Source of the DNA: Blautia sp.
GTDB taxonomy: Bacteria; Bacillota; Clostridia; Lachnospirales; Lachnospiraceae
Reading direction: 5' to 3'
NCBI GenBank assembly: GCA_022770365.1
Contig: JALEHU010000077.1
Location: 1-64,000 of the forward strand
Length of the DNA stretch: 64,000 bases
The notes under the pieces are model-generated. The model made no database searches. It worked only from the letters and a program-made list of their open reading frames with translations, and was not told where the DNA came from. A program made the position numbers and the translations under genes. How positions within the stretch are numbered: the first letter of the stretch is position 1; each line of letters starts with the position of its first letter. This document shows positions 1 through 64,000 of this stretch, in pieces.

Positions 1-102
1 CGCGCCAGACAACATTTCTGTCATCCAGCGCACTTTTCTGTCCTATACTGAAACCAGTTCCTATATGTCGCCGGATAGCCCATATCACCGACATTACACG
101 AG

Positions 103-259
103 TACAGTGAAAAATAAATGACTAGCTATATCACGCAGAATAATTTCTTCATATGCAAGGCGGAGGAATGAGGCGATGCGGTGGCATCGTCGATTGACGA
201 CAACGCGGCAGATGAAAAATCAGGCAAGTGATATGGCTGGTTATTTATTATTCACTGTA
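103..259. repeat. imperfect palindromic element downstream of murD
   Basis: Two 32-base arms, 103-134 and 228-259, are inverted copies of each other with about four mismatches; the arm begins TACAGTGAAAAATAAATGAC. Partial complementarity continues inward (TTCATATGC at the left, GCAGATGAA at the right). The element lies in the non-coding stretch beyond the 3' end of murD and ends just before a good ribosome binding site. It could be a MITE-like repeat or a folded transcript; copy number cannot be judged from one window. Bases 1-102 show nothing I can assign. Confidence 0.6.
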
Positions 260-281
260 CTAGATATTGAGGAGGATAGTC

Positions 282-350
282 ATGATTCAGGATATTGCGC
301 AACATGTCTTATATTCCCATTTTATTACAGCGCTCTCACATATTCCTTAA
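282..350 (+). other. 22-codon ORF with strong ribosome binding site, possible gene remnant
   Basis: GGAGG at 271-275 sits seven bases before ATG at 282. The reading frame (MIQDIAQHV...) stops after 22 codons and its end overlaps the 3' end of murD on the other strand. A strong ribosome site ahead of so short a frame suggests either the retained 5' end of a gene whose body was lost, or a tiny peptide gene. I do not recognise it with confidence. Confidence 0.25.
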
Positions 351-1680
351 ACATATCCCCGCGCTGCTCATAATTATCGAACTGCCCCCAGCTTGCGCAG
401 GCAGGTGACAGGAGGACGGCTTCGCCGGGCTGAGCTTTTTCTGCACATACCTTTACAGCCTCTTCCAGATTTTCACAGAGAATAATGTCATGGAATCCAA
501 GTCTTTCAGCGGACTCTTTGATTTTCTCTTTCGTCTGGCCGATCAGTACCAGGCAGCGGACTTTGCCGTCAAAAGCCTGAATCCACTCATCATAGCTGGA
601 GCCTTTGTCATATCCGCCGCCGATCAGATAAGTCGGGCGGTTCATTGCCTGGATGCCTTTGATCGCAGCATCCGGATTGGTTCCTTTGGAATCATTGTAG
701 TAAACAACGCCATTTTTCTCTGTGACATATTCAATACGGTGCTCCACAGCTGTAAACTCACAAACGCTCTTATGGATGCTCTCCATCGGAACACCGGCAA
801 AATATGCCATTGCTGCAGCTGCCATCACATTTTCGTGATTATGCTGTCCGAGGATCTTCAGGTCTGTGGTCTTCACCACCGGAATCTCCTCGCCATTCAG
901 TCTCAGCACAATCATGTCCCCATCCAGGTAAATACCCTCGTCCAGCTTACGGACACTGGAGAAATAAACCGTCTTCGGTACGATATGTCTGCCGAATTCC
1001 CGGAGCACTTCATCCTCGTAATTCAGAACACAGAAATCCTCCGGTCCCTGATTCTTCACAATCAGTTCCTTCACACGGATGTACTCTTCCATCGTATGAT
1101 GGCGGTTCAGATGATCCTCTGTAATATTCAGGATTGCGCTGACCTTCGGAGCAAATTTCTCAATAGTCTCCAGCTGGAAGCTGCTGATCTCTGCCACAGT
1201 CGTACTTGTCTCTTTCATCTCCAGAGCTTTGGATGTGTATGGAGTTCCGATATTTCCCACAACAAAAACAGAGTCTCTGGCATCTGACATGATTTTGCCC
1301 AGAAGTGCAGTTGTGGTGGTTTTTCCATTAGTGCCAGTGATAGCGAGAACTTCGCCCTTACCGGTCTGATATGCCAGTTCCACTTCTCCCCATACAGGAA
1401 GCCCCTGTGCATAAAAACTCTTCACTACAGGAATATCTGTGGGCACACCCGGACTTAACACTACCAGATCCAGGCTGTCCTGCACATTCCTCGGAAGATC
1501 ACCGGCATAAATCTCCAGCGGATAATCACCGGATGTTTTATGTAATACTGCTTCCTTATCAATCTCTGCGTTCCCGTCATAGATCACCGGGCAGGCACCA
1601 ACCCTGGCCAGCAGATCCGCCGATCCGATTCCACTCTTGCCGGAACCGAATACGAGAACCTTTTTTCCTTTAAAGTCCAT
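325..1680 (-). CDS. murD: UDP-N-acetylmuramoylalanine--D-glutamate ligase MurD
   Basis: Cytoplasmic Mur ligase that adds D-glutamate to UDP-MurNAc-L-alanine using ATP. The 451-residue length is usual. An N-terminal Rossmann-like domain (FGSGKSGIGSADLL) is followed by the ATP loop GTNGKTTTT at residues 116-124, the central NDSKGTNPDA segment and the C-terminal signature SPACASWGQFDNYEQRG. ATG at 1680 follows GGAGGAAATAAC. It is the last gene of the dcw cluster in this window, 56 bases downstream of mraY. The usual next genes (ftsW, murG and so on) do not follow; a palindrome and unassigned sequence do, so the cluster seems to be cut short here. Confidence 0.97.
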   Translation of the reverse strand: MDFKGKKVLVFGSGKSGIGSADLLARVGACPVIYDGNAEIDKEAVLHKTSGDYPLEIYAGDLPRNVQDSLDLVVLSPGVPTDIPVVKSFYAQGLPVWGEVELAYQTGKGEVLAITGTNGKTTTTALLGKIMSDARDSVFVVGNIGTPYTSKALEMKETSTTVAEISSFQLETIEKFAPKVSAILNITEDHLNRHHTMEEYIRVKELIVKNQGPEDFCVLNYEDEVLREFGRHIVPKTVYFSSVRKLDEGIYLDGDMIVLRLNGEEIPVVKTTDLKILGQHNHENVMAAAAMAYFAGVPMESIHKSVCEFTAVEHRIEYVTEKNGVVYYNDSKGTNPDAAIKGIQAMNRPTYLIGGGYDKGSSYDEWIQAFDGKVRCLVLIGQTKEKIKESAERLGFHDIILCENLEEAVKVCAEKAQPGEAVLLSPACASWGQFDNYEQRGDMFKEYVRAL

Positions 1681-1736
1681 GTTATTTCCTCCAAATAATA
1701 ATGCCGGGAATCAAAATAGCTTTTGTCCCAGGGGGT

Positions 1737-2693
1737 CTACAATGCCAGAAGGGCAATCAGACACATAATCGCAGTAACTACGGAAAATACCGCAACCACT
1801 CTTGTCTCGGACCATCCGCACAGTTCAAAGTGATGATGGATCGGAGCCATTTTGAAAATTCGTTTGCCGTGGGTGGCTTTGAAATAAGATACCTGTATAA
1901 TAACAGAAAGCACTTCCACCAGGTAGATCAGTCCCACAAGCAGGATAAACAACGGCATCTGCATCATATACGCTGCTCCTGCCACAAATCCGCCCAGAGC
2001 AAGAGAACCTGTGTCTCCCATAAACACCTGTGCCGGATAAACGTTAAACAGCAGAAATCCCATCAGTCCGCCCACTACCGCGCAGGTGATGGGTTCAATA
2101 CCGGAACTGGTTCCAATGGAAACCACGGTAAAGAATACTGCCACAATGACCGTTACGCTGGAAGCCAGACCATCCAGACCATCGGTAAAGTTCACACCGT
2201 TTACGGTTCCGATCACCGCAAAGAACAGCACCGGAATCGCGAGCCATCCCATGTTCAGGTAATGTCCCGGCCAGAACGGAATACGCATGCTCAGGGAAAC
2301 ATCTGTATAATTCAGCAGATAAAAAACAAATACCCCTGTCAGGATTACCTGCAGCAGAAATTTCTGCCATGGGAGAAGTCCGTCGGAACGCTTCAGAACT
2401 ACCTTCAGATAATCATCAAGAAATCCGATGATACCGAATCCCAGAGTAAGAAACAGTACCGGAATGATCTTAGGATAATCTTTAATATAGAAGAGAGACG
2501 TTACGACAACGGCAATCAGGAAGATCACACCGCCCATAGTCGGGGTTCCTGCTTTTTTCAAATGGGACTGTACACCTTCGGTTCTCTCTGTCTGTCCCAT
2601 CTTCAGTTTCCTGAGAAACGGAATAATGACCGGGCCTAATGCAACGCTGATCACAAATGCGATCAGTACCGGGAATACAAATTGAAAATTCAT
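1737..2693 (-). CDS. mraY: phospho-N-acetylmuramoyl-pentapeptide transferase MraY
   Basis: Integral membrane enzyme that transfers phospho-MurNAc-pentapeptide to undecaprenyl phosphate, giving lipid I. Family motifs are present in order: FLDDYLKV, NFTDGLDGLASS (catalytic Asp cluster), MGDTGSLALGG and the polyhistidine PIHHHFELCGW near the C-terminus, with about ten hydrophobic segments. ATG at 2693 is preferred over the in-frame GTG at 2699 because AAGAGG is seven bases upstream; this gives 318 residues. It is separated from the upstream PBP gene by over 900 bases holding two large palindromes, which is unusual for a dcw cluster and suggests separate transcription or processing. Confidence 0.97.
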   Translation of the reverse strand: MNFQFVFPVLIAFVISVALGPVIIPFLRKLKMGQTERTEGVQSHLKKAGTPTMGGVIFLIAVVVTSLFYIKDYPKIIPVLFLTLGFGIIGFLDDYLKVVLKRSDGLLPWQKFLLQVILTGVFVFYLLNYTDVSLSMRIPFWPGHYLNMGWLAIPVLFFAVIGTVNGVNFTDGLDGLASSVTVIVAVFFTVVSIGTSSGIEPITCAVVGGLMGFLLFNVYPAQVFMGDTGSLALGGFVAGAAYMMQMPLFILLVGLIYLVEVLSVIIQVSYFKATHGKRIFKMAPIHHHFELCGWSETRVVAVFSVVTAIMCLIALLAL

Positions 2694-2793
2694 CCTCACA
2701 CCTCTTATTAATTCTTTCGTTTTTTTGCGCCGCGGTTTTGCTGCTGCGCTTCATGTATCTTTTAGTATAAAGCTTTTCCCCCCATTTATCAAC

Positions 2794-2822
2794 CCTCACC
2801 AGCTCCGGTGAGGTATTTTTTT
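2794..2822 (+). terminator. hairpin plus T-run on the plus strand
   Basis: CCTCACC-agctcc-GGTGAGG forms a perfect 7-bp stem, followed by a near-continuous T-run. The orientation is that of a plus-strand terminator, although every gene for 28 kb is on the minus strand. It would stop antisense transcription entering mraY from the palindromic region. Confidence 0.5.
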
Positions 2823-2936
2823 GCTGTTCTTTTTCATCTATATCGCCATTTCGTGCACTAACGGAGATCCGTTGGCTTTCGCCGGGACTTTTCTACAAGG
2901 CGAAAGACAGTGAGGGGGAGGCATGAAAAACAGTAC

Positions 2937-3144
2937 GCCGGAGGGAGAGGCTATGCACCCGTCACAGAACGGCCCGTTCCTCCTCAGCTAATCGCTAAGA
3001 CGCACTCCTGCGCTTCGCTCCGGACCCCTGACGGGGTAGGTTCGTCGCGTGTGAGCTCCTCACCAAGTGCTTACTAAGCGCTGGATCTTCGGACTCACTT
3101 TTCGCCAAAGGTTCTGTGACGGGTGCATAGTCTCTCCCTCCGGC
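2937..3144. repeat. long palindrome 1 in the PBP-mraY gap
   Basis: Arms 2937-2970 and 3111-3144 are reverse complements over 34 bases with one mismatch (GCCGGAGGGAGAG...). About 140 bases lie between them and contain a small stem (ACCCCTGACGGGGT). Weaker complementarity extends outward: GCCGGGACTTTTCTACA near 2881 against GTGAGCGAAAAACCCGGC near 3170. No convincing ORF lies in it. The 200 bases after it, up to 3341, show no gene or motif I can support. Confidence 0.8.
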
Positions 3145-3341
3145 TGACAGTTGGTTTCATTATAGGTTGTGAGCGAAAAACCCGGCAGGGTATGAAACGC
3201 GGTATGATTACGACAATTTTCCGGAAAGGATTATTTAGGTGGCGAAGAATTCCTTTCACTCTATACGTCCTTGATGAGCGCACACTCCCTATCGCCCTCG
3301 ATTCCCTCCCTGATTTTTCGATCCCCCTTTAAGTGAAACCC

Positions 3342-3619
3342 AACTGCCAGCGGAAGAGAAACCCGAAAGGCGGGCGCGGGAGGCATGTACGTTCTGTTTC
3401 GGTGCACTCTGCAGGGGTTTTAGAAACACTTGGTCTGCGGATTTTCGCGTTGTGAGCCGGATTTCTGACTGTTTGAGCCGAAGGCGAGTTCAGAAAGCCG
3501 GCTCACGTTCTTAGCGAAAATTCGCAGGCCTTAGTGTTTCTTAACACCGAAGCCCGCACCGAAACAGAACGTACATGCCTCCCGTGCCCGCCTTCCGGGT
3601 TTCTCTTCCGCGTCCAGTT
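3342..3619. repeat. long palindrome 2 directly after the PBP stop codon
   Basis: Arms 3350-3405 and 3556-3611 are reverse complements at 54 of 56 positions. Further stems continue inward (CTGCGGATTTTCGC with GCGAAAATTCGCAG; GTGAGCCGGATTTCTGA with TCAGAAAGCCGGCTCAC), so almost the whole 278 bases can fold into one hairpin. It starts three bases beyond the stop codon of the PBP gene at 3622. Transcribed RNA would make a very stable hairpin that could end, process or insulate the dcw transcript. A non-autonomous mobile palindrome is an alternative. Confidence 0.88.
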
Positions 3620-3621
3620 TT

Positions 3622-5370
3622 TCACGCCTCCTCACTCACCGTCCCTGTTTGCTCAATTCCCAGATACGGCAGCACATTTGCAAAAATACTCCTGATCACC
3701 GGTGCCGCCACCGTTCCGCCATAATAGATCCCCTGAGGATTATGAATAATACAGATTCCAAGGATCTGTGGATTCTCCGCCGGAGCAAATCCCAGGAAAG
3801 AAGAAATATACCGGTTCGCACTTCTGGGAAGCGTCTGGGAAGTCGCTGTTTTCCCTCCGATAGTATAACCCTCAATCTTTGCATTTCTTCCCGAGCCTTC
3901 TGACACCACCTTCTCCAGAATATACCGCACTGTCTCCGATGTTTCCTCAGAAACAATCCCTTCCTCCACCGGAAATTCCAGTTTTCTGGCATAGGAATCA
4001 TCCGGACTTCGAACCGTCACACCGAAATGCGGCGTGATCCGTCTGCCTCCGTTGATCAGAGCGCTCACTGTAGTGGCAAGCTGAATAGGCGTGATCTGGA
4101 ATGACTGTCCAAAAGAAACCGTGGCAAGCTCCACGTTTCCCATATTCTCCATTTGATGCATAATTGTCCCCGCTTCTCCCGGAAGATCAATCCCGGTTTT
4201 TTTCAGCAGACCGAACTGGCGAAAATATTTATAGTAGTTTTCCACCCCAAGACGCAGTCCCACCTCAATAAACACCGGGTTACAGGAGTTTTCCGCTCCT
4301 TCCACGAAATTCTGTGAGCCATGTCCGGTTCTTTTGGCACAGTGGATTCTTCTGTCATCCACCACTTTATAGCCCGGACAGTAAAACTGATCATTCAGTG
4401 ACACCACACCTTCCTCAAGTCCGGCAGACATGGTGATTATCTTGAACGTGGAACCGGGCTCATAGGTATCATTCAGACAGGGATTTCTCCACATCTGATT
4501 CAGAAGATCCTGTTTTTCCTGAGAACTCATTCCTGCAGTATCCGCATTCGTATTCAGAGTATACGGATCATTCAGATCAAATTCCGGTACATTGACACAG
4601 GCATAAATTTCTCCGTTCCGGGGATTCATCAAAAGAATGGAAACACGTTCCGCCTGCTTTTCCTCCATTACCTTCAAAGCAGCCTGCTGGGCAAATTCCT
4701 GAATATTGATATCCAGGCTTATCTGCAGGTTATCTCCCGGAACAGGGTCAATACGACTTTCACCGATCTCATCAATCTCGACTCCCCGGGCATCTGTCGT
4801 AGTCAGAATTTTTCCCGGAGTTCCGCTTAATACCTCTTCATATTTTACCTCCAGACCTATAATGCCCTGGTTGTCTGCTCCTGTAAAGCCCAGAACTTTA
4901 GATGCAAGTGTGCCATATGGATAGTAGCGCTTATAGTCCTCATCCACTTTTACGCCGTCCAGTTCATACTCCCGGATAGCATCCCCCACAGATTTGTCCA
5001 CATTTGTTTTGATTCTCTCAATGGAAGATACTTTTTCCACTCTTTTGCGGACAGTTTCCTCATCCATCCCCAGTTCCCCGGACAAAATGTTGATAACCTT
5101 CTCCGGTTCCCTGATCTGGCTGTGGATAACCGATATGGTACAGACAGTTCTGTTGGCAGCAAGAACTTTGCCATTTGCATCCAGAATTTCTCCCCGTGCG
5201 GCTTTGATATCACGCTCTCGCTCATGGAGATCCTGTGCTTTTTCATAATAATAATCCGACCTAAATCCCATCAGATAGACAAGCCTGCCAACAAGTCCTG
5301 CCAGCATTGCTGTACAGCAGATAAAAACTACCCAGACTTTCTTTTTATGAAATGTCTTATTTTTCTTCAT
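3622..5370 (-). CDS. class B penicillin-binding protein (FtsI/SpoVD-like), KTA variant
   Basis: Membrane-anchored transpeptidase that cross-links septal or spore peptidoglycan. A short cytoplasmic N-terminus and a membrane segment (VWVVFICCTAMLAGLVGRLV) precede the dimerisation domain; the transpeptidase domain has the serine motif STFK (in PGSTFK), the SCN motif (ENSCNP) and GGKTATSQ. The last has KTA where most class B PBPs have KTG. ATG at 5370 is chosen over an upstream in-frame TTG. A hairpin with T-run (5371-5425) overlaps its ribosome site, so expression may be attenuated. It is the second of two tandem PBPs; which one is FtsI and which SpoVD cannot be decided from sequence alone. Confidence 0.92.
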   Translation of the reverse strand: MKKNKTFHKKKVWVVFICCTAMLAGLVGRLVYLMGFRSDYYYEKAQDLHERERDIKAARGEILDANGKVLAANRTVCTISVIHSQIREPEKVINILSGELGMDEETVRKRVEKVSSIERIKTNVDKSVGDAIREYELDGVKVDEDYKRYYPYGTLASKVLGFTGADNQGIIGLEVKYEEVLSGTPGKILTTTDARGVEIDEIGESRIDPVPGDNLQISLDINIQEFAQQAALKVMEEKQAERVSILLMNPRNGEIYACVNVPEFDLNDPYTLNTNADTAGMSSQEKQDLLNQMWRNPCLNDTYEPGSTFKIITMSAGLEEGVVSLNDQFYCPGYKVVDDRRIHCAKRTGHGSQNFVEGAENSCNPVFIEVGLRLGVENYYKYFRQFGLLKKTGIDLPGEAGTIMHQMENMGNVELATVSFGQSFQITPIQLATTVSALINGGRRITPHFGVTVRSPDDSYARKLEFPVEEGIVSEETSETVRYILEKVVSEGSGRNAKIEGYTIGGKTATSQTLPRSANRYISSFLGFAPAENPQILGICIIHNPQGIYYGGTVAAPVIRSIFANVLPYLGIEQTGTVSEEA

Positions 5371-5425
5371 CAAAAATCCCCGCCGGAGATTGTCACAGTA
5401 ATATATGACTTTCCCGGGCGGGGAT
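5371..5425 (-). promoter_or_regulatory. terminator-like hairpin overlapping the ribosome site of the second PBP
   Basis: On the minus strand ATCCCCGCC (5417-5425) can pair perfectly with GGCGGGGAT (5376-5384), followed at once by TTTTTG and the ATG at 5370. The 32-base loop can hold inner structure. The 3' arm contains the only G-rich ribosome-site candidate, so folding would both mimic an intrinsic terminator and hide the start. Confidence 0.6.
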
Positions 5426-5487
5426 ATTCTTAATTCACTATAAAAAGTCCCGGCTGGCAGCCATATCCGTCATTATATGATTCCGGA

Positions 5488-7722
5488 CTATTCAAGGCCT
5501 GCCTCTTCGTTGGTAATACCTTCACTTTCCATATCATTTCCTACAAACGGATCAGAATCATCTTCCAGAGGTGCCGGAGCGCTGCTGTTGGATACTGCTT
5601 CCGGAAGTATTTCGGAAACTCCTGCCAGACTGTCTGATTTAACCGTATTTCCATTTTCATCGTAAACGTATTCTCCGTTGGAATCCAGCAGATAACCACT
5701 CTCATCAATACGGTTGCCTTCCATATCGATCAGGTGACCTTCCGCATCCACCAGATTTCCTTCCGAATCAAAATCAATGCCGGAAAGACTCTGCAGATGT
5801 CCGTTAAATCCTTCCCACAGCTCTGTTTCCGGAATGGTTCCATCTGTCACCTCATCCGGAGCAATATTAAGATACGGAAGCAGTTCTGAAAGAATTCCCT
5901 GGGCAATGTACTGAGGGTAGGAACTGGTTGCCTGATTTTCTGCATTTGGCTCATCCACAACCACATAGATCACTACCTGAGGATCATCCACCGGCGCAAA
6001 TCCAATAAAAGAAACCAGATATTTGCCGTTTCCACGGGGGAATTTCTCTGCGGTACCGGTTTTACCGCCGGAGCTGTATCCCTGCACTTTGGAATAATGG
6101 CTGGTACCGGATTCCACACTGGACTGCATGTAGGAACGGATATTTGATGATATATTGCTGGAAATCGTCTGTTTCAGCAAAGTAGGAGTGATCGTTTTGA
6201 TCGTTCCTCCGCTGGAATCCTTAATCCGGGATACCAGATGAGGCTGATAGTAATAACCGCCATTTATAACCGAACACATGGCATTGATTTCCTGGATCAT
6301 CGTACAGGTAAATCCCTGACCAAAAGCGGAACAAGCCAGTTCTGTCTCACCCATGGTATCAGTGGAATGGATAATACCGGTTCCTTCATTTGGCAGATCA
6401 ATGCCTGTCCTGCTTCCGAAATTAAAAAGGCTCTGAGTCTTAATAAACTGTTCGCTTCCCATTCTGGCCGCAATCTGCATCATACCATCGTTGCAGGAAT
6501 TGGCGATGACTTCTGCCAGGGTTTCTGTTCCGTGAGCATCCGGCCATACCGCACATTTAATAAATGTATCTGTACCAAAACTCTGTCCGCCGTCGCATGT
6601 AAATGTATCCCTGAAACTGATAGCTCCCTTTTCCAGAGCGGCAGCCATAACGATCGGCTTCACTACGGAACCAGGCTCATAAGCATCTGTCACACAGTAA
6701 TTACTCCACATGGCATTCAAAGCTTCAACCGTCTCCGCATCGTTCATCTGCCTGATTTCCTCTTCAGAATGTACATTTGACAGATTCCGTGGCTCATTCA
6801 GATCATAACGGTCTCCACCGTCCATGGCGAGAATCTCTCCTGTAGACGGATTCTCCACTATCACTCCGACATGTTTGGCACCGGTTCCCTCAAGGAAAGC
6901 ATTCACATATTTTTCCACAATCTGCTGTACACCCACATCCAGGGTCAGTTCAACACTTTTGCCGTTGGTGGGTTCAATGATTGTCTGTTCAACATCGGAA
7001 TTATTGTTAAAATATCCGTACTGACGGCCATCTGCACCTGTCAGAGTACTGTTAAAATATCCCTCAATCCCAATATCTGCTGTATCACGGCTCAGGGTAA
7101 ATCCAATCGTATCGCAGGCCAGGCTTCCAAAAGGATAGCTTCGAAGGTAATCTTCTTCGAACCATACACCCTTGATGTTCATGCGCTCCTGTTCCTGTTC
7201 TTCCGTCAGACCGTCCTCTACTCCGGCATCCTCATATTCCTCATAAGTCTTTTTTTCATCCATGGAAAGCTCTTTTTTCAGAATCTGATACTGGCTGTCT
7301 TTGGTGGACTCACTGTTCAGACGGGAACGGATATCATCCTCATCAAGTCCAAGCACTTCCACCAGCGCGCGAACGGTAGGCTCCACATATGGCTTATTTC
7401 CTTTATCATCTGCCGTATTTACTGCAAGACAGTCGAGAATCACGCTGTAAACCTTATTGCTGGTTGCCAGGATGTTACCGTTTCTGTCATAAATATCGCC
7501 TCTTTTTGCCGGAAGCGTACGATTTTCATACTGCTGCTGAGCCTGGCTTAAAACCTGTTTTTTGTATTTTTCACCACTTGTTGCATTGATAAGCGTAATT
7601 CTTACCATTAATGCGACTAAAGCCAGCAGCACTACAGCAAAGAGTACTACCAGCTTTTTTCTCATGTATAAATTAATTTTTTTCTGTGGTTTTTGTGTAT
7701 TATTATTTTTTCGTCTGCTCAA
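5488..7722 (-). CDS. class B penicillin-binding protein (FtsI/SpoVD family) with repeat tail
   Basis: Membrane-anchored D,D-transpeptidase of cell division or sporulation. A basic N-terminus and a membrane segment (LVVLFAVVLLALVALMVRI) precede a PBP dimer domain and a transpeptidase domain with SVVK (in PGSVVKP), SCN (ANSCND) and GGKTGTAEKFP, the complete catalytic set. At 744 residues it is longer than usual. After the enzyme domain, an extracellular tail carries about six tandem 7-residue D-x-x-G-x-x-hydrophobic units (EGNLVDAEGHLID...), then a Ser/Ala/acidic end. The start is TTG at 7722: AGGTGAT lies immediately upstream, in the first bases after the ftsL stop, and no ATG fits. Confidence 0.93.
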   Translation of the reverse strand: MSRRKNNNTQKPQKKINLYMRKKLVVLFAVVLLALVALMVRITLINATSGEKYKKQVLSQAQQQYENRTLPAKRGDIYDRNGNILATSNKVYSVILDCLAVNTADDKGNKPYVEPTVRALVEVLGLDEDDIRSRLNSESTKDSQYQILKKELSMDEKKTYEEYEDAGVEDGLTEEQEQERMNIKGVWFEEDYLRSYPFGSLACDTIGFTLSRDTADIGIEGYFNSTLTGADGRQYGYFNNNSDVEQTIIEPTNGKSVELTLDVGVQQIVEKYVNAFLEGTGAKHVGVIVENPSTGEILAMDGGDRYDLNEPRNLSNVHSEEEIRQMNDAETVEALNAMWSNYCVTDAYEPGSVVKPIVMAAALEKGAISFRDTFTCDGGQSFGTDTFIKCAVWPDAHGTETLAEVIANSCNDGMMQIAARMGSEQFIKTQSLFNFGSRTGIDLPNEGTGIIHSTDTMGETELACSAFGQGFTCTMIQEINAMCSVINGGYYYQPHLVSRIKDSSGGTIKTITPTLLKQTISSNISSNIRSYMQSSVESGTSHYSKVQGYSSGGKTGTAEKFPRGNGKYLVSFIGFAPVDDPQVVIYVVVDEPNAENQATSSYPQYIAQGILSELLPYLNIAPDEVTDGTIPETELWEGFNGHLQSLSGIDFDSEGNLVDAEGHLIDMEGNRIDESGYLLDSNGEYVYDENGNTVKSDSLAGVSEILPEAVSNSSAPAPLEDDSDPFVGNDMESEGITNEEAGLE

Positions 7723-7730
7723 ATCATCAC

Positions 7731-8312
7731 CTACTCGGAATCAGGAATATCCTGGTACTGTCTTACGTAGCTGCTTTGTGACGTTTCATATGTCATCTTC
7801 TGATCATCTGAAGGGTAACGCATTCCAAGACGACCGATTGCAATTTTTTTAATCGCATTCAGATCTACATTGGACGTCACCTGACTTTCGTATGCATCAT
7901 TATCCTCTTTTAGTTCAGTAAGCTGGGTTTCCAGTGCTGCAACTGTTTTCATCCGTGCTGTCAGTTCAGACTTCAGCTGCAGATAATACACACATACGAA
8001 AAGAACTGCCACAGAGACTATCGCAAGGAAAATAACGAAACCTCTGCTCATGCTCATGGCTTTCTCTCTGTTGCGCTGTGCTTCCCGGCTCAGCTGACGG
8101 GATGTGCTGTCCGACCTGGATGGTCTGGAGCTTCCGGGCACTTCAGAGGAACGCACTCTTTTTCTGGCAGATTCCTGATGCTGTGTATAACTGCGCCTTG
8201 CCGGAACTTCCTGAAGTCGTCTGGCAGTATTTCCCTCTACATATGCGCCTCGGTTGTTTCTTACAATATTCGGATTTCTTCTTGCAGTTGTAGATCTGCC
8301 TGCATTGGCCAT
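7731..8312 (-). CDS. ftsL: cell division protein FtsL-like
   Basis: Small bitopic divisome protein expected to bind DivIC/FtsB and the adjacent PBP. The 193-residue protein has a long basic, Arg/Ser-rich cytoplasmic N-terminus (about 85 residues), one membrane span (GFVIFLAIVSVAVLFVCVYY) and a short predicted coiled coil (TAALETQLTELKEDNDAYES region). AGGTGAGCAGAAT precedes the ATG at 8312. Sequence conservation in this family is low, so the call rests on topology and on the canonical position between rsmH and the PBP gene. Confidence 0.85.
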   Translation of the reverse strand: MANAGRSTTARRNPNIVRNNRGAYVEGNTARRLQEVPARRSYTQHQESARKRVRSSEVPGSSRPSRSDSTSRQLSREAQRNREKAMSMSRGFVIFLAIVSVAVLFVCVYYLQLKSELTARMKTVAALETQLTELKEDNDAYESQVTSNVDLNAIKKIAIGRLGMRYPSDDQKMTYETSQSSYVRQYQDIPDSE

Positions 8313-8358
8313 ATTCTGCTCACCTGACTTCTATAACAAATTTCCTTAACAATTACAG

Positions 8359-9309
8359 TTACTCCTTATCCTGGCGATGCCTCTCAAAAATTCTCAGCTT
8401 CGCACTCTTGGAACGGGGATTTTCCTCCATCTCCTGCTCACTCGGGAGTATTGGCCTCCTGGTTATGACTTTTCCTTTTGATTGATTCCCGCAGACACAT
8501 ACCGGAAAATCCGGCGGGCATGTGCAGGGATTTTCATTTTTTCGGAAAATCGTCTTGACGATCCTGTCTTCCAGGGAGTGGAAAGTAATGATACAGATCC
8601 TTCCCTCATCACCAAGCATATCGATCATTCCGTCAAGGGATTCCCGAAGTACATCCAGCTCCCGGTTCAATTCGATTCGTATTGCCTGAAATGTACGCTT
8701 AGCCGGATGACCGCCCGTCGCCTGCATCTTCATGGGAATGGCGCGTCGGATAATCTCCGTCAGTTCACCTGTTGTCTCGATAGGCGCTTTCTCCCTTGCA
8801 GCAACAATGTGCTTCGCTATATTTTTTGCAAATTTATCTTCTCCGTAATCACGGATGATACGGTATAATTCTTTCTCATCGTAGCCGTTGACAATGTCAC
8901 TTGCTGTCTGGCTCTGTCTCTGATCCATGCGCATGTCAAGCGGGGCATCCACACGATAAGTAAAGCCGCGCTCTTCATTGTCAAGCTGATAGGAAGAAAC
9001 TCCAAGATCCAGTAAAATCCCATCTACCTGGTGAATGCCGCGGGCTTTCAGCTCATTAGCCATGTAACAATAATTGCTGCGAATGATCGTTGCCTTGTCA
9101 CTAAAGGCAGCCAGCCTCTCACTCGCAGCAATTATTGCATCTTGGTCCTGATCTATGCCAATAAATCTCCCCTTGGCAGAAAGTTTCTTACATACCTCAA
9201 CGGCATGTCCTGCTCCTCCTAAAGTTCCATCCACGTAGATTCCTTCGGGTTTCACCCTTAAACCCTCAATGGTTTCTTCCAGCAATACAGATTTGTGTTT
9301 AAATTCCAT
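8359..9309 (-). CDS. rsmH: 16S rRNA (cytosine-1402-N4)-methyltransferase RsmH (MraW)
   Basis: Uses S-adenosylmethionine to methylate C1402 N4 in the ribosomal decoding centre. Family motifs appear in order: [13 protein letters not shown] at the N-terminus, the SAM loop [41 protein letters not shown] and [13 protein letters not shown] at 9309 is preferred to the in-frame start at 9336 because AGGAG lies seven bases before it; length is then 316 residues, normal for the family. It follows mraZ in the standard dcw order. Confidence 0.96.
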
Positions 9310-9389
9310 ATCCGTCTCCTGTTGGATTTCTTTCAAGCGTAATGCCCAGTATCATATTCACGGATTTCCTCAATCAGATGAACATGATG

Positions 9390-9821
9390 CTAGATGATGA
9401 TACCCATGTCCTGCATACCCTCTGCAATACTGTCCATATCATCATAGTTGCAGTTCTCGCTCCACTTTTCTTTGCTCCAGACTTCAATTCTGTTCAGGTT
9501 TCCTGTCAGAACCACATCTTTATCCAGACCGGCGAATTCCCGTAATGTCTGGGGGACAAGGATTCTCCCCTGCTTGTCCAGTTCACAGTCTGTGGCGCCT
9601 GCTACAAAGAAACGTGAGAAGGTTCTTGCGTTTTTGTTTGTAAGTGGTAATGCTCTGAGTTTCTCTTCAAAGGCTTCCCATTCATCCATGGGATAAATAA
9701 AAAGACAACCATCCAGTCCCTTAGTCAGGACAAACTTTTCCCCTAAAAGTTCCCTGAATTTAGAAGGGATAATCAAACGCCCCTTCGCGTCGATCGTATG
9801 ATTGAATTCTCCCCTGAACAT
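9390..9821 (-). CDS. mraZ: transcriptional regulator MraZ
   Basis: Ring-forming DNA-binding protein that controls the dcw promoter. Two SpoVT/AbrB-like half-domains are visible, each with its signature: [14 protein letters not shown] near the N-terminus and [14 protein letters not shown] in the middle. With the ATG at 9821 (AGGTGA five bases upstream) it has 143 residues, the usual size; an in-frame GTG at 9830 is less likely. It is the first gene of the cluster, and four GTGG boxes at 10-bp spacing upstream are its likely autoregulatory operator. Confidence 0.96.
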
Positions 9822-9898
9822 ACAACTCACCTACTCTCAGGAAATGCGATTCTCCCCTTCGCATTTCCGGGCGGGATGGATCTCTGCCATTTACGTCT

Positions 9899-9932
9899 CC
9901 ACCTACCACCACAATTCTCCACTTTCTACCAC
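9899..9932 (-). promoter_or_regulatory. MraZ operator: four GTGG boxes, 10-bp period
   Basis: On the minus strand GTGG occurs at 9929-9932, 9919-9922, 9909-9912 and 9899-9902, each start exactly 10 bases from the next. This is just downstream of the -10 element and ahead of mraZ. MraZ proteins are known to bind direct repeats of short G-rich boxes at about one-helical-turn spacing upstream of their own gene. Confidence 0.8.
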
Positions 9933-9942
9933 TTATGAACCC

Positions 9943-9971
9943 ATTCTAACCTATTTAGGCTGAAAATACAA
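9943..9971 (-). promoter_or_regulatory. dcw cluster promoter (mraZ)
   Basis: On the minus strand TTGTAT (9966-9971), a 17-base spacer and TAGAAT (9943-9948) form a good housekeeping promoter about 120 bases before mraZ. The GTGG array begins about ten bases past the -10, a position suited to repression. Confidence 0.75.
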
Positions 9972-10010
9972 GTGGGAATCTGAGATTTCATAATTTTGTA
10001 AAGTTTTTCC

Positions 10011-10049
10011 AAAAAAAGGAGCCTCCACAATTTCTGTGAAACCTCCCTC
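10011..10049 (-). terminator. terminator of the ychF-lgt transcript
   Basis: On the minus strand a 12-bp stem with one mismatch and a five-base loop (GGAGGTTTCACA with TGTGGAGGCTCC) is followed by seven T. It lies about 40 bases past the lgt stop and separates it from the dcw promoter. Confidence 0.85.
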
Positions 10050-10085
10050 ATAACAACTTATTTTATTCACTTTAATTAATTTTGT

Positions 10086-11276
10086 TCACTCTGGTAACGT
10101 GCAATCAGCCGGTCCAGTTTCCTGCTCAGGAAAAGATTTCTCTGCAGATCTTCCCGGGAGCGGATCCTTCTGTTCAGAATCTCCTGCAGTATCCGGATTT
10201 TCAGATGCAGAAACATTTTCGGCTGACTCCTGCAGTCTTCTGGCTGATGGAAGCGTTCCATCCCAGTCATCCTCCTGCTTTTCAGATTCCTTCTGTGCAG
10301 CCTCCTGTTCCCGCTTCTGTTTCGCAGCAAGTTCCTTCTCTTTTTCATCTCTGTCAAGTTCAGCTTCTGCCTGCTCTTCTGCTGCATAAAATGCTTCTCT
10401 CCTGCGCTTACGGGCAGCAGCCCTTTTTTTCTCCATGGATCGTCTTATCAGTGCTTCTGCTCCAAAAAACAGGAACAAAAATGCCGATATTACAAAAGAC
10501 ACTGAAATCCTGGTTCCGGGAATCATAATCCCATCTGTTCTCAGCCATTCCGTAAAGCAGCGGATCAGTCCGTACAGAGACAGATATCTCATAAAAATCT
10601 CTCCCTGAAACTTCTTTCGTCTCTGACTGGCCAGAAGAAAGAACAGCAGAAGCAGACAGAGAACACTCTCATACAGAAAAACCGGATGAGCCTGAATGCA
10701 GGATACGCCGTCCACCACTGTCAGATGCTCACGCATCGCGGCACTCACCGCACCGGACTGCACAGATGACAGCGGAAGCTGCATGGCAAAATAGCTGTCC
10801 GTATATTCTCCGAAGGATTCCCTGTTAAAGAAATCCCCCCACCTTCCTATTATCTGCGCTGTAAGAAGTCCTATACTGGCAGTATCTGCCATCTTCCAGA
10901 AAGAAGTCTTTCTGATTCTGCAGAACAGAACCGCTCCAAGAATTCCTCCGAACAGGGTCCCGTAGAAAGACATCCCGCCGCTTCGGATATTAAGAATCGA
11001 TTGAATATTCCCGCGATACAAAGACCAGCAGAATGCCACATACAATAGCCGTCCGCCAATAGTCCCGGTAATGATCGACGTGAGAATCATCCCAAGATAA
11101 AGATTGGGTTCCTGGCTGCGTCTTTTGGCTTCAAGCACCACAAAACAGATACCAAGTATCATTCCCAGTGCGATTAGAATTCCGTAAAATGTTATCTCAT
11201 ATCCAAAAACACTGATACCTCTTCCCACATATTTCAGATTGATTCCGATGTTGGGAAATCGAATCGACATCTCCAT
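10086..11276 (-). CDS. lgt: prolipoprotein diacylglyceryl transferase Lgt with long charged C-terminal extension
   Basis: Membrane enzyme that attaches diacylglycerol to the lipobox cysteine of prolipoproteins. The Lgt signature GRWGDFFNRESFGEYTD and the later HPVFLYES are present, among about seven membrane segments. The family is usually 260-290 residues; this one is 396. The last ~120 residues are a highly charged Lys/Arg/Glu stretch (KRAAARKRRREAF, then EKEKELAAKQKREQEA) and an acidic Pro/Ser-rich end, probably cytoplasmic and in part helical. ATG at 11276 and at 11270 are both possible after AGGTGAT. It ends the ychF-lgt unit. Confidence 0.94.
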   Translation of the reverse strand: MEMSIRFPNIGINLKYVGRGISVFGYEITFYGILIALGMILGICFVVLEAKRRSQEPNLYLGMILTSIITGTIGGRLLYVAFCWSLYRGNIQSILNIRSGGMSFYGTLFGGILGAVLFCRIRKTSFWKMADTASIGLLTAQIIGRWGDFFNRESFGEYTDSYFAMQLPLSSVQSGAVSAAMREHLTVVDGVSCIQAHPVFLYESVLCLLLLFFLLASQRRKKFQGEIFMRYLSLYGLIRCFTEWLRTDGIMIPGTRISVSFVISAFLFLFFGAEALIRRSMEKKRAAARKRRREAFYAAEEQAEAELDRDEKEKELAAKQKREQEAAQKESEKQEDDWDGTLPSARRLQESAENVSASENPDTAGDSEQKDPLPGRSAEKSFPEQETGPADCTLPE

Positions 11277-11288
11277 AAATCACCTGTA

Positions 11289-12386
11289 TTATACGTTAAA
11301 ACGGAACAGGATCACATCTCCATCCTGTACAACGTATTCCTTCCCTTCCATGCGAACCAGTCCCTTCTCTCTGGCGCCCGCATAGGAACCGCAGTCCAGA
11401 AGGTCCTGATAATTGACAACTTCCGCCTTGATGAAGCCGCGCTCAAAGTCTGTGTGGATTTTACCTGCTGCCTGTGGTGCTTTCGTTCCGATCCTGATCG
11501 TCCATGCTCTTGTCTCATCTTCACCGGAAGTCAGGAAACTCATCAGTCCCAGAAGACAATAACTTGCTCTTACCAGCTTCTCCAGACCGGACTCTGCAAG
11601 TCCAAGATCCTCCAGAAACATTTTTTTCTCATCTTCTTCCAGTTCTGCGATTTCCTCTTCGATCTGCGCACAGATGACAAAAACTTCACTGTGCTGCTCC
11701 TGTGCATATTTACGGACATCCTGCACAAATGCATTGGATGCGCCGTCATCTGAAAGATCATCTTCTGCAACATTGGCAGCGTAGATTACCGGTTTCGCTG
11801 TGAGAAGATTATACGTATTCATCCAGCCTTCTTCATCTTCATTCTCAAGCTCCAGGGTAATGGCCATCTGTCCGCCTTCCAGGTGTTCTTTCACTTTCTG
11901 AAGAAAATTCAGCTCTCTTGCAGCTTCCTTATCCATACGGGCTGTCTTGGTCACTTTGGCGATTCTTCTCTCCATTATCTCCAGATCAGAGAAAATCAGC
12001 TCAAGATTGATCGTCTCAATATCACGAAGAGGATCGATTGTCCCATCCACATGCACTACATTGGAATCTTCAAAGCAGCGTACCACATGAACGATCGCAT
12101 CTACCTCACGGATATTTGCCAGGAACTGATTGCCAAGCCCTTCACCCTTGGATGCTCCCTTTACAAGTCCAGCAATATCCACAAATTCAATCACGGCAGG
12201 TGTTACTTTTTTGGAATGATAGAAATCTCCCAGAAGCTGAAGTCTCTCATCCGGAACTGTTACAATTCCCACATTGGGGTCAATGGTGCAGAATGGATAA
12301 TTTGCAGATTCAGCACCTGCTTTCGTAAGCGAATTAAACAATGTACTTTTGCCTACATTCGGCAAACCTACAATTCCAAGTTTCAT
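11289..12386 (-). CDS. ychF: redox-regulated ATPase YchF (OLA1 family)
   Basis: Obg-superfamily P-loop ATPase that associates with ribosomes. The 365-residue length matches the family. Visible are G1 (GLPNVGKSTLFNSLT) at the N-terminus, G3 (DIAGLVKGASKGEGLGNQFL), and at the G4 position NVAE rather than NKxD, the family feature linked to ATP preference. A coiled coil follows, then the C-terminal TGS domain (TDFERGFIKAEVV). ATG at 12386 is 176 bases after the thiamine pyrophosphokinase gene and lgt follows 12 bases later. Confidence 0.97.
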   Translation of the reverse strand: MKLGIVGLPNVGKSTLFNSLTKAGAESANYPFCTIDPNVGIVTVPDERLQLLGDFYHSKKVTPAVIEFVDIAGLVKGASKGEGLGNQFLANIREVDAIVHVVRCFEDSNVVHVDGTIDPLRDIETINLELIFSDLEIMERRIAKVTKTARMDKEAARELNFLQKVKEHLEGGQMAITLELENEDEEGWMNTYNLLTAKPVIYAANVAEDDLSDDGASNAFVQDVRKYAQEQHSEVFVICAQIEEEIAELEEDEKKMFLEDLGLAESGLEKLVRASYCLLGLMSFLTSGEDETRAWTIRIGTKAPQAAGKIHTDFERGFIKAEVVNYQDLLDCGSYAGAREKGLVRMEGKEYVVQDGDVILFRFNV

Positions 12387-12496
12387 AATAAATTCCTCTC
12401 TTTATGTCAATGTTTTGTATCTGTTGTCTGTTGCACTTCGGCATACTCCATCTTAACATAACCATATATCGGATTCAAGCCACGAAATGACAAAAT

Positions 12497-12516
12497 ATAA
12501 CAGGAATTCCTGTTAT
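12497..12516 (-). terminator. perfect 20-bp palindrome, possible weak terminator
   Basis: ATAACAGGAATTCCTGTTAT is a perfect palindrome in the gap between the thiamine pyrophosphokinase stop and ychF. On the minus strand it is followed by ATTTTG. It could be a weak terminator of the upstream operon, or an operator for ychF. Confidence 0.35.
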
Positions 12517-12562
12517 CCGCACACAACATTGCCATTTCAGTACAGCCCGTATTCCCCGGTCT

Positions 12563-13246
12563 TCAATCCCTGGACATGATCATCAGAAGAGTTCCCGAAT
12601 CATACAGGATCTCGGCTCTCTCTTTCTGAATCTCGTTGCTCACGGTCAGCCCGCTGTCAGAAACTGTCAGATGATATCCGTTCAAAGGATACTTGAAGCC
12701 CTTCAGCGTAAGACCTTCCACATCCCCGCCCACAGGGAAAAAAGAAACATACTTTCCGAACTGGCTTCCGCTTTCCAGAAATGTCCCGCTCTCTGCCAGC
12801 GCTATATAGTTACATGAATCCAGAAGAATGATATGTGCCCCCCGTTTTTTTCCGAGAGACAGAAGTCCCAGATTGGCAAGCACATGATCCAGGCGGCTTC
12901 CTGTAGCACCAAGAATTGCGATATTTTTCTTTCCGCGATTCATGGCAAGCACAGCCGCAGACTGTGTATCTGAATCATCTTTTTCCGGTTTCAGTTGCTG
13001 GATTTCCAGCTCAGGAAGTGTCTGAAGATATGTTTTGCCTTTTTCCGAAAGACTGTCGAAATCCCCTACGGCAATATCCGGCCGGATTCCGGCATTCCCG
13101 GCAGCCTCCATAAAGAAATCCATTCCCCTGTCGGCTGCGATCAGACAGATATTCTCCCTTCCTGCTTCGTTTATAGTTTTTTTCAAAAAATCGAGGGCAA
13201 AATCTCTTTGGATATTGCCCCCGCTTACGATTATCGTATCAATCAT
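12563..13246 (-). CDS. thiamine pyrophosphokinase
   Basis: Transfers pyrophosphate from ATP to thiamine, giving the cofactor thiamine diphosphate. The 227-residue protein has the expected blocks: AADRGMDFF, the metal-binding GDFDSLSE, KDDSDTQSA and GATGSRLDHVLANL, then a C-terminal beta-sandwich thiamine-binding domain (GLTLKGFKYPLNGYHL). It follows rpe by 12 bases in the rsgA-rpe-TPK order common in Firmicutes. The gene is called thiN in Bacillus. Confidence 0.94.
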   Translation of the reverse strand: MIDTIIVSGGNIQRDFALDFLKKTINEAGRENICLIAADRGMDFFMEAAGNAGIRPDIAVGDFDSLSEKGKTYLQTLPELEIQQLKPEKDDSDTQSAAVLAMNRGKKNIAILGATGSRLDHVLANLGLLSLGKKRGAHIILLDSCNYIALAESGTFLESGSQFGKYVSFFPVGGDVEGLTLKGFKYPLNGYHLTVSDSGLTVSNEIQKERAEILYDSGTLLMIMSRD

Positions 13247-13258
13247 TTGATTTCCTCA

Positions 13259-13930
13259 TTAGTCCAGTTCCTGACTGATTTTATCAATTTTGCGAAGGAT
13301 ATTCTTCACATTGTGCTCCAGATCACCAGAGAATACATAGGATCCTGCTACAATCAGGTTTGCTCCTGCCTTCATGACCGTTTCCAGTGTATCATCATTG
13401 ATTCCTCCATCCACCTGGATTTCCACATTCAGATTCTCATTATCGATCAGTTCACGAAGTTCCTGGATCTTTTCTGTACAGTCATCCAGGTATTTCTGTC
13501 CGCCAAATCCGGGCTGTACAGTCATGACAAGCACCAGATCCACATCCTCCAGAAGATGACTGATGTCATTTACCGGAGTTGCCGGCTTAATAGATATTCC
13601 TGCCTTTACTCCCGCATCTTTGATCAGTTCAATGGCAAGCTCCGGATCATCGGATGCTTCCGCATGAATTGTGATAGAATCCGCACCGCACTTCACAAAG
13701 TCCTGAATATATCGTTCCGGTGCAGTCACCATCAGATGCACATCAAAAAACATTTCCGATTCCCTGCGGATGGATCGGATCACCGGCATCCCAAAAGAGA
13801 TGCTTGGTACAAAATCTCCATCCATGACATCAATATGGAGCCATTTTACCCCGGCTTTTTCCAGGGTTTTAATCTGTTCGCCCAGGCGGTTGAAGTCCGC
13901 TGATAAAATCGACGGGCACAATTGATACAT
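13259..13930 (-). CDS. rpe: ribulose-phosphate 3-epimerase
   Basis: Interconverts ribulose 5-phosphate and xylulose 5-phosphate in the pentose phosphate pathway. The 223-residue TIM barrel has LCPSILSADF at the N-terminus, HIDVMDGDFVPSISFG with the catalytic Asp and metal His, the phosphate-loop PGFGGQKY and VDGGIN. Only three bases separate it from rsgA, so the two are co-transcribed. Confidence 0.97.
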   Translation of the reverse strand: MYQLCPSILSADFNRLGEQIKTLEKAGVKWLHIDVMDGDFVPSISFGMPVIRSIRRESEMFFDVHLMVTAPERYIQDFVKCGADSITIHAEASDDPELAIELIKDAGVKAGISIKPATPVNDISHLLEDVDLVLVMTVQPGFGGQKYLDDCTEKIQELRELIDNENLNVEIQVDGGINDDTLETVMKAGANLIVAGSYVFSGDLEHNVKNILRKIDKISQELD

Positions 13931-13933
13931 AAT

Positions 13934-14812
13934 TCAGTATCTCCTTTTCTCTTTTAATTCTTCATAAAGTCCCAGATAATCTTCATATCTGATTCTGCTG
14001 ATTTTTTGCTCTTCCAGTGCCTCCTTGACTGCACATCCCGGTTCATGAATATGCCGGCAGCCCTGGAAACGGCATTTGCCTTCATACTGGCGGAATTCCC
14101 GAAAATAATCTTTCAGATCCTGCTCTTCCATGTCAGTGAGATACAGGGATGTAAATCCCGGTGTATCCACCAGATACGTATCCGCTGCCACAGGTATCAC
14201 CTGTGAATGTCTTGTGGTATGACGGCCTCTTTTCAGTTTTTTACTGATTTCACCGGTCTCCATCTGCACTTCTCCCTGCAGGAGATTGGTCAGGGAAGAT
14301 TTGCCAACCCCGGAAGGCCCTGCCACAACAGTTGTCTTCCCCTGAAGAACCTGCCGTATTTCTTCCACACCTTCTCCCATACTCGCGCTTGAGAGAATCA
14401 CATGATAGCCGCAATTCGTATACGTTTCATTCAGAAATTCCAGTTCTTCCTGACTGGCCAGGTCTATTTTGTTAAAACAAATGACCGCAGGAATTCCTTC
14501 CTGTTCCATCATGATGAGGAATCGATCCAGAAGCATATAATTCGGCCTGGGATTCTCAACTGCGAAAATCACAAAAGCCTGATCCACATTGGCCACTGCC
14601 GGACGGATCAGAGAATTGCGGCGGGGCATGATTGAAATGATACTGCCCGTTTTTTCTTCACCGTCAAGGATCTGAACTTCCACATCATCACCTACAAGAG
14701 GCTTCTGATTATCCTTCCGGAAGATTCCCTTTGCTTTGCATTCATAGACTTCTCCATCTTCTGCATGTACATAGTAGAATCCGGCGATGCCTTTCATTAT
14801 TTTACCCTGCAT
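13934..14812 (-). CDS. rsgA: ribosome small subunit-dependent GTPase RsgA
   Basis: Circularly permuted GTPase acting late in 30S subunit maturation. After an N-terminal OB-fold the G motifs appear in permuted order: G4 (CFNKIDL), then G1 (VAGPSGVGKSSL), then G3 (DTPGFTSL). The C-terminal zinc knuckle has Cys-x5-... ligands in CRFQGCRHIHEPGC. Length (292 residues) is normal. The start at 14812 is four bases from the prkC stop; a second in-frame ATG five codons later is possible. The rsgA-prkC-prpC neighbourhood is conserved in Gram-positives. Confidence 0.95.
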   Translation of the reverse strand: MQGKIMKGIAGFYYVHAEDGEVYECKAKGIFRKDNQKPLVGDDVEVQILDGEEKTGSIISIMPRRNSLIRPAVANVDQAFVIFAVENPRPNYMLLDRFLIMMEQEGIPAVICFNKIDLASQEELEFLNETYTNCGYHVILSSASMGEGVEEIRQVLQGKTTVVAGPSGVGKSSLTNLLQGEVQMETGEISKKLKRGRHTTRHSQVIPVAADTYLVDTPGFTSLYLTDMEEQDLKDYFREFRQYEGKCRFQGCRHIHEPGCAVKEALEEQKISRIRYEDYLGLYEELKEKRRY

Positions 14813-14815
14813 GCA

Positions 14816-17026
14816 CTATTCAACCTTTTCAAACGTGATGGAATAGTGACCCAGTTCCTGATATTCCCCGTCTACCTGTTCTGACAGGTACAAAGTACCT
14901 TCACTTACACCGGAAGCTCCGGTAATATCAAGCTGATACGGGAAAGTAAGAACCTGATTTTCCAGTACAAGTGTTGCGGTCGGCTGCCCGTTCACATTCT
15001 GCACCAGTTCAAGTCTCACTGCACCGCCCTGATAGCCTGCAGGTGTATCCAGGCGCTGTGTACATTTCCAGGTTCCGTCAGCTCCGGGAGCTGCAGCCTG
15101 TGTCTGTGTTGTGGTATCCTGTACAGGTGTGTCCTGCGTCGTGGGCTCAGTCTGTGATGCAGACGGATCCTTATCACCGCAGCTTACGGTAAGAGTGATC
15201 GGTTCGTCCGGATTTGCATAGGAATATGCTTCAGGATTCTGTGCAATAACATCCCCTTCCTCATAATCCGTACTTCTCTGTTCTACGATCTGAATATCAA
15301 TCCATTTGCCCAGAACAGTAACTGCATCATTCTTCTGCCAGCCGATTACATCCGGAACCTCCACATCGTCTCCATAGTAATTAACGCCTCTGCTGACTAC
15401 AAGTGTAATCGTATCGCCTGCCCTGGCAGTTGTTCCGCCTTCCGGTGTTGTATAATATACATAACCCGGATCCACAAGGCAGTAACCATTTTCATCCAGG
15501 TCACTGTATTGTTTCTGAACATTCACCGTAAATCCTGCATCTTCCAGAACCTGCTGTGCTTCTACACCTGTCTTTCCATCTGTATCCGGAACTGTAACTT
15601 CCTGAACACCTTTGCTGACATAATATTTCAATGTAGTAAATGCTTCTACCATGGTACCTGCCGGAATATCCTGCTCGCAGATACGGCCCTTTTCCTGATC
15701 GGAAGCCTTTTCGCCGATGATCTGGATTCCCAGCTGGGAATTCAGTGTCAGTTCGCCTGCTTCATCCTCTGTAAGACCGATCAGATTCGGTACCTCCACA
15801 AGATTATCCTCTTCTTTCCCCGCTGTCTGCTGTTCTTCCTGCTTTTTCTCCGGTTCTGCACTTCCACCGATCAGGCCTGATGCTTTGCCGATATAAAAAA
15901 TCAGGGCAACCAGCAGAGCGGCACCTGCGATCAGGGCAACGATCGTCACAACTCTTCCGATATTCCGTTTTTTCTCGGATCTGCGTCTGGATCTGGTACC
16001 GGAAGAACGTTTTTCGGAATATCCGTCATCACCGTCATCATAATCTGTATCGTAGATTTCCTCTTCCAGGTCTGCAGCCTCCTGCTTTTTCTGTACTGTT
16101 CGGGTGGTCTGTTTGGGAGTATGCTTGATCTCACCAAGTTCCTCATCGGAAATCACAACTGTCTTTGCTTCGTTATCAACAGTATCAATTCTAACAAAAT
16201 CCCCCTGCGGGTCGATCAGAGAATGTTTCAGATCTGCAATAACCTCTTCCATACGGTCATAACGTCTTCCAACACTCTTCTGCGTACATTTCAGGATGAT
16301 CTGCTCCAGGCTGTACGGAAGATCTTCCGTGTAAACACTTGGCGGAATCATCTCCTCCTGAAGATGTTTAATGGCAATGGCTACTGTCGTATCACCATCA
16401 AAAGGAACCCTTCCCGTAACCATTTCATATAAGGTAATTCCCAGTGAATAAATATCACTTTTTTCATCACTGTATCCGCCGCGCACCTGTTCAGGGGAGC
16501 TGTAATGCACGGATCCCATTACATTGGAACTGATGGTATTGGAAGATGCTGCTCTGGCAATTCCAAAATCGGTCACCTTCACCTTGCCGTCAGTAGAAAT
16601 AATAATATTCTGAGGCTTCACATCACGATGAACGATTCCATGACTGTGAGCAGCCTCCAGTCCCATGGAAACCTGAATGGCAATACTGGTGGCTTCCTTC
16701 ACGGAAAGCTTGCCTTTCTTGGTAATATATTCTTTCAGAGTGATACCTTCGATCAGTTCCATAACGATGTAGTAGACACCTTCATCGTCTCCTACATCAA
16801 ACACATTGACAATATTCGGATGTGTAAGACCCGCAGCCGCCTGGGCTTCGCTTCTGAATTTCCGGATAAATGTCGTGTCCTCACGAAATTCTGCCTTCAG
16901 GACCTTCACTGCCACAAAACGATTCAGTTTATGATCCTTGGCTTTGTAAACATCGGCCATTCCGCCGGTTCCTATTTTCGCTAAAATCTCATAGCGTTCT
17001 GCAATAATCATTCCAGTCTTCAACAT
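14816..17026 (-). CDS. prkC: Ser/Thr protein kinase PrkC with PASTA domains
   Basis: Membrane receptor kinase that senses peptidoglycan fragments. The N-terminal kinase domain (about 1-270) has the glycine loop GTGGMADVYKA, VAVKVLK (catalytic Lys), HRDVKPQN and DFGIA; the activation loop is Ser/Thr-rich (SSNTISSNVMGS). A basic linker (RSRRRSEKKRN) precedes a membrane span (ALIAGAALLVALIFYIG). Outside are at least three PASTA repeats, starting VEVPNLIGLTEDEA, VTVPDTDGKTGVEA and VEVPDVIGWQKNDA, a Thr/Gln-rich linker and a C-terminal beta-rich domain of unknown role. Its start overlaps the prpC end by seven bases, pairing it with the opposing phosphatase. Confidence 0.96.
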   Translation of the reverse strand: MLKTGMIIAERYEILAKIGTGGMADVYKAKDHKLNRFVAVKVLKAEFREDTTFIRKFRSEAQAAAGLTHPNIVNVFDVGDDEGVYYIVMELIEGITLKEYITKKGKLSVKEATSIAIQVSMGLEAAHSHGIVHRDVKPQNIIISTDGKVKVTDFGIARAASSNTISSNVMGSVHYSSPEQVRGGYSDEKSDIYSLGITLYEMVTGRVPFDGDTTVAIAIKHLQEEMIPPSVYTEDLPYSLEQIILKCTQKSVGRRYDRMEEVIADLKHSLIDPQGDFVRIDTVDNEAKTVVISDEELGEIKHTPKQTTRTVQKKQEAADLEEEIYDTDYDDGDDGYSEKRSSGTRSRRRSEKKRNIGRVVTIVALIAGAALLVALIFYIGKASGLIGGSAEPEKKQEEQQTAGKEEDNLVEVPNLIGLTEDEAGELTLNSQLGIQIIGEKASDQEKGRICEQDIPAGTMVEAFTTLKYYVSKGVQEVTVPDTDGKTGVEAQQVLEDAGFTVNVQKQYSDLDENGYCLVDPGYVYYTTPEGGTTARAGDTITLVVSRGVNYYGDDVEVPDVIGWQKNDAVTVLGKWIDIQIVEQRSTDYEEGDVIAQNPEAYSYANPDEPITLTVSCGDKDPSASQTEPTTQDTPVQDTTTQTQAAAPGADGTWKCTQRLDTPAGYQGGAVRLELVQNVNGQPTATLVLENQVLTFPYQLDITGASGVSEGTLYLSEQVDGEYQELGHYSITFEKVE

Positions 17027-17766
17027 TTCTCCACCTCATTTGTGAATGGTTCTATTAATACAATTGCAATGTTATCCTTGCCGCCGTTATGGTTGGCTTC
17101 CCGAATCAGTATCTCACCTTTTTCGGCAAGTTCTGTATCCGGTTTCAAAATGACTTCTTCAAGTTTCTGATCTTCCACCATATTACTCAGACCGTCAGAG
17201 CACATAAGAATTGTGCTTCCCGGTTCCAGTTTCAGATCAAAGAAATCAATATCTACTGTTCTTTCTGCTCCAAGGGCTCTCGTAATAATATTTTTATCCG
17301 GATGGTTCCTGGCTTCTTCCGGTTTCAGTTCTCCCATCCGAACCATCTCCTGTACCAGTGAATGGTCCTTCGTCACCTGGCGGATATGATCCTGTATCAC
17401 GTACAGGCGGCTGTCGCCTACATTTGCAATGTATGCGTAATGCCCTACGATCGTAGATACCACCATTGTGGTTCCCATTCCTCTGAGGTGTTCGTCCTTC
17501 TGTGCCTGCTCTATGATTTCTGTATTCGCAGTTTCGATGGCATGACGGATAACCTTGATAGGATTAAAATCCGCATCTCCACGAATCTCGTCGACCAGGA
17601 TCTGGACAGCGTGTGAAGATGCATAATCTCCTGCATTATGTCCGCCCATTCCATCAGCAACGACAAACAGATTTGGAAGATTCCCTACAGGGCCGTCACA
17701 GACAAACACATAATCCTGGTTCATCTTGCGCTTCTGCCCCACATCTGTAGCTGAATATACCCTCAT
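17020..17766 (-). CDS. prpC: PP2C-type protein phosphatase PrpC/Stp
   Basis: Mn/Mg-dependent phosphatase that reverses PrkC phosphorylation. PP2C motifs with metal-binding aspartates are DVGQKRKMNQDY, VADGMGGHNAGD, GDSRLYV, CSDGLSNMV and GGKDNIAIVLI. ATG at 17766 (RVYSATDVG...) gives 248 residues; the longer frame to 17793 would need TTG inside rlmN. The stop of rlmN and this start lie within four bases, so translation is probably coupled. Confidence 0.96.
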   Translation of the reverse strand: MRVYSATDVGQKRKMNQDYVFVCDGPVGNLPNLFVVADGMGGHNAGDYASSHAVQILVDEIRGDADFNPIKVIRHAIETANTEIIEQAQKDEHLRGMGTTMVVSTIVGHYAYIANVGDSRLYVIQDHIRQVTKDHSLVQEMVRMGELKPEEARNHPDKNIITRALGAERTVDIDFFDLKLEPGSTILMCSDGLSNMVEDQKLEEVILKPDTELAEKGEILIREANHNGGKDNIAIVLIEPFTNEVEKC

Positions 17767-17767
17767 G

Positions 17768-18817
17768 TCACTTCTCGCTTTCTGTTTTTTCAATATAACT
17801 CTTTCTCAATTGCCCACAGGCACCGTCAATATCGCTGCCCATTTCCCTTCTAATAGTACCATTTATTCCACATTTTTCAAGTTTTATTTTGAAATTCTGG
17901 ACCGCCTGGCGTGTAGAACGCTGAAAATCCCGCTCTTTTATGGGATTTACCGGAATCAGATTCACATGGCAGTTGATCCCGCGGATCCGTTCTGAAAGTT
18001 CCTTTGCATCCTCATCACTGTCATTGACACCTGCCACAAGACTGTATTCAAATGTAATACGGCGACCGGTTTTCTCAAAATAAATTCTGCATGCCGCAAG
18101 CAGTTCATCCATGCTGTATTTCTTCGCAATGGGCATCAGTTCCTGACGTCTGGCATCATTGGGCGCATGAAGGGAAATTGCCAGTGTCATCTGCAGCTTT
18201 TCTTCTGCCAGTTCGTAAATCTTCGGCACCAGACCGCAGGTAGAAACTGTCAGATTACGCTGGCTGATGTGGATTCCGCCCTCTTCCGTAAGAATACGGA
18301 TAAAACGCAGAAGATTGTCGTAATTGTCCAATGGCTCTCCTGTTCCCATCACGACCACATTGGAAACGCGCTCTCCACTCAGCACCTGAATCCGGTATAT
18401 CTGATCCAGCATTTCCGAGGGAAGCAGATTTCTCGTCCATCCGCCAATCGTGGATGCACAAAACCTGCACCCCATACGGCATCCCACCTGGGAAGAAATA
18501 CATACCGAATTGCCATGCTTATAACGCATGAGCACACTCTCGATCACATTCCCGTCGCGCAGACGGAACAGATATTTCCTGGTACCGTCAATTTTTGAGA
18601 TCTGTACATCCACTGCCTCCAGGGCTGTGATAGGATAGGCAGAAAGCTTTTCCCGCAGGCCTTTGGGCAGATTGGTCATTTCATCATAGGAAGTAACCAG
18701 ATGCTCATGAAGCCAGCTGTAAATCTGCTTTGCCCGGAAAGGTTTGTCTCCCAGTTCTGTCATAAGCATCTTTAATTCGTCTATTGTCATCGACTTAATG
18801 TCTGTCGTATTCATCAT
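17768..18817 (-). CDS. rlmN: 23S rRNA A2503 / tRNA A37 C2-methyltransferase RlmN
   Basis: Radical SAM enzyme that methylates carbon 2 of A2503 in 23S rRNA. The CxxxCxxC cluster is in GCRMGCRFCAS, followed by GTGEPLDNYD. The C-terminal catalytic Cys lies in DIDGACGQL. The 349-residue length is typical. AAGGAAATAATAA precedes tandem ATG codons at 18817 and 18814. It is three bases from rsmB. Confidence 0.97.
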   Translation of the reverse strand: MMNTTDIKSMTIDELKMLMTELGDKPFRAKQIYSWLHEHLVTSYDEMTNLPKGLREKLSAYPITALEAVDVQISKIDGTRKYLFRLRDGNVIESVLMRYKHGNSVCISSQVGCRMGCRFCASTIGGWTRNLLPSEMLDQIYRIQVLSGERVSNVVVMGTGEPLDNYDNLLRFIRILTEEGGIHISQRNLTVSTCGLVPKIYELAEEKLQMTLAISLHAPNDARRQELMPIAKKYSMDELLAACRIYFEKTGRRITFEYSLVAGVNDSDEDAKELSERIRGINCHVNLIPVNPIKERDFQRSTRQAVQNFKIKLEKCGINGTIRREMGSDIDGACGQLRKSYIEKTESEK

Positions 18818-18820
18818 TTA

Positions 18821-20176
18821 TTATTTCCTTCTGAATCTTGCAATAAAGAAACCGTCTGTCTTATGTACCCCCGGCAGAAGCTGAAGATAACCAAGGGCTG
18901 TTGTCTCTGAATGCAGTTCTCCTGGAATATAAGGATCCAGACTTTCCAGTTTAAATGGATGATTGTTCATGAACCACATCATATTTTCTTCGTTCTCTTC
19001 TTTTGCAATGGTACAGGTACTGTAGATCAGGACTCCTCTCGGTTTCACGTATTCTGCCGCACGGTCCAGGATCGCACGCTGCAGGATGACGATTTCCTCC
19101 TGCTTCTGAGAAGTGGCTCTGTACTTGATCTCGGGCTTCTTGCCGATCACTCCGTAACCGGAGCATGGCACATCTGCCAGAACAATATCCGCTCTGCACT
19201 CGGATTCCACATCAAACACTGTTGCGTCCTGGACTTTTGCCTGAACATTGATAGAGCCGGTTCTCTGAATATTTTCTTCGATCAGATCCACCTTATACTG
19301 ACTTACATCACGTGCGTCCACAGTTCCATAGCCCTCCATCTTATCTCCCAGATGAAGGCTCTTTCCTCCGGGAGCGGCACACAGATCGATCACATAATCT
19401 CCCTTATTCGGATGGGCAGCCTCCGCCACCAGCATAGAACTTACATCCTGTACCTGGATCTTTCCCTGAACAAAAGCATCCAGCATATAAATATGATTAA
19501 ATCCGGAGATATAATGTGCATACGGCAGATAAGGCGCCTGCTCCACTTTGACTCCCTGATCTTTTAAGCTTTTCAGGACTGCGTCACCGGAATTCAGATA
19601 CGTTCTGAAACGTACTGTCATTGGCTTTTCCTGAAGAAAATCCGCAAGTATTTTTTCGGTTGTTTCTTCTCCGTAATCATTCAGCCACCGGGTGACAAGC
19701 TGCTCCGGCATGGAATATTTCACAGAAAGATAGCGGAGAAGATTTTCTTCTCTGGATGGATATTCCAGTTCAGACATCTGTCTTGCAATGGTGCGCAGTA
19801 CACCATTCACAAATGGTTTCAGATTATAAAAGCCTTTTTTCTGAGCAAGCTTTACAGCTTCATTGCATACCGCGCTGTCCGGCACACTGTCCATAAATTT
19901 CAGCTGGTAAACTGCACTTCTCAGGATTTCGCGGATCACAGGCTTCATCTTGTCCACGTTGACTTTTGAAAATGAATCAATGATATAATCAATGAGGATC
20001 CTGTATTCCAGGGTTCCCTCACATACTCTTGTAACAAATGCCCTGTCCTGTTTGGGCAGGAACTGATATTTGGAAAGGGCATTGCGGATGGCAATATGGC
20101 TGTGTTCCCCTTCCTCCTCGATTTCCAGCAATATTTCCAGGACCATTTCCCTGGTATTGATTCCATTAATCGTCAC
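18821..20176 (-). CDS. rsmB: 16S rRNA (cytosine-967-C5)-methyltransferase RsmB
   Basis: SAM-dependent m5C methyltransferase for C967. A NusB-like RNA-binding N-terminus (about 130 residues) precedes the catalytic domain with the SAM site DLCAAPGGKSLHLG, the PCS motif ADVPCSGYGVIGKKPE and the catalytic cysteine in IYSTCTIAKEENE. The start is best placed at GTG 20176: GGAGG ends eight bases before it, within the 3' end of the peptidase gene, giving 451 residues and a short overlap. A longer TTG frame to 20194 has no ribosome site. Confidence 0.95.
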   Translation of the reverse strand: MTINGINTREMVLEILLEIEEEGEHSHIAIRNALSKYQFLPKQDRAFVTRVCEGTLEYRILIDYIIDSFSKVNVDKMKPVIREILRSAVYQLKFMDSVPDSAVCNEAVKLAQKKGFYNLKPFVNGVLRTIARQMSELEYPSREENLLRYLSVKYSMPEQLVTRWLNDYGEETTEKILADFLQEKPMTVRFRTYLNSGDAVLKSLKDQGVKVEQAPYLPYAHYISGFNHIYMLDAFVQGKIQVQDVSSMLVAEAAHPNKGDYVIDLCAAPGGKSLHLGDKMEGYGTVDARDVSQYKVDLIEENIQRTGSINVQAKVQDATVFDVESECRADIVLADVPCSGYGVIGKKPEIKYRATSQKQEEIVILQRAILDRAAEYVKPRGVLIYSTCTIAKEENEENMMWFMNNHPFKLESLDPYIPGELHSETTALGYLQLLPGVHKTDGFFIARFRRK

Positions 20177-20873
20177 GTCTTCTTCCTCCGGCAAGTATCA
20201 AAAGTCTTAAAAGCTGCAGAATAGAAGATGCAAGAGCTGCCACATAAGTCAGTGCTGCCGCGGAAAGAACTTTTCTGGCACCCTTTATCTCATTTTGTCC
20301 CAGGATTCCCAGTCCCTGCAGATTCTTAAGTGCTCTGGAAGAAGCATTGATCTCTACCGGCAGAGTCACAAGCTGAAAAAGAACTGCCAGAGAAAAAAGT
20401 ACGATTCCTGCGGTGATCAGAGGCTGAATAGAAAAAATCAGACCTGCCACAAACAGCGGCCATGACAGATTTGCTCCAAAGTTCGCTACCGGAACAATGG
20501 CACTGCGAAACTGCAGCGGTCCATAGCCGGTTGCATGCTGGATCGCGTGTCCGCACTCATGGGCAGCCACACCAACTGCTGCCAGAGAGCTGCTGTCATA
20601 TACATCATCGGACAGTGCCAGCTGTTTTGATCTTGGATCATAGTGATCGGTAAGGCTTCCCCGGATACGCACAATCTGTACATCAAAAATGCCTGCAGCA
20701 CGCAGGATTCTCTGTGCCGCCATTGCTCCGGTAAGACCGGATGCGCTCCTGACACCTTTGTATCTGGCAAAGGTACTTTTTACCCGTCCGGATGCAGCCA
20801 GGGAAAGAAGCATACCGATCACCAGCAGAAGATAAGTCCAGTCAAATCCCCAGTAATATCTATATCCGTACAT
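20166..20873 (-). CDS. yugP: zinc metallopeptidase, YugP family (membrane)
   Basis: Predicted integral membrane zinc protease of unknown substrate (DUF2268-unrelated, Peptidase_Mx-type 'neutral zinc metallopeptidase' family). The metal motif HECGH is in AAHECGHAIQHATGYG; membrane segments flank it at the N-terminus (WTYLLLVIGMLLSLAASG) and in the C-terminal half (LITAGIVLFSLAVLFQLV; LTYVAALASSILQLLRLL). The 235-residue size is standard. Its 3' end overlaps rsmB; fmt precedes it by four bases. Its placement in a ribosome-maturation and translation operon is common in Clostridia but does not reveal the role. Confidence 0.88.
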   Translation of the reverse strand: MYGYRYYWGFDWTYLLLVIGMLLSLAASGRVKSTFARYKGVRSASGLTGAMAAQRILRAAGIFDVQIVRIRGSLTDHYDPRSKQLALSDDVYDSSSLAAVGVAAHECGHAIQHATGYGPLQFRSAIVPVANFGANLSWPLFVAGLIFSIQPLITAGIVLFSLAVLFQLVTLPVEINASSRALKNLQGLGILGQNEIKGARKVLSAAALTYVAALASSILQLLRLLILAGGRRRDD

Positions 20874-20877
20874 ATTA

Positions 20878-21828
20878 TCACTCCTTATGATTCATAAAAA
20901 CGCTGCCTTTTTCAATCTTGTATCCTCTGAGAAAAGCATCTGTATCCATACGCTTCTTGCCTTCCAGCTGTACTTCTGTCAGGATCAGAATTCCATCAGA
21001 GCATGCCACATGGATCCCGTCTCTGTCTGCTGCAAGAATCGTTCCGGGAGCTTCCCCGGCACTTCCAGATACTGCTTTGCTTTTCCAGACTTTCAGAGTC
21101 TTGCCATTCAGGTACGTATAGGCGCTGGGCCACGGATTCATGCCGCGCACAAGACGCTCCAGCTCCACAGCACTTCTGGAAAAGTCCAGAAGCCCCATCT
21201 GTTTGGTGATCATGGCAGCGTACGGTGTCGGGCTTTCTTCCGGCTGTTTCTCATAGACAGCAGTACCGTCCAAAATCGAAGGCAGCGTCTTTATCAATAA
21301 TTCTGCCCCGGCCTGTGCTAATTTATCAAACAAACTTCCGCCTGTCTCATCTTCCGCAAGAGGAACAATCACTTTGGAAATCATATCACCGGTATCCAGA
21401 CCTGCAGCCATACGCATGATAGTCACACCGGATTCCCTTTCGCCGTCAATAACCGCCTGCTGGATTGGTGCCGCGCCGCGGTATTTCGGAAGCAGCGATG
21501 CATGAATGTTGATACAGCCAAACTTTGGAAGATCCAGGATTGCCTGGGGTATCAGCTGTCCAAATGCAGCCACTACAATAATATCCGGATTGATATTCTC
21601 CAGAACCTGCATAAATTCCAGGTCACGTACTTTGACCGGCTGATAAACCGGGATGTCATGCTTTTGTGCTTCTTCTTTTACAGGGGTAGGAAGCAGAGTT
21701 TTTCCTCTGCCCTTCGGTTTGTCAGGCTGTGTAACAACAGCCGCGATCTCATAGCCTGACTCTGCCAGCGCACGCAGCGGCAGCACTGCAAAATCAGGCG
21801 TTCCCATATAAACAATTTTCACAGTCAT
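20878..21828 (-). CDS. fmt: methionyl-tRNA formyltransferase
   Basis: Formylates initiator Met-tRNA with 10-formyl-THF. The N-terminal domain shows MGTPDFAVLPL, the catalytic block NIHASLLPKYRGAAPIQQA and AGLDTGDM; the C-terminal OB domain ends around VQLEGKKRMDTDAFLRG. Its ATG overlaps the def stop by one base (TAATG), so initiation is coupled to the deformylase that acts on the product of the same pathway. Confidence 0.97.
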   Translation of the reverse strand: MTVKIVYMGTPDFAVLPLRALAESGYEIAAVVTQPDKPKGRGKTLLPTPVKEEAQKHDIPVYQPVKVRDLEFMQVLENINPDIIVVAAFGQLIPQAILDLPKFGCINIHASLLPKYRGAAPIQQAVIDGERESGVTIMRMAAGLDTGDMISKVIVPLAEDETGGSLFDKLAQAGAELLIKTLPSILDGTAVYEKQPEESPTPYAAMITKQMGLLDFSRSAVELERLVRGMNPWPSAYTYLNGKTLKVWKSKAVSGSAGEAPGTILAADRDGIHVACSDGILILTEVQLEGKKRMDTDAFLRGYKIEKGSVFMNHKE

Positions 21829-22310
21829 TACTCCTCTTCGTCTTCATCCTCATAACTTACTCTGTGAAGTTCGCCCTCTACCAGTTCTGTGTACATTCTG
21901 CCGTCCAGATGGTCGATCTCATGACAGAAAGCACGGGCAAGAAGTTCTGTGCCCTCATATTCCACTTCTTCCATATTAATGTCAAGAGCTTTCACTTTCA
22001 CATAATTGGGGCGGGTAACCTGTCCGGCCATTCCCGGCACACTTAAGCATCCTTCCTCACCGGTCTGCTCCCCGGATGTCTCCAGAATTTCCGGATTGAT
22101 CAGCACGATGGGGCCTTCGCCTACATCAATTACAACCAGTCTCTTGAGAATCCCCACCTGTGGTGCTGCAAGTCCTACTCCCATGGCATCATACATGGTG
22201 TCCAGCATATCAACGATTAAATTACGAAGTTTCGGGGTCATCTCTGTGATCGGCCTGCTCTTCTTTTCCAGTACAGGATCTCCTTCTGTTCTGATAGTTC
22301 TAAGTGCCAT
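21828..22310 (-). CDS. def: peptide deformylase
   Basis: Metal-dependent removal of the formyl group from nascent peptides. The three family motifs are present: GVGLAAPQVGI, EEGCLSVPGM with the metal Cys, and CHEIDHLDG with HExxH. The 160-residue length is normal; the last residues are acidic. It sits 18 bases after priA and overlaps fmt by one base. Confidence 0.97.
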   Translation of the reverse strand: MALRTIRTEGDPVLEKKSRPITEMTPKLRNLIVDMLDTMYDAMGVGLAAPQVGILKRLVVIDVGEGPIVLINPEILETSGEQTGEEGCLSVPGMAGQVTRPNYVKVKALDINMEEVEYEGTELLARAFCHEIDHLDGRMYTELVEGELHRVSYEDEDEEE

Positions 22311-22328
22311 TTTCTTCTTCCTTTCTTC

Positions 22329-24548
22329 CTAACTGAAATCAAACTGTATATAAAGTTTCCGAAAACCGGAATTAATTTCAATGTACTTTTCTATTTTATC
22401 CTTGATCGTATTCAATATTTTAAAATCTGTATGTTTCAGATATATGACCTTGCGGTACACGTCATTTACTTTACTCACGGAAGCATACGCCGGTCCGATT
22501 ATGTGAAGGTCATTTCCAGAATACACGCGGCGGATAAATTTCGCGATATACTCCATCCCTTTTGTCAGAAGCTGCTCATCCTCGCCAAAGGCAAGTACCG
22601 AAAGCATATGAGCAGATGGCGGATAATCCATCAGAGTACGATAGCCCATTTCTTCCTGATAAAATGCCTCATAATCCTGGACAGCGGACGCTTTGATGCT
22701 GTAATGCTCCGGATGGTAGGTCTGGATGACTGCTTCACCTTTTCGAATTCCCCGTCCGGACCGTCCCACAGCCTGGGTAAGAAGCTGAAATGTGCGCTCT
22801 GCACAGCGATAATCCGCGGCATTCAGTGAAAGATCCGCGGCAATGACTCCAACCAGCGTTACAAGCGGAAAATCATGGCCCTTAACGATCATCTGAGTAC
22901 CCACAAGAATATCCGCCTCATGGTCAGCAAAGGCTGACAGGATTTTTTCGTAGCTTCCTTTATTACGGGTGGTATCATAATCCATCCGAAGGATTCTGGC
23001 TTCCGGAAAAGTTTTGGCAAGAACCTGTTCGATCTGCTGAGTTCCGGCCTTGAATCCTCCGATATACGGTGAGCCGCATATCGGGCACTGCCGGGCACGG
23101 GGCTGTTCATAGCCGCAGTAATGACAGACAAGTCTGCCATTATTATGTTCCGACAGAGATACATCACAATGCGGGCATTTCATCACATGTCCGCAGGAGC
23201 GGCAGGATACAAATCCGGCATACCCTCTGCGGTTCAAAAACAACATGGTCTGTTCCCCGCGCTTCAGTCTCTCTGAAACAGCATCTTTCAGCTTCCTGCT
23301 CAAAACAGAGCGGTTCCCTGCCTTTAATTCTTCCCTCAGATCCACAATCGATACATCCGGCAGCGGCCGTTCCCCGTAACGGGCATCTAGTTTCACAAGT
23401 GCATATTCTCCTGACATCGCTCTGCTGTAGGACTCCAGAGATGGGGTGGCGGAACCGAGAATCACTCTCGCCCCTTCCATGGAGGCACGCTTCACCGCGG
23501 TTTCCCGGGCATGATATCTCGGACTGTTCTCACTTTTATAGGTCTGTTCATGCTCTTCGTCAATAATGATAAGCCCCAAATGTGAAAATGGTGTGAACAG
23601 TGCAGATCTTGGTCCAACCATCACCTGAATTTCACCGCGTTTGGCGCGTTTGAACTGGTCATAACGCTCTCCCTGAGACAATTTGGAATTCAATACAGAA
23701 ACCTTATCTCCGAATCTTCCATAAAACCGCCTGACAGTCTGGTAGGTAAGCGCAATCTCAGGAATCAGAACGATTGCTTCTTTTCCCTCCGCGATCACCT
23801 GCTCGATCAGCTTCATATACACCTGGGTTTTGCCGCTCCCGGTCACACCATAAAGCAGTACCGGTCTTGGAGACGGCTTTTCCCACTCTTTTTGGATCTG
23901 CTCTGCCGCCTTATGCTGGTCAGCACTTAACTCCTGCACTTTTTCCGCGGACAGAGTCTTTATATCTGATGGCATGCGATATATTTCATTATTTTCCACC
24001 CGGATGATGCCATCGTTCAAAAGAGGTTTCAGTACTCCTGCATTTGTCCCCAGTTCCCGGGAGGCGGTGGTATAATCCAGATTCCCCTCTTCAAGAAGCG
24101 CCCGAAGCAGCCTTGCCCTGGCTTTGCATCTGCCTTTTTCCAGCTGTGCAGCCAGTTCTTCTGCCTCCGGACGGGCAACCGCAAGGCAGATCGTGCGCTT
24201 TTCTTTTGCTTTTATTTTTTCCTGTACAGGAAGAACGGTTTTGAGTGCCTGAATCATCGTGGAACCATAGTATTCCCGCATCCAGGCAGCAAGAGCGATC
24301 AGCTTTGATTCCGTAGTTTCTTCGCCGCTGCATACTCCCCGTATTTCCTTCATTCGCTGAAGATCAAATCTTGCCTGATCTGACAGGCCGATGACATATC
24401 CTTTCCGTTCATGGTCACTGTTTCCAAAAGGGATACTGACCACCATTCCCACACGGATTTCTTTTTCAAATTTCTCTGGAACTCTGTACTGAAAGCTCCT
24501 GTCCACTTTTTCGTGGGAGATGTCTATTATTACATCCGCATATATCAT
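22329..24548 (-). CDS. priA: primosomal protein N' (replication restart helicase PriA)
   Basis: 3'-5' superfamily 2 helicase that reloads the replisome at stalled forks. A 3'-DNA-binding N-terminal domain (about 100 residues) precedes Walker A GVTGSGKTQVYMK, Walker B IIIDEEHEQTY and a zinc region with four CxxC-type pairs (CRSCG, CPHC, CHYCG, CPICG). Motif VI is QAVGRSGRG. At 739 residues it is of usual length. It lies 17 bases after murE and 18 before def, as in many Firmicutes operons. Confidence 0.97.
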   Translation of the reverse strand: MIYADVIIDISHEKVDRSFQYRVPEKFEKEIRVGMVVSIPFGNSDHERKGYVIGLSDQARFDLQRMKEIRGVCSGEETTESKLIALAAWMREYYGSTMIQALKTVLPVQEKIKAKEKRTICLAVARPEAEELAAQLEKGRCKARARLLRALLEEGNLDYTTASRELGTNAGVLKPLLNDGIIRVENNEIYRMPSDIKTLSAEKVQELSADQHKAAEQIQKEWEKPSPRPVLLYGVTGSGKTQVYMKLIEQVIAEGKEAIVLIPEIALTYQTVRRFYGRFGDKVSVLNSKLSQGERYDQFKRAKRGEIQVMVGPRSALFTPFSHLGLIIIDEEHEQTYKSENSPRYHARETAVKRASMEGARVILGSATPSLESYSRAMSGEYALVKLDARYGERPLPDVSIVDLREELKAGNRSVLSRKLKDAVSERLKRGEQTMLFLNRRGYAGFVSCRSCGHVMKCPHCDVSLSEHNNGRLVCHYCGYEQPRARQCPICGSPYIGGFKAGTQQIEQVLAKTFPEARILRMDYDTTRNKGSYEKILSAFADHEADILVGTQMIVKGHDFPLVTLVGVIAADLSLNAADYRCAERTFQLLTQAVGRSGRGIRKGEAVIQTYHPEHYSIKASAVQDYEAFYQEEMGYRTLMDYPPSAHMLSVLAFGEDEQLLTKGMEYIAKFIRRVYSGNDLHIIGPAYASVSKVNDVYRKVIYLKHTDFKILNTIKDKIEKYIEINSGFRKLYIQFDFS

Positions 24549-24565
24549 GAATTTTCTCTCTGTTC

Positions 24566-26023
24566 CTATCTGCCTGCCAGGATATCAGCTATGAGAACGC
24601 GCTCATCCATGGGATATTTCTCTCCTTTGATTTCCTGATAGTCTTCATGGCCTTTACCTGCCAGAATGATGATATCCCCGGGTTCTCCATGATGAATTGC
24701 ATAGGCAATGGCTTCTTTTCTGTCAGGGATCTCCACATATTTGCCGTCTGTTTTGGCCATGCCGACTTTGATATCGTCAATGATCGCCTGGGGTTCTTCG
24801 TTCCTCGGATTGTCAGAAGTGATAATTGTCAGGTCTGCAAGACGTCCGGAAACTTCACCCATTTCATAACGGCGCAGTCTGGAGCGGTTGCCGCCGCAGC
24901 CAAACAGGCAGACAAGGCGGTGAGGATGATACTCTCTCAGTGTGGTCAGCAGACTTTCCAGTGCCATTGCATTATGCGCATAATCAATCATCAGTGTAAA
25001 GTCGTCAGAAACTTTTACCATTTCGATACGGCCTTTCACCTTAGCCACTTTCAGTGCTTTGATGATATTTTCCTCTGAAACCCTGAAATGCCGGCAGATG
25101 GCGATGGCAGTCAGTGAATTGTAGATACTGAACTTTCCCGGAATATCAATTTCCACAGGAAAATCCATGAGCCCTCTCAGATGATAAGAGATACCCAGAT
25201 ATCCCTTGCCTCCAACAAGCTTCGCATCATCAGCGCGGAGATCTGCCTCCGGAGAAAATCCGTATGTTTCCAGTTTACAGGTGTGCCCTTCTATAATCCT
25301 GTCAAAATGTTCATCATCACGGTTCACAATTCCCACGCGGCACTGCTTGAGAAGCATGGATTTGCAGGAAAGGTAGTGATCGAAATCCTTGTGCTCATTA
25401 GGTCCGATATGATCCGGCTCAATATTGGTAAAAATACCGTAATCAAACACAAAGCCCTGTGTTCTGTGCAGCATCAGCCCCTGAGAGGATACTTCCATAA
25501 CGACACAGTCACAGCCTGCATCCACCATTTCACGGAAATACTGCTGAATTACAAAAGACTCCGGTGTGGTATTGGCGGCAGGAATCACTTTCTCCCCGAT
25601 AATTGCCTCAATTGTACCAATTAAACCGACTTTATATCCGGCATTTTCCAGAATGGATTTTACCATGTAAGTAGTTGTAGTCTTACCCTTAGTACCTGTA
25701 ATTCCGATCGTTTTCAGACTGTCAGCCGGGTAACCGAAGTAAGCGGCGGAAATGAACGCCATTGCATAACGGGTATCCTTCACCAGAATGACCGTTACAT
25801 CCTCAGGCGCCTGCACTTCTTCCTCTGCGATCAGGGTTTTGGCTCCTTTTGCCACAACATCCGGTACAAATTTATGGCCATCCACAACTGCGCCGCGGAT
25901 ACAGATGAAAAGGGAGCCCTCCTGAACCTTACGGGAATCGTAAACAACCGTTGTTACCTCCTGATCAGTGCTTCCCTGAATGCAGGTGTATTCCAGACGT
26001 TCCAACAGGGATGATAACTTCAT
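24566..26023 (-). CDS. murE: UDP-MurNAc-tripeptide synthetase MurE, meso-DAP type
   Basis: Adds the third stem-peptide amino acid to UDP-MurNAc-L-Ala-D-Glu. Visible are the ATP loop GITGTKGKTTTTYMV, NTTPES, EVSSQGLMLHRTQG with the active-site region, IDYAHN and SDNPRNEEP. DNPR is the meso-diaminopimelate selectivity motif, consistent with dapF in this window. The ATG at 26023 is preceded by GGAGG at eight bases; the longer in-frame start at 26038 is unlikely. Length becomes 485 residues. It is separate from the dcw cluster and heads the priA-def-fmt operon. Confidence 0.96.
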   Translation of the reverse strand: MKLSSLLERLEYTCIQGSTDQEVTTVVYDSRKVQEGSLFICIRGAVVDGHKFVPDVVAKGAKTLIAEEEVQAPEDVTVILVKDTRYAMAFISAAYFGYPADSLKTIGITGTKGKTTTTYMVKSILENAGYKVGLIGTIEAIIGEKVIPAANTTPESFVIQQYFREMVDAGCDCVVMEVSSQGLMLHRTQGFVFDYGIFTNIEPDHIGPNEHKDFDHYLSCKSMLLKQCRVGIVNRDDEHFDRIIEGHTCKLETYGFSPEADLRADDAKLVGGKGYLGISYHLRGLMDFPVEIDIPGKFSIYNSLTAIAICRHFRVSEENIIKALKVAKVKGRIEMVKVSDDFTLMIDYAHNAMALESLLTTLREYHPHRLVCLFGCGGNRSRLRRYEMGEVSGRLADLTIITSDNPRNEEPQAIIDDIKVGMAKTDGKYVEIPDRKEAIAYAIHHGEPGDIIILAGKGHEDYQEIKGEKYPMDERVLIADILAGR

Positions 26024-26161
26024 ATTTTTTACCTCCATATTTGGATTATAGCTTGCTGATTTGCAATCTCAGGACAGCATAAAGATCCTGCCGCCCAAAA
26101 GTATATTCCATTATAGAATATCACACCTAAACCGCCTTTTCAATGTCTGCGTTTTTCCAGT

Positions 26162-28126
26162 CTACTGTTTTTTGCGGAATTGATGGTAACCCCAGGCACC
26201 TGCAGAAGCAAAAAAGGCGGTTCCAAGCATGATCAGCCAAAATGCGGGATTGGAATCATCAGATGTTTTTGGTGAGTCTGACGCAGCAAATCCCCCGTTG
26301 CCTGTATTGTCCCCATCTCCGCTTTGTTCCGCTGAAGAAACATCCTCCGGTGATGAAGTCGGAGAAATATTTACGATCTGTACCGAAGCTGTTGACTGTA
26401 CAATTTTATTCCCTGTTTCTCTTGTCTTTACAAGTACCTGATTGAGCAGCTCCCCGCTTTTCAAATCTTCGGGCAGGGTTGCCACAGCATCCAGTGAAAA
26501 TACTTCTCCCGGAGGAATTTCCGTGATCAGAGCCTGGGTTTTATCCGTGTTCAGCAGAACTCCCTCTTTCTCCACAAACTGTGCGCGGATATTTTCTGTC
26601 TGAAATCGTTCTGTGCTGAGGACAGAATGAAGCGTACGTTCTCCTGTATTTCTGATACAGATCTGATATATAATGGTATCTCCCGGTCCTGCTTTGGTAC
26701 GATCTGCAGATTTGCTTACAGAAAAGTCCACTTTAAGCGGAGTCACTGGTGTTTTCAGAGTAGCATCACGGACGATGGTCGTCCCCGGATCTGATGTTTT
26801 CTGTGCGGAAGCCGTAATCCTGTTGACAATGGATTCACTCCGATCTTCCGGTATTTTCACCTGACAGGTAATCTGCCTGATTTCTCCTGTATATAAATCC
26901 GTCAGTACAGCTCTTTTACCGGTGACATCCGTTTCCAGGGATCCGTCAGATAACCAGGTATAGTTAAGATCTGATGAACTGATACTGCTCTCCAGTGATA
27001 TCAGAGGAAGAGGCTGCTGCCCGGTATTTGTGATGCTTACCAGATAGGAAAGCGTCTGACCGGGTCTGGGATTTTCGCTGTCTGTTTTAATAGAAAGCGC
27101 GAAGTCTGCAGGAGTTTCCGATGCTTCCAGTACAACACCTGATTCGTCTGTCAGCAGAATAATACGCTGACCATTTTCCAGCATGGACAAAACAATTCCT
27201 CCTGCTTTGCCATCATCAAAAGACTGCTGTTCAGCCGTGGAACTCCGGACAAGAACTTCCAGCAGACGCGCGCTTTCACAATAACGATACTCCTCCTTCA
27301 GGATCAGAGGAATTGTCACGGTGCAGGAATCTTTCCCGAGCTCTTCATCCGTAAAAACGCACGTTACTTCTGCACCAGCTTCAGGCTCTCCCCCTTCACC
27401 CGGAAAAATCAATATTCTGGAGCTGCAGCCCTTGGACAGTTCTTCTTCCGGCACGCTGAAATATTTTGAGATCCATGCTTCAAGTACAATCTCCATATTG
27501 TTTCCCGCTGTCATATCAGAAGTTTCTCTTAAGTCGTCAGAAACAGTTACTGCTGTCACTATGTGTTTTTCAAATTGCGAAGCATCCGCTGTTACTCTCA
27601 TTTCAGAAATATTTACACATAAATCAGAACTTTTTACAGCTGATTCCGACTCTTCTCTTTCCACTGATTCCGGCTCTGATTCTTCCGCGTCTGGTTCTTC
27701 TTCTACTGGTTCTTCTGTTCCAGGTTCCCCTTCTGCCGTTTCTTCCGCTTCCGTTTTTTTATCAATTCCCCTTTCTTCTTTCTCTTTTGCTTCTGCTTCC
27801 TCATCTGTTTTTTTTCCGAAAGCATCTTCATCAGAAGCAGGCCTCGGTGTTAACTGTACCTCATCCGATATCATTTCTTTATTATCATTCTTACCGTTTT
27901 TGTATGAATCCACCCATGCTTTCAGTCCCGTTATTTCCACAGTGAGCTCTGCCCGGTAGTTTTCCTCATCTGTCCAGACTGCAGCGGAAACCATTTTAAG
28001 CTTCTCATCCTGCTGTCCCGGTTCTGCGCCAAATGCTGTCCCGGAAAGGCAGATATTCATCATTCCCGTCAGCATAAGAACTGTCATGCCGAAACCTGTC
28101 ATCCTGCATAAATATCTGTTTTTCAT
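26162..28126 (-). CDS. secreted DUF11-type repeat protein with sortase-like C-terminus
   Basis: Function unknown; predicted surface protein. A signal peptide (about 1-33, ending SGTAFGA) is followed by a Glu-rich low-complexity region near residues 95-170. Two DUF11-like beta domains start at SIKTDSENPRPGQTLSY and SVSKSADRTKAGPGDTI, each with the xxTNTG / IRNTG core. A Ser/Gly/Asp linker leads to SPKTSDDSN, a membrane span (FWLIMLGTAFFASAGAW) and basic RKKQ. This resembles clostridial (S/N)PxT-type sorting signals, though with Ser instead of the usual Gly. AGGAG precedes the ATG. No sortase gene is in the window. It lies on its own, 138 bases upstream of murE. Confidence 0.7.
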   Translation of the reverse strand: MKNRYLCRMTGFGMTVLMLTGMMNICLSGTAFGAEPGQQDEKLKMVSAAVWTDEENYRAELTVEITGLKAWVDSYKNGKNDNKEMISDEVQLTPRPASDEDAFGKKTDEEAEAKEKEERGIDKKTEAEETAEGEPGTEEPVEEEPDAEESEPESVEREESESAVKSSDLCVNISEMRVTADASQFEKHIVTAVTVSDDLRETSDMTAGNNMEIVLEAWISKYFSVPEEELSKGCSSRILIFPGEGGEPEAGAEVTCVFTDEELGKDSCTVTIPLILKEEYRYCESARLLEVLVRSSTAEQQSFDDGKAGGIVLSMLENGQRIILLTDESGVVLEASETPADFALSIKTDSENPRPGQTLSYLVSITNTGQQPLPLISLESSISSSDLNYTWLSDGSLETDVTGKRAVLTDLYTGEIRQITCQVKIPEDRSESIVNRITASAQKTSDPGTTIVRDATLKTPVTPLKVDFSVSKSADRTKAGPGDTIIYQICIRNTGERTLHSVLSTERFQTENIRAQFVEKEGVLLNTDKTQALITEIPPGEVFSLDAVATLPEDLKSGELLNQVLVKTRETGNKIVQSTASVQIVNISPTSSPEDVSSAEQSGDGDNTGNGGFAASDSPKTSDDSNPAFWLIMLGTAFFASAGAWGYHQFRKKQ

Positions 28127-28526
28127 ATTCTTCTCCTATTTCCTGCGCAGTCCCCGATTTCTACACATATCTTGCTCTTTATTTTGCAATGCTGCTATTT
28201 CTCATTGTTCACTTGTCTGTGATTACATACAGCCGGGTACCCCCAATAGGCATTCCTCCCTTCACTGTGATTTTTCAAATTAAGAATGGGTAATTTCGCC
28301 GATCCGGCGAATCAGAATGAAATCATTCCCGCAGAGACAGGAATGTGACACTTAGACCATAACACTTTTTTGCTTCCAGCACAAGCAATTCCATAATTCT
28401 TTACTTTTTTTACACTTTTTTTATAATTAGTTAAATACTAAACCAGTTAATAAACGATTTAGAAATTTTCGATTTCTTTTAGAAATAATACACACTTTGC
28501 TCACATTTCTTCGCTATAATACTTTT

Positions 28527-28612
28527 TGGATAGATGAAAACCACTCTCTATCTCCCCCCTCAAAAAAGTAAAGGAAACAAGCCGTCTGTATATGCAGGCG
28601 GCTTTTCCTTTT
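28527..28612 (+). ncRNA. candidate small RNA with C-rich loop and terminator
   Basis: A perfect TATAAT (28515-28520) without a convincing -35 is followed by a stem GATAGA/TCTATC (28529-28552), a single-stranded TCCCCCCTC and then a terminator stem (AAGCCGTCTG with CAGGCGGCTT) plus T-rich tail. No ORF with a ribosome site fits. Short Firmicute sRNAs often carry such C-rich anti-Shine-Dalgarno stretches. It could instead be an attenuated leader of the downstream gene, but that gene has its own promoter. The rest of 28127-28526 is AT-rich with nothing else I can call. Confidence 0.4.
28579..28612 (+). terminator. terminator of the candidate small RNA
   Basis: Ten-pair stem with one G-U pair and a six-base loop, followed by TTTTCCTTTT. 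Confidence 0.65.
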
Positions 28613-28632
28613 CGTTTTCCCAATTCTTTTTA

Positions 28633-28661
28633 TTGCATTTCCAGCACATGTCTTTTATAAT
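28633..28661 (+). promoter_or_regulatory. promoter of the carbamate kinase gene
   Basis: TTGCAT (28633-28638), a 17-base spacer and TATAAT (28656-28661). The roughly 100-base leader has an inverted repeat (CAGTAAC near 28695 with GTTACTG near 28728) before the ribosome site. Confidence 0.75.
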
Positions 28662-28769
28662 AAAGAAATATGAAACACGTATCACGTGTCTGTTCAGTAA
28701 CTCCGCAGAATATTGTCTGCCGAACAGTTACTGATGCAGAATAAATCAGATAGAAATGAGGTATTCCCT

Positions 28770-29702
28770 ATGAGCGAAAGAATCGCAGTAGTTGCATTGG
28801 GCCACAGAGCTTTAGGTACTACCCTTCCGGAACAGCAGGTTGCTGCCAAGGCTGCCGCCAAAGCCATCGCAGATCTGGTTGAGGAAGGCACATCCGTTGT
28901 CATTTCACACAGTAATGGTCCTCAGGTGGGCATGATTCATACAGCAATGAATGAATTCGGCAAGGCACATCCTGACTATACATTTGCTCCCATGTCCGTA
29001 TGCTCCGCAATGAGCCAGGGCTATATCGGATACGACCTTCAGAACGCGATCCGCACAGAGTTCATTTCCCGCGGAATCTATAAACCTGTGGCAACTGTAC
29101 TGACTCAGGTAGTCATCGACCCTTATGACGACGCATTTGCCGAACCGGAGAAAATCATCGGCCGTGTTCTCACTGAAGAAGAAGCAGAAGCAGAAGAAGA
29201 AAAAGGCAACTTTGTCACAAAAATATCCGACAACTGTTACCGCAGAATCGTAGCCGCTCCCAGGCCGCAGAAGATTATAGAGCTTGAGACCATCCGTATA
29301 CTTGCAGAAGCGGGGCAGATCGTCATCGCAGCCGGCGGCGGCGGAATTCCTGTTATGGAACAGGGTATACGCCTTCACGGCGCCAGCGCTATTATTGAGA
29401 AAGACCTGGCAAGCGGACTTCTGGCAGAACAGCTTAACGCTGATACCCTGATGATCCTCACAAGCGTAGAGAAAGTGAGCCTGAACCTCGGCAGAAATGA
29501 CGAGGAATTCCTGGATGAAATTAACACAGAAGAAGCAAAGAAGCATATCGCAGATAATCAGTTTGCCCCCGGTTCCATGCTTCCCAAATTCGAAGCCGGT
29601 GTCTCCTTTGTTGAAAAAGGTGAAGGACGCCGTACGATCATCACCGATATCACTCATGCCAGAGATGCTTACAGAGGAAAAACCGGAACAATCATCAAAT
29701 AA
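28770..29702 (+). CDS. arcC: carbamate kinase
   Basis: Amino-acid-kinase fold enzyme interconverting carbamoyl phosphate + ADP and carbamate + ATP. Landmarks are VVALGHRALGTTLPEQQ at the N-terminus (many homologues have GGNAL here), the substrate loop HSNGPQVGMIHTAM, AAGGGGIPV, and DTLMILTSVEKVSLN. The ATG at 28770 follows ATGAGGTATTCCCT; an upstream in-frame ATG at 28713 lacks a ribosome site. Length 310 is normal. No arginine deiminase or ornithine carbamoyltransferase genes are adjacent, so it may serve purine/allantoin or other carbamoyl-phosphate catabolism. Confidence 0.92.
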   Translation: MSERIAVVALGHRALGTTLPEQQVAAKAAAKAIADLVEEGTSVVISHSNGPQVGMIHTAMNEFGKAHPDYTFAPMSVCSAMSQGYIGYDLQNAIRTEFISRGIYKPVATVLTQVVIDPYDDAFAEPEKIIGRVLTEEEAEAEEEKGNFVTKISDNCYRRIVAAPRPQKIIELETIRILAEAGQIVIAAGGGGIPVMEQGIRLHGASAIIEKDLASGLLAEQLNADTLMILTSVEKVSLNLGRNDEEFLDEINTEEAKKHIADNQFAPGSMLPKFEAGVSFVEKGEGRRTIITDITHARDAYRGKTGTIIK

Positions 29703-29712
29703 CCTAATATAT

Positions 29713-29747
29713 AACAGGCGGTCATTGAGACCGCCTGTTGTTTTTTT
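29713..29747 (+). terminator. terminator after carbamate kinase
   Basis: Perfect 11-bp stem (AACAGGCGGTC/GACCGCCTGTT) with a five-base loop, then GTTTTTTT. It sits 10 bases past the arcC stop and between two convergent genes. Confidence 0.9.
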
Positions 29748-29770
29748 ATTATTTTTTATCTGTTCTGTCA

Positions 29771-31906
29771 TTACATGGATTTGCGCTCTGCGATCTCCGC
29801 CATCTTCGCCTCATTCAGACGGGTGTCCCCATGCACACGGCTGTAGGAAAGGTAGCCGTTCATACGATCGATCTTCGTCAGGTTTCTGGAGCCGCATACC
29901 GGGCATACATCCATTTCCAGTTCCTCGTGACCGCAGTCATCACAGTAAGCAAGAGAAAGATTCACACCTTCATAGTAGCCGAGAGCCATGGCGCGGCGGA
30001 TCAGCGTTCGGATGGCTTCCTTGTTATATCCGATCGGATAACGGACATACTGAATCTTGCCGCCATTGCAAAGTTCCCAGAACCGTCCCTCCAGATCCTG
30101 TTTCTCAATAGGAGTCACATCCTCTGTCACATGACAATGGAAACTGTTGCTTACATACGGACGGTCAGAAACACCTTCCACGATTCCATACATCTTGCGG
30201 AACTGTTCTACCTGCAGACCGCAAAGACTCTCTGCCGGAGTTCCGTAGATCGCATACAGATATCCATCTTCTTCCTTAAACTTGTTCACTTTGTCATTGA
30301 TGTATTTCAGGACATCCAGCGCAAACTGTCCGTCCTCCTTGATAGATTTCCCGTTATACAGTTCCTGAAGTTCATTCAATGCAGTTATTCCGAAGGAAGC
30401 GGTCATTGGTTTCAGGATCTTTCCGATTTTTTCATGCGGCTGAAGATGTCCGCCGTAAAAACCGCCTTCACAATAAGCCAGAGGATTGGTGGATGCGCGC
30501 ATCTGTCCCAGATATTCATAAGTGCGGATGTGCAGATTACGGATCATTTCCAGATAGAAATCAAGCACTTCGTAAAAATCTCTGCTCTCGGCGCGGGACT
30601 TGGCAAGGATCATCGGAAGATGCAGACTGACTGCGCCCACATTAAATCTTCCAACAAATACCGGAACATCATTCTCATCTGCAGGATGCATACCGCCGCG
30701 TTCATACCACGGGCTTAAAAACGCACGGCATCCCATTGGGCTGATGACTTTTCCGTAACGCTTGTACATGCTGGAAATATAGCCCTTGCCGGACATGGAC
30801 AGCCAGTCAGGATACATCGTCTTGGAAGAACATTCCACACCAGCCTCAAATACATCCTCACAGCATTTGCCGGGGCCGTGAATATTCTCATCATAAAGGA
30901 ACACGATCTTCGGGAAAAGAACGGGTTTTTTGTGTCCTTTCCTGCCCTGTCCGCCCATATGGACTTCCAGAAGGGAAAGATTGCACATCTTCTCAAACTG
31001 TTTAGTTCCAAGACCGAGAGTGACTGTCACAAACGGATAATCCCCACGGGAAGAACCTACCGTATTTAATTTATATTCAATGCCCTGCCATCCCTGGTCA
31101 TAATCTCTGCGGACCTTATCCAGAGCATATTCTATCGCCTTTTCTTCTCTGCCGCTCCAGCCGGGATCAGAATACTTCATAAATTCCTGAATGTACTTAT
31201 CATAGCTCTTCTGTGCGTAGGGAGCCAGGATCTTATCAACCTCCGGCACGGTAAAACCACCGTACTGCTGTGCTGCAGTACTCAGAATGATATCACCCAT
31301 AACATCAAATGCAGTATCCAGAGTCTTTGGCTCGTTATACCATACATTGCCCATTTCAAATCCGCCCTTCAGTACGGAAGCAACATCGAAAAGGCAGCAG
31401 TTCATGGTGTCAAGACGTGCAGACTGGTCATGAATATAAATGTAGCCGTCCTTGCAGGCCTGCAGCTCATTGCGGTTCATAAAGAACTTCCGGTAAAGCT
31501 CCTTGTTCAGCTCATTAAAGATCAGACTTCTCTTGGTAGCAACCAGAGCGCTGTCCGTGTTGGCATTGCTCTTGTCACCGATATAGCGGATCGCCTGGCT
31601 CTTGGTATAGACGTCATCCATCATGTGGATAAAATCCAGCTTATAATTGCGGTAATCGCGATAGCTCTTGGCAACCGCCGGATTCACGCGCTCAAGAGCA
31701 CCCTCTACGATATTATGCATCTCCTGAATTTCGATTTCATTTTTGCCAAGGGAATCTGCATGTTCCTGGGCAAAACGACAGATAAACTCCTTCTCTTCAT
31801 CGGAAAATGTATATAAAATACGTGCAGCAGACTTATTCACTGCAGCGACAATTTTCTGCGGATTAAACTCTTCACGGGTTCCGTCTTTCTTAATCACATA
31901 AATCAT
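29771..31906 (-). CDS. nrdD: anaerobic ribonucleoside-triphosphate reductase NrdD
   Basis: Oxygen-sensitive class III reductase that makes dNTPs by glycyl-radical chemistry. The N-terminus is an ATP-cone (IKKDGTREEFNPQKIVAAV). The catalytic barrel contains NTVGSSRGDYPFVTVTLG. Near the C-terminus are a zinc site (CDDCG ... CPVCGS) and the glycyl-radical loop RMNGYLSYSRVHGDTR. The 711 residues fit the family. The activase gene nrdG, often adjacent, is not in this window. The promoter region has an extended -10 overlapped by a 14-bp palindrome. Confidence 0.97.
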   Translation of the reverse strand: MIYVIKKDGTREEFNPQKIVAAVNKSAARILYTFSDEEKEFICRFAQEHADSLGKNEIEIQEMHNIVEGALERVNPAVAKSYRDYRNYKLDFIHMMDDVYTKSQAIRYIGDKSNANTDSALVATKRSLIFNELNKELYRKFFMNRNELQACKDGYIYIHDQSARLDTMNCCLFDVASVLKGGFEMGNVWYNEPKTLDTAFDVMGDIILSTAAQQYGGFTVPEVDKILAPYAQKSYDKYIQEFMKYSDPGWSGREEKAIEYALDKVRRDYDQGWQGIEYKLNTVGSSRGDYPFVTVTLGLGTKQFEKMCNLSLLEVHMGGQGRKGHKKPVLFPKIVFLYDENIHGPGKCCEDVFEAGVECSSKTMYPDWLSMSGKGYISSMYKRYGKVISPMGCRAFLSPWYERGGMHPADENDVPVFVGRFNVGAVSLHLPMILAKSRAESRDFYEVLDFYLEMIRNLHIRTYEYLGQMRASTNPLAYCEGGFYGGHLQPHEKIGKILKPMTASFGITALNELQELYNGKSIKEDGQFALDVLKYINDKVNKFKEEDGYLYAIYGTPAESLCGLQVEQFRKMYGIVEGVSDRPYVSNSFHCHVTEDVTPIEKQDLEGRFWELCNGGKIQYVRYPIGYNKEAIRTLIRRAMALGYYEGVNLSLAYCDDCGHEELEMDVCPVCGSRNLTKIDRMNGYLSYSRVHGDTRLNEAKMAEIAERKSM

Positions 31907-31978
31907 ACCTTTTTTCTCCTATATACTACATCTAGTGGAATTTCCCCTTAATCCCCCATTTTTTCTCCATATCTGGTG

Positions 31979-31994
31979 TACTTGTCCAAGTATA
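31979..31994 (-). promoter_or_regulatory. nrdD promoter with overlapping palindrome
   Basis: On the minus strand TGATATACT reads as an extended -10 (TG-n-TATACT, hexamer 31989-31994). The palindrome TACTTG-TC-CAAGTA (31979-31992) covers it. It is a repressor-site candidate; it does not match the NrdR box consensus well. A weaker half-symmetric ACTACATCTAGT lies at 31925-31936. Confidence 0.4.
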
Positions 31995-32043
31995 TCACAA
32001 CTCCTGCCAAAAAGGAAGAGGGTATTTGTTATCTTATTGGATT

Positions 32044-32134
32044 TCGCAATTTATACAATTGCGATTCAAAATATCAGAATCATCTGATATGAAAAGGAAT
32101 TCCCGGAAATTATGATTATTCGCTGCTTAATCAT
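32044..32134. promoter_or_regulatory. three inverted repeats upstream of asnA
   Basis: In the 316-base gap between nrdD and asnA are three perfect inverted repeats: TCGCAATT-5-AATTGCGA (32044-32064), ATATCAGA-4-TCTGATAT (32071-32090) and ATGATTA-9-TAATCAT (32112-32134). All lie just upstream of the asnA -35 element and may be operators. No T-box leader is visible. Confidence 0.4.
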
Positions 32135-32153
32135 CGAATTTTTAACTTCAAAA

Positions 32154-32182
32154 TTGCAATGTCCGCTTTTTCCTGATATAAT
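32154..32182 (+). promoter_or_regulatory. asnA promoter
   Basis: TTGCAA (32154-32159), 17-base spacer, TATAAT (32177-32182), about 33 bases before GAGGAGG. Confidence 0.8.
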
Positions 32183-32222
32183 GGTCACCAGTGATTATTA
32201 TGTGTAATGAGGAGGATATTCC

Positions 32223-33230
32223 ATGGAACAGATTAAGATTCCTGTCGGCTACCAGTCAGATTTAAATCTGCATGACACCCAGGTAGCGATCAAGACAGTG
32301 AAAGACTTTTTTCAGCAGACACTGGCACAGAAGCTGAACCTTCTGCGTGTATCCGCGCCTATTTTTGTTGCACCGTCCACCGGTCTCAACGACAACCTTA
32401 ATGGCGTGGAACGTCCGGTAAGCTTCGATATCAAAGGTCAGGAGGAGAATGCGGAAATCGTGCACTCCCTCGCCAAATGGAAACGCTACGCACTGAAGAA
32501 ATACGGGTTTTCTCACGGTGAAGGATTATATACCGATATGGTTGCCATCCGCCGTGACGAGGATGTAGACAACATCCACTCCATCTATGTGGACCAGTGG
32601 GACTGGGAAAAGATCATCTCCAGAGAAGAACGCACAATGGAGACCCTGATCAATACCGTACGTGCCATCTACAGTGTCCTTCGCAAGACAGAGAAATACA
32701 TGGCTGTCCAGTATGATTATATCGAAGAGATCCTGCCTCGTGAGATCGCTTTTGTCTCTACGCAGGAGCTGGTTGACATGTATCCGGACTGCACCCCCAA
32801 GGAACGCGAATACAAAATTGTCAAAGAAAAGGGCGCCGTTTTCCTGATGCAGGTAGGCAAGACCTTAAGCAACGGCGAACGCCATGACGGACGTGCACCG
32901 GACTACGATGACTGGGAACTGAATGGAGATATCCTTGTCTACTATCCGGTTCTGGATATTGCCCTTGAACTCTCTTCCATGGGAATCCGTGTGGATGAGG
33001 AGGCACTCGACCGCCAGCTTACCGCCGCAGGGTGTGATGACAGGCGTGAACTTGACTTCCAGAAAGCAATCTTTAACAAAGAACTTCCATACACGATCGG
33101 CGGCGGTATCGGCCAGTCCCGTATCTGTATGTTCTTCCTCCGCAAGGCACACATCGGAGAAGTACATGCTTCTCTGTGGCCCAAAGAAGTTATGGAGGAA
33201 GCTGCTTCAAAAGGAGTACAGCTTCTGTAA
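32223..33230 (+). CDS. asnA: aspartate--ammonia ligase AsnA
   Basis: Ammonia-dependent asparagine synthetase, a class II aminoacyl-tRNA-synthetase-like enzyme that activates aspartate as the adenylate. The 335-residue sequence has the family N-terminus IKIPVGYQSDLNLHDTQVAI, VAPSTGLNDNLNGVERPV, the YVDQWDWEK core and the C-terminal TIGGGIGQSRICMFFL. ATG at 32223 follows GAGGAGGATATTCC. It appears to be monocistronic with its own strong promoter. Confidence 0.97.
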   Translation: MEQIKIPVGYQSDLNLHDTQVAIKTVKDFFQQTLAQKLNLLRVSAPIFVAPSTGLNDNLNGVERPVSFDIKGQEENAEIVHSLAKWKRYALKKYGFSHGEGLYTDMVAIRRDEDVDNIHSIYVDQWDWEKIISREERTMETLINTVRAIYSVLRKTEKYMAVQYDYIEEILPREIAFVSTQELVDMYPDCTPKEREYKIVKEKGAVFLMQVGKTLSNGERHDGRAPDYDDWELNGDILVYYPVLDIALELSSMGIRVDEEALDRQLTAAGCDDRRELDFQKAIFNKELPYTIGGGIGQSRICMFFLRKAHIGEVHASLWPKEVMEEAASKGVQLL

Positions 33231-33321
33231 ATCAATCATTCCCGTATACCAGTGCTTGCACCGGAAAAAAGCAGATTGTTCTGTCTTCACAATTTTTTCA
33301 GAAATTTAATAATTCCTTTTA

Positions 33322-33350
33322 TTGAAATTGCCCAGACTGCATGATATCAT
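33322..33350 (+). promoter_or_regulatory. promoter of the CBS-domain gene
   Basis: TTGAAA (33322-33327), 17-base spacer, TATCAT (33345-33350), about 40 bases before the start codon. Confidence 0.65.
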
Positions 33351-33393
33351 ATGAGTTGAAAAACCTACAGCACATGTATACGAGGTAATGAAC

Positions 33394-33834
33394 GTGAATA
33401 TATTATTTTTTTTAACACCCAAAAGTGAAGTAGCATACATTTTTGAAGATGAAACACTGAGACAGACTGTGGAGAAAATGGAACATCGGAAATTTTCCTG
33501 CATTCCGATTCTGAGTATGGACGGCAAATATACCGGCACCATTTCGGAGGGAGACCTATTATGGGGTATCAAGCGACTGAATCTTACAGATATCCGATCA
33601 ATGGAATCGGTCCCCATTATGGCAATCCCCCGCAGAGCTACATACAAGCCTGTACATGTGAACTCCAATATGGAAGACCTTCTGGACCGTGCCATTAATC
33701 AGAATTATGTCCCTGTTGTGGATGACAACGGTTATTTTATAGGTATCATAACCCGTAAGGAAATAATTAAATATTGCTACAAAGAGCTTAAGAAATTATC
33801 AGCAGATGATTCAGCAGAAAATCCCGGAGAATAA
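33394..33834 (+). CDS. CBS-domain pair protein
   Basis: Small cytoplasmic protein made of two CBS motifs (Bateman module), which usually bind adenosyl ligands and report energy state; its partner is unknown. CBS1 spans about 10-60 (TLRQTVEKMEHRKFSCIPIL ... GTISEGDLL) and CBS2 about 75-130 (NMEDLLDRAINQNYVPVVDD ... IGIITRKEII). GTG at 33394 is favoured because GAGG lies eight bases before it, giving NILFFLTPKSEVAY at the N-terminus; the ATG at 33388 is too close to that site. The tail overlaps the terminator. Confidence 0.85.
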   Translation: MNILFFLTPKSEVAYIFEDETLRQTVEKMEHRKFSCIPILSMDGKYTGTISEGDLLWGIKRLNLTDIRSMESVPIMAIPRRATYKPVHVNSNMEDLLDRAINQNYVPVVDDNGYFIGIITRKEIIKYCYKELKKLSADDSAENPGE

Positions 33835-33849
33835 TCTCCGGGATTTTTT
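33821..33849 (+). terminator. terminator overlapping the CBS gene stop
   Basis: Perfect 9-bp stem ATCCCGGAG/CTCCGGGAT with a six-base loop containing the stop codon, then a T-run. Confidence 0.88.
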
Positions 33850-33889
33850 CTGCAGTAAAAACAAAACACAATCGTTTCTTTCTGATTCT

Positions 33890-34630
33890 TTATAAAATTT
33901 TTGACAGGAAATCTCTCAGTCTCTGGTTTTTCGGGTTTGCGAAAAATTCCTTCGGTGTGTTTTCTTCCTGGATCTTTCCTTCATCAATAAAAAGAACTCT
34001 GGTAGCTACCTCTCTGGCAAAGCCCATTTCATGAGTAACAACTACCATCGTCATACCTGACTTTGCAAGTTCTTTCATAAGTTCCAGAACTTCTCCTACC
34101 ATCTCCGGATCCAATGCGGATGTCGGTTCATCGAACAGCATCACATCCGGATTCATCGCCAGCGCTCTGGCAATGGCGATACGCTGTTTCTGACCGCCGG
34201 AAAGCATATCCGGGTATTCGTTGGCTTTATCCGGAAGTCCGACTCTCTGAAGAAGCTCATCTGCTCTGCGGCTGGCTTCTTCCTCAGTCATCAGCTTCAG
34301 TTTCACCGGAGCCAGCATAATATTTTTCCTGATCGTCATATGAGGAAAAAGATTGAACTGCTGGAACACCATGCCGATTTTCTGGCGCATTCTGTCCACA
34401 TTGACTTTTTTGTCCGTAATATCCACGCCTTCAAAGGTAATGGTTCCGCCTGTGGGCATCTCCAGCAGATTCAGAGAACGGAGAAAAGTGGATTTTCCGC
34501 AGCCGGAAGGACCGACAATTGCCACAACTTCACCTTTTCTGATTTCTGTACTGATGCCATTAAGAACATTCAGAGCGCCGAAGCTTTTCTGAAGATTGTC
34601 TACCTTGATTAAAACGTCACTTTCTTTCAT
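33890..34630 (-). CDS. polar amino acid ABC transporter ATPase (GlnQ family)
   Basis: ATP-binding subunit of an amino-acid importer. Walker A is [18 protein letters not shown]-loop [11 protein letters not shown], signature [17 protein letters not shown], Walker [15 protein letters not shown] and the switch His in VVTHEMGFA. The 246-residue size is typical of GlnQ/HisP/ArtP. The start overlaps the permease gene. Substrate cannot be assigned from sequence; polar or cystine-type amino acids are likely. Confidence 0.93.
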
Positions 34631-35306
34631 TGCTTCTCAGCCTCCTTTCCAATTTGCTGACACAGGATGTGAGTCCTACAACGATTACAAGATAAATCAG
34701 CGCAACTGCAAACAGCGGCAGGAACGCCTCATAAGTGGTGCTTCGGATAATATCGCCGCCTCGTGTCAGATCCATAGTTCCGATATATCCGCTGACGGAT
34801 GTTTCCTTGATAAGTACGATAAACTCATTTGCAAGTGCGGGAAGTACATTTTTAAATGCCTGAGGAGCAATTATATAAATCATTGTCATAGGATAGCTAA
34901 GTCCCAGGCTTCGTCCTGCTTCCATCTGTCCACCGTCAATCGACATAATTCCTGAACGGATGATCTCAGCCACATAAGCGGCTGAATTCAGACCGAATGC
35001 CAGCGACGCAACCACCAGTTTGTCCACACGTGCGGACGCAAATACTACATAATAGATAATCAGCAGCTGAACCATCACAGGTGTACCACGGATGACTGTC
35101 AGATAAATACGGCAGATCATATTCAGCAGCTTAAGTTTGCCGATCTTGTCATGAGTAGTCCGGACTACTGCGATCAGAAATCCCAGCACCAGACCGATCA
35201 GCAGTGCAAAAACAGTAATCAGAAGGGTATTTCCAAGTCCTCTGACCAGATACATATATCTGTTTTCTTCAATAAAATTCTGATAAAATTTCTCGCTGAA
35301 AGACAC
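34617..35306 (-). CDS. polar amino acid ABC transporter permease
   Basis: Membrane subunit of the HisMQ/GlnP type. It has the N-terminal [16 protein letters not shown] segment characteristic of the family, several membrane spans and the EAA loop region ([22 protein letters not shown]) that contacts the ATPase. Length 229 residues. Overlaps the ATPase start by 14 bases; the binding protein is 82 bases upstream. Confidence 0.93.
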
Positions 35307-35388
35307 GTTTTTCTCCTTTCATACACAAAATCGGGGGATGATGCCTCTCCCGCGAGTCAACATCCCCCAAGCTCCGTCACATGATCAA

Positions 35389-36186
35389 TTATTTCTTAAC
35401 GATAATAACCTGTTTTGCAGTAGTATAGGTATCTGTAAAATCAATGTTTTTCAGACGGTCTTCTGTAACAGTCATACCGGCAACACCAATGTCTGCCTTA
35501 CCGGACTGTACTGCTGTGATAATAGAATCAAATTCCATATCCTCAATCTCAAGCTCCATTCCCAGCTTGTCTGCAATCGCCTGAGCAAGATCTACATCAA
35601 TGCCGACGATTTTTTCTTCTGAATAATATTCATACGGCTCAAATGCTGCATTTGTAGCCATAACCAGAGTTCCGTTGGAACGATCCACATCTTCCGGAGA
35701 TTCATATGGAGTTTTGCCCTTGGTATCATCTCCGATATAGTTGCTGATAATAGAATCAACGGTTCCGTCTTCCTTCAGTTCTGCCAGTGCTCCGTTGATG
35801 CTCTCGGTCAGTTCCTGATGATCTTTGGATACAGCGATAGCATACTCTTCTGTTGTGAAGTCCTCTTCCAGAATGGTAAGATCATCGTTTTTCTCAACGA
35901 AAGCCTTTGCCGGCTGCTCATCGATGATCACACAGTCAATCTTGCCCTGTTTCAGAGCCATAACTGCATCATTACCTTTATTATAACGCTCGATTACAGT
36001 ACCTGCCTCATCACCTTCATAATCAGATGCATAAATATCACCTGTAGTACCAAGCTGTACACCGATGATCTTGCCTTCCAGGTCATCAATGCCTGAGATT
36101 GTTCCCTCTGCATATACCGGAGCTGTCATCGCTGCTGTCATTGCTGCTGCAAGAGCCAAAGCCATAATCTTGTTAGATTTTTTCAT
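35389..36186 (-). CDS. circularly permuted amino acid ABC transporter substrate-binding protein
   Basis: Extracellular binding protein of the SBP_bac_3 family feeding the adjacent permease and ATPase. In the normal family the first lobe begins 'LVVATDTAFxPFE' and the second lobe 'DLxGKxVGVQxGT' comes later. Here the order is reversed: GKIIGVQLGTTGDIYA is near residue 40, and the usual N-terminal part (LVMATNAAFEPYEYY ... GVAGMTVTEDRLKNIDFTD) is at the end, closing with QVIIVKK. The two are joined by SPEDVDRSN. The signal peptide ends PVYA-EG with no lipobox cysteine. ATG 36186 follows AGGAGGATGATCAGT. Confidence 0.9.
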   Translation of the reverse strand: MKKSNKIMALALAAAMTAAMTAPVYAEGTISGIDDLEGKIIGVQLGTTGDIYASDYEGDEAGTVIERYNKGNDAVMALKQGKIDCVIIDEQPAKAFVEKNDDLTILEEDFTTEEYAIAVSKDHQELTESINGALAELKEDGTVDSIISNYIGDDTKGKTPYESPEDVDRSNGTLVMATNAAFEPYEYYSEEKIVGIDVDLAQAIADKLGMELEIEDMEFDSIITAVQSGKADIGVAGMTVTEDRLKNIDFTDTYTTAKQVIIVKK

Positions 36187-36237
36187 ACTGATCATCCTCC
36201 TCGTTTTGATTTTTTGAAACTGTCGATGGTACATGTT

Positions 36238-36254
36238 TTCATGCAGAGCATGAA
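36238..36254. promoter_or_regulatory. inverted repeat in the leader of the amino acid transporter operon
   Basis: TTCATGC-AGA-GCATGAA, perfect 7-bp arms, lies about 50 bases upstream of the binding-protein start. It is a possible operator or leader hairpin. Confidence 0.35.
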
Positions 36255-36358
36255 GCACATGACCTTTTGACGCTGTTTTTATGTTTATGCATTAATTTGC
36301 ATAATATAAATTACTGGCTTTTATTTTATCATGTTTTTTGCAAATTGCAATAGTCTAC

Positions 36359-36387
36359 TTGAATAATATTCAACTATTTTTTATAAT
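36359..36387 (+). promoter_or_regulatory. hydF promoter
   Basis: TTGAAT (36359-36364), 17-base spacer, TATAAT (36382-36387). The -35 is part of a perfect inverted repeat TTGAAT-AAT-ATTCAA, so a regulator may bind there. Confidence 0.7.
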
Positions 36388-36445
36388 AATAGAAGAAAAA
36401 AATCGTGTGAATAACTGAATGAGTAAAGGATACAGGAGGTTTTTT

Positions 36446-37699
36446 ATGGGAATGAATCAAACCCCGGCTGCTGAACGGGTACATATCAGCTTTTTCGGGA
36501 AACGAAATGCCGGTAAATCCAGTGTGATCAACGCAGTCACCGGCCAGAATCTGGCAATTGTATCGGATGTCAAGGGCACCACTACAGATCCTGTTTACAA
36601 AACAATGGAACTGCTTCCCCTTGGTCCGGTCATGGTCGTGGATACACCAGGTATTGACGATACCGGCGAGCTTGGCACTCTTCGTGTCAAAAGAAGTTAT
36701 CAGGTACTGAACAAAACAGATATCGCTGTTCTGGTAGTAGACGGCACACTGGGCAAAACCGCCGAGGAAGATGCCCTGATCGCCAGATTTCAGACAAAGG
36801 GAATCTCTTATCTGGTCGTATATAACAAGCTGGATCTTATGCCGCCTGAACAGCAGGAAGAACTGGCAAAATCCGCATGCGGTTCTCTGGAATCAGGCAA
36901 TTCCGGACGGGAGATCTGGGTGAGCGCAGAAACACGCACAAATATTCAGGAACTGAAGGAAATCATCGCCTCGCTGAAACCGGAGGATGTGCATAAATAT
37001 CCAATTATTGCGGATCTTATAAAACCTCTGGATCTTGTGATTCTTGTAGTTCCCATTGACAAAGCCGCTCCCAAGGGCCGCCTCATCCTGCCTCAGCAGC
37101 AGACCATACGCGCAATCCTGGAAGCCGGTGCTCTTTCTCTGGTCGTAAGAGATACTGAGCTGAAAGCCACTCTGGATCACTTTTTCTCACAGGGTATCAA
37201 ACCTGCCATGGTGGTTACAGACAGTCAGGCATTTGCACGCGTATCCAGAGATACTCCCCCGGATATCACTCTGACCTCTTTTTCCATCCTGTTTGCCAGA
37301 TATAAAGGTGACCTGGAAACGTCTGTCCGCGGAGTGGCAGCATTGGATTCCATTCAGGACGGAGACAAAATCCTCATTGCAGAGGGCTGTACACACCATC
37401 GCCAGTGCGATGATATCGGTACCTTCAAAATTCCCAACTGGATCCGTCAGTATACAGGCAGAGAACCGGTCTTCGAATTCACTTCCGGCACAGAATTTCC
37501 GGATGACATGAGTTCCTATAAGCTGGTCGTTCACTGCGGCGGATGTATGCTTAATGAACGTGAAATGAAATACCGCATAGCCTGCTGCTGTGATCAGAAT
37601 ATTCCGATCACCAACTATGGAATTCTCATTGCACAGGTGACCGGTATCCTGAAGCGCAGTCTGGAACCGTTCCCGGAGATTCTGAAGATATTGAACTGA
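36446..37699 (+). CDS. hydF: [FeFe]-hydrogenase H-cluster maturation GTPase HydF
   Basis: Scaffold GTPase on which the 2Fe subcluster is assembled before transfer to the hydrogenase. The N-terminal GTPase domain has GKRNAGKSSVINAVTG (G1), DTPGIDD (G3) and YNKLDL (G4). The C-terminal cluster-binding signature CxHx(~45)HCxxC is present as GCTHHRQCDD and VVHCGGCM. ATG 36446 is preceded by AGGAGG. Length 417 is usual. Partners HydE and HydG are not nearby. The gene implies hydrogen-producing fermentation. It is divergent from the amino-acid transporter. Confidence 0.96.
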   Translation: MGMNQTPAAERVHISFFGKRNAGKSSVINAVTGQNLAIVSDVKGTTTDPVYKTMELLPLGPVMVVDTPGIDDTGELGTLRVKRSYQVLNKTDIAVLVVDGTLGKTAEEDALIARFQTKGISYLVVYNKLDLMPPEQQEELAKSACGSLESGNSGREIWVSAETRTNIQELKEIIASLKPEDVHKYPIIADLIKPLDLVILVVPIDKAAPKGRLILPQQQTIRAILEAGALSLVVRDTELKATLDHFFSQGIKPAMVVTDSQAFARVSRDTPPDITLTSFSILFARYKGDLETSVRGVAALDSIQDGDKILIAEGCTHHRQCDDIGTFKIPNWIRQYTGREPVFEFTSGTEFPDDMSSYKLVVHCGGCMLNEREMKYRIACCCDQNIPITNYGILIAQVTGILKRSLEPFPEILKILN

Positions 37700-37816
37700 C
37701 TGAGCAGTTCCGCACCTTCGCAATTATAGAATGTCTTCATTTTTTTCAAAATGCACACATTTTGGTAACATTTATTCTATATAATGGAAAAATGTTCATT
37801 AAGGAGGAAAATTATT

Positions 37817-38671
37817 ATGAAATTCACTAAAATGCATGGTATCGGAAACGATTATGTATACGTCAACTGTTTTGAGGAAACTGTCAAAAACCCTTCCGCT
37901 GTTGCCAGATTTGTCAGCGACCGTCATTTCGGCATCGGCTCTGACGGACTGATTCTTATTAAACCGTCAGATGCTGCTGACTGTGAAATGGACATGTACA
38001 ATCTTGACGGCTCACAGGGTGCCATGTGCGGCAACGGTATCCGCTGTGTAGCCAAATACGCCTATGATTACGGTATCGTTAATAAAACAAGCATCAGTGT
38101 GGCGACCAAAAGCGGCATCAAATACCTGGATCTCAGTATTAAAGACGGAAAGGTTTCCATGGTAAAAGTTAACATGGGCTCTCCGATTCTCACAGCTTCC
38201 CAGATTCCGGTAGTTTCAGAAACCGAAAAGGTCATTGACACCCCCATTGATGTAGACGGAACCACCTATCACATGACCGCTGTTTCCATGGGAAATCCAC
38301 ATGCCATTATCTATATGGATGAAATCGATAACCTGGATCTCGAAAAAATGGGACCGTCTTTTGAGAACCACATTGTTTTCCCGGACAGAGTCAACACCGA
38401 ATTTGTCAGGGTTCTTGACCGTCACACTGTCCAGATGAGAGTATGGGAACGCGGTTCCGGTGAAACTCTGGCCTGCGGTACAGGTGCCTGTGCAGTTGCC
38501 GTTGCATCCATCCTGAACGGTCTTGTTGACGCGGATAAGCCCGTTACTGTAAAACTCCTCGGCGGAGACCTTCAGATTTTCTGGGATCAGGCTGAAAATC
38601 TTGTTTATATGACAGGCCCCGCTGCCACTGTATTTGACGGTGAAATTGATCTTGGCTTCCTGGGCGAATAA
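37817..38671 (+). CDS. dapF: diaminopimelate epimerase DapF
   Basis: Converts LL- to meso-diaminopimelate for lysine and peptidoglycan. The two catalytic cysteines are in AMCGNGIRC and LACGTGACAVA; the N-terminus is FTKMHGIGNDYVYV. ATG 37817 follows AAGGAGGAAAATTATT; the upstream in-frame start at 37784 overlaps the -10 hexamer TATAAT (37780-37785) and is rejected. Length 284 residues. It agrees with the meso-DAP type MurE in this window. Confidence 0.96.
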   Translation: MKFTKMHGIGNDYVYVNCFEETVKNPSAVARFVSDRHFGIGSDGLILIKPSDAADCEMDMYNLDGSQGAMCGNGIRCVAKYAYDYGIVNKTSISVATKSGIKYLDLSIKDGKVSMVKVNMGSPILTASQIPVVSETEKVIDTPIDVDGTTYHMTAVSMGNPHAIIYMDEIDNLDLEKMGPSFENHIVFPDRVNTEFVRVLDRHTVQMRVWERGSGETLACGTGACAVAVASILNGLVDADKPVTVKLLGGDLQIFWDQAENLVYMTGPAATVFDGEIDLGFLGE

Positions 38672-38680
38672 TAACATAAC

Positions 38681-38782
38681 AAAAAGACAGGCTTAAAGCA
38701 CCCCTGCCTGATGCAGAACAGATAGTACTCAAAACATCTGTTTTATATCAGGCTCCATGAGCTTTAAACCTGTCTTTTTTTA
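38681..38782. terminator. branched terminator between dapF and azlD
   Basis: An outer stem (AAAAAGACAGG-TTAAAGC with GCTTTAA-CCTGTCTTTTTT) encloses two nested stems (GCCTGAT/ATCAGGC and AACAGAT/ATCTGTT). The T-run favours the plus strand (dapF), but the A-run on the left lets it work for azlD too. Confidence 0.75.
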
Positions 38783-38797
38783 TAAGATTCCTGTACA

Positions 38798-39115
38798 TCA
38801 CCCTGCAATTTCCAGAATCCTCTCTGCCACAAACACTGCCGCACACGCACACAGCGCCACGGTCAGAAGACTTTTTTCCTTATAGGCTGCGATCAGCGCC
38901 ACCGCAAATCCAACAACCGCCGAAATCACACTCGCCGTCGAAAACAGGATTGCCGGAAATGTCATGGCCGCCAGGCATGCATAAGGAACATAATACAAAA
39001 AAGATTTTACAAAAGGACTGGTAATTTCTTTGCGCAACAAAGCCAGCGGCAGCATACGGATCAGATAAGTGACCCCTGCCATCACCAGGATATAGATGTA
39101 AACATTATGATTCAT
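38798..39115 (-). CDS. azlD: branched-chain amino acid exporter small subunit AzlD
   Basis: Small four-span membrane protein that works with AzlC to export branched-chain amino acids. It shows the typical N-terminus (YIYILVMAGVTYLIRMLPLALL) and hydrophobic segments to the end. ATG 39115 has AGGAGG nine bases upstream within the azlC 3' end; the ATG at 39121 is too close to it. The two genes overlap by about 11 bases. Confidence 0.92.
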   Translation of the reverse strand: MNHNVYIYILVMAGVTYLIRMLPLALLRKEITSPFVKSFLYYVPYACLAAMTFPAILFSTASVISAVVGFAVALIAAYKEKSLLTVALCACAAVFVAERILEIAG

Positions 39116-39821
39116 GTGCATTTTCCTCCTCTTTTACCGGGCAGACATAAGCGGCAATTCCGGCCACCAGCACCGTAGTGATGATGATCACAAATCCTGA
39201 AGATACTTTTTTCAGTACAGGAACTATCGCAAACAGGCCGCTCACTGCCATTGCTCCGATCACAACGCCAAGTACCGCCCGGTTCTTCTTGGACGGAGGA
39301 ATGATCACCGCCAGAAACATTCCGTAAATCGCCACACTCAGCGCGCTTACCATAAACGCCGGAAGCAGATTTCCTGAAATACCACCCGCCAGCGTTCCGA
39401 GGGTCCACCCCGGAATTGCTACGCACATAGCACCATAATTATACCATGGACTGATCCTGCCATCCTGGCTTGCACTGACTCCAAAGATCTCATCCGTCAC
39501 ACCAAATGCCACCACAAACCGATGAGCCCAGGGTACATCCCTGTGCAGCTTCTGTGCCAGTGAAAAAGACATCAGGCAATACCGCAGATTGATGATCAGC
39601 TGCGTCAGCGCCATCTCCCAATAAGATCCCGACGCCAGAATAATATCAAGACCTGCAAACTGTCCTGCAGAAGTAAGATTCGTCAGTGAGATCAGAACCG
39701 CCTGCCCGGTACTCATCCCGCCGGAAACCGCCATCATTCCAAATGTAAACGACACTGCAAAATATCCAAGCCCAATCGGGACCCCGTCTTTCAGGCCCCG
39801 CTTAAAGCTCACTGAATCCAT
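39105..39821 (-). CDS. azlC: branched-chain amino acid exporter large subunit AzlC
   Basis: Large membrane subunit of the AzlCD (LIV-E-like) exporter. The N-terminal SFKRGLKDGVPIGLGYFAV and the GVTDEIFGV segment are family features; about six or seven membrane spans over 238 residues. GGGGG precedes the ATG at 39821. No AzlB-type regulator is adjacent. The 230 bases between this gene and the mutarotase terminator show nothing else. Confidence 0.93.
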   Translation of the reverse strand: MDSVSFKRGLKDGVPIGLGYFAVSFTFGMMAVSGGMSTGQAVLISLTNLTSAGQFAGLDIILASGSYWEMALTQLIINLRYCLMSFSLAQKLHRDVPWAHRFVVAFGVTDEIFGVSASQDGRISPWYNYGAMCVAIPGWTLGTLAGGISGNLLPAFMVSALSVAIYGMFLAVIIPPSKKNRAVLGVVIGAMAVSGLFAIVPVLKKVSSGFVIIITTVLVAGIAAYVCPVKEEENAHES

Positions 39822-40004
39822 AAAAATCCCCCTTCATCCTTCCAGATTTTCTCATTTGCTCCATAAAAAACAGAAGCACTGACCCAGAATAATCTCCGAT
39901 GACACTGCTCCTATTTTATCACTGCATCACAACAACTTCAACCGTAATTCCACACTTTCGTTGCCAGGAACTTTACCCAGTAACTTTAATTCCAGCTTTT
40001 AGTG

Positions 40005-40051
40005 CAAAAATCAGCACCAAAAGACATTTGTAAATCTTTTGGTGCTGATTC
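40005..40051 (-). terminator. terminator of the alpha-galactosidase operon
   Basis: On the minus strand a stem of about 15 bp (AATCAGCACCAAAAG with CTTTTGGTGCTGATT) is followed by TTTTT, at the mutarotase stop codon. Confidence 0.9.
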
Positions 40052-40984
40052 TTATCTGATCTCGTTTGCTTCTACCTGAATTTCTAGACTGAATTTCAGC
40101 GGTTTCCCGTTTTCCAGAAAAAACAGTTTCTTATTCTTGTCCGCTTTTGAGATACTGTCATAAAAGCCGTTGGAAGGTTCTATCGCACAGTTATAGTCTC
40201 CGCGAAAACCTCCTGCCGTAATCCAAATCCCCAGATAAGGAAGCTTTTCCGGATCAAAAAGATATCTGCAGGTAATGCCGGCCGAAGGATATCGGCAGCC
40301 ACAGATCCCCTGAGTTACCGCGCCTTCCACATAGTATTTTACCATGGAACGTGTATGTGCCTTTGGTACTTTTCCAAAATCATACACAGGATTGTTTTTT
40401 TCATAAAGCAGTCCCTCCTGTCCCAGAAACTCATTCTCAAACACATTGCGAAATACTGATACATCTGATCCATAAAAGAACTCCATATCCTCCTCATAGC
40501 GAAGAAGGCCATGAAATGTCCAGATACAGGGTATAGGTTCTGTTCCACTGTTTTGGATTTCGTATTCCAATACCAGGCGATTTTCCTCAAGCCGGATTAC
40601 TTTTTCATAAGTGTAATCAAAATACGGGCTCTCATAAAAAAGCTTCAATCCGTCTTTTCCTGTTTCCGCTTTCATGGTACAGCTCCAGATCTCCCCGTGA
40701 TCTGGATAACAGTATTGATCGCCATTCCATTGATACTCTTCCTGATCTATATTCGGAAAAGCGTCATCCAGTCCCGAAGCATCGTAAGCTTCAAAAGAAC
40801 TGCCATATGATGGTTTTTCGTAATGATCTCCGGCATACTGGGCTGCCAGTTCAAAATCTTTCGTCTTTTCACGAAGAGAAACAATTTTTCCTCCCATGGA
40901 CGGCAATATCACAGTGATAAGAGAATCATTTTCCAGCAGATAACCTTTCTGGTTTTTCCACATTATATCCTTAGAGACAGACAT
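40052..40984 (-). CDS. aldose 1-epimerase (galactose mutarotase-like)
   Basis: Cytoplasmic enzyme interconverting sugar anomers, expected to act on galactose freed by the adjacent alpha-galactosidase. The beta-sandwich family features are the His-containing PDHGEIWS and TFHGLLRYEED segments and the C-terminal glutamate region (NCAIEPSNGFYDS). ATG 40984 follows GAGGTGTAAA; the longer TTG frame overlaps galA. Length 310 residues. Substrate specificity is not established by sequence. Confidence 0.85.
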   Translation of the reverse strand: MSVSKDIMWKNQKGYLLENDSLITVILPSMGGKIVSLREKTKDFELAAQYAGDHYEKPSYGSSFEAYDASGLDDAFPNIDQEEYQWNGDQYCYPDHGEIWSCTMKAETGKDGLKLFYESPYFDYTYEKVIRLEENRLVLEYEIQNSGTEPIPCIWTFHGLLRYEEDMEFFYGSDVSVFRNVFENEFLGQEGLLYEKNNPVYDFGKVPKAHTRSMVKYYVEGAVTQGICGCRYPSAGITCRYLFDPEKLPYLGIWITAGGFRGDYNCAIEPSNGFYDSISKADKNKKLFFLENGKPLKFSLEIQVEANEIR

Positions 40985-40985
40985 T

Positions 40986-43082
40986 TTACACCTCTTCAAG
41001 CTCCATTAAAAGACTGTCATAGTCACCTTTTAATTCCACATAGATTCCCTTGTTCATAAGATATCCGCCATTTTTAACCTGTTCACTTCCGTTCATTCTG
41101 ATCCGGTAATTTTTATCCTGATCCAGTCCGCGAAGCGTCAGACAATAATACTTTTTGCCATACTGCTCGTGATCCAGAAATACAAATACAACACTTCTTT
41201 CATTCTTCACATACTGCACAGCGTGAATCTCATCACGGGTAAAAGATTTCAGGCGGTACAGATCACCGAATTGAACTACCTCACGAATTCTCTTATAAAC
41301 ATCCACATAATCTTTGATTATCTCTTTTTTCTCTTCAGAGGTTTCGTTCAGATTCGTACCAATGCCAAGACTTCCACACATAGCCGTATACATTGCGAAC
41401 TGAAGCGGAACAGATCTGTTATCCATACCAAAATCATCTGTCAGCCATGAACGCATATATTTGATCGGATAGAAGAAACTGTAATTTTCCTGCATATAAA
41501 GTCGATCCAGCGGATCCGAATTATCGCTTGGCCAGTACTCATCGAAGTACCTCATAGCGCCATAATCCACTCTTCCTCCGCCGGAAGCACAAGCTTCAAA
41601 TTCCACATGCGGGTGAAGTTTCCTCAATTCACGGATCAAACGGTATACCCCCTGCGTGTTCCGAAACCAGATTTCCTTCCATTCAGAGGAATCCCTGTTC
41701 CTGCTTCCTACTTCTGCTGCATATCGGTTCATATCCCATTTGATATAATCAATATCATTTTCCGTGAGAAGCTTATCAAAAATATCAATCAGATATTCCA
41801 CCACTTCAGGATTGGACATGTCAAGTTCATACTGGTTTCTTCCCATAAGTACTTCACGGTTATCATACCGATAAATCCAGTCCGGATGAGCTGCATAAAG
41901 CTTGCTCTTTTTATTTGTCATTTCAGGTTCAATCCAGATACCGAATTTCATACCAAGATTTTTCACTGCAGTGATCAGCTCCGAAAGACCATTCGGGAAT
42001 TTGGACAGATCCACATACCAGTCTCCCAGTGCTGCTGTGTCGTCATTTCGACCATCAAACCATCCGTCATCAATCACAAACAGTTCCACACCCATTTTAG
42101 CTGCGTTCTCTGCCAGGGCAATCTGATCTTTGACTCTGACATCAAAAGTTGTAGCATACCATGAATTATAAAGCACCGGAAGAGGTTTTTCCGCCATGTA
42201 GGAAGGCATCAATTTTTCCAGACAGAAACGATGGAGTGTCTGAGACATTTTTTCAAATCCCTGATCTGAATATCCACTGTAAACGGCAGGTGTTTCAAAG
42301 CTTTCTCCCGGCTGAAGACTCCAGGAAAAATCTGTATCACTGATTCCAATCAATATATTCAGATATTCGCTGTTGACTGCCTCGATGACTGTTTTAAAGT
42401 TTCCTGAATATTCCAACGCACCGTAATATACATCTCCAAAAGTTTCTCCTGCATCCTTATGCACCAGGAAAAACGGGTTTGCATTATGTCCCGTAAGGCC
42501 ATATAAGCTTTCGTACACTTTTTTCCCGGCACGGATAGGATCACTGTGTCCGCGGAATTCCGCTCCCCAGCGGCTGTTAAAATTCCATGTCTGATAATCA
42601 TTGCCCGGAAGACTGTATTCACCAGAATAAAAGCTTTCCAGCTCAACAGGTGTCTCTCCAAGATTTTCAGCCACGCGCCATTTTTTGATAATATCATTCT
42701 CCGGAAAAACTTCATAATGAAGATGTACCGCAAATGGATAAAAAGTATCTTTCAGAACAATTTCCAAATGTTCCCCGTCCTGCAGAACTTTTTCCACCCT
42801 GTATCTGAAATCTCCGGTTCCGTCTGCGAATACCACTTTCATAGAAGTATCATGATAGCGAAGCCCGCCAAAAGAAGAACATTCTTCCGGGATCACCTGT
42901 GGGCCAAAAAGATTTGGTACTTTGTGATCTTCCGCCGTATATTCCTGAAAATCTTCCAGATTTTCAATCTTTTTACCCCAATACAAGGTCTCAAGAAGGC
43001 CATTCGGCTCTACTCCTATTACATATGATGTATTTTTTGTCTGAAGTCCAAAAACTCTGTTACCAATTTGTTGTATTGCCAT
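40986..43082 (-). CDS. alpha-galactosidase, GH36
   Basis: Hydrolyses terminal alpha-galactosides such as melibiose, raffinose and stachyose. The 698-residue protein has an N-terminal beta-supersandwich and a TIM barrel with VIDDGWF, the nucleophile region YIKWDMNRYAAE and the acid/base region SDNSDPLDRLYMQ. EACASGGGRVDYG lies between them. No signal peptide is present, so it acts on imported sugars. It lies 21 bases after the permease that carries a stop codon, and one base before the mutarotase. Confidence 0.95.
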   Translation of the reverse strand: MAIQQIGNRVFGLQTKNTSYVIGVEPNGLLETLYWGKKIENLEDFQEYTAEDHKVPNLFGPQVIPEECSSFGGLRYHDTSMKVVFADGTGDFRYRVEKVLQDGEHLEIVLKDTFYPFAVHLHYEVFPENDIIKKWRVAENLGETPVELESFYSGEYSLPGNDYQTWNFNSRWGAEFRGHSDPIRAGKKVYESLYGLTGHNANPFFLVHKDAGETFGDVYYGALEYSGNFKTVIEAVNSEYLNILIGISDTDFSWSLQPGESFETPAVYSGYSDQGFEKMSQTLHRFCLEKLMPSYMAEKPLPVLYNSWYATTFDVRVKDQIALAENAAKMGVELFVIDDGWFDGRNDDTAALGDWYVDLSKFPNGLSELITAVKNLGMKFGIWIEPEMTNKKSKLYAAHPDWIYRYDNREVLMGRNQYELDMSNPEVVEYLIDIFDKLLTENDIDYIKWDMNRYAAEVGSRNRDSSEWKEIWFRNTQGVYRLIRELRKLHPHVEFEACASGGGRVDYGAMRYFDEYWPSDNSDPLDRLYMQENYSFFYPIKYMRSWLTDDFGMDNRSVPLQFAMYTAMCGSLGIGTNLNETSEEKKEIIKDYVDVYKRIREVVQFGDLYRLKSFTRDEIHAVQYVKNERSVVFVFLDHEQYGKKYYCLTLRGLDQDKNYRIRMNGSEQVKNGGYLMNKGIYVELKGDYDSLLMELEEV

Positions 43083-43103
43083 ATTAAATCTCCTGAATTA
43101 TTA

Positions 43104-43928
43104 TTAACCTTTTGTTCCTGATGTTGCAATGCCTTCCACGAACTGTTTCTGGAAAATCAGGAACAGAATGATCATCGGAAGTATTGCGATTACTGATCCT
43201 GCCATAAGCTGAGGGTAATCTACAGAATATTGTCCCATAAGTGCAGACAAACCTGAAGATAATGTCATCTTATCCTGAGACATATTGACTACTAGCGGCC
43301 ATATCAAATCTTTCCATGCAAATAATGCCGTAAAAATTGCCACAGATACCATTCCTGATTTTTTCAGAAGAAGCATAATCTTCCAGAAAATCTTTGCAAT
43401 TGAACAACCATCAAGGACGGCTGCTTCCTCAAGATCTTTTGGAATTCCCATATACACCTGACGAAGAAGGAAGGTTCCGAAAGTACTGACAATACCCGGC
43501 ACAGCAAGCGCCTTCACTGTATCCAGCCATCCCAGCTTACTGACAATCATATATTGAGGCAGAATATAAATCTGGGAGGGCACCATCATAGTAGAAAGTA
43601 CCAGTATAAAAAAGAAATTTTTCAGAGGAAATTCCAGCCGCGCAAAGGCATAAGCTGCCATGGAGCTAAACAAAACCGAACCGATTACACGGATACTCAC
43701 CATGACCAGCGTATTAATAAAAAACGTCAGAAATGGAAGAGTTTCACTGACAATTTTATAGTTTCTTAAATCCCATGAAGATGGAAAGATCTGAGGCGGT
43801 ACCTTCAGTGCTTCCGACTATGTTTTAAACGATGTCAATATCATCCAGGCGAAAGGCAGAATCATGAAAATTGCCATCAAAGCCAGAACAATATAAATGA
43901 CCGTATTTCTTTTTGATTTTGTGTTCAT
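43104..43928 (-). pseudogene. sugar ABC transporter permease (CUT1) with in-frame amber codon
   Basis: Second permease of the alpha-galactoside importer. The frame opens at ATG 43928 with GGAGG upstream (NTKSKRNTVIYIVLALMAIF) and runs to codon 37, where TAG (43818-43820) interrupts TSFKT-stop-SEALKVPP. Family members have Gln or a similar residue here, so a single CAG-to-TAG change explains it. Beyond the stop the frame is intact to 43104, including the EAA loop (EEAAVLDGCSIAKIFWKI). Reinitiation at the internal ATG 43703 would lack the first membrane span. Unless suppressed, the transporter is inactive. Confidence 0.88.
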
Positions 43929-43941
43929 TCTTCTACCTCCC

Positions 43942-44871
43942 TTAATCATTGTAATGTACCCATTTGTTCTGGAGTTTCGTCTGAATCAGGGTAATCAACA
44001 TAATAATCACAAAGAGTACCACTGCAACTGTAGATCCGTATCCTTTATTATAATTCTGGAAGGTATACCGATAAAACAGATAAACCACAGATTCCACGGA
44101 TTTAAAAGAAGGAGCACTTGGTTTGAACATCATATAAATTGTATCAAATACCTGCAGTGCACTGATGATAGTGGTAACCAGTACAAAAAACAGCGTAGGT
44201 GATACCATAGGAATGGTAACTTTACGGAATTTAGCAAACCAGCCTGCACCATCGATCTCAGCCGCTTCATACAGTTCTTTTGGAATATCCTGCAGTCCGG
44301 CAAGAAGAATAATCATATTATATCCCAGCATAGACCAGATTCCGACAACTGACACTGCAGTCATCGCCAATGCCGGATTACCCAGCCAGTCCGGTCCTTG
44401 GATTCCAAGCACTGCCAATATCTGATTAAACAAACCAAAATCTTTGTTATAGAGCCATTTCCACACAAGAGCTACAGCAGCCGGAGTCGAAACCACCGGA
44501 AGGAAATAAATGCAGCGGAAAAGACTTTTCCCTCTGATATGTTCATTGAGAAGCACTGCCAGCAGTAACGAAAGCAACACCCCAATGGGCACAGTAATCA
44601 CTGCATAGATGAAAACATTTTTTATAGATAGCCAGAATTCCGAATCCTGCATAATACGAACATAGTTATCCAGGCCAACAAATTCCGGCGTTTTAAAACC
44701 TTTCACCTCATGAAAACTATAATAAAAAGACTGAATAATCGGCCAAATATTCAAAATAAGGATTCCAAGAACTGTAGGAGCAATAAAAGCATAAGCATAA
44801 CCCCAGGTCTTTATTTGACGCTTTGTAATCTTCTTCGAAACCGCCACGCCTGTATTTCTTGTTTTTTTCAT
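43942..44871 (-). CDS. sugar ABC transporter permease (CUT1, MalF/LacF type)
   Basis: First membrane subunit of the alpha-galactoside importer. 309 residues with about six spans, starting WGYAYAFIAPTVLGILILN; the EAA loop is ELYEAAEIDGAGWFAKFRKVTIP. It is preceded by a terminator-like hairpin after the binding protein, an arrangement that usually lowers permease relative to binding-protein expression. The gene itself is intact, though both partners are damaged. Confidence 0.93.
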   Translation of the reverse strand: MKKTRNTGVAVSKKITKRQIKTWGYAYAFIAPTVLGILILNIWPIIQSFYYSFHEVKGFKTPEFVGLDNYVRIMQDSEFWLSIKNVFIYAVITVPIGVLLSLLLAVLLNEHIRGKSLFRCIYFLPVVSTPAAVALVWKWLYNKDFGLFNQILAVLGIQGPDWLGNPALAMTAVSVVGIWSMLGYNMIILLAGLQDIPKELYEAAEIDGAGWFAKFRKVTIPMVSPTLFFVLVTTIISALQVFDTIYMMFKPSAPSFKSVESVVYLFYRYTFQNYNKGYGSTVAVVLFVIIMLITLIQTKLQNKWVHYND

Positions 44872-44890
44872 TATATAATCTTTTTGTACA

Positions 44891-44934
44891 AAAAAACCAT
44901 ACCTTTCGATATACCAAAGAAAAGTATGGTTTTT
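44891..44934 (-). terminator. intercistronic hairpin between binding protein and permease
   Basis: On the minus strand AAAACCATAC pairs with GTATGGTTTTTTT, a terminator-like structure about 90 bases past the binding-protein stop. It probably gives partial termination. Confidence 0.65.
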
Positions 44935-45026
44935 CGTTACTGTTCATTGACACTATCCCGTACAGACACTGGGCAAACAGTAATGTTTTCTAAAATTACT
45001 ATTCGTCCGTTTCCAAGGAGCTTTTA

Positions 45027-45746
45027 TCAGTTACCATAAACAGCGTTAATTCCTTCTGTGATAGCTTTCATTCCCTCTTCTACTGGCATTGTCAAAGAAA
45101 ATACCTGAGGCATATACTCATCAACTACTGCATTTGCTTCGCTGGCTGTAGTAAGTCCCGGGCTGGTATGTCCATAATCCATGCAGGTAACAAAAGCAGA
45201 TACATCTACACCATACTGTTCATTATACTGGTCAACCCATGGCTGCTGTGTTCCTTCACGTGCCGGAATGGCAACACCGGATTCTGCTTCCAGTTTCTGT
45301 GCTTCGTCAGAGCCAAGATATTCGATGAACTTCATAGCAGCGTCCTCATTTTTAGTATTTGCAGCTACAGAAAATGCCATACCACTGCAGATAACGCCTT
45401 CTTCTTTATTTGCCGGAAGCTGTGCCACACCAAAATTCAGTCCTTCAATATTGAGGTACTCAGGAAGCATCCAGGAACCAGCGAATGTCATAGCTGTTTT
45501 TCCAGATTCAAAATATTCATCAGCAGTCAGATTTGCAAGATCTGCCGGTGTAGGAGAATATCCTTTTTCTACGAAAGAAACTGCATATTCCATAGCTTCA
45601 ATAGATTCCGGTGCATCAAAGAGACACTCTTTTGTCTCTTCATTAAAGATATCTGAACCGTTCTGCCACATCAGATTCCAGTAAAAGTTCTGTCCGTTGT
45701 TGTCTGCAGCAATTCCATAAACACCATTTTGCACGCAATGGTTCAT
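45027..45746 (-). pseudogene. sugar-binding protein, N-terminally truncated
   Basis: C-terminal 239 residues of a CUT1 extracellular sugar-binding protein (NGVYGIAADNNGQNFYWNLM ... ALIGNAL-type end EEGMKAITEGINAVYGN). The family is normally about 410-440 residues with a signal peptide; the first ~180 residues are absent. Homology stops near 45746, where a structured non-coding stretch and then the fucosidase gene begin. It is the first gene of the alpha-galactoside operon and must be non-functional. Confidence 0.88.
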
Positions 45747-45751
45747 GGATA

Positions 45752-45875
45752 TTTGACAGGCTAACCCGTATGAGCAAGTAGGCCATCAAGCCTGATTGCG
45801 AATATGGGTTAACGATTGCGAGAACACATAGTGCGTAGCAATCGATTTTTATAAATTTTGATGTCTGCGTAATCA
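45752..45875. repeat. multi-stem junction sequence beside the truncated binding protein
   Basis: Between the broken gene and the fucosidase are nested inverted repeats: TAACCCGTAT with ATATGGGTTA, CGATTGC with GCAATCG, and CCTGATTGCG with CGTAATCAGG (9 of 10). No ORF fits. It may be the end of a mobile element or a small structured repeat that mediated the rearrangement. I do not recognise it. Confidence 0.5.
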
Positions 45876-45886
45876 GGCATTTCCGT

Positions 45887-46897
45887 TTAATTAATTTCTG
45901 AAACTCGTGCTATCCCTAATCTTCTTGATATTTCCATAAGGTGCTCTACATCTTCTTTCACCAGTTCCCCATGAACATTTGGCGGCATATTAATAACGGC
46001 CATATTGTTCGTACGAAAAATCCGACGAATTTTTTCCACTGTTTCTTCTACATCGAGTAATGGCTTTTGCTCATAAATGTTAGAATAAAACCAACTGAAT
46101 CCTTCCCTAGAACAAATCGTCATCTCAAATGGCATATAATAAAGCTGTCCGTCATGCATATAGAGCTTTGGATCGTCCTCGCGGCAGAGATAAGGATCCC
46201 ACAAACGAAAATCAGACGGAAAATTGCGGATAGGATCTCCTTCCTGATAATTGCAGGGCAAATATCTCTTCTCCGGATCCCCTAATCCCGGACGGCCAAT
46301 AGTATGGTTAATACCAATCTGACACTTAGGCTGAAGGCGTTTTACCAAATCGTAAATCAAATCATACCTCCATTCTTCACAGAATTTTTCCCATGGACCA
46401 TCCAGCCAAAGTTCTACAATTTCGCCATAGCGTCCATCCATAAGTTCTTCCAGTTGGTTAAGCATGTATGGAACATACCCATCCATAAAGTTTTCTTTAT
46501 AGGACAGTTCTTTCCGATCCCATAAAGAATAATAAAGTCCCAGTTTTATTCCATATTTTTCACATGCTTTTGCCACTTCTGCAACAACATCTTTTGAATT
46601 CCCGGAATTTTTTACGCAATAATCTGTATACTTCGTATCCCACAGACAAAAACCATCGTGATGTTTTGTAATTATAATCACATAATTCATACCTGCATCA
46701 TAAGCCGCTTTCACCCATCCATCCGCATCAATTTTGTCCGGTTGGTAGGAACGAGCATCGATACCGCCATCAGACCATTCTACATTTCCAAAAGTGTTTA
46801 TTCCAAAGTGAATAAACATACCAAAAGCCCTCTCCATTTGAGCAAGCTGCGCTGATGTTGGTTCTGTTGACGGCATTTGTCTAATCATCTCTTTCAT
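45887..46897 (-). CDS. alpha-L-fucosidase, GH29
   Basis: Releases L-fucose from glycans or imported fucosylated oligosaccharides. The barrel has FGMFIHFGINTFG, KHHDGFCLWDTKYTDY and the nucleophile Asp166 in ELWLDGPW. At 336 residues it has little more than the catalytic domain; many GH29 enzymes add a C-terminal beta-domain. No signal peptide, so it is cytoplasmic and probably acts on fucosides brought in by the ABC importer encoded upstream, five bases away. Confidence 0.93.
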   Translation of the reverse strand: MKEMIRQMPSTEPTSAQLAQMERAFGMFIHFGINTFGNVEWSDGGIDARSYQPDKIDADGWVKAAYDAGMNYVIIITKHHDGFCLWDTKYTDYCVKNSGNSKDVVAEVAKACEKYGIKLGLYYSLWDRKELSYKENFMDGYVPYMLNQLEELMDGRYGEIVELWLDGPWEKFCEEWRYDLIYDLVKRLQPKCQIGINHTIGRPGLGDPEKRYLPCNYQEGDPIRNFPSDFRLWDPYLCREDDPKLYMHDGQLYYMPFEMTICSREGFSWFYSNIYEQKPLLDVEETVEKIRRIFRTNNMAVINMPPNVHGELVKEDVEHLMEISRRLGIARVSEIN

Positions 46898-46901
46898 TTT
46901 C

Positions 46902-47780
46902 CTATCCTTTCACGGCGCCTGCCATAACGCCTCCGATAATATATTTTTGCATCAGAAAATATAATACAATAATGGGAAGCATAGCCAGAACGAACGCCGC
47001 AAATGCCATGTTCAGTTTCACGCTATACTGACCAAAGAAAAAGTACTGGGTCAATGGAATGGTTCGTACCTCTGGTTTTTGAGAAATAATAAGAGAAATC
47101 TGGAAATCATTCCAAACCGCAAGTGCATTTAATACCAAGTTGGAAGATACAATTGGTTTCATCAATGGAAAAACTATCTTCCAGAAAGTAACAAATTTTC
47201 CAGCTCCATCAATAAAAGCTGCCTCTTCAATCTCTAAAGAAATCGACTTAATAAATCCCACATAAACAAAAATATTATATGCAAGCTGGAAACTGCTGAT
47301 TATCAATATCAAACCAATTCTCGTATTCATCAAGCCAAAATCTTTCAACTGCACATAAAGGGGCAACATCAATACCTGGAAAGGCAGCATAATTGCAGCT
47401 AAAAACACATAATATAATCCCTGGTAAAACTTTGAACGAGGATTTCTGGCGATCACATAAGCAGCCATAGTACAAAGCACCGTCAGCAAAATCACGCTTG
47501 CTACCGTTACAATCAGACTGTTTTTCGATGCGTTCCAAAAATTAGAAACTTCAATTGCTTCTGTAAAATTCTCCCAGTGAATAGAAGTTGGAAATGCCAG
47601 CCCTGTAGCTATTGTCTCTTCCGGTGATTTTACAGCGTACACAATAGCAATATAAAATGGTGACACAAAGAGTAAGATAATACACAGCTTAAGGATAAAA
47701 GATAATATATTTCCAACACTCTTTCTGGGAATTTTTGTTTGTTTTCCCATAAGGGTTCCCGTCTGTTCTGCCCGTCCCAT
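46902..47780 (-). CDS. sugar ABC transporter permease (CUT1, MalG type)
   Basis: Second membrane subunit of the fucoside importer: about six spans, EAA loop LEIEEAAFIDGAGKFVTFWK, 292 residues from ATG 47780, which overlaps the stop of the preceding permease (TGATG). AGGAGG is ten bases upstream. A longer GTG start one codon earlier is possible. Confidence 0.93.
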   Translation of the reverse strand: MGRAEQTGTLMGKQTKIPRKSVGNILSFILKLCIILLFVSPFYIAIVYAVKSPEETIATGLAFPTSIHWENFTEAIEVSNFWNASKNSLIVTVASVILLTVLCTMAAYVIARNPRSKFYQGLYYVFLAAIMLPFQVLMLPLYVQLKDFGLMNTRIGLILIISSFQLAYNIFVYVGFIKSISLEIEEAAFIDGAGKFVTFWKIVFPLMKPIVSSNLVLNALAVWNDFQISLIISQKPEVRTIPLTQYFFFGQYSVKLNMAFAAFVLAMLPIIVLYFLMQKYIIGGVMAGAVKG

Positions 47781-48634
47781 CACATTTCCACCTCCTTCTG
47801 TCTAAGAACTTTTGTCGTTACTCCGGTAATAACGAAAATAAACAGCATCATGAGCATAGCCGCAGCCTGCCCGTATCCAGCACGATTATAGGGGAATGTA
47901 TAATTATATACATAAAGTGCAAAGGTCTCTGAAGCCTTGCCTGGACCTCCTCCTGTAGCAGTCATAACATAATCAAATACTTTCAATCCCCATCCCAAAA
48001 ACAGTGTAACATTAATTGTAACGGCCGGAGCAATCAATGGTCTTGTTATGTACCAAAATTGTTTAAGCGGGCCTGCTCCGTCGATTCTGGCTGCCTCATA
48101 ATAAGTATCCGGAATGCTCTGTAATCCCGCAATATAAATCAGCATGGCATATCCCGTATCTCTCCACACGCTCATCAGACAGACACCAAACATAACCGTT
48201 TTTGCGTTTCCAAGGAGACTTTTGATTCCAAAAATCTCATAAAACACATCGCTATAAATATACGTCCATATATATCCGGTCAAAACCAGGCTTATAATAA
48301 ACGGCATAAACATAAATGTACGGAATATTTTGTTACTTCTTGAACCTTTTTTTAAAAGTAAAGCAATTCCCAAAGCCAATACATTATCAAGAACAACCGT
48401 TACCACCGTAAAATATACAGAATTAAAAATCGGCTGTCGAATACTTGGATCATTTAAAATATTTTTATAATTATGCAGACCAATATATTTATATACTTCT
48501 GAAAATCCATCCCAATCTGTAAAAGAATAGCGTATACCTTTAATAAACGGAATTACAACCATCACAATAAACATAAGAAGTGCCGGGGCGATAAACAGAA
48601 AATCTATGGCCTGATGTTTTACTTTTGTCTTCAT
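47780..48634 (-). CDS. sugar ABC transporter permease (CUT1, MalF type)
   Basis: First membrane subunit of the fucoside importer. ATG 48634 follows AGGGGGAAAAA and gives TKVKHQAIDFLFIAPALLMF at the N-terminus, 284 residues; the longer frame runs through the binding-protein end without a ribosome site. The EAA loop is DTYYEAARIDGAGPLKQFWY. Six membrane spans. Confidence 0.92.
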   Translation of the reverse strand: MKTKVKHQAIDFLFIAPALLMFIVMVVIPFIKGIRYSFTDWDGFSEVYKYIGLHNYKNILNDPSIRQPIFNSVYFTVVTVVLDNVLALGIALLLKKGSRSNKIFRTFMFMPFIISLVLTGYIWTYIYSDVFYEIFGIKSLLGNAKTVMFGVCLMSVWRDTGYAMLIYIAGLQSIPDTYYEAARIDGAGPLKQFWYITRPLIAPAVTINVTLFLGWGLKVFDYVMTATGGGPGKASETFALYVYNYTFPYNRAGYGQAAAMLMMLFIFVITGVTTKVLRQKEVEM

Positions 48635-48664
48635 TTTTTCCCCCTTTTGGCAAAAAGAGAGATG

Positions 48665-48693
48665 CCGCAGTTTACTGCAGCACCTCCCTGCGG
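48665..48693 (-). promoter_or_regulatory. intercistronic hairpin after the fucoside-binding protein
   Basis: On the minus strand CCGCAG and CTGCGG bracket a second CTGCAG, 39 bases past the binding-protein stop. Hairpins here typically protect the binding-protein mRNA. There is no strong T-run. Confidence 0.45.
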
Positions 48694-48731
48694 AACGGAC
48701 TCGCCTGTCCGTCTTATCCATCTGAAATGCT

Positions 48732-49985
48732 TTACTGAATCGCAGCAATCGTTTCATCAAGTTTTTGAATATAAGTATCTACATCACGTTCCGGATCTGC
48801 TGCAAATTCTTCCTGCCAGGAACGGAATTCAGAATCATACTGACCGGTAAAGATATCTTCTGACTCATAGTTATAAACATTTCCACTCTTCATGATATCC
48901 ATGATATCTACAACTAATGGGGAAACGTTCTCCGTGGCAGCATCTGCGGAACAAGGAATATCTGTTCCCTTAGAGTTCCACATTTCCATTCCTTCTTCGC
49001 TTGCCATGAATTCAATAAATTTCATAGCTTCTTCCGGATGCTCCGTCTTTGAATAGATCATATAACTTCCACCAGATGCCAATCCCTGAATCGGGTCACC
49101 ATCTGGATTATTAGGAGTTGGGAAAAAACCTATTTTTTCTACCATGCCGCTATCCTGAAAAACTCCAATGTCCCAGTTTCCACCAATAAACATAGCAGCT
49201 TCTCCGTTCATAAGCATATTTCTAGCTTTATTTACATCTGTACCGAAATCATCTCCACCTACAAAAGAAAGTCTGTCTGCATTTCTCTGTACAACATCTC
49301 TGAATTCCGGATAGTCTGCAAATTTCTTTTCTCCGCTCATAATATCCTTAAACATCGTCGGATTCTGCTGTAAGCAGTATCCATAAAGATCACTTTGGAT
49401 ATCACACTGTGCGGTCCATCCTTCTTTGAATCCATGTGCAAAAGCAACAATTCCCGCATCCTGGAATTTCTGTGCTGCTTCCATCAGTTCCTCATGGGTT
49501 TTCGGTACATCTACTCCATTTTCTTCAAATACTTCTTTGTTGTAGAAAACACCCATACCACCCATATTGGTAGGAACTCCGTATACCTTGCCATCTACTT
49601 TCATGGACTCCAATGCTGCCTCGTCCACATGCTCCAAAAAATCCTGATCAGAAAGATCCATAATATGGCCAGCAGCAATTAAATCTGCGTAAACTTTCGG
49701 ACGGCCAAAAATAATATCTGGTGCATCTCCTCCTGCGATCTTTGTCTTCAGCATGCTTCCGTACTGGCTGTAATCAATTCCCTGCGCTTCGTATTTTACT
49801 CCGGGATTCCTTTCTGAAAGAAGTTCGCAGATGCTTTCCAGTTTTACTCTTCCATCCTCTTCTCCAATGTGATGGAAAATATTAACTACGGTTTCGTCAT
49901 CTGCATGTACTGAGGTAGCTCCTGCAACCATGCTGACTGCCATACAGGCAATTGATAAAAGTGCTGTTAATCTTTTTCCTTTCAT
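48732..49985 (-). CDS. sugar ABC transporter substrate-binding protein (fucoside locus)
   Basis: Extracellular CUT1 binding protein, 417 residues. The signal peptide (KGKRLTALLSIACMAVSMV) ends GATSVHA-DD; there is a cysteine at position 14 but no proper lipobox. The mature part has the family blocks GGDAPDIIFGRPKVYADL and YNKEVFEENGVDVPKTHEEL, and GGSYMIYSKTEHPEEAMKFI. Ligand is inferred from the adjacent fucosidase. AAGGAGG precedes the ATG. Confidence 0.92.
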   Translation of the reverse strand: MKGKRLTALLSIACMAVSMVAGATSVHADDETVVNIFHHIGEEDGRVKLESICELLSERNPGVKYEAQGIDYSQYGSMLKTKIAGGDAPDIIFGRPKVYADLIAAGHIMDLSDQDFLEHVDEAALESMKVDGKVYGVPTNMGGMGVFYNKEVFEENGVDVPKTHEELMEAAQKFQDAGIVAFAHGFKEGWTAQCDIQSDLYGYCLQQNPTMFKDIMSGEKKFADYPEFRDVVQRNADRLSFVGGDDFGTDVNKARNMLMNGEAAMFIGGNWDIGVFQDSGMVEKIGFFPTPNNPDGDPIQGLASGGSYMIYSKTEHPEEAMKFIEFMASEEGMEMWNSKGTDIPCSADAATENVSPLVVDIMDIMKSGNVYNYESEDIFTGQYDSEFRSWQEEFAADPERDVDTYIQKLDETIAAIQ

Positions 49986-50056
49986 AAAATGTATTCCTCC
50001 TTTTTTTGATAATACCAGTATAACAGTCCATCTTTGCAGTCTCTATCGGTCTGCTT

Positions 50057-51622
50057 TTACATAATATTAGAATTTTTTACTTTTTTACGATAATCACTTG
50101 GAGAACAGTTCTCTATTTTTTTAAACACCTGATAAAAATAGGTATAATCGCTGTACCCCACCTGTTCTGCCACTTCTACAACCCTGCATCCGGGGTGTCT
50201 TAAGAGTATCTTTGCTTTTTCAACCCTATACTCAGTCAAAATTTCCGAAAAGTTCTTTCCTGTTTCTTTCTTGAAAAGTCTGCTCAAATAAGACGCATTC
50301 ACTGCCATCTTATCCGCCAAATCCGTCAGTGAGATATTTTCTTTATAGTGAATTTGAATATAATTCATGGCATCCTTTATCAAGGGATTAAACTCCATTT
50401 TTCCCCTCTGGGATTTTTTCCCTATTTCTTCTAAAAAAACATCCATAAAATCTCTACAGCTTTTCTTTCCTGTCAGTTTATGTATTTTTCCCAATAATTC
50501 ATTTGTTTGGTCTTCCATACAAAAACGCCTTAAAAATGTAATGCAGATTTCTGAAATCAAACATTTGGCCCGGAATTCATTTCCTCCGGTTTCCTGAAAA
50601 ATATCCTCTATTAATTTTTGTGTTTTTTCTGAAATTTCCCTCCCTTCAAGATCCATTACAGACTGACAGAAATTATCCACCTCCCGAAAAAAGTCCCCAT
50701 TCTTTACTGCAGAACTACCGGAATAACTTTCCGCAAAAACGATTGTCTGCTCTCCTGAAAAATATACGCTTTCCATTACCTCCTGTACCTGCTTCCAGGA
50801 TTCCGAAAGATTTCTTAGATCATCACTGATCTTACTTACCACAAAACAACAGGATATTCCAAATTCTTCCAGAACTCTTTCGTTCAACACATGAAGTTTC
50901 TGTCGCAGGAACACTTTTCGTTCTCTGGCACTTGGTTTTTCTTTTTCGAAAATAATTAATACTTGGTTTTTCCCGGAAATCCACTCAAAAATATCCCCGT
51001 TATCCTTCTTGGTCTGACATTCCATCCACACAATTACTTGATTCCAAACTGATTTTTCCACAGAATTCTTATCAGAGCGCACCCGTACAAGAATAATATA
51101 ATAAATTCTTTTATAAAGTCCTAATTCAATCGCCTTCTCAGCCAACTGAAAATTTTCTGTATCCCGTTCCTTCAAAAACTTATACAAAAGCTGCTCTTGC
51201 AAAGCTTTTCGTGAAATACTTACCGTTCTATTCATAGTTTTTATTTTTTTCAGCTCCGCAATTACCTTTTGGACTTTTTCTTCCATCACATCATTTCTGA
51301 TCGGTTTCAGCACAAGATCACTGACGCCAAGAGACAATGCCTTTCTGGCATATTCAAACTCCTGGTATCCGGTAATCATAATAATCTGCAAATCAGGAAG
51401 TCTCTTTTTTGCATATTCTGTAAGTTCCAGGCCATCCATCCCCGGCATTTTAATATCTGTAATCAAAATATCCGGTTCTATTTGTTCAATCAGATTTTTC
51501 GCTGTGATTGCATCTGTTGCCTGTCCTTCTACACTACAGTCCATTGATGACCATTTAATCGTCTGTACCAAAGCCTGAACAATCACTGGTTTGTCGTCCA
51601 CGATAACAACCTTATATCTCAT
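50057..51622 (-). CDS. YesN-type response regulator with AraC output domain
   Basis: Partner of the adjacent kinase, expected to activate the fucoside importer operon. The receiver domain holds the acidic pair VDD and phospho-acceptor Asp56 in DILITDIKMPGMDG, then Lys in VLKPIRNDV. A long middle region of about 280 residues precedes a two-helix-turn-helix AraC domain (LTDLADKMAVNASYLSRLFK; VAEQVGYSDYTYFYQVFKK). The ATG at 51622 has GAGG nine bases upstream and overlaps the kinase end by 11 bases; longer in-frame starts exist to 51643. 521 residues. Confidence 0.93.
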   Translation of the reverse strand: MRYKVVIVDDKPVIVQALVQTIKWSSMDCSVEGQATDAITAKNLIEQIEPDILITDIKMPGMDGLELTEYAKKRLPDLQIIMITGYQEFEYARKALSLGVSDLVLKPIRNDVMEEKVQKVIAELKKIKTMNRTVSISRKALQEQLLYKFLKERDTENFQLAEKAIELGLYKRIYYIILVRVRSDKNSVEKSVWNQVIVWMECQTKKDNGDIFEWISGKNQVLIIFEKEKPSARERKVFLRQKLHVLNERVLEEFGISCCFVVSKISDDLRNLSESWKQVQEVMESVYFSGEQTIVFAESYSGSSAVKNGDFFREVDNFCQSVMDLEGREISEKTQKLIEDIFQETGGNEFRAKCLISEICITFLRRFCMEDQTNELLGKIHKLTGKKSCRDFMDVFLEEIGKKSQRGKMEFNPLIKDAMNYIQIHYKENISLTDLADKMAVNASYLSRLFKKETGKNFSEILTEYRVEKAKILLRHPGCRVVEVAEQVGYSDYTYFYQVFKKIENCSPSDYRKKVKNSNIM

Positions 51623-53408
51623 CTTCCTGTACCTCATCCTCAAAAATAATTGGAAGCCGTATATTAACAGCCGTTCCTTCCTGCTTCCTGCTTTCTATCT
51701 GTATTCCGTAAGACAAACCATAAAGAATCTGGATTCTCTTATGTACTGCACGTATTCCCACTTTTGTATGTTTAGAATCCGTCTTTTTTCCCTTCATAAC
51801 TTCTGTAATACGCTCTCCCGTTACCCCTACGCCATCGTCTACTATCTTTATAATCATATCTGTTTTGTCACAGCCAGCTACAATGCAAATATGTCCTTCC
51901 CCTATTTTCGGCTCAATTCCATGAAGAATAGAATTTTCTACCAATGGCTGGAGTATCAGTTTAGGCACCATAACCTCATTTAAGGCTTCCTCTACCTCAA
52001 AATCCACCTGCAGTTTATCCCCATAAGACAGTTTCTGTATTTCCACATATTGCCGGCTATTCTCCAGTTCTTCTTCTAACGTCACAAATTTCCGCTTATC
52101 ACTGATGGCCTCTCTTAAATAATTTCCCAGCATACAGATACTATCCGCAATCTTTTGCTGCCCATTTAATTTAGCCAAACTGCTGATACTCTCCAATGTA
52201 TTATAAAGAAAATGTGGATTGATCTTTGCCTGAAGAGAATCGTACTCAAACTGAAGTGCTTTAATTTCACTGTTTTTTTTCTGTATTTTTTCATTCGTTA
52301 CTGTTTGAAGGAGATTTTGAATCTGTACTGCCATATCGTTAAATTCTTCCGCAAGAAGTCCGATCTCATCTCTGCTCTCCGGACAAATCCTTCCTGAAAA
52401 ATCCCCCTTCGAAATACGGCGTATATTTTCCAGCAAAAGTCGGATATTCGAAGCAATCTGGCCCGATATTCCATACGCAAAAATTGTAGAAAGAATAATT
52501 GCAAACAAAGACAGACCAAAAAATGGAATCATCAATTTATGAAAAATTTCTGATGTAATAGATGATTCCGGCATAAGATTCATCACCTGAATACGCTTAT
52601 CCGCGGTTTTCTGAAGAGTATATAAATATTTTTTATGATGAAAATATACTTTCTGTTCCTGATCTGTCTCTTCCGGATAATTTTCCAGAATAACCCTTGC
52701 CAGTTCAGAGTTATTTTCATCGGTGGAAAGAAGAATCTCGCAGTTTCTATTTAACACAACAATCCCTGTTCCATCTTCCGTTATCCCATCATACAATTCT
52801 TCAAAATAGATCCTGCTGACTCCCACTGAAACAGCACCCACCGGGCTCATATTTACATAGTCAAACAGTAACTTTGTAGCAAATACTTCCTGCTCATTAC
52901 CTGGCTTCCAAAATGTGACGCCCCATTTTTCATAAGCAGTATCATAATCCAGGTATAATTTTTGCTGTTCGCTGTTGAGTTTTTCTCCTCTTCCATGGCT
53001 ATAATAAATCGTCCCATTATTATCACATACAATCACTTTAGTAATGTATTTATTAAAATTAATCAAATTATAACCCACTGCTTCTATCTGTTTTTTCCTG
53101 TCATATTTACTTTTCTCTGTAAGATTATTCACGTCTTTTCGCAAAAGCGCACTGAACGACACATTGTATGTATGAGAGGTAATAAGATTTTCCAAATTTC
53201 TCACAGCATAATTGTAATTTAAGCTCAGTTGTTCCATCAATTTTGCAGATTGTTCCTTAGTTCTGGAAAGAATTATCTTCCTGGAAATCCCATATCCGCA
53301 AACTCCCATTAATAAGGTCATAATCAAAATAACTCCCACACTGCTGACAAAAAGTTTCTGCCCGATTTTTAAATCATTGTATTTATGCGAAATCCTTTTT
53401 TTGCACAC
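51612..53408 (-). CDS. YesM-type sensor histidine kinase
   Basis: Membrane kinase of the LytS/YesM class that senses an extracellular sugar-related signal. Two membrane spans flank an extracytoplasmic sensor of about 250 residues (first span LFVSSVGVILIMTLLMGVCG; second IPFFGLSLFAIILSTIFAYG). HAMP follows, then the phospho-acceptor His in INPHFLYNTLESISSLAK and an ATPase domain with VVDDGVGVTG. The start is GTG 53408 after GGGGAAGGAAA. 598 residues. Confidence 0.93.
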   Translation of the reverse strand: MCKKRISHKYNDLKIGQKLFVSSVGVILIMTLLMGVCGYGISRKIILSRTKEQSAKLMEQLSLNYNYAVRNLENLITSHTYNVSFSALLRKDVNNLTEKSKYDRKKQIEAVGYNLINFNKYITKVIVCDNNGTIYYSHGRGEKLNSEQQKLYLDYDTAYEKWGVTFWKPGNEQEVFATKLLFDYVNMSPVGAVSVGVSRIYFEELYDGITEDGTGIVVLNRNCEILLSTDENNSELARVILENYPEETDQEQKVYFHHKKYLYTLQKTADKRIQVMNLMPESSITSEIFHKLMIPFFGLSLFAIILSTIFAYGISGQIASNIRLLLENIRRISKGDFSGRICPESRDEIGLLAEEFNDMAVQIQNLLQTVTNEKIQKKNSEIKALQFEYDSLQAKINPHFLYNTLESISSLAKLNGQQKIADSICMLGNYLREAISDKRKFVTLEEELENSRQYVEIQKLSYGDKLQVDFEVEEALNEVMVPKLILQPLVENSILHGIEPKIGEGHICIVAGCDKTDMIIKIVDDGVGVTGERITEVMKGKKTDSKHTKVGIRAVHKRIQILYGLSYGIQIESRKQEGTAVNIRLPIIFEDEVQEDEI

Positions 53409-53597
53409 TTTCCTTCCCCCATACTTTTCTACTAAAAAGTCTCTTTCTATAGTTTGATATAATTTCCCTTTTTATCATATCAAATTATTTATATCTTTCC
53501 AGTAAAAATCTTTTCCCATATATGTAGTATTTTTACCTCATTTTCCCCCCACCCTTTTCCTCATATACAACTCAGCCCAACAGCTCCTTTTCACTGC

Positions 53598-53636
53598 AAA
53601 AAATTCAGCCGCACTATGAGAAGTTCGGCTGTTGAA
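53598..53636 (-). terminator. terminator of the AraC regulator gene
   Basis: On the minus strand TTCAACAGCCG pairs with CGGCTGAA and is followed by six T, 24 bases after the stop codon. The remaining bases to the kinase gene (53409-53597) are AT-rich and hold its presumed promoter. Confidence 0.78.
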
Positions 53637-53659
53637 ATAAAATATAATTTGGTTACCCC

Positions 53660-54586
53660 TTATTTCTTCATCATCGACGCTGATCCTGTATATCCGCCTT
53701 TCTTGTATTCCTTTGGAGAAACACCTATCACCTTGCGGAACAGCCGTGAGAAATAATACTGGTCCTGATATCCAAGACACTGTCCGACCTCATATATATA
53801 GAGATTTGTAGACCGCAGGAGTTTACAGGCTTCCTGCATTTTGAGATGAATAAAAAAATCCATAGGCGCGCGCTGTGTATAACGCTGGAATATCAAATTA
53901 AGATAACTTTTGGAAAAATCAAATTCCTGCGCAATCTGATCCAATGTAAGATTTTCATAAAGATGCTGATAAAGATACCGTATAACGCTAGTCACATGAC
54001 GGTTCTGCTCGCCTGCTGACTGACTTCTTTCTCTGCAGTAAGTTTCCGCAAGGATCAGCGAAAGAATCTGCGCTATATAGATGAAATTTCCAAGCGTATA
54101 ATCTTCCCCCAGCACCTGCAGAAGCAATTCAAAATAAGACATCATGCGGTTGATCACACCTCTTGATTCCAGGTGCACTACATGCAGTTCTCTCAACGGA
54201 TAATATTCTGTATCCTCACCCTTAAAATGCACCCATAAAATACTCCATGGGTTTTCACGATTGGCATAATAACGATGTCCGCAGAAAGCAGGAATACAGA
54301 AGGCTTCATTCTTATGAAGCACATAAGACTGCCCGTTCATCAGCTCAATAGTTCCCTCACCTTCCATGCAGTAGATATAAATATGCTCTTCAATACCTTC
54401 CTTTCTTTCTCTGAAATGTCTTGCTGCATGAGGAAAAAATCCCGCATCTGTCAGATAAAGCCGTTTTACCTGCGGATGATTCACATACTCCTGGAAACTC
54501 TCCGTGGGAAGCACGTGCATCCATTCACCTTTGAATCCATCTTTTTTCGTTTGTTCTGATTCCATTTTTTCTATTGATTCATTCAT
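53660..54586 (-). CDS. AraC-family regulator with cupin-like sensor domain
   Basis: One-component sugar-responsive regulator of the MsmR/RafR/MelR type. The N-terminal cupin fold (about 30-150) includes HIYIYCMEGEGTIELMNGQS and FCIPAFCGHRYYA. The C-terminal AraC domain has two helix-turn-helices (LDQIAQEFDFSKSYLNLIFQ; EVGQCLGYQDQYYFSRLFRK) and ends VSPKEYKKGGY. This type usually sits next to an alpha-galactoside operon; here that operon lies 8 kb away, beyond the fucoside locus, on the same strand. 308 residues. Confidence 0.9.
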   Translation of the reverse strand: MNESIEKMESEQTKKDGFKGEWMHVLPTESFQEYVNHPQVKRLYLTDAGFFPHAARHFRERKEGIEEHIYIYCMEGEGTIELMNGQSYVLHKNEAFCIPAFCGHRYYANRENPWSILWVHFKGEDTEYYPLRELHVVHLESRGVINRMMSYFELLLQVLGEDYTLGNFIYIAQILSLILAETYCRERSQSAGEQNRHVTSVIRYLYQHLYENLTLDQIAQEFDFSKSYLNLIFQRYTQRAPMDFFIHLKMQEACKLLRSTNLYIYEVGQCLGYQDQYYFSRLFRKVIGVSPKEYKKGGYTGSASMMKK

Positions 54587-54726
54587 AATGTAAAGATTAC
54601 CATTTCCGTGGAATATTGTCCATCTTTTTCTCTGATGTTCTATTTTCTTTCATTCTTTTCCAGTTTATACTAATCTCACAAACATAAACCATACGAAACA
54701 AAAATATCATTCTTTTCACAAAATAA

Positions 54727-54752
54727 GGCTCAATCACAAATTTTGTGGGATT
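54727..54752 (+). repeat. IS terminal inverted repeat, transposase 3' end
   Basis: Begins GGCTCAATCACAAATTTTGT and ends GGGATT; contains the TGA stop of the transposase. Confidence 0.8.
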
Positions 54753-56181
54753 TAGGATTCCTCTCATAGCTCCGACGGCTCATATCGAATAGCTTCAGAA
54801 AGAAATATTCATCATCAGGATACCCGTATCCCTGTCTGCGAAGAGTCTTGATCTTGTTGTTGATACCTTCAATCTTTGCAGCTGAGATATTATAGGTTGC
54901 GTGGGCAATAATGCCCTCAAAGTGGTTGCTAAGAAGGCGCTCAAACCACAATAAGTGTGGATTGTTCGTCGCCTTGCACATATCCATGATACTGATGATG
55001 TCCTCTGCCATGACGGCTTCATCTTTCCGTGAATAGGCCAGGCTAAGCTTCTCTTTGATCAGATCCAGGGTAAAAAGCAGCTGGTTCTCCTGAAGCAGCG
55101 CATCATAACGCTCCTCATAACCTTCTTTGCGAACAATGCTGTCAGTTTTGAACAGACTGCTCCCTTTGTGGATCTGGCGTTCCTCTCTGGCATCGGCATC
55201 CTTGGATTGAAGAGTCTTTCTGGAAGACATCAGGATATATCGGGTCTTTTTTAAAGATCTGGCTGCTTCGATATTACCTTCTTCATAAAGTCGACGCTGC
55301 TCATCCTTGCGAACCTCACTTACAACCTTATCATTAAAGTTCTTTACAATATGAAAGTAATCGAATACCGGCTGAATATGAGGGCACTTCTCCTCGAAAG
55401 CTTCTTGAAAATCGGAGTTCATGTCACAGGCAACCGCCTCGACCTGATCCATCCATTTCAGACCGACATGCTCGATAAAGTCATATACGACTTGCTTCTT
55501 CTTGCCACCGGCGATCCACAGGATATGACCGGTCTCCATGTCAATGATGTGTGTCGCATAGCGGTATCCATTATGCAGCTTGAATTCATCGATCCCCAGA
55601 AACTTTGCGGGTTTTTCAGGTTTGATCAGTGTTCCGTCGGTAGTGGTGTACAATTCCTGGAGTCGTTCTCTATCGATATCCTTCACGGTATTCTTGCCAA
55701 GACCGGTAAGTTCTGCCACTTCCTTGTTTGTGTAAACGCCAGAAGCAAGCAGATCACGGGTATACTGGCACAGTTCTTCCGTGATCATATGCCCAGGAGC
55801 CTTGAAAGAGATAAACTGCATCTTTGTATTTCTACACTTTGGACAGACATACTGGTTGCGGGAAAAGGTCACACAGCTAAGGCTGCCACCAAAGGGAAGA
55901 TGTCTCAGATTAATAGAAGGATGATTATTCACATGCATCTTGGAACCGCAAGAGCAAAGAAGATTTTCTTCAGATGCATCGAGCGAACCCTCGAAACAAA
56001 ACACTGTTCGACCGGATTTAGAGGTTTTAACAGAGGTTGTTTCATTATGAAAGCCATAAAGGCAGGAAGGAATCTTCAAAAAATCGGTAGATTGAGTAAA
56101 TACTAATTGCCCATTTGCTTCTTTGCGTATATAATCCAAGACAGAGGATCTCCTTTCGATTGGGTAAAATACGTCGGCCAA
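54730..56181 (-). CDS. ISL3-family transposase
   Basis: DDE transposase of about 480 residues. An N-terminal zinc-ribbon-like part (LLCSCGSKMHVN ... VCPKCRNTKM) and a helix-turn-helix (NKEVAELTGLGKNTVKDIDR) precede the catalytic domain: first Asp in FLGIDEFKLHNGYRY, second in EAVACDMNSDFQEAF followed by FDYFHIVKNFNDKV, and Glu in SAAKIEGINNKIKTLRRQGY. The frame is intact, so the enzyme may be active. The start is unclear: no ATG fits; TTG near 56139 has AGGAGA nine bases upstream, while the open frame extends to TTG 56181. Confidence 0.92.
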   Translation of the reverse strand: MADVFYPIERRSSVLDYIRKEANGQLVFTQSTDFLKIPSCLYGFHNETTSVKTSKSGRTVFCFEGSLDASEENLLCSCGSKMHVNNHPSINLRHLPFGGSLSCVTFSRNQYVCPKCRNTKMQFISFKAPGHMITEELCQYTRDLLASGVYTNKEVAELTGLGKNTVKDIDRERLQELYTTTDGTLIKPEKPAKFLGIDEFKLHNGYRYATHIIDMETGHILWIAGGKKKQVVYDFIEHVGLKWMDQVEAVACDMNSDFQEAFEEKCPHIQPVFDYFHIVKNFNDKVVSEVRKDEQRRLYEEGNIEAARSLKKTRYILMSSRKTLQSKDADAREERQIHKGSSLFKTDSIVRKEGYEERYDALLQENQLLFTLDLIKEKLSLAYSRKDEAVMAEDIISIMDMCKATNNPHLLWFERLLSNHFEGIIAHATYNISAAKIEGINNKIKTLRRQGYGYPDDEYFFLKLFDMSRRSYERNPKSHKICD

Positions 56182-56282
56182 AACGTTATTCCAATCTTAA
56201 TGGAAGATCCTTTTTTATTCAATTAAAATCTGAGCCAGAGCACCAACTGTTCTTAGGCTCCTGAGTCGGAGGGGAAGAAACC

Positions 56283-56415
56283 AGCCCCCCCCCTAAGGGG
56301 CTTGGCCTTTACATGGTTCTCAGGCAATGCTACACTACCGATTCCCGACGGTTCATAATTGCAACTGTTCTTGAGTTTTTCGCCGTCGGGGTGATCACCC
56401 AACGCATTGCCTGAG
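56283..56415. other. structured non-coding segment inside the IS right end
   Basis: AGCC with a run of nine C (56285-56293) pairs with AAGGGGCT to 56302. A second, larger structure pairs CTCAGGCAATGC (56319-56330) with GCATTGCCTGAG (56404-56415), enclosing CCCGACGG (56344-56351) with CCGTCGGG (56383-56390). AACTGTTCTT occurs twice (56245, 56363). It may be an encoded RNA or transposase-binding region. Confidence 0.55.
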
Positions 56416-56467
56416 GTTCATGTCAAGGCTGGCGGACGGCATAGAATATCTATAACGTGGTAATGTC

Positions 56468-56493
56468 AATCCCACGAAAAAAATGATTGACCC
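56468..56493 (-). repeat. IS terminal inverted repeat, transposase 5' side
   Basis: On the minus strand GGGTCAATCATTTTTTTCGT then GGGATT, matching the other end at 20 of 26 positions. Confidence 0.75.
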
Positions 56494-56521
56494 AGAAATA
56501 TTATAAATATCGAGATATTTT

Positions 56522-56551
56522 TTGAAAAAATATTATCACATGTGATATTAT
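56522..56551 (+). promoter_or_regulatory. promoter with palindromic operator
   Basis: TTGAAA (56522-56527), 18-base spacer and TATTAT (56546-56551). The spacer contains the perfect 14-bp palindrome TATCACATGTGATA (56534-56547). It lies just outside the IS and about 100 bases before the 184-residue gene. Confidence 0.6.
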
Positions 56552-56653
56552 GAAATCAGTCCAAAGGTAATAACACTGAAAATTAAGTGCAGTAGTGTAT
56601 ACCAGTGGACAGGCGGAAGAAGGAATAACAGACCTGTATAATGGAGGAAGATA

Positions 56654-57208
56654 ATGATCAGAGTAAAAAAGAAACCAGAGGCAGCTATTGTTGAAGCTTA
56701 TTGTCTCGGTGAGGAAAATGAAGTTTTAAACCGTCTTATGGAAGAGGGAAAACTGGTGGAGAAAGTTCCTGGAGTGTTTGAAGTTTTTTCTCAGGAAGCG
56801 GTTAATGGAAAAGGAGAGATTGCCCATACCGGTGATTTTATTAAAATTGATGCTTCGGGATTTCCTTATTTCAATCAGGCAGAATATTTTCGGAAAAAAC
56901 ACAGAAGCCTGGGCGGAAATAAATATCTGCAGAGCACGTCTCCTTATGATGCATGGACAGTAGAGGAGGATATGTGTGAAGAAATCGATTACCTGATAAA
57001 AGAAAAGGGTCTGGTCATTGATGAGTCAAGCGAAGAACGTTATTTTTCTGCTCCGCTTGATGGTACCATAGTGTCTGCAGCCAGAGATGCAGTGATTATG
57101 TTTTATGAAATTGTTCGTGATGATAACGGGAAGATTCAGGATGTGAATTTTCATTTTGTGAAACGGGACATCTTTGATGAGACGTATGATATTCTTGAAG
57201 AAGGCTGA
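56654..57208 (+). CDS. uncharacterised protein, 184 residues
   Basis: Not recognised with confidence. No signal peptide or membrane span; mixed alpha/beta composition, acidic. Notable conserved-looking segments are GDFIKIDASGFPYFN, the aromatic/charged WTVEEDMCEEIDYLIKE, and RYFSAPLDGTIVSAARDAV. It resembles phage/plasmid-associated 'PGDYI'-type proteins only weakly. ATG 56654 follows GGAGGAAGATA. Own promoter/palindrome upstream and terminator downstream suggest a single regulated gene. It lies between the IS and the BTAD cluster. Confidence 0.75.
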   Translation: MIRVKKKPEAAIVEAYCLGEENEVLNRLMEEGKLVEKVPGVFEVFSQEAVNGKGEIAHTGDFIKIDASGFPYFNQAEYFRKKHRSLGGNKYLQSTSPYDAWTVEEDMCEEIDYLIKEKGLVIDESSEERYFSAPLDGTIVSAARDAVIMFYEIVRDDNGKIQDVNFHFVKRDIFDETYDILEEG

Positions 57209-57226
57209 AAAAATAGTTTTGCTCTG

Positions 57227-57255
57227 AACGCTCACTGAAAAGTGGGCGTTTTTTT
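57227..57255 (+). terminator. terminator of the 184-residue gene
   Basis: Ten-pair stem AACGCTCACT/AGTGGGCGTT (one G-U type pair) with GAAA loop and a seven-T tail, 18 bases past the stop. Confidence 0.88.
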
Positions 57256-57417
57256 ATGATATATAATGGATATTATAAAAAGGTAACATAAATAATAAAA
57301 ATTAAAAATTAACTAGCATTATGTGACTTTTTTGTAGTATAATACTATCAATGATGATGTATAACATTATGCAGCAGCGGATTTTGACGGATGGTTTGTC
57401 AGATGTGAGGTGGAGAA

Positions 57418-57591
57418 ATGAAGAAGAAGCAAACCTTTATAATTGAAATAAGTGATATTCAGAATCAGAGTTATCAGGGAGAAATTGAGTGGGTGCAGGG
57501 ACATAAAAAACAAGCGTTCAGGAGCGTCATGGAATTGCTGAGATTACTGGATTCGGCAGTCCATGAGGCGGAAGATAACGAGCATGTATAA
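57418..57591 (+). CDS. 57-residue protein with one QG module
   Basis: Short ORF starting at ATG 57418 with GAGGTGGAGAA upstream. The protein (KKKQTFIIEISDIQNQSYQG ... FRSVMELLRLLDSAV) is basic then acidic, soluble, with no signal peptide. Residues 6-48 align without gaps to both halves of the 149-residue protein encoded 1.3 kb downstream: I-x-I at the same spacing, Q-G-x-I, exactly 12 residues, then F-R-S-x-M-E-L-L. Function unknown; probably a beta-hairpin plus helix unit. It precedes the BTAD regulator by 90 bases and is probably co-transcribed with it. Confidence 0.75.
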   Translation: MKKKQTFIIEISDIQNQSYQGEIEWVQGHKKQAFRSVMELLRLLDSAVHEAEDNEHV

Positions 57592-57681
57592 ATGATGAGA
57601 CAGAACGCAGGGTGAAACAGAATATACGATAAGAAGTTCTGTTTGCGGTTACAACAATAATGGTGATAAACGGAGAAAATT

Positions 57682-58908
57682 ATGGCAGAAAAAATGGAAA
57701 TGCATCTTTTGGGAAGTTTTTATCTGAGAAATAAGAATGCTGTTTTGGACGAGGAGATCCTTCATTCAGATAAACTTACGAAGATTCTTGTGTACCTTAT
57801 TATCCACAGGGACAGGGCAGTTCTTCATCAGGAGCTGATGGAGGTTTTTGGAGCAGGGAATTCCCAGAATCCGCAGGGAGCCCTGAAGAATCTTATGTAT
57901 CGTCTTCGTACAGCTTTAAAAGTATTTGGTGAAGAAGAATATGTCTGTACATCATTCGGTGCATATCGATGGAATCCGGATGTTGAAGTTAAAACAGATT
58001 ATGAATGCTTTGAAAAAATGGTTTCAGAAGCTGCAGATGAAAAGGATGAAACGAAGAAAAAAGAACTCTGCAGAAAGGCAATAACTGAATACAGGGGGAA
58101 TGTTTTTAAGAGGATAAACAGGGAAACATGGATGCTTGCAAGAGTTGAGGAGTATCGGTCTTTGTTTATAGATCTGGTGAAAAGTCTTGCGATAATATAC
58201 GAGAAAGAAAAAGACTGGGAGGAACTGGAACATCTTTGCGATCAGGCATTGAGTGCAGACCCGCTGGATGAAGATTTTCATTACTGGATTGTGGAAAGTC
58301 TGTTGGAACAGAATAAAAATGATATGGCGATACTTCATTACGAAAATGCCAGCAGGATGCTGTATGAAAGTCTTGGAATCCGTACGACAGAGAAAATGCA
58401 GTCAATATTCAGAAAAGCAGTGGAAAAAGAAAAAGGAGATGTGAAAGATATTCAAATTCTGACTGCTGAACTGGAAGAAACAGAGAAACCAGAGGGAGCC
58501 TTTTTCTGCGAATACCAGAATTTTCTTCAGATTTACAGAGTTGAAGTAAGAAGAAACAGCAGACTGGGAATATCTGAATATCTCGTACTTATAACTTTGA
58601 GGCGCACAGACAGTGTTAAGCGAGAACCTGAAGCAGATTCAGGTCTTGCAGAAGGAATCCAGATTCTTGAGAATATATTGAAAGAAATGCTGAGGGTAGG
58701 AGATGTGGTTGCCAGATACAGTTTTGCTCAATATATTATTTTGCTTCCAATCTGTAATTATGAATCCAGTGTTATGGTAGCAGAAAGGATAAAGACAGCA
58801 TTTCAGAGAAGTATAGGAAAAAAACGCCTTGAACTGGTGTATGAGGTGGAAGAACTGATGGATGAGAAAAATTTATTAGAGAAGGAAGACGGTGAGAATG
58901 GTCAGTAA
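57682..58908 (+). CDS. BTAD (SARP-like) regulator with GGDEF-like C-terminal domain
   Basis: Probable DNA-binding regulator. An N-terminal winged-helix part (about 5-100: HLLGSFYLRNKNAV ... KNLMYRLRTALK) and a bacterial transcriptional activation domain of helical repeats (about 105-255; YECFEKMVSEAADEKD, AIIYEKEKDWEELEHLCDQA, MAILHYENASRMLYESLGI) match AfsR/SARP proteins. Residues about 275-400 resemble a degenerate GGDEF domain: a glutamate/arginine-rich first part, EMLRVGDVVARYSFAQYIIL (SFAQY in place of GGDEF) and VAERIKTAFQ. Catalysis is not expected. 408 residues; the end overlaps the next gene by 11 bases. Confidence 0.82.
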   Translation: MAEKMEMHLLGSFYLRNKNAVLDEEILHSDKLTKILVYLIIHRDRAVLHQELMEVFGAGNSQNPQGALKNLMYRLRTALKVFGEEEYVCTSFGAYRWNPDVEVKTDYECFEKMVSEAADEKDETKKKELCRKAITEYRGNVFKRINRETWMLARVEEYRSLFIDLVKSLAIIYEKEKDWEELEHLCDQALSADPLDEDFHYWIVESLLEQNKNDMAILHYENASRMLYESLGIRTTEKMQSIFRKAVEKEKGDVKDIQILTAELEETEKPEGAFFCEYQNFLQIYRVEVRRNSRLGISEYLVLITLRRTDSVKREPEADSGLAEGIQILENILKEMLRVGDVVARYSFAQYIILLPICNYESSVMVAERIKTAFQRSIGKKRLELVYEVEELMDEKNLLEKEDGENGQ

Positions 58909-59341
58909 AAAAGGCATACCGGAAAGATTTCCTCCCAATGCGGTGCGAATCTGTATTGATAATTACAGGAATTATGACATACAAGGCAGAATATACAGCA
59001 AGTTTCGAAAAGATTCGCTGGTATTTTGCAGCGTTGGAGAAATGTTTCTGAAAGTGGATGATATGTTTGATGAGAACGGTTTTCCTCAGACTTTTCAGGA
59101 GAGAAGGTATTTTGATGAAAACAGGAAGGAAAAGCGTCGTGCAGTGCCTGTTGTTTTTGAAAATGATGATATGATACTGAGACAGAAAGGTGGCATGAAA
59201 ACCTATGATATTGTGATCAACTCACGAAGAAAATCAAACTGGCAGGGAATTATCCGCAAAGAAAACGGGATAGAAGATGTTTTATTCAGGAGTGAGATGG
59301 AGCTGCTGAATTTTATCTGGGATGATATCAGCAAAAAATGA
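58898..59341 (+). CDS. 147-149-residue protein with two QG modules
   Basis: Function unknown, soluble. Two copies of one ~40-residue module are visible: AVRICIDNYRNYDIQGRIYS ... FCSVGEMFLKVDDMF at the N-terminus, and TYDIVINSRRKSNWQGIIRK ... FRSEMELLNFIWDDI at the C-terminus. Both place I-x-I, Q-G-x-I and F-x-S at identical spacing to the 57-residue protein. A linker (SQTFQERRYFDENRKEKRRA) separates them. ATG 58898 lies within the end of the BTAD gene (translational coupling); an in-frame GTG is two codons earlier. Confidence 0.78.
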   Translation: MVSKKGIPERFPPNAVRICIDNYRNYDIQGRIYSKFRKDSLVFCSVGEMFLKVDDMFDENGFPQTFQERRYFDENRKEKRRAVPVVFENDDMILRQKGGMKTYDIVINSRRKSNWQGIIRKENGIEDVLFRSEMELLNFIWDDISKK

Positions 59342-59390
59342 TCAGTATTTGTTGAACGGTTTATATTACGTTTAAAATGGAGGAAAAACA

Positions 59391-60312
59391 ATGAAAAAAA
59401 CGGGGAAAGCAAAAACAGGTATTCTTTGACAATGAGAACTCTGGCGGTTTTTCTGACCTGTGTCATGCTGTTTACTTCCAGCGGATTTGAGGCGATGGCT
59501 TCTGAATCTGCTGATGTGGAATGGTTTGGGGTGGACGAAAAAGAACAAACCAGCAGAACGAGCGCATACAGCAGACACAAAAGTCAGCGACGGAGTTCGT
59601 TTCTGAAGAACCGGGTGATATTGGAAGCAGTTCAGAACTTGCAAGTGCCTGCAGCGGATGAGGCAGAAGAACCGGAAGAGAGTATAGAGGAAAATACCGA
59701 AGGAAGTTCAGAGGAAGATACCGAAGAAAATACCGAAGAAAATACCGAAGGAAGCATAGAAGAAAATATCGAAGATAATATTGAGGAGAATAACACTCAG
59801 TCAGTAGAAGAATCAGCTGAGGAAGAAACCTCAAAAGAAGAAACGGCAGAAGCAGGAGAATTACCGGCAAAAGGCCTGGTAAGCGTGACAATGGATTTCA
59901 AGACACCTTGATGTGAAATATGCCATTTCGGAAGATTTGAATTGCGAACGGTGAATTTAAAGCGAAGGAAATTGTTATGAGAGATGACACCACCAAAGTT
60001 CAGATTTCCAAGATGGATGTCACCAATAACGAAGAACTGGCAGGCGCCCATCTGGCTCTGGTCGATGAGGAAAATAACATAACTGCCGAGTGGATTTCCA
60101 ATGGAAAGCCGAAGGAATTCAACGGTAAGCTTCTAGCAGGCAAAACATATGCACTGAGGGAAATTACAGCGCCTTCCGGTTATGATCTGGCGAAAGATAT
60201 TACCTTCACGATAAATGAGAATGGAGAAATTCAGAAAATAGTCATGGAAGATAAAGTATCTGACGGCAAATGCAGCGTAACTGTTCAGAAACTGGTGATG
60301 ATGGACGCATAA
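59391..60312 (+). pseudogene. disrupted SpaA-like (Cna-B type) surface protein
   Basis: GGAGG and ATG 59391 open a frame that hits TGA after 12 codons. One extra A in the run of seven A after the ATG would restore KKNGESKNRYSLTMRTLAVF, a normal signal peptide continuing into the open frame 59426-59911. That frame ends SGFEAMASESADVEW ... then Glu/Asn-rich EENTEENTEGS repeats. Near 59900 the frame changes twice (DVKYAISEDLN in one frame, ANGEFKAKEIVMRDDTTKVQ in another), and a Cna-B-like domain follows to 60312 (ALREITAPSGYDLAKDITF). No sorting signal remains. It belongs by position to the QG-module/BTAD cluster. Confidence 0.78.
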
Positions 60313-60515
60313 AAAACATAATATGCATAATAAGCAAAAAACATCTTGTATCTGAAGGTGTAGTACAGGAGGGTGGACCTGTGATCTGCCCTCCTGTGGC
60401 TTACATGAAATTTTTAACAATTTAAACACAATTTTCCCACAAAGTAATCACAAATTCAAAATATACTCTAAATCATCAAAAGGAAATAAATGATGATCCA
60501 GGGAGGGATTTGATT

Positions 60516-61898
60516 ATGATGAATAAAGAAGAAAAAAACGCAAAGATCAGAAAGATGGTCAAAAAAGGTGCAGGCATCAGCTTATGTGCAGTACTGGCCG
60601 GAGGCCTGGCAGCAGGTGCTTTTGAAGGTGTGAATGCTATGACAGGATGGAACCATACAGATGTAAATGCGGCTGTGCAGAGTGATGATGTGAAGCTGAC
60701 CAAGACCAAAATTGAACTTACCGATTCAAAAGAAGAGAAAGAAGATACAGAGACAAGAGTAAAAGGCGGTCTTGATGTTTCTGATATTGTAGATGAGGCA
60801 ATGCCGAGCGTTGTATCCATTACCACGAAATCTCTGGAGGAGGTTCAGAGTTATTTCGGATTTTACCAGTATGGCAACGGCCGTTCCTATGCACCGCAGC
60901 AGGAGGTAGAGGGAAGCGGTTCCGGTATTATTATTGGTAAGAATGATGAATCTCTTCTGATCGCTACGAACTATCATGTAATTGAAGGTGCGGAGACGGT
61001 ATCAGTTTCCTTTATTGACGGAAGTTCTCTTGAAGCAACTGTGAACGGTTATGACGAGGACAGAGATCTGGCAGTCGTATCTGTACCGCTGGATGATATC
61101 TCTAAAGACACACTTGATGAAATTTCCATTGCAACGATCGGCAGCTCCGATGATCTGAAGGTTGGCGAGCAGGTTGTGGCAATTGGTAATGCTCTTGGTT
61201 ACGGACAGTCTGTAACAACCGGTATCGTCAGCGCCAAGAATCGCAGACTGGATGATTCTGCACAGATTGTTGATGAAGACGATGAGGACGGTGTAAATCT
61301 GATCCAGACAGATGCAGCGATCAACCCGGGCAATAGCGGCGGTGCTCTTCTGAACATGAACGGTGAAGTTGTGGGAATCAACTCCGCAAAACTGGCATCC
61401 ACCAGTGTGGAAGGTATGGGATATGCAATTGCAATTTCCGATGTTTCTGATGTACTTGAAAAGCTGATGAATGAAACACCAAGAGATAAGATCGAAGACG
61501 GTAATCACGGAATTCTTGGCATTACCGGCGCAACGGTCAGCGATGAAGCAGTTGAGTTATACGGAATGCCTGCCGGTGTCTATGTAAAAGAAATCACAGA
61601 AGATGGCGCTGCAGAGCAGGCAGGAATCAAGGCCAATGCTATTATTACAGAATTTGACGGCAAGAGAGTAAAAAATATTGAAACTCTTGTAGATCTTCTT
61701 GAATACTATGCACCTGAGGAAGAAGTAGAAGTTACTTACGAAGTGGTAGACGGAGAAAGCTACAAAGAGAAGACCGTAACCGTAACTCTTGGCAAAAACA
61801 CCGAAAACGACAAGAAGGATACCCGGGAAGAAAAGGACGATGCTGACGAAGAAGAAAGTACAGATAATTTATTTGAAGACTGGGAAAATAATAAATAA
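60516..61898 (+). CDS. HtrA/DegP-type membrane-anchored serine protease
   Basis: Extracytoplasmic quality-control protease. A short basic cytoplasmic N-terminus and a hydrophobic anchor (GAGISLCAVLAGGLAAGAF) lead to a trypsin-like domain with the triad His in ATNYHVIEGAE, Asp in DEDRDLAVVSV and Ser in NPGNSGGALLN. One PDZ domain follows (AGVYVKEITEDGAAEQAGIK). The C-terminus is an acidic tail (KKDTREEKDDADEEESTDN). ATG 60516 follows GGGAGGG; the frame also opens at TTG 60510. About 460 residues. The gap upstream holds an imperfect hairpin (CAGGAGGG/CCCTCCTG near 60367). Confidence 0.95.
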   Translation: MMNKEEKNAKIRKMVKKGAGISLCAVLAGGLAAGAFEGVNAMTGWNHTDVNAAVQSDDVKLTKTKIELTDSKEEKEDTETRVKGGLDVSDIVDEAMPSVVSITTKSLEEVQSYFGFYQYGNGRSYAPQQEVEGSGSGIIIGKNDESLLIATNYHVIEGAETVSVSFIDGSSLEATVNGYDEDRDLAVVSVPLDDISKDTLDEISIATIGSSDDLKVGEQVVAIGNALGYGQSVTTGIVSAKNRRLDDSAQIVDEDDEDGVNLIQTDAAINPGNSGGALLNMNGEVVGINSAKLASTSVEGMGYAIAISDVSDVLEKLMNETPRDKIEDGNHGILGITGATVSDEAVELYGMPAGVYVKEITEDGAAEQAGIKANAIITEFDGKRVKNIETLVDLLEYYAPEEEVEVTYEVVDGESYKEKTVTVTLGKNTENDKKDTREEKDDADEEESTDNLFEDWENNK

Positions 61899-61905
61899 GG
61901 ATATG

Positions 61906-61941
61906 AGAAGCCGGCGGACATTTTCCGCAGGCTTCTTTTTC
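61906..61941 (+). terminator. terminator of the HtrA gene
   Basis: Stem AGAAGCC/GGCTTCT with inner GCGGA/TCCGC, followed by TTTTTC, 8 bases past the stop. Confidence 0.82.
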
Positions 61942-61974
61942 TTTGTTCTGATAACATCCATTGTTTCTATGATA

Positions 61975-62003
61975 TTGCAAGTACAATATATCTCTGTTAT
62001 ACT
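61975..62003 (+). promoter_or_regulatory. promoter of the nucleoside hydrolase operon
   Basis: TTGCAA (61975-61980), 17-base spacer, TATACT (61998-62003). The transcript would begin at about 62010, at the base of a strong leader stem. Confidence 0.75.
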
Positions 62004-62013
62004 AAAAACAGCT

Positions 62014-62133
62014 GGTACATCGTCGGACAGACAACAGGCAGCAGGAATACGGCAGCCGTACTGCGCAGCCGGAAAGCGTGTCATGGAGGTCAGGATGAGA
62101 AAGGCAGGTCCGGTGTCTGACGGACGATGTACC
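62014..62133 (+). promoter_or_regulatory. structured 5' leader of the nucleoside hydrolase gene
   Basis: GGTACATCGTC (62014-62024) pairs perfectly with GACGATGTACC (62123-62133) and the pairing continues inward (CAGAC with GTCTG), closing a 120-base domain. Inside is a small perfect stem TACGG-CAG-CCGTA. The domain starts within a few bases of the predicted transcription start and ends 28 bases before the ATG. I do not match it to a known riboswitch class. Confidence 0.6.
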
Positions 62134-62161
62134 GGACACTACAGAGAATGAGGAAGAATCA

Positions 62162-63145
62162 ATGGAAAAGAGAGAAATTATTATGGACTGCGATCCGGGC
62201 ACGGATGATGCTATTGCCCTTGCCTATGCGGCAGCCCATACGGAAGAACTGAAACTTCTTGCAATCACTACGGTAAGCGGTAATCAGTCTGTTGAGAAAG
62301 TGACCGTGAATGCTTTGCGTCTTGCAGAGTTTTATAACCTTGATGTGCCTGTGGCTAAAGGCATGGATACACCATTGACAAGAGAACCGGTTTATGCATC
62401 GAAATTTCACGGAGAGACAGGACTTGGACAATGTGTTCTTCCCGCTGCTTCCAGAAAAGCGGAAGAGGAACATGCGGTGCTGTTTCTTCACAGGCTTCTG
62501 GCAGAACTGCCGGAAGGAAAAAAAGTAACAATTGTGGCAACCGGCCCACTGACCAATATAGCCATGCTTCTGAAATTATTCCCGCAGGTGAAGAAACACA
62601 TCCGTGAGATCGTGTTTATGGGTGGCGCGGCAATGGGAGGAAATGTCACGCCGACTGCAGAATTTAATATTTATACAGATCCGGAGGCTGCCAGGATTGT
62701 ATTTCGATCCGGGGTTCCTCTTGTGATGTGCGGCCTGGATGCAACACTGAAATGTACCCTGAAAAGAAAACAGATTATCAAACTCTGCCAGTCAGGCAAT
62801 CCTGCAGCCGGTTTATGCGGTGATCTTGCAGGATACAGCCTCGAAAACACTTCCAACAAATACAGAGGAGAGGTAAGTATCCATGATGTGGTGCCGTTGA
62901 TGTATCTGCTCCATCCGGATATTTTTAAGATCCAGAGCACCATTCTGGATGTGGATTGTTCCGATGGACCGGCAAGAGGAACCACGCTTTGTGATTTCCG
63001 CTGGTGGGAACATGAGGAAGAAGAGATGGATGCATTTATTCTCATGGATGCAGATGGAACCAGATTTCAGGAAGAACTTATTACCGATATTTATGAGCTC
63101 GGAGAACGCATAAAGCGCCAAAAAGAAGAAGGAATGCATTCATGA
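62162..63145 (+). CDS. inosine-uridine preferring nucleoside hydrolase
   Basis: Cleaves ribonucleosides to base and ribose for salvage. The Ca-binding N-terminal signature DCDPGTDDAIAL is intact, followed by VSGNQSVEKVTVNALRLAE and VFMGGAAMGGNVTPTAEFN; the His/Asp region VSIHDVVPLMYLL is near the C-terminus. 327 residues, no signal peptide. ATG 62162 follows GAGGAAGAATCA. It overlaps the next gene by four bases (ATGA). Base preference cannot be assigned. Confidence 0.94.
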   Translation: MEKREIIMDCDPGTDDAIALAYAAAHTEELKLLAITTVSGNQSVEKVTVNALRLAEFYNLDVPVAKGMDTPLTREPVYASKFHGETGLGQCVLPAASRKAEEEHAVLFLHRLLAELPEGKKVTIVATGPLTNIAMLLKLFPQVKKHIREIVFMGGAAMGGNVTPTAEFNIYTDPEAARIVFRSGVPLVMCGLDATLKCTLKRKQIIKLCQSGNPAAGLCGDLAGYSLENTSNKYRGEVSIHDVVPLMYLLHPDIFKIQSTILDVDCSDGPARGTTLCDFRWWEHEEEEMDAFILMDADGTRFQEELITDIYELGERIKRQKEEGMHS

Positions 63146-64000
63146 ATTATATTGTTTTTGATCTGGAATGGAATCAGAGCCCGAGCGGCAAGAAATATTC
63201 CAACAGCCGCCTGCCCTTTGAGATCATTGAGATCGGTGCTGTAAAGCTGAACGAACGCATGGAAACGGTTGATAATTTTCAGAGACTGATAAAACCGCAG
63301 GTTTATAACTGGATACATGACAGTATTCATGAAGTGATTCATGTGGATTATAAAGATCTGGTCAATGGAACACCATTTCCCCTGGCGGCAGAGGAATTTC
63401 TGGAATGGTGCGGACCGGAATGGCGATTTTTTACCTGGGGAAACCAGGATGTGATGGAATTACAGAGAAATCTCAAGTATTATGAAATGCTGTCAAAGCT
63501 TCCCGGCCCTGTCACTTATTATGATGTGCAGAAACTTTTCAGTATCTGTTACGAGGACGGGAAAATACGGCGATCATTGGAATATGCTGCGGATTATCTG
63601 GAAATCTCTAAAAATCAGGGATTCCACCGTGCACTTGCGGATGCTTACTATACCAGTGAAGTGCTGAAAAAAATCGAACCGGAATGCATTTTTCCCAACT
63701 CCTCTATAGATGTATATCAGAATCCCAGGAAGAAAAAAGATGAAATTCATATATCCTATCCCACTTATGATAAATTTGTCTCCAGAGAATTTGTCGACAG
63801 GGAAAAAATCATGAAGGACAGAGAGGTGAACAGCACCCGGTGTCCTGTATGCCATCTTCCATCCAGAAGGAAAATCCGCTGGTTTATCAATAATTCCAAA
63901 ATGTATGAAAGTGTTTCTCTTTGTCAGGAGCATGGTTATGTGAAAGGAAAAATTAAGATACGCCGGACGGAGGAGGAACGGTATTATGCGATTAAAACCT
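63142..64000 (+). CDS. 3'-5' exonuclease, DEDDh type (KapD-like), cut by the window end
   Basis: The frame opens at ATG 63142, overlapping the nucleoside hydrolase stop, and is still open at 64000 (286 codons seen). The exonuclease fold shows Exo I VFDLEWNQSP with Asp-x-Glu, Exo II TWGNQDVMELQRN with Asp, and Exo III FHRALADAYYTSEVL with His and Asp. Behind it is a Cys-rich stretch (TRCPVCHLPSRRKIRW, SLCQEHG) that could bind zinc. KapD of Bacillus (inhibitor of sporulation kinase A) is a relative; the role here is unknown. Confidence 0.88.
   Translation, partial: MNYIVFDLEWNQSPSGKKYSNSRLPFEIIEIGAVKLNERMETVDNFQRLIKPQVYNWIHDSIHEVIHVDYKDLVNGTPFPLAAEEFLEWCGPEWRFFTWGNQDVMELQRNLKYYEMLSKLPGPVTYYDVQKLFSICYEDGKIRRSLEYAADYLEISKNQGFHRALADAYYTSEVLKKIEPECIFPNSSIDVYQNPRKKKDEIHISYPTYDKFVSREFVDREKIMKDREVNSTRCPVCHLPSRRKIRWFINNSKMYESVSLCQEHGYVKGKIKIRRTEEERYYAIKT

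Follow-up and report, generated by a model that had tools for sequence, protein, structure and literature searches.

QG module proteins, a SARP-like regulator and a surface-gene remnant in a predicted control unit of Blautia sp.

The regulators closest to the one considered here are the SARPs (AfsR, ActII-ORF4, PimR) and EmbR, which combine a winged helix with a BTAD domain. SARP operators are described as direct repeats, classically of 11-nt units, that overlap the −35 element (PMC10972967), and PimR too is reported to combine a SARP domain with a cyclase-related half (PMC3367932). The closest described surface systems are the SpaA/SpaH sortase-assembled pilus operons and the SipW/TasA-BsaA biofilm matrix operons; the sipW-bsaA operon of C. 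perfringens is reported to require the two-component system BsaRS (PMC7395162). Pili and matrix fibres are important for attachment and biofilm. Among the matches listed in the open-licence literature, as titles and starts of abstracts, no account was found of BTAD or SARP control of pili or matrix fibres in Lachnospiraceae or Clostridia. Here we analyse a locus of Blautia sp. within a 64,000-nucleotide stretch of contig JALEHU010000077.1 (the window), and we lean towards reading it as a surface-gene control unit with a SARP-like activator, a TGTRAY operator, QG partners and a surface target that has decayed.

The unit in the window and its QG modules

The unit comprises a one-module QG gene, a regulator gene, a two-module QG gene and a surface-gene remnant (Table 1). 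A sequence-only reading of the window had placed the two small genes on either side of a BTAD regulator, both overlapping it, with a SpaA-like surface gene following directly. The flanking arrangement is correct, but only the 149-residue gene overlaps the regulator, by 17 nt from the GTG at 58892, whereas the 57-residue gene ends 90 nt short of it. An ATG at 58898 is a possible alternative start for the 149-residue gene, and would shorten the overlap to 11 nt. The SpaA domain is real (PF17802, 61.2 bits against a cut-off of 23.1, E 1.1e-16), but the gene is a frameshifted remnant: its start, an ATG at 59392 preceded by a ribosome-binding-site-like GGAGG, a signal-peptide-like stretch (by eye) and the SpaA domain each occupy a frame of their own over 0.9 kb. 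A class C sortase profile has no match in 47401–64000. Upstream, a terminator-like hairpin separates the preceding gene (56654–57208) from the unit; the consensus scan lists six such hairpins in the region against 1.8 expected from shuffles. A transposase-like frame, read by eye, lies 1.2 kb upstream.

Table 1 Features of the unit, with positions in the window
Feature	Position	Strand	Basis
Terminator-like hairpin and T run	57226..57251	+	consensus scan
GTAACATAA, possible second contact	57283..57291	-	read by eye
Candidate operator half-site TGTGAC	57322..57327	+	pattern scan; placement relative to −10 as in relatives
Candidate −10 box TATAAT, 10 nt downstream of half-site	57338..57343	+	pattern scan
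57-residue QG protein, one module (QG1 type)	57418..57591	+	open frame and profile match
408-residue regulator: winged helix, BTAD (TPR-like), C-terminal GGDEF-like domain without GGDEF motif	57682..58908	+	Pfam and profiles
149-residue QG protein, two modules (QG2 type)	58892..59341	+	open frame and profile match
QG module copy 1, residues 17–61 of 149-residue protein	58940..59074	+	profile and model
QG module copy 2, residues 103–147 of 149-residue protein	59198..59332	+	profile and model
SpaA/Cna-B-type surface-gene remnant, three frames	59392..60312	+	frames and Pfam
SpaA domain fragment of the broken surface gene	59977..60312	+	PF17802

The three module copies align without gaps at the spacing that the sequence-only reading had proposed, i.e., IEI-8-QGEI-10-FRS, ICI-8-QGRI-10-FCS and IVI-8-QGII-10-FRS. 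A profile built from 49 one-module relatives, with the window sequences left out, scores the window copies at 70.9, 18.8 and 20.4 bits, all above the maximum of 10,000 shuffles (10.2 bits). For the two-module relatives, hhalign supports homology of the N-terminal module both with the C-terminal module (90.6%) and with the one-module proteins (98.6%). Cross-copy matches by the single-domain profiles are less clear: in the 149-residue protein the N-terminal profile gives 6.6 bits on copy 2 and the C-terminal profile 2.3 bits on copy 1, under shuffle maxima of 7.9 and 9.4 bits, respectively. Of 339 module copies, 100% keep the glycine of the QG pair and 97% keep the F-R-S phenylalanine. AlphaFold2 predicts the same order, strand-strand-strand-helix, for all three copies, so that the predicted folds agree; in the 57-residue model (pLDDT 86.2) the strands span residues 7–15, 18–25 and 30–34 and the helix residues 37–55, and the 149-residue model has a pLDDT of 84.3 and a pTM of 0.78. 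No signal peptide is evident in the small QG proteins. No Pfam or NCBIfam model matches either of them at E values of 1 or below, and among PHROGs the best match has an E of 0.15. QG is an unnamed module family with no Pfam or NCBIfam counterpart, and no paper on it was found among the matches listed in the open-licence literature (titles and starts of abstracts).

A scan of the kind that the sequence-only reading had proposed, with a profile of nine QG modules, detects QG in 72 of the 397 genomes examined from the family and in 26 of the 299 from the phylum, counting the own genome. Carriers among the best 80 of 317 relatives kept in a scan of named genomes include Eubacterium ramulus, Blautia parvula, Faecalicatena contorta, Coprococcus comes, Oliverpabstia intestinalis and Oribacterium parvum. 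No QG match was obtained in G263, the one further member of the genus among the genomes drawn. The own genome carries a second unit on contig 116, with a BTAD gene, a 79-residue QG protein and a SpaA-domain gene that runs off the contig.

The regulator family and the genes around QG

The BTAD identity of the 408-residue regulator holds (PF03704, 55.3 bits against a cut-off of 22.1, E 1.3e-14). The winged-helix model PF00486 gives the window protein on its own 20.1 bits, below the cut-off of 26.2, and a relative (L088) passes with 28.1; the family profile matches the PhoB-type structure 5dcl at positions 26–103 with E 5.8e-7. With a BTAD domain behind a predicted OmpR/PhoB-type winged helix at the N-terminus, the family would belong with the SARP/BTAD regulators, and the winged helix and BTAD part of its profile matches AfsR (8hvr, E 2.9e-14) and EmbR (2fez, E 1.5e-6). 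The very best structure rows for the family profile are designed TPR proteins. The C-terminal third is predicted by profile to be a GGDEF-type domain: the family profile matches diguanylate cyclase structures there (3ign, E 1.6e-5), and the window protein scores 21.6 bits with PF00990 (E 2e-4), below the cut-off of 23.8. The GG(D/E)EF catalytic motif is kept in none of 46 aligned regulators, the usual sequence at this place being YSxSQ(Y/F); its absence from all 46 makes a role in docking or sensing probable for the third domain.

Of 77 genomes with a match, one contains a natural regulator-QG-QG fusion in a single 612-residue frame; elsewhere the same match is interrupted by one stop (G095, G028) or by three stops (G267, G394). 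Distances between regulators correlate with those between two-module QG proteins (r 0.71 over 57 loci, permutation maximum 0.27), a value uncorrected for the species tree, for which shared descent alone could be sufficient. The regulators nearest that of the window are found in G152 (48% identity) and G121 (43%).

The genomic neighbourhood was compared between QG regions, taken as up to 20 kb around the best QG match in each of 96 genomes, and controls, for which 40 of these genomes supplied 20-kb stretches of the same contigs, 40 in all. One of the 96 regions (L166) shows no QG frame. A BTAD regulator of the window's subfamily is present in 65 of the 96 QG regions and in none of the 40 controls, and lies at most 1 kb from QG in 58. 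Surface machinery (SpaA, class C sortase, SipW or TasA-like) is found in 45 of the 96 against 2 of the 40. The class profiles for surface and BTAD genes were home-made, with single examples verified by database models. When the eight genomes of the seed alignment are omitted, the counts are 57 of 88 for BTAD and 42 of 88 for surface machinery. BTAD is absent from 31 regions, 22 of which also lack surface matches, and several of these carry the operator described below. Around homologues of the regulator chosen as such (L003–L031), QG lies within 1.5 kb in only 15 of 29.

The predicted co-occurrence with BTAD and surface genes therefore extends to other genomes; of the regulated surface-adhesin system that had been proposed, the linkage of QG to both gene classes stands and an intact surface gene in the window does not, while QG proteins may be sensors or modulators as suggested there. 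In many related gut bacteria the three genes, together with a recurring DNA site, stand ahead of genes for pili and other surface proteins. As a whole, the earlier observation is partly confirmed and its interpretation partly supported.

Some counts come from a 98-region set that also includes the window and L168, a region chosen for its BTAD gene; both were dropped to give the 96, and the counts for genes downstream of BTAD, giant SpaA proteins, site density and half-site type by regulator clade still rest on the 98. When the 600 nt that follow BTAD are read on its own strand, QG is the first QG, SpaA or BTAD match in 94 of 130 cases, and a two-module QG the nearest in 60 of 130. The full order, with a BTAD gene, a two-module QG, a one-module QG, a tip adhesin (1,530–1,712 residues), an LPXTG pilin (474–549 residues) and two sortases, is seen in regions L170, L178, L181 and L192. 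The gene after QG is predicted, by a home-made hydrophobicity rule, to encode a secreted protein in 68 of 91 cases and 43 of 64 in a second set, compared with 81 of 500 control pairs; the sets (L071–L168 and L169–L248) have some loci in common (L085 = L178, L100 = L174, L076 = L184). In a relative that was checked, a 1,631-residue adhesin has VWA and SpaA domains and the next protein matches pilin-backbone, SpaA and LPXTG-anchor models. Checked neighbours also include a class C sortase above its model's cut-off, a DUF7604 domain, proteins that pass TIGR04088 (SipW-dependent signal peptide) and TIGR02228 (signal peptidase I), one each, and matches to the BsaA and SipW models below their cut-offs. 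Other giant neighbours carry Listeria-Bacteroides repeats and VWA.

These neighbours bear on an alternative to which we give roughly one chance in four, i.e., that QG serves the adhesin itself, as a cytosolic helper or translation partner of very large secreted proteins, and is merely co-regulated. QG lies at most 400 nt upstream of 28 of 38 giant SpaA proteins (at least 700 residues) and of 0 of 34 smaller ones. In 13 of 27 rows (11 of 24 without three duplicates) the QG and adhesin genes overlap by 11 nt at the QG stop, the adhesin start being taken as the earliest ATG that has a Shine-Dalgarno-like stretch, and the same arrangement occurs in stretches with no BTAD match (e.g., L174, L175, L186, L190). 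What argues against a helper role is the two-module QG, which goes with the regulator in the 60 downstream positions counted above, together with the fusion of one regulator to two QG modules and with three QG genes (L099, L105, L140) for which no large secreted neighbour was seen.

A candidate operator and its remnant in the window

In many QG operons the operator is predicted to consist of two TGTRAY repeats 11–12 nt apart followed by a −10 box, a SARP-like layout. TGTAATG repeats 12 nt apart were first noticed upstream of 20 QG1-adhesin operons, and these sequences are also part of the later counts. Exact heptamer repeats number 22 at the 12-nt spacing against 1.0 in shuffles, and spacings of 9, 10, 11 and 13 are likewise raised (9–14). 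The double TGTRAY repeat is found at 41 of 141 QG starts, 3 of 310 control starts and none of 79 BTAD starts, and is missing at 100 of the 141. A half-site with a −10 box occurs at 37, 4 and 1 of the same starts, respectively, and with a looser −10 box at 50, 16 and 2; in 46 of the 50 QG starts, 10 or 11 nt separate the half-site from the looser box, with 9–12 allowed and ties resolved toward 10 and 11. The operator is also present at QG loci with no nearby BTAD gene. Site density reaches 31.5/Mb and 18.4/Mb in QG regions, compared with 1.2/Mb in controls and 0.6–1.2/Mb in reversed sequence. The 67 unique sites in QG regions precede QG in 44 cases, TasA, SipW or SpaA in 12 and other secreted genes in 6; the remaining 5 stand before a different gene or before none.

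Whole-genome searches covered 40 of the 72 QG-positive genomes and gave 54 strict 11-nt sites, in 26 genomes, and 26 strict 12-nt sites, compared with 7 and 3 for the backwards patterns. A QG or BTAD gene lies within 8 kb of 32 of the 54 and 10 of the 26; the other 16 strict 12-nt sites are far from such genes. The 22 far 11-nt sites stand upstream of a predicted secreted gene in 7 cases, another gene in 5 and no gene in 10, so that the operator also precedes some surface genes elsewhere in the genomes. Across 23 genomes with no QG match the strict 11-nt pattern has 6 sites and its backwards form 3; of the 6, three precede a predicted secreted gene, one another gene and two none.

The type of half-site tends to track regulator similarity: the nearest neighbour agrees in 20 of 31 cases against 8.8 expected, and none of 2000 permutations equals the observed separation. 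The five regulators closest to that of the window among those with a site in their region all have TGTGAC. The two nearest of all (G152, G121) have no strict site nearby, and the genome of G121 has none at all. For the predicted pairing of regulator and operator, the computed evidence is good though not complete.

The candidate promoter in the window reads TGTGAC-N10-TATAAT and lies upstream of the 57-residue QG gene. It is the single occurrence of TGTRAC-N9..11-TANANT on both strands of the window. The second direct repeat is missing, and the strict operator patterns match nowhere in the window. The TATAAT is absent from the list of a sigma-70 scan, which requires a −35 hexamer. Read by eye, GTAACATAA repeats TTATGTGAC (57319–57327) in inverted orientation, with 8 of 9 letters identical. 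A single strict site of the 12-nt form was found in the own genome; it stands 53 nt ahead of the other QG frame, on contig 116, and is of the TGTAAC/TGTAAT type; because the window has TGTGAC instead, the two regulators of this genome probably do not share targets.

That the window unit is a relic, its surface gene decayed and its regulator and QG genes in the course of being lost, is in our estimate a little less probable still than a helper role for QG. The spread of the SpaA remnant over three frames, the single half-site, the transposase-like frame upstream and the lack of a QG match in the same-genus genome all fit such a history, and the missing strict site at the two nearest regulators makes this reading slightly more probable and a control unit slightly less so. 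On the other side, all three frames, that of the regulator and those of the two QG proteins, are open and fit their families, and the half-site and −10 box are of the type found with related regulators. Having lost its surface gene, the unit may be a relic or an orphan regulator.

A proposed mechanism and its relation to known systems

In the control-unit reading that we favour, the regulator would be an AfsR/EmbR-like activator that binds direct TGTRAY repeats at about the −35 position, 10–11 nt before the −10 box, and turns on QG-headed operons that continue into secreted proteins, i.e., sortase pili, SipW/TasA-type fibres and VWA or InlB-repeat giants. The module family with its predicted fold, its linkage to BTAD and surface genes, and the operator with its partial match to the regulator clade come from computation; this binding, the activation and the role of QG are inferred. 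Adjacency, the one fusion and the coding overlap suggest that QG is a partner or feedback element of the regulator, with which the small QG proteins would work together. The two-module QG, made beside the regulator, probably docks on the GGDEF-like domain, and the one-module QG, first in the target operon and with its stop often overlapping the adhesin start, probably signals to the regulator in turn that the operon is expressed. The window would retain the regulator, both QG genes and one TGTGAC half-site with its −10 box, the target surface gene having decayed. A broader conjecture, which we hold only tentatively and consider unlikely as stated, is that QG proteins are new intracellular regulatory modules across Bacillota that couple the translation of giant adhesins or fibres to a SARP-like activator, QG1, produced in step with the adhesin, and QG2, produced along with the regulator, competing for the dead GGDEF domain and thereby metering surface fibre.

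It is very improbable that QG has no part in what the regulator does and is instead a nucleic-acid or antitoxin module of the HicB-like or dsRBD-like kind. Scores against the HicB-like/UPF0150 fold, to which 2yzt belongs, are weak, and QG has no Pfam or NCBIfam match.

The QG operons of relatives share with the SpaA/SpaH pilus operons the VWA/SpaA adhesin, the LPXTG pilin and the class C sortase but are headed by BTAD and QG genes, and the window differs further in retaining only a SpaA remnant, with no sortase match in 47401–64000. Similarity to the SipW/TasA-BsaA matrix operons extends to TIGR04088 and TIGR02228, which QG neighbours pass, whereas the BsaA and SipW models stay below cut-off; QG loci have a BTAD regulator, whereas for C. 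perfringens sipW-bsaA the available part of the account names BsaRS and no BTAD regulator (PMC7395162). With the SARPs and EmbR, the regulator family has the winged helix and BTAD domain in common, and many QG loci of relatives have candidate direct-repeat operators near −35, of which the window itself keeps one half-site. Unlike the SARPs, the family has a C-terminal GGDEF-like domain, small QG neighbours, TGTRAY repeats, Bacillota hosts, and surface fibres in place of antibiotic genes. The predicted activator, the operator and the new module family form a directly testable regulon. The proposed mode of action is like that of the SARPs and, if true, would extend a mode best known from Streptomyces antibiotic clusters to the surface fibres of anaerobic Bacillota.

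QG units in the window and in the same genome

The 184-aa protein encoded upstream of the QG/BTAD unit has no match in Pfam or NCBIfam up to an E-value of 1, and the 483-aa frame beyond it is one that we take to resemble an ISL3-type transposase. The SpaA-domain gene of the second unit in this genome is incomplete, as the contig end cuts it.

Features in the window and in stretches fetched from elsewhere (L-numbers)
Location	Positions	Strand	Feature
Window	54730-56181	-	483-aa frame, 1.2 kb upstream of the QG/BTAD unit
Window	56654-57208	+	184-aa protein gene, followed by terminator-like hairpin
L072 (own genome, contig 116)	11421-14367		BTAD regulator, 79-aa one-module QG and SpaA-domain gene (second unit)
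L072 (own genome, contig 116)	12981-13015		Strict 12-nt operator (pattern search)
L289 (faecal 'phage' scaffold MT836211, unverified)	9809-11751		BTAD, two-module QG, one-module QG
L095	1002-10114		2,726-aa repeat protein flanked on either side by QG genes
L103	9941-20000		Two one-module QG genes adjoining 1,386-aa protein and a second large frame (1,431 aa or more)

QG genes in other sequences

The scaffold MT836211 is probably a bacterial contig. In L103, the 1,386-aa protein has a signal-like start, and the second large frame is cut by the stretch edge. QG proteins with three modules, in frames of 271–310 aa, are encoded at five loci (L126, L128, L133, L138 and L140), all of which carry a TGTAAC-type operator; at four of them no BTAD match was found in the fetched stretch, and at one a 3,275-aa InlB-repeat protein is encoded downstream.

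The operator in genomes without a QG match

Where a genome gave no QG match, six operator-like sites were seen in all; three of these (L304, L317, L318) are followed by predicted secreted genes, and the operator repeat may therefore have a role in a wider surface regulon.
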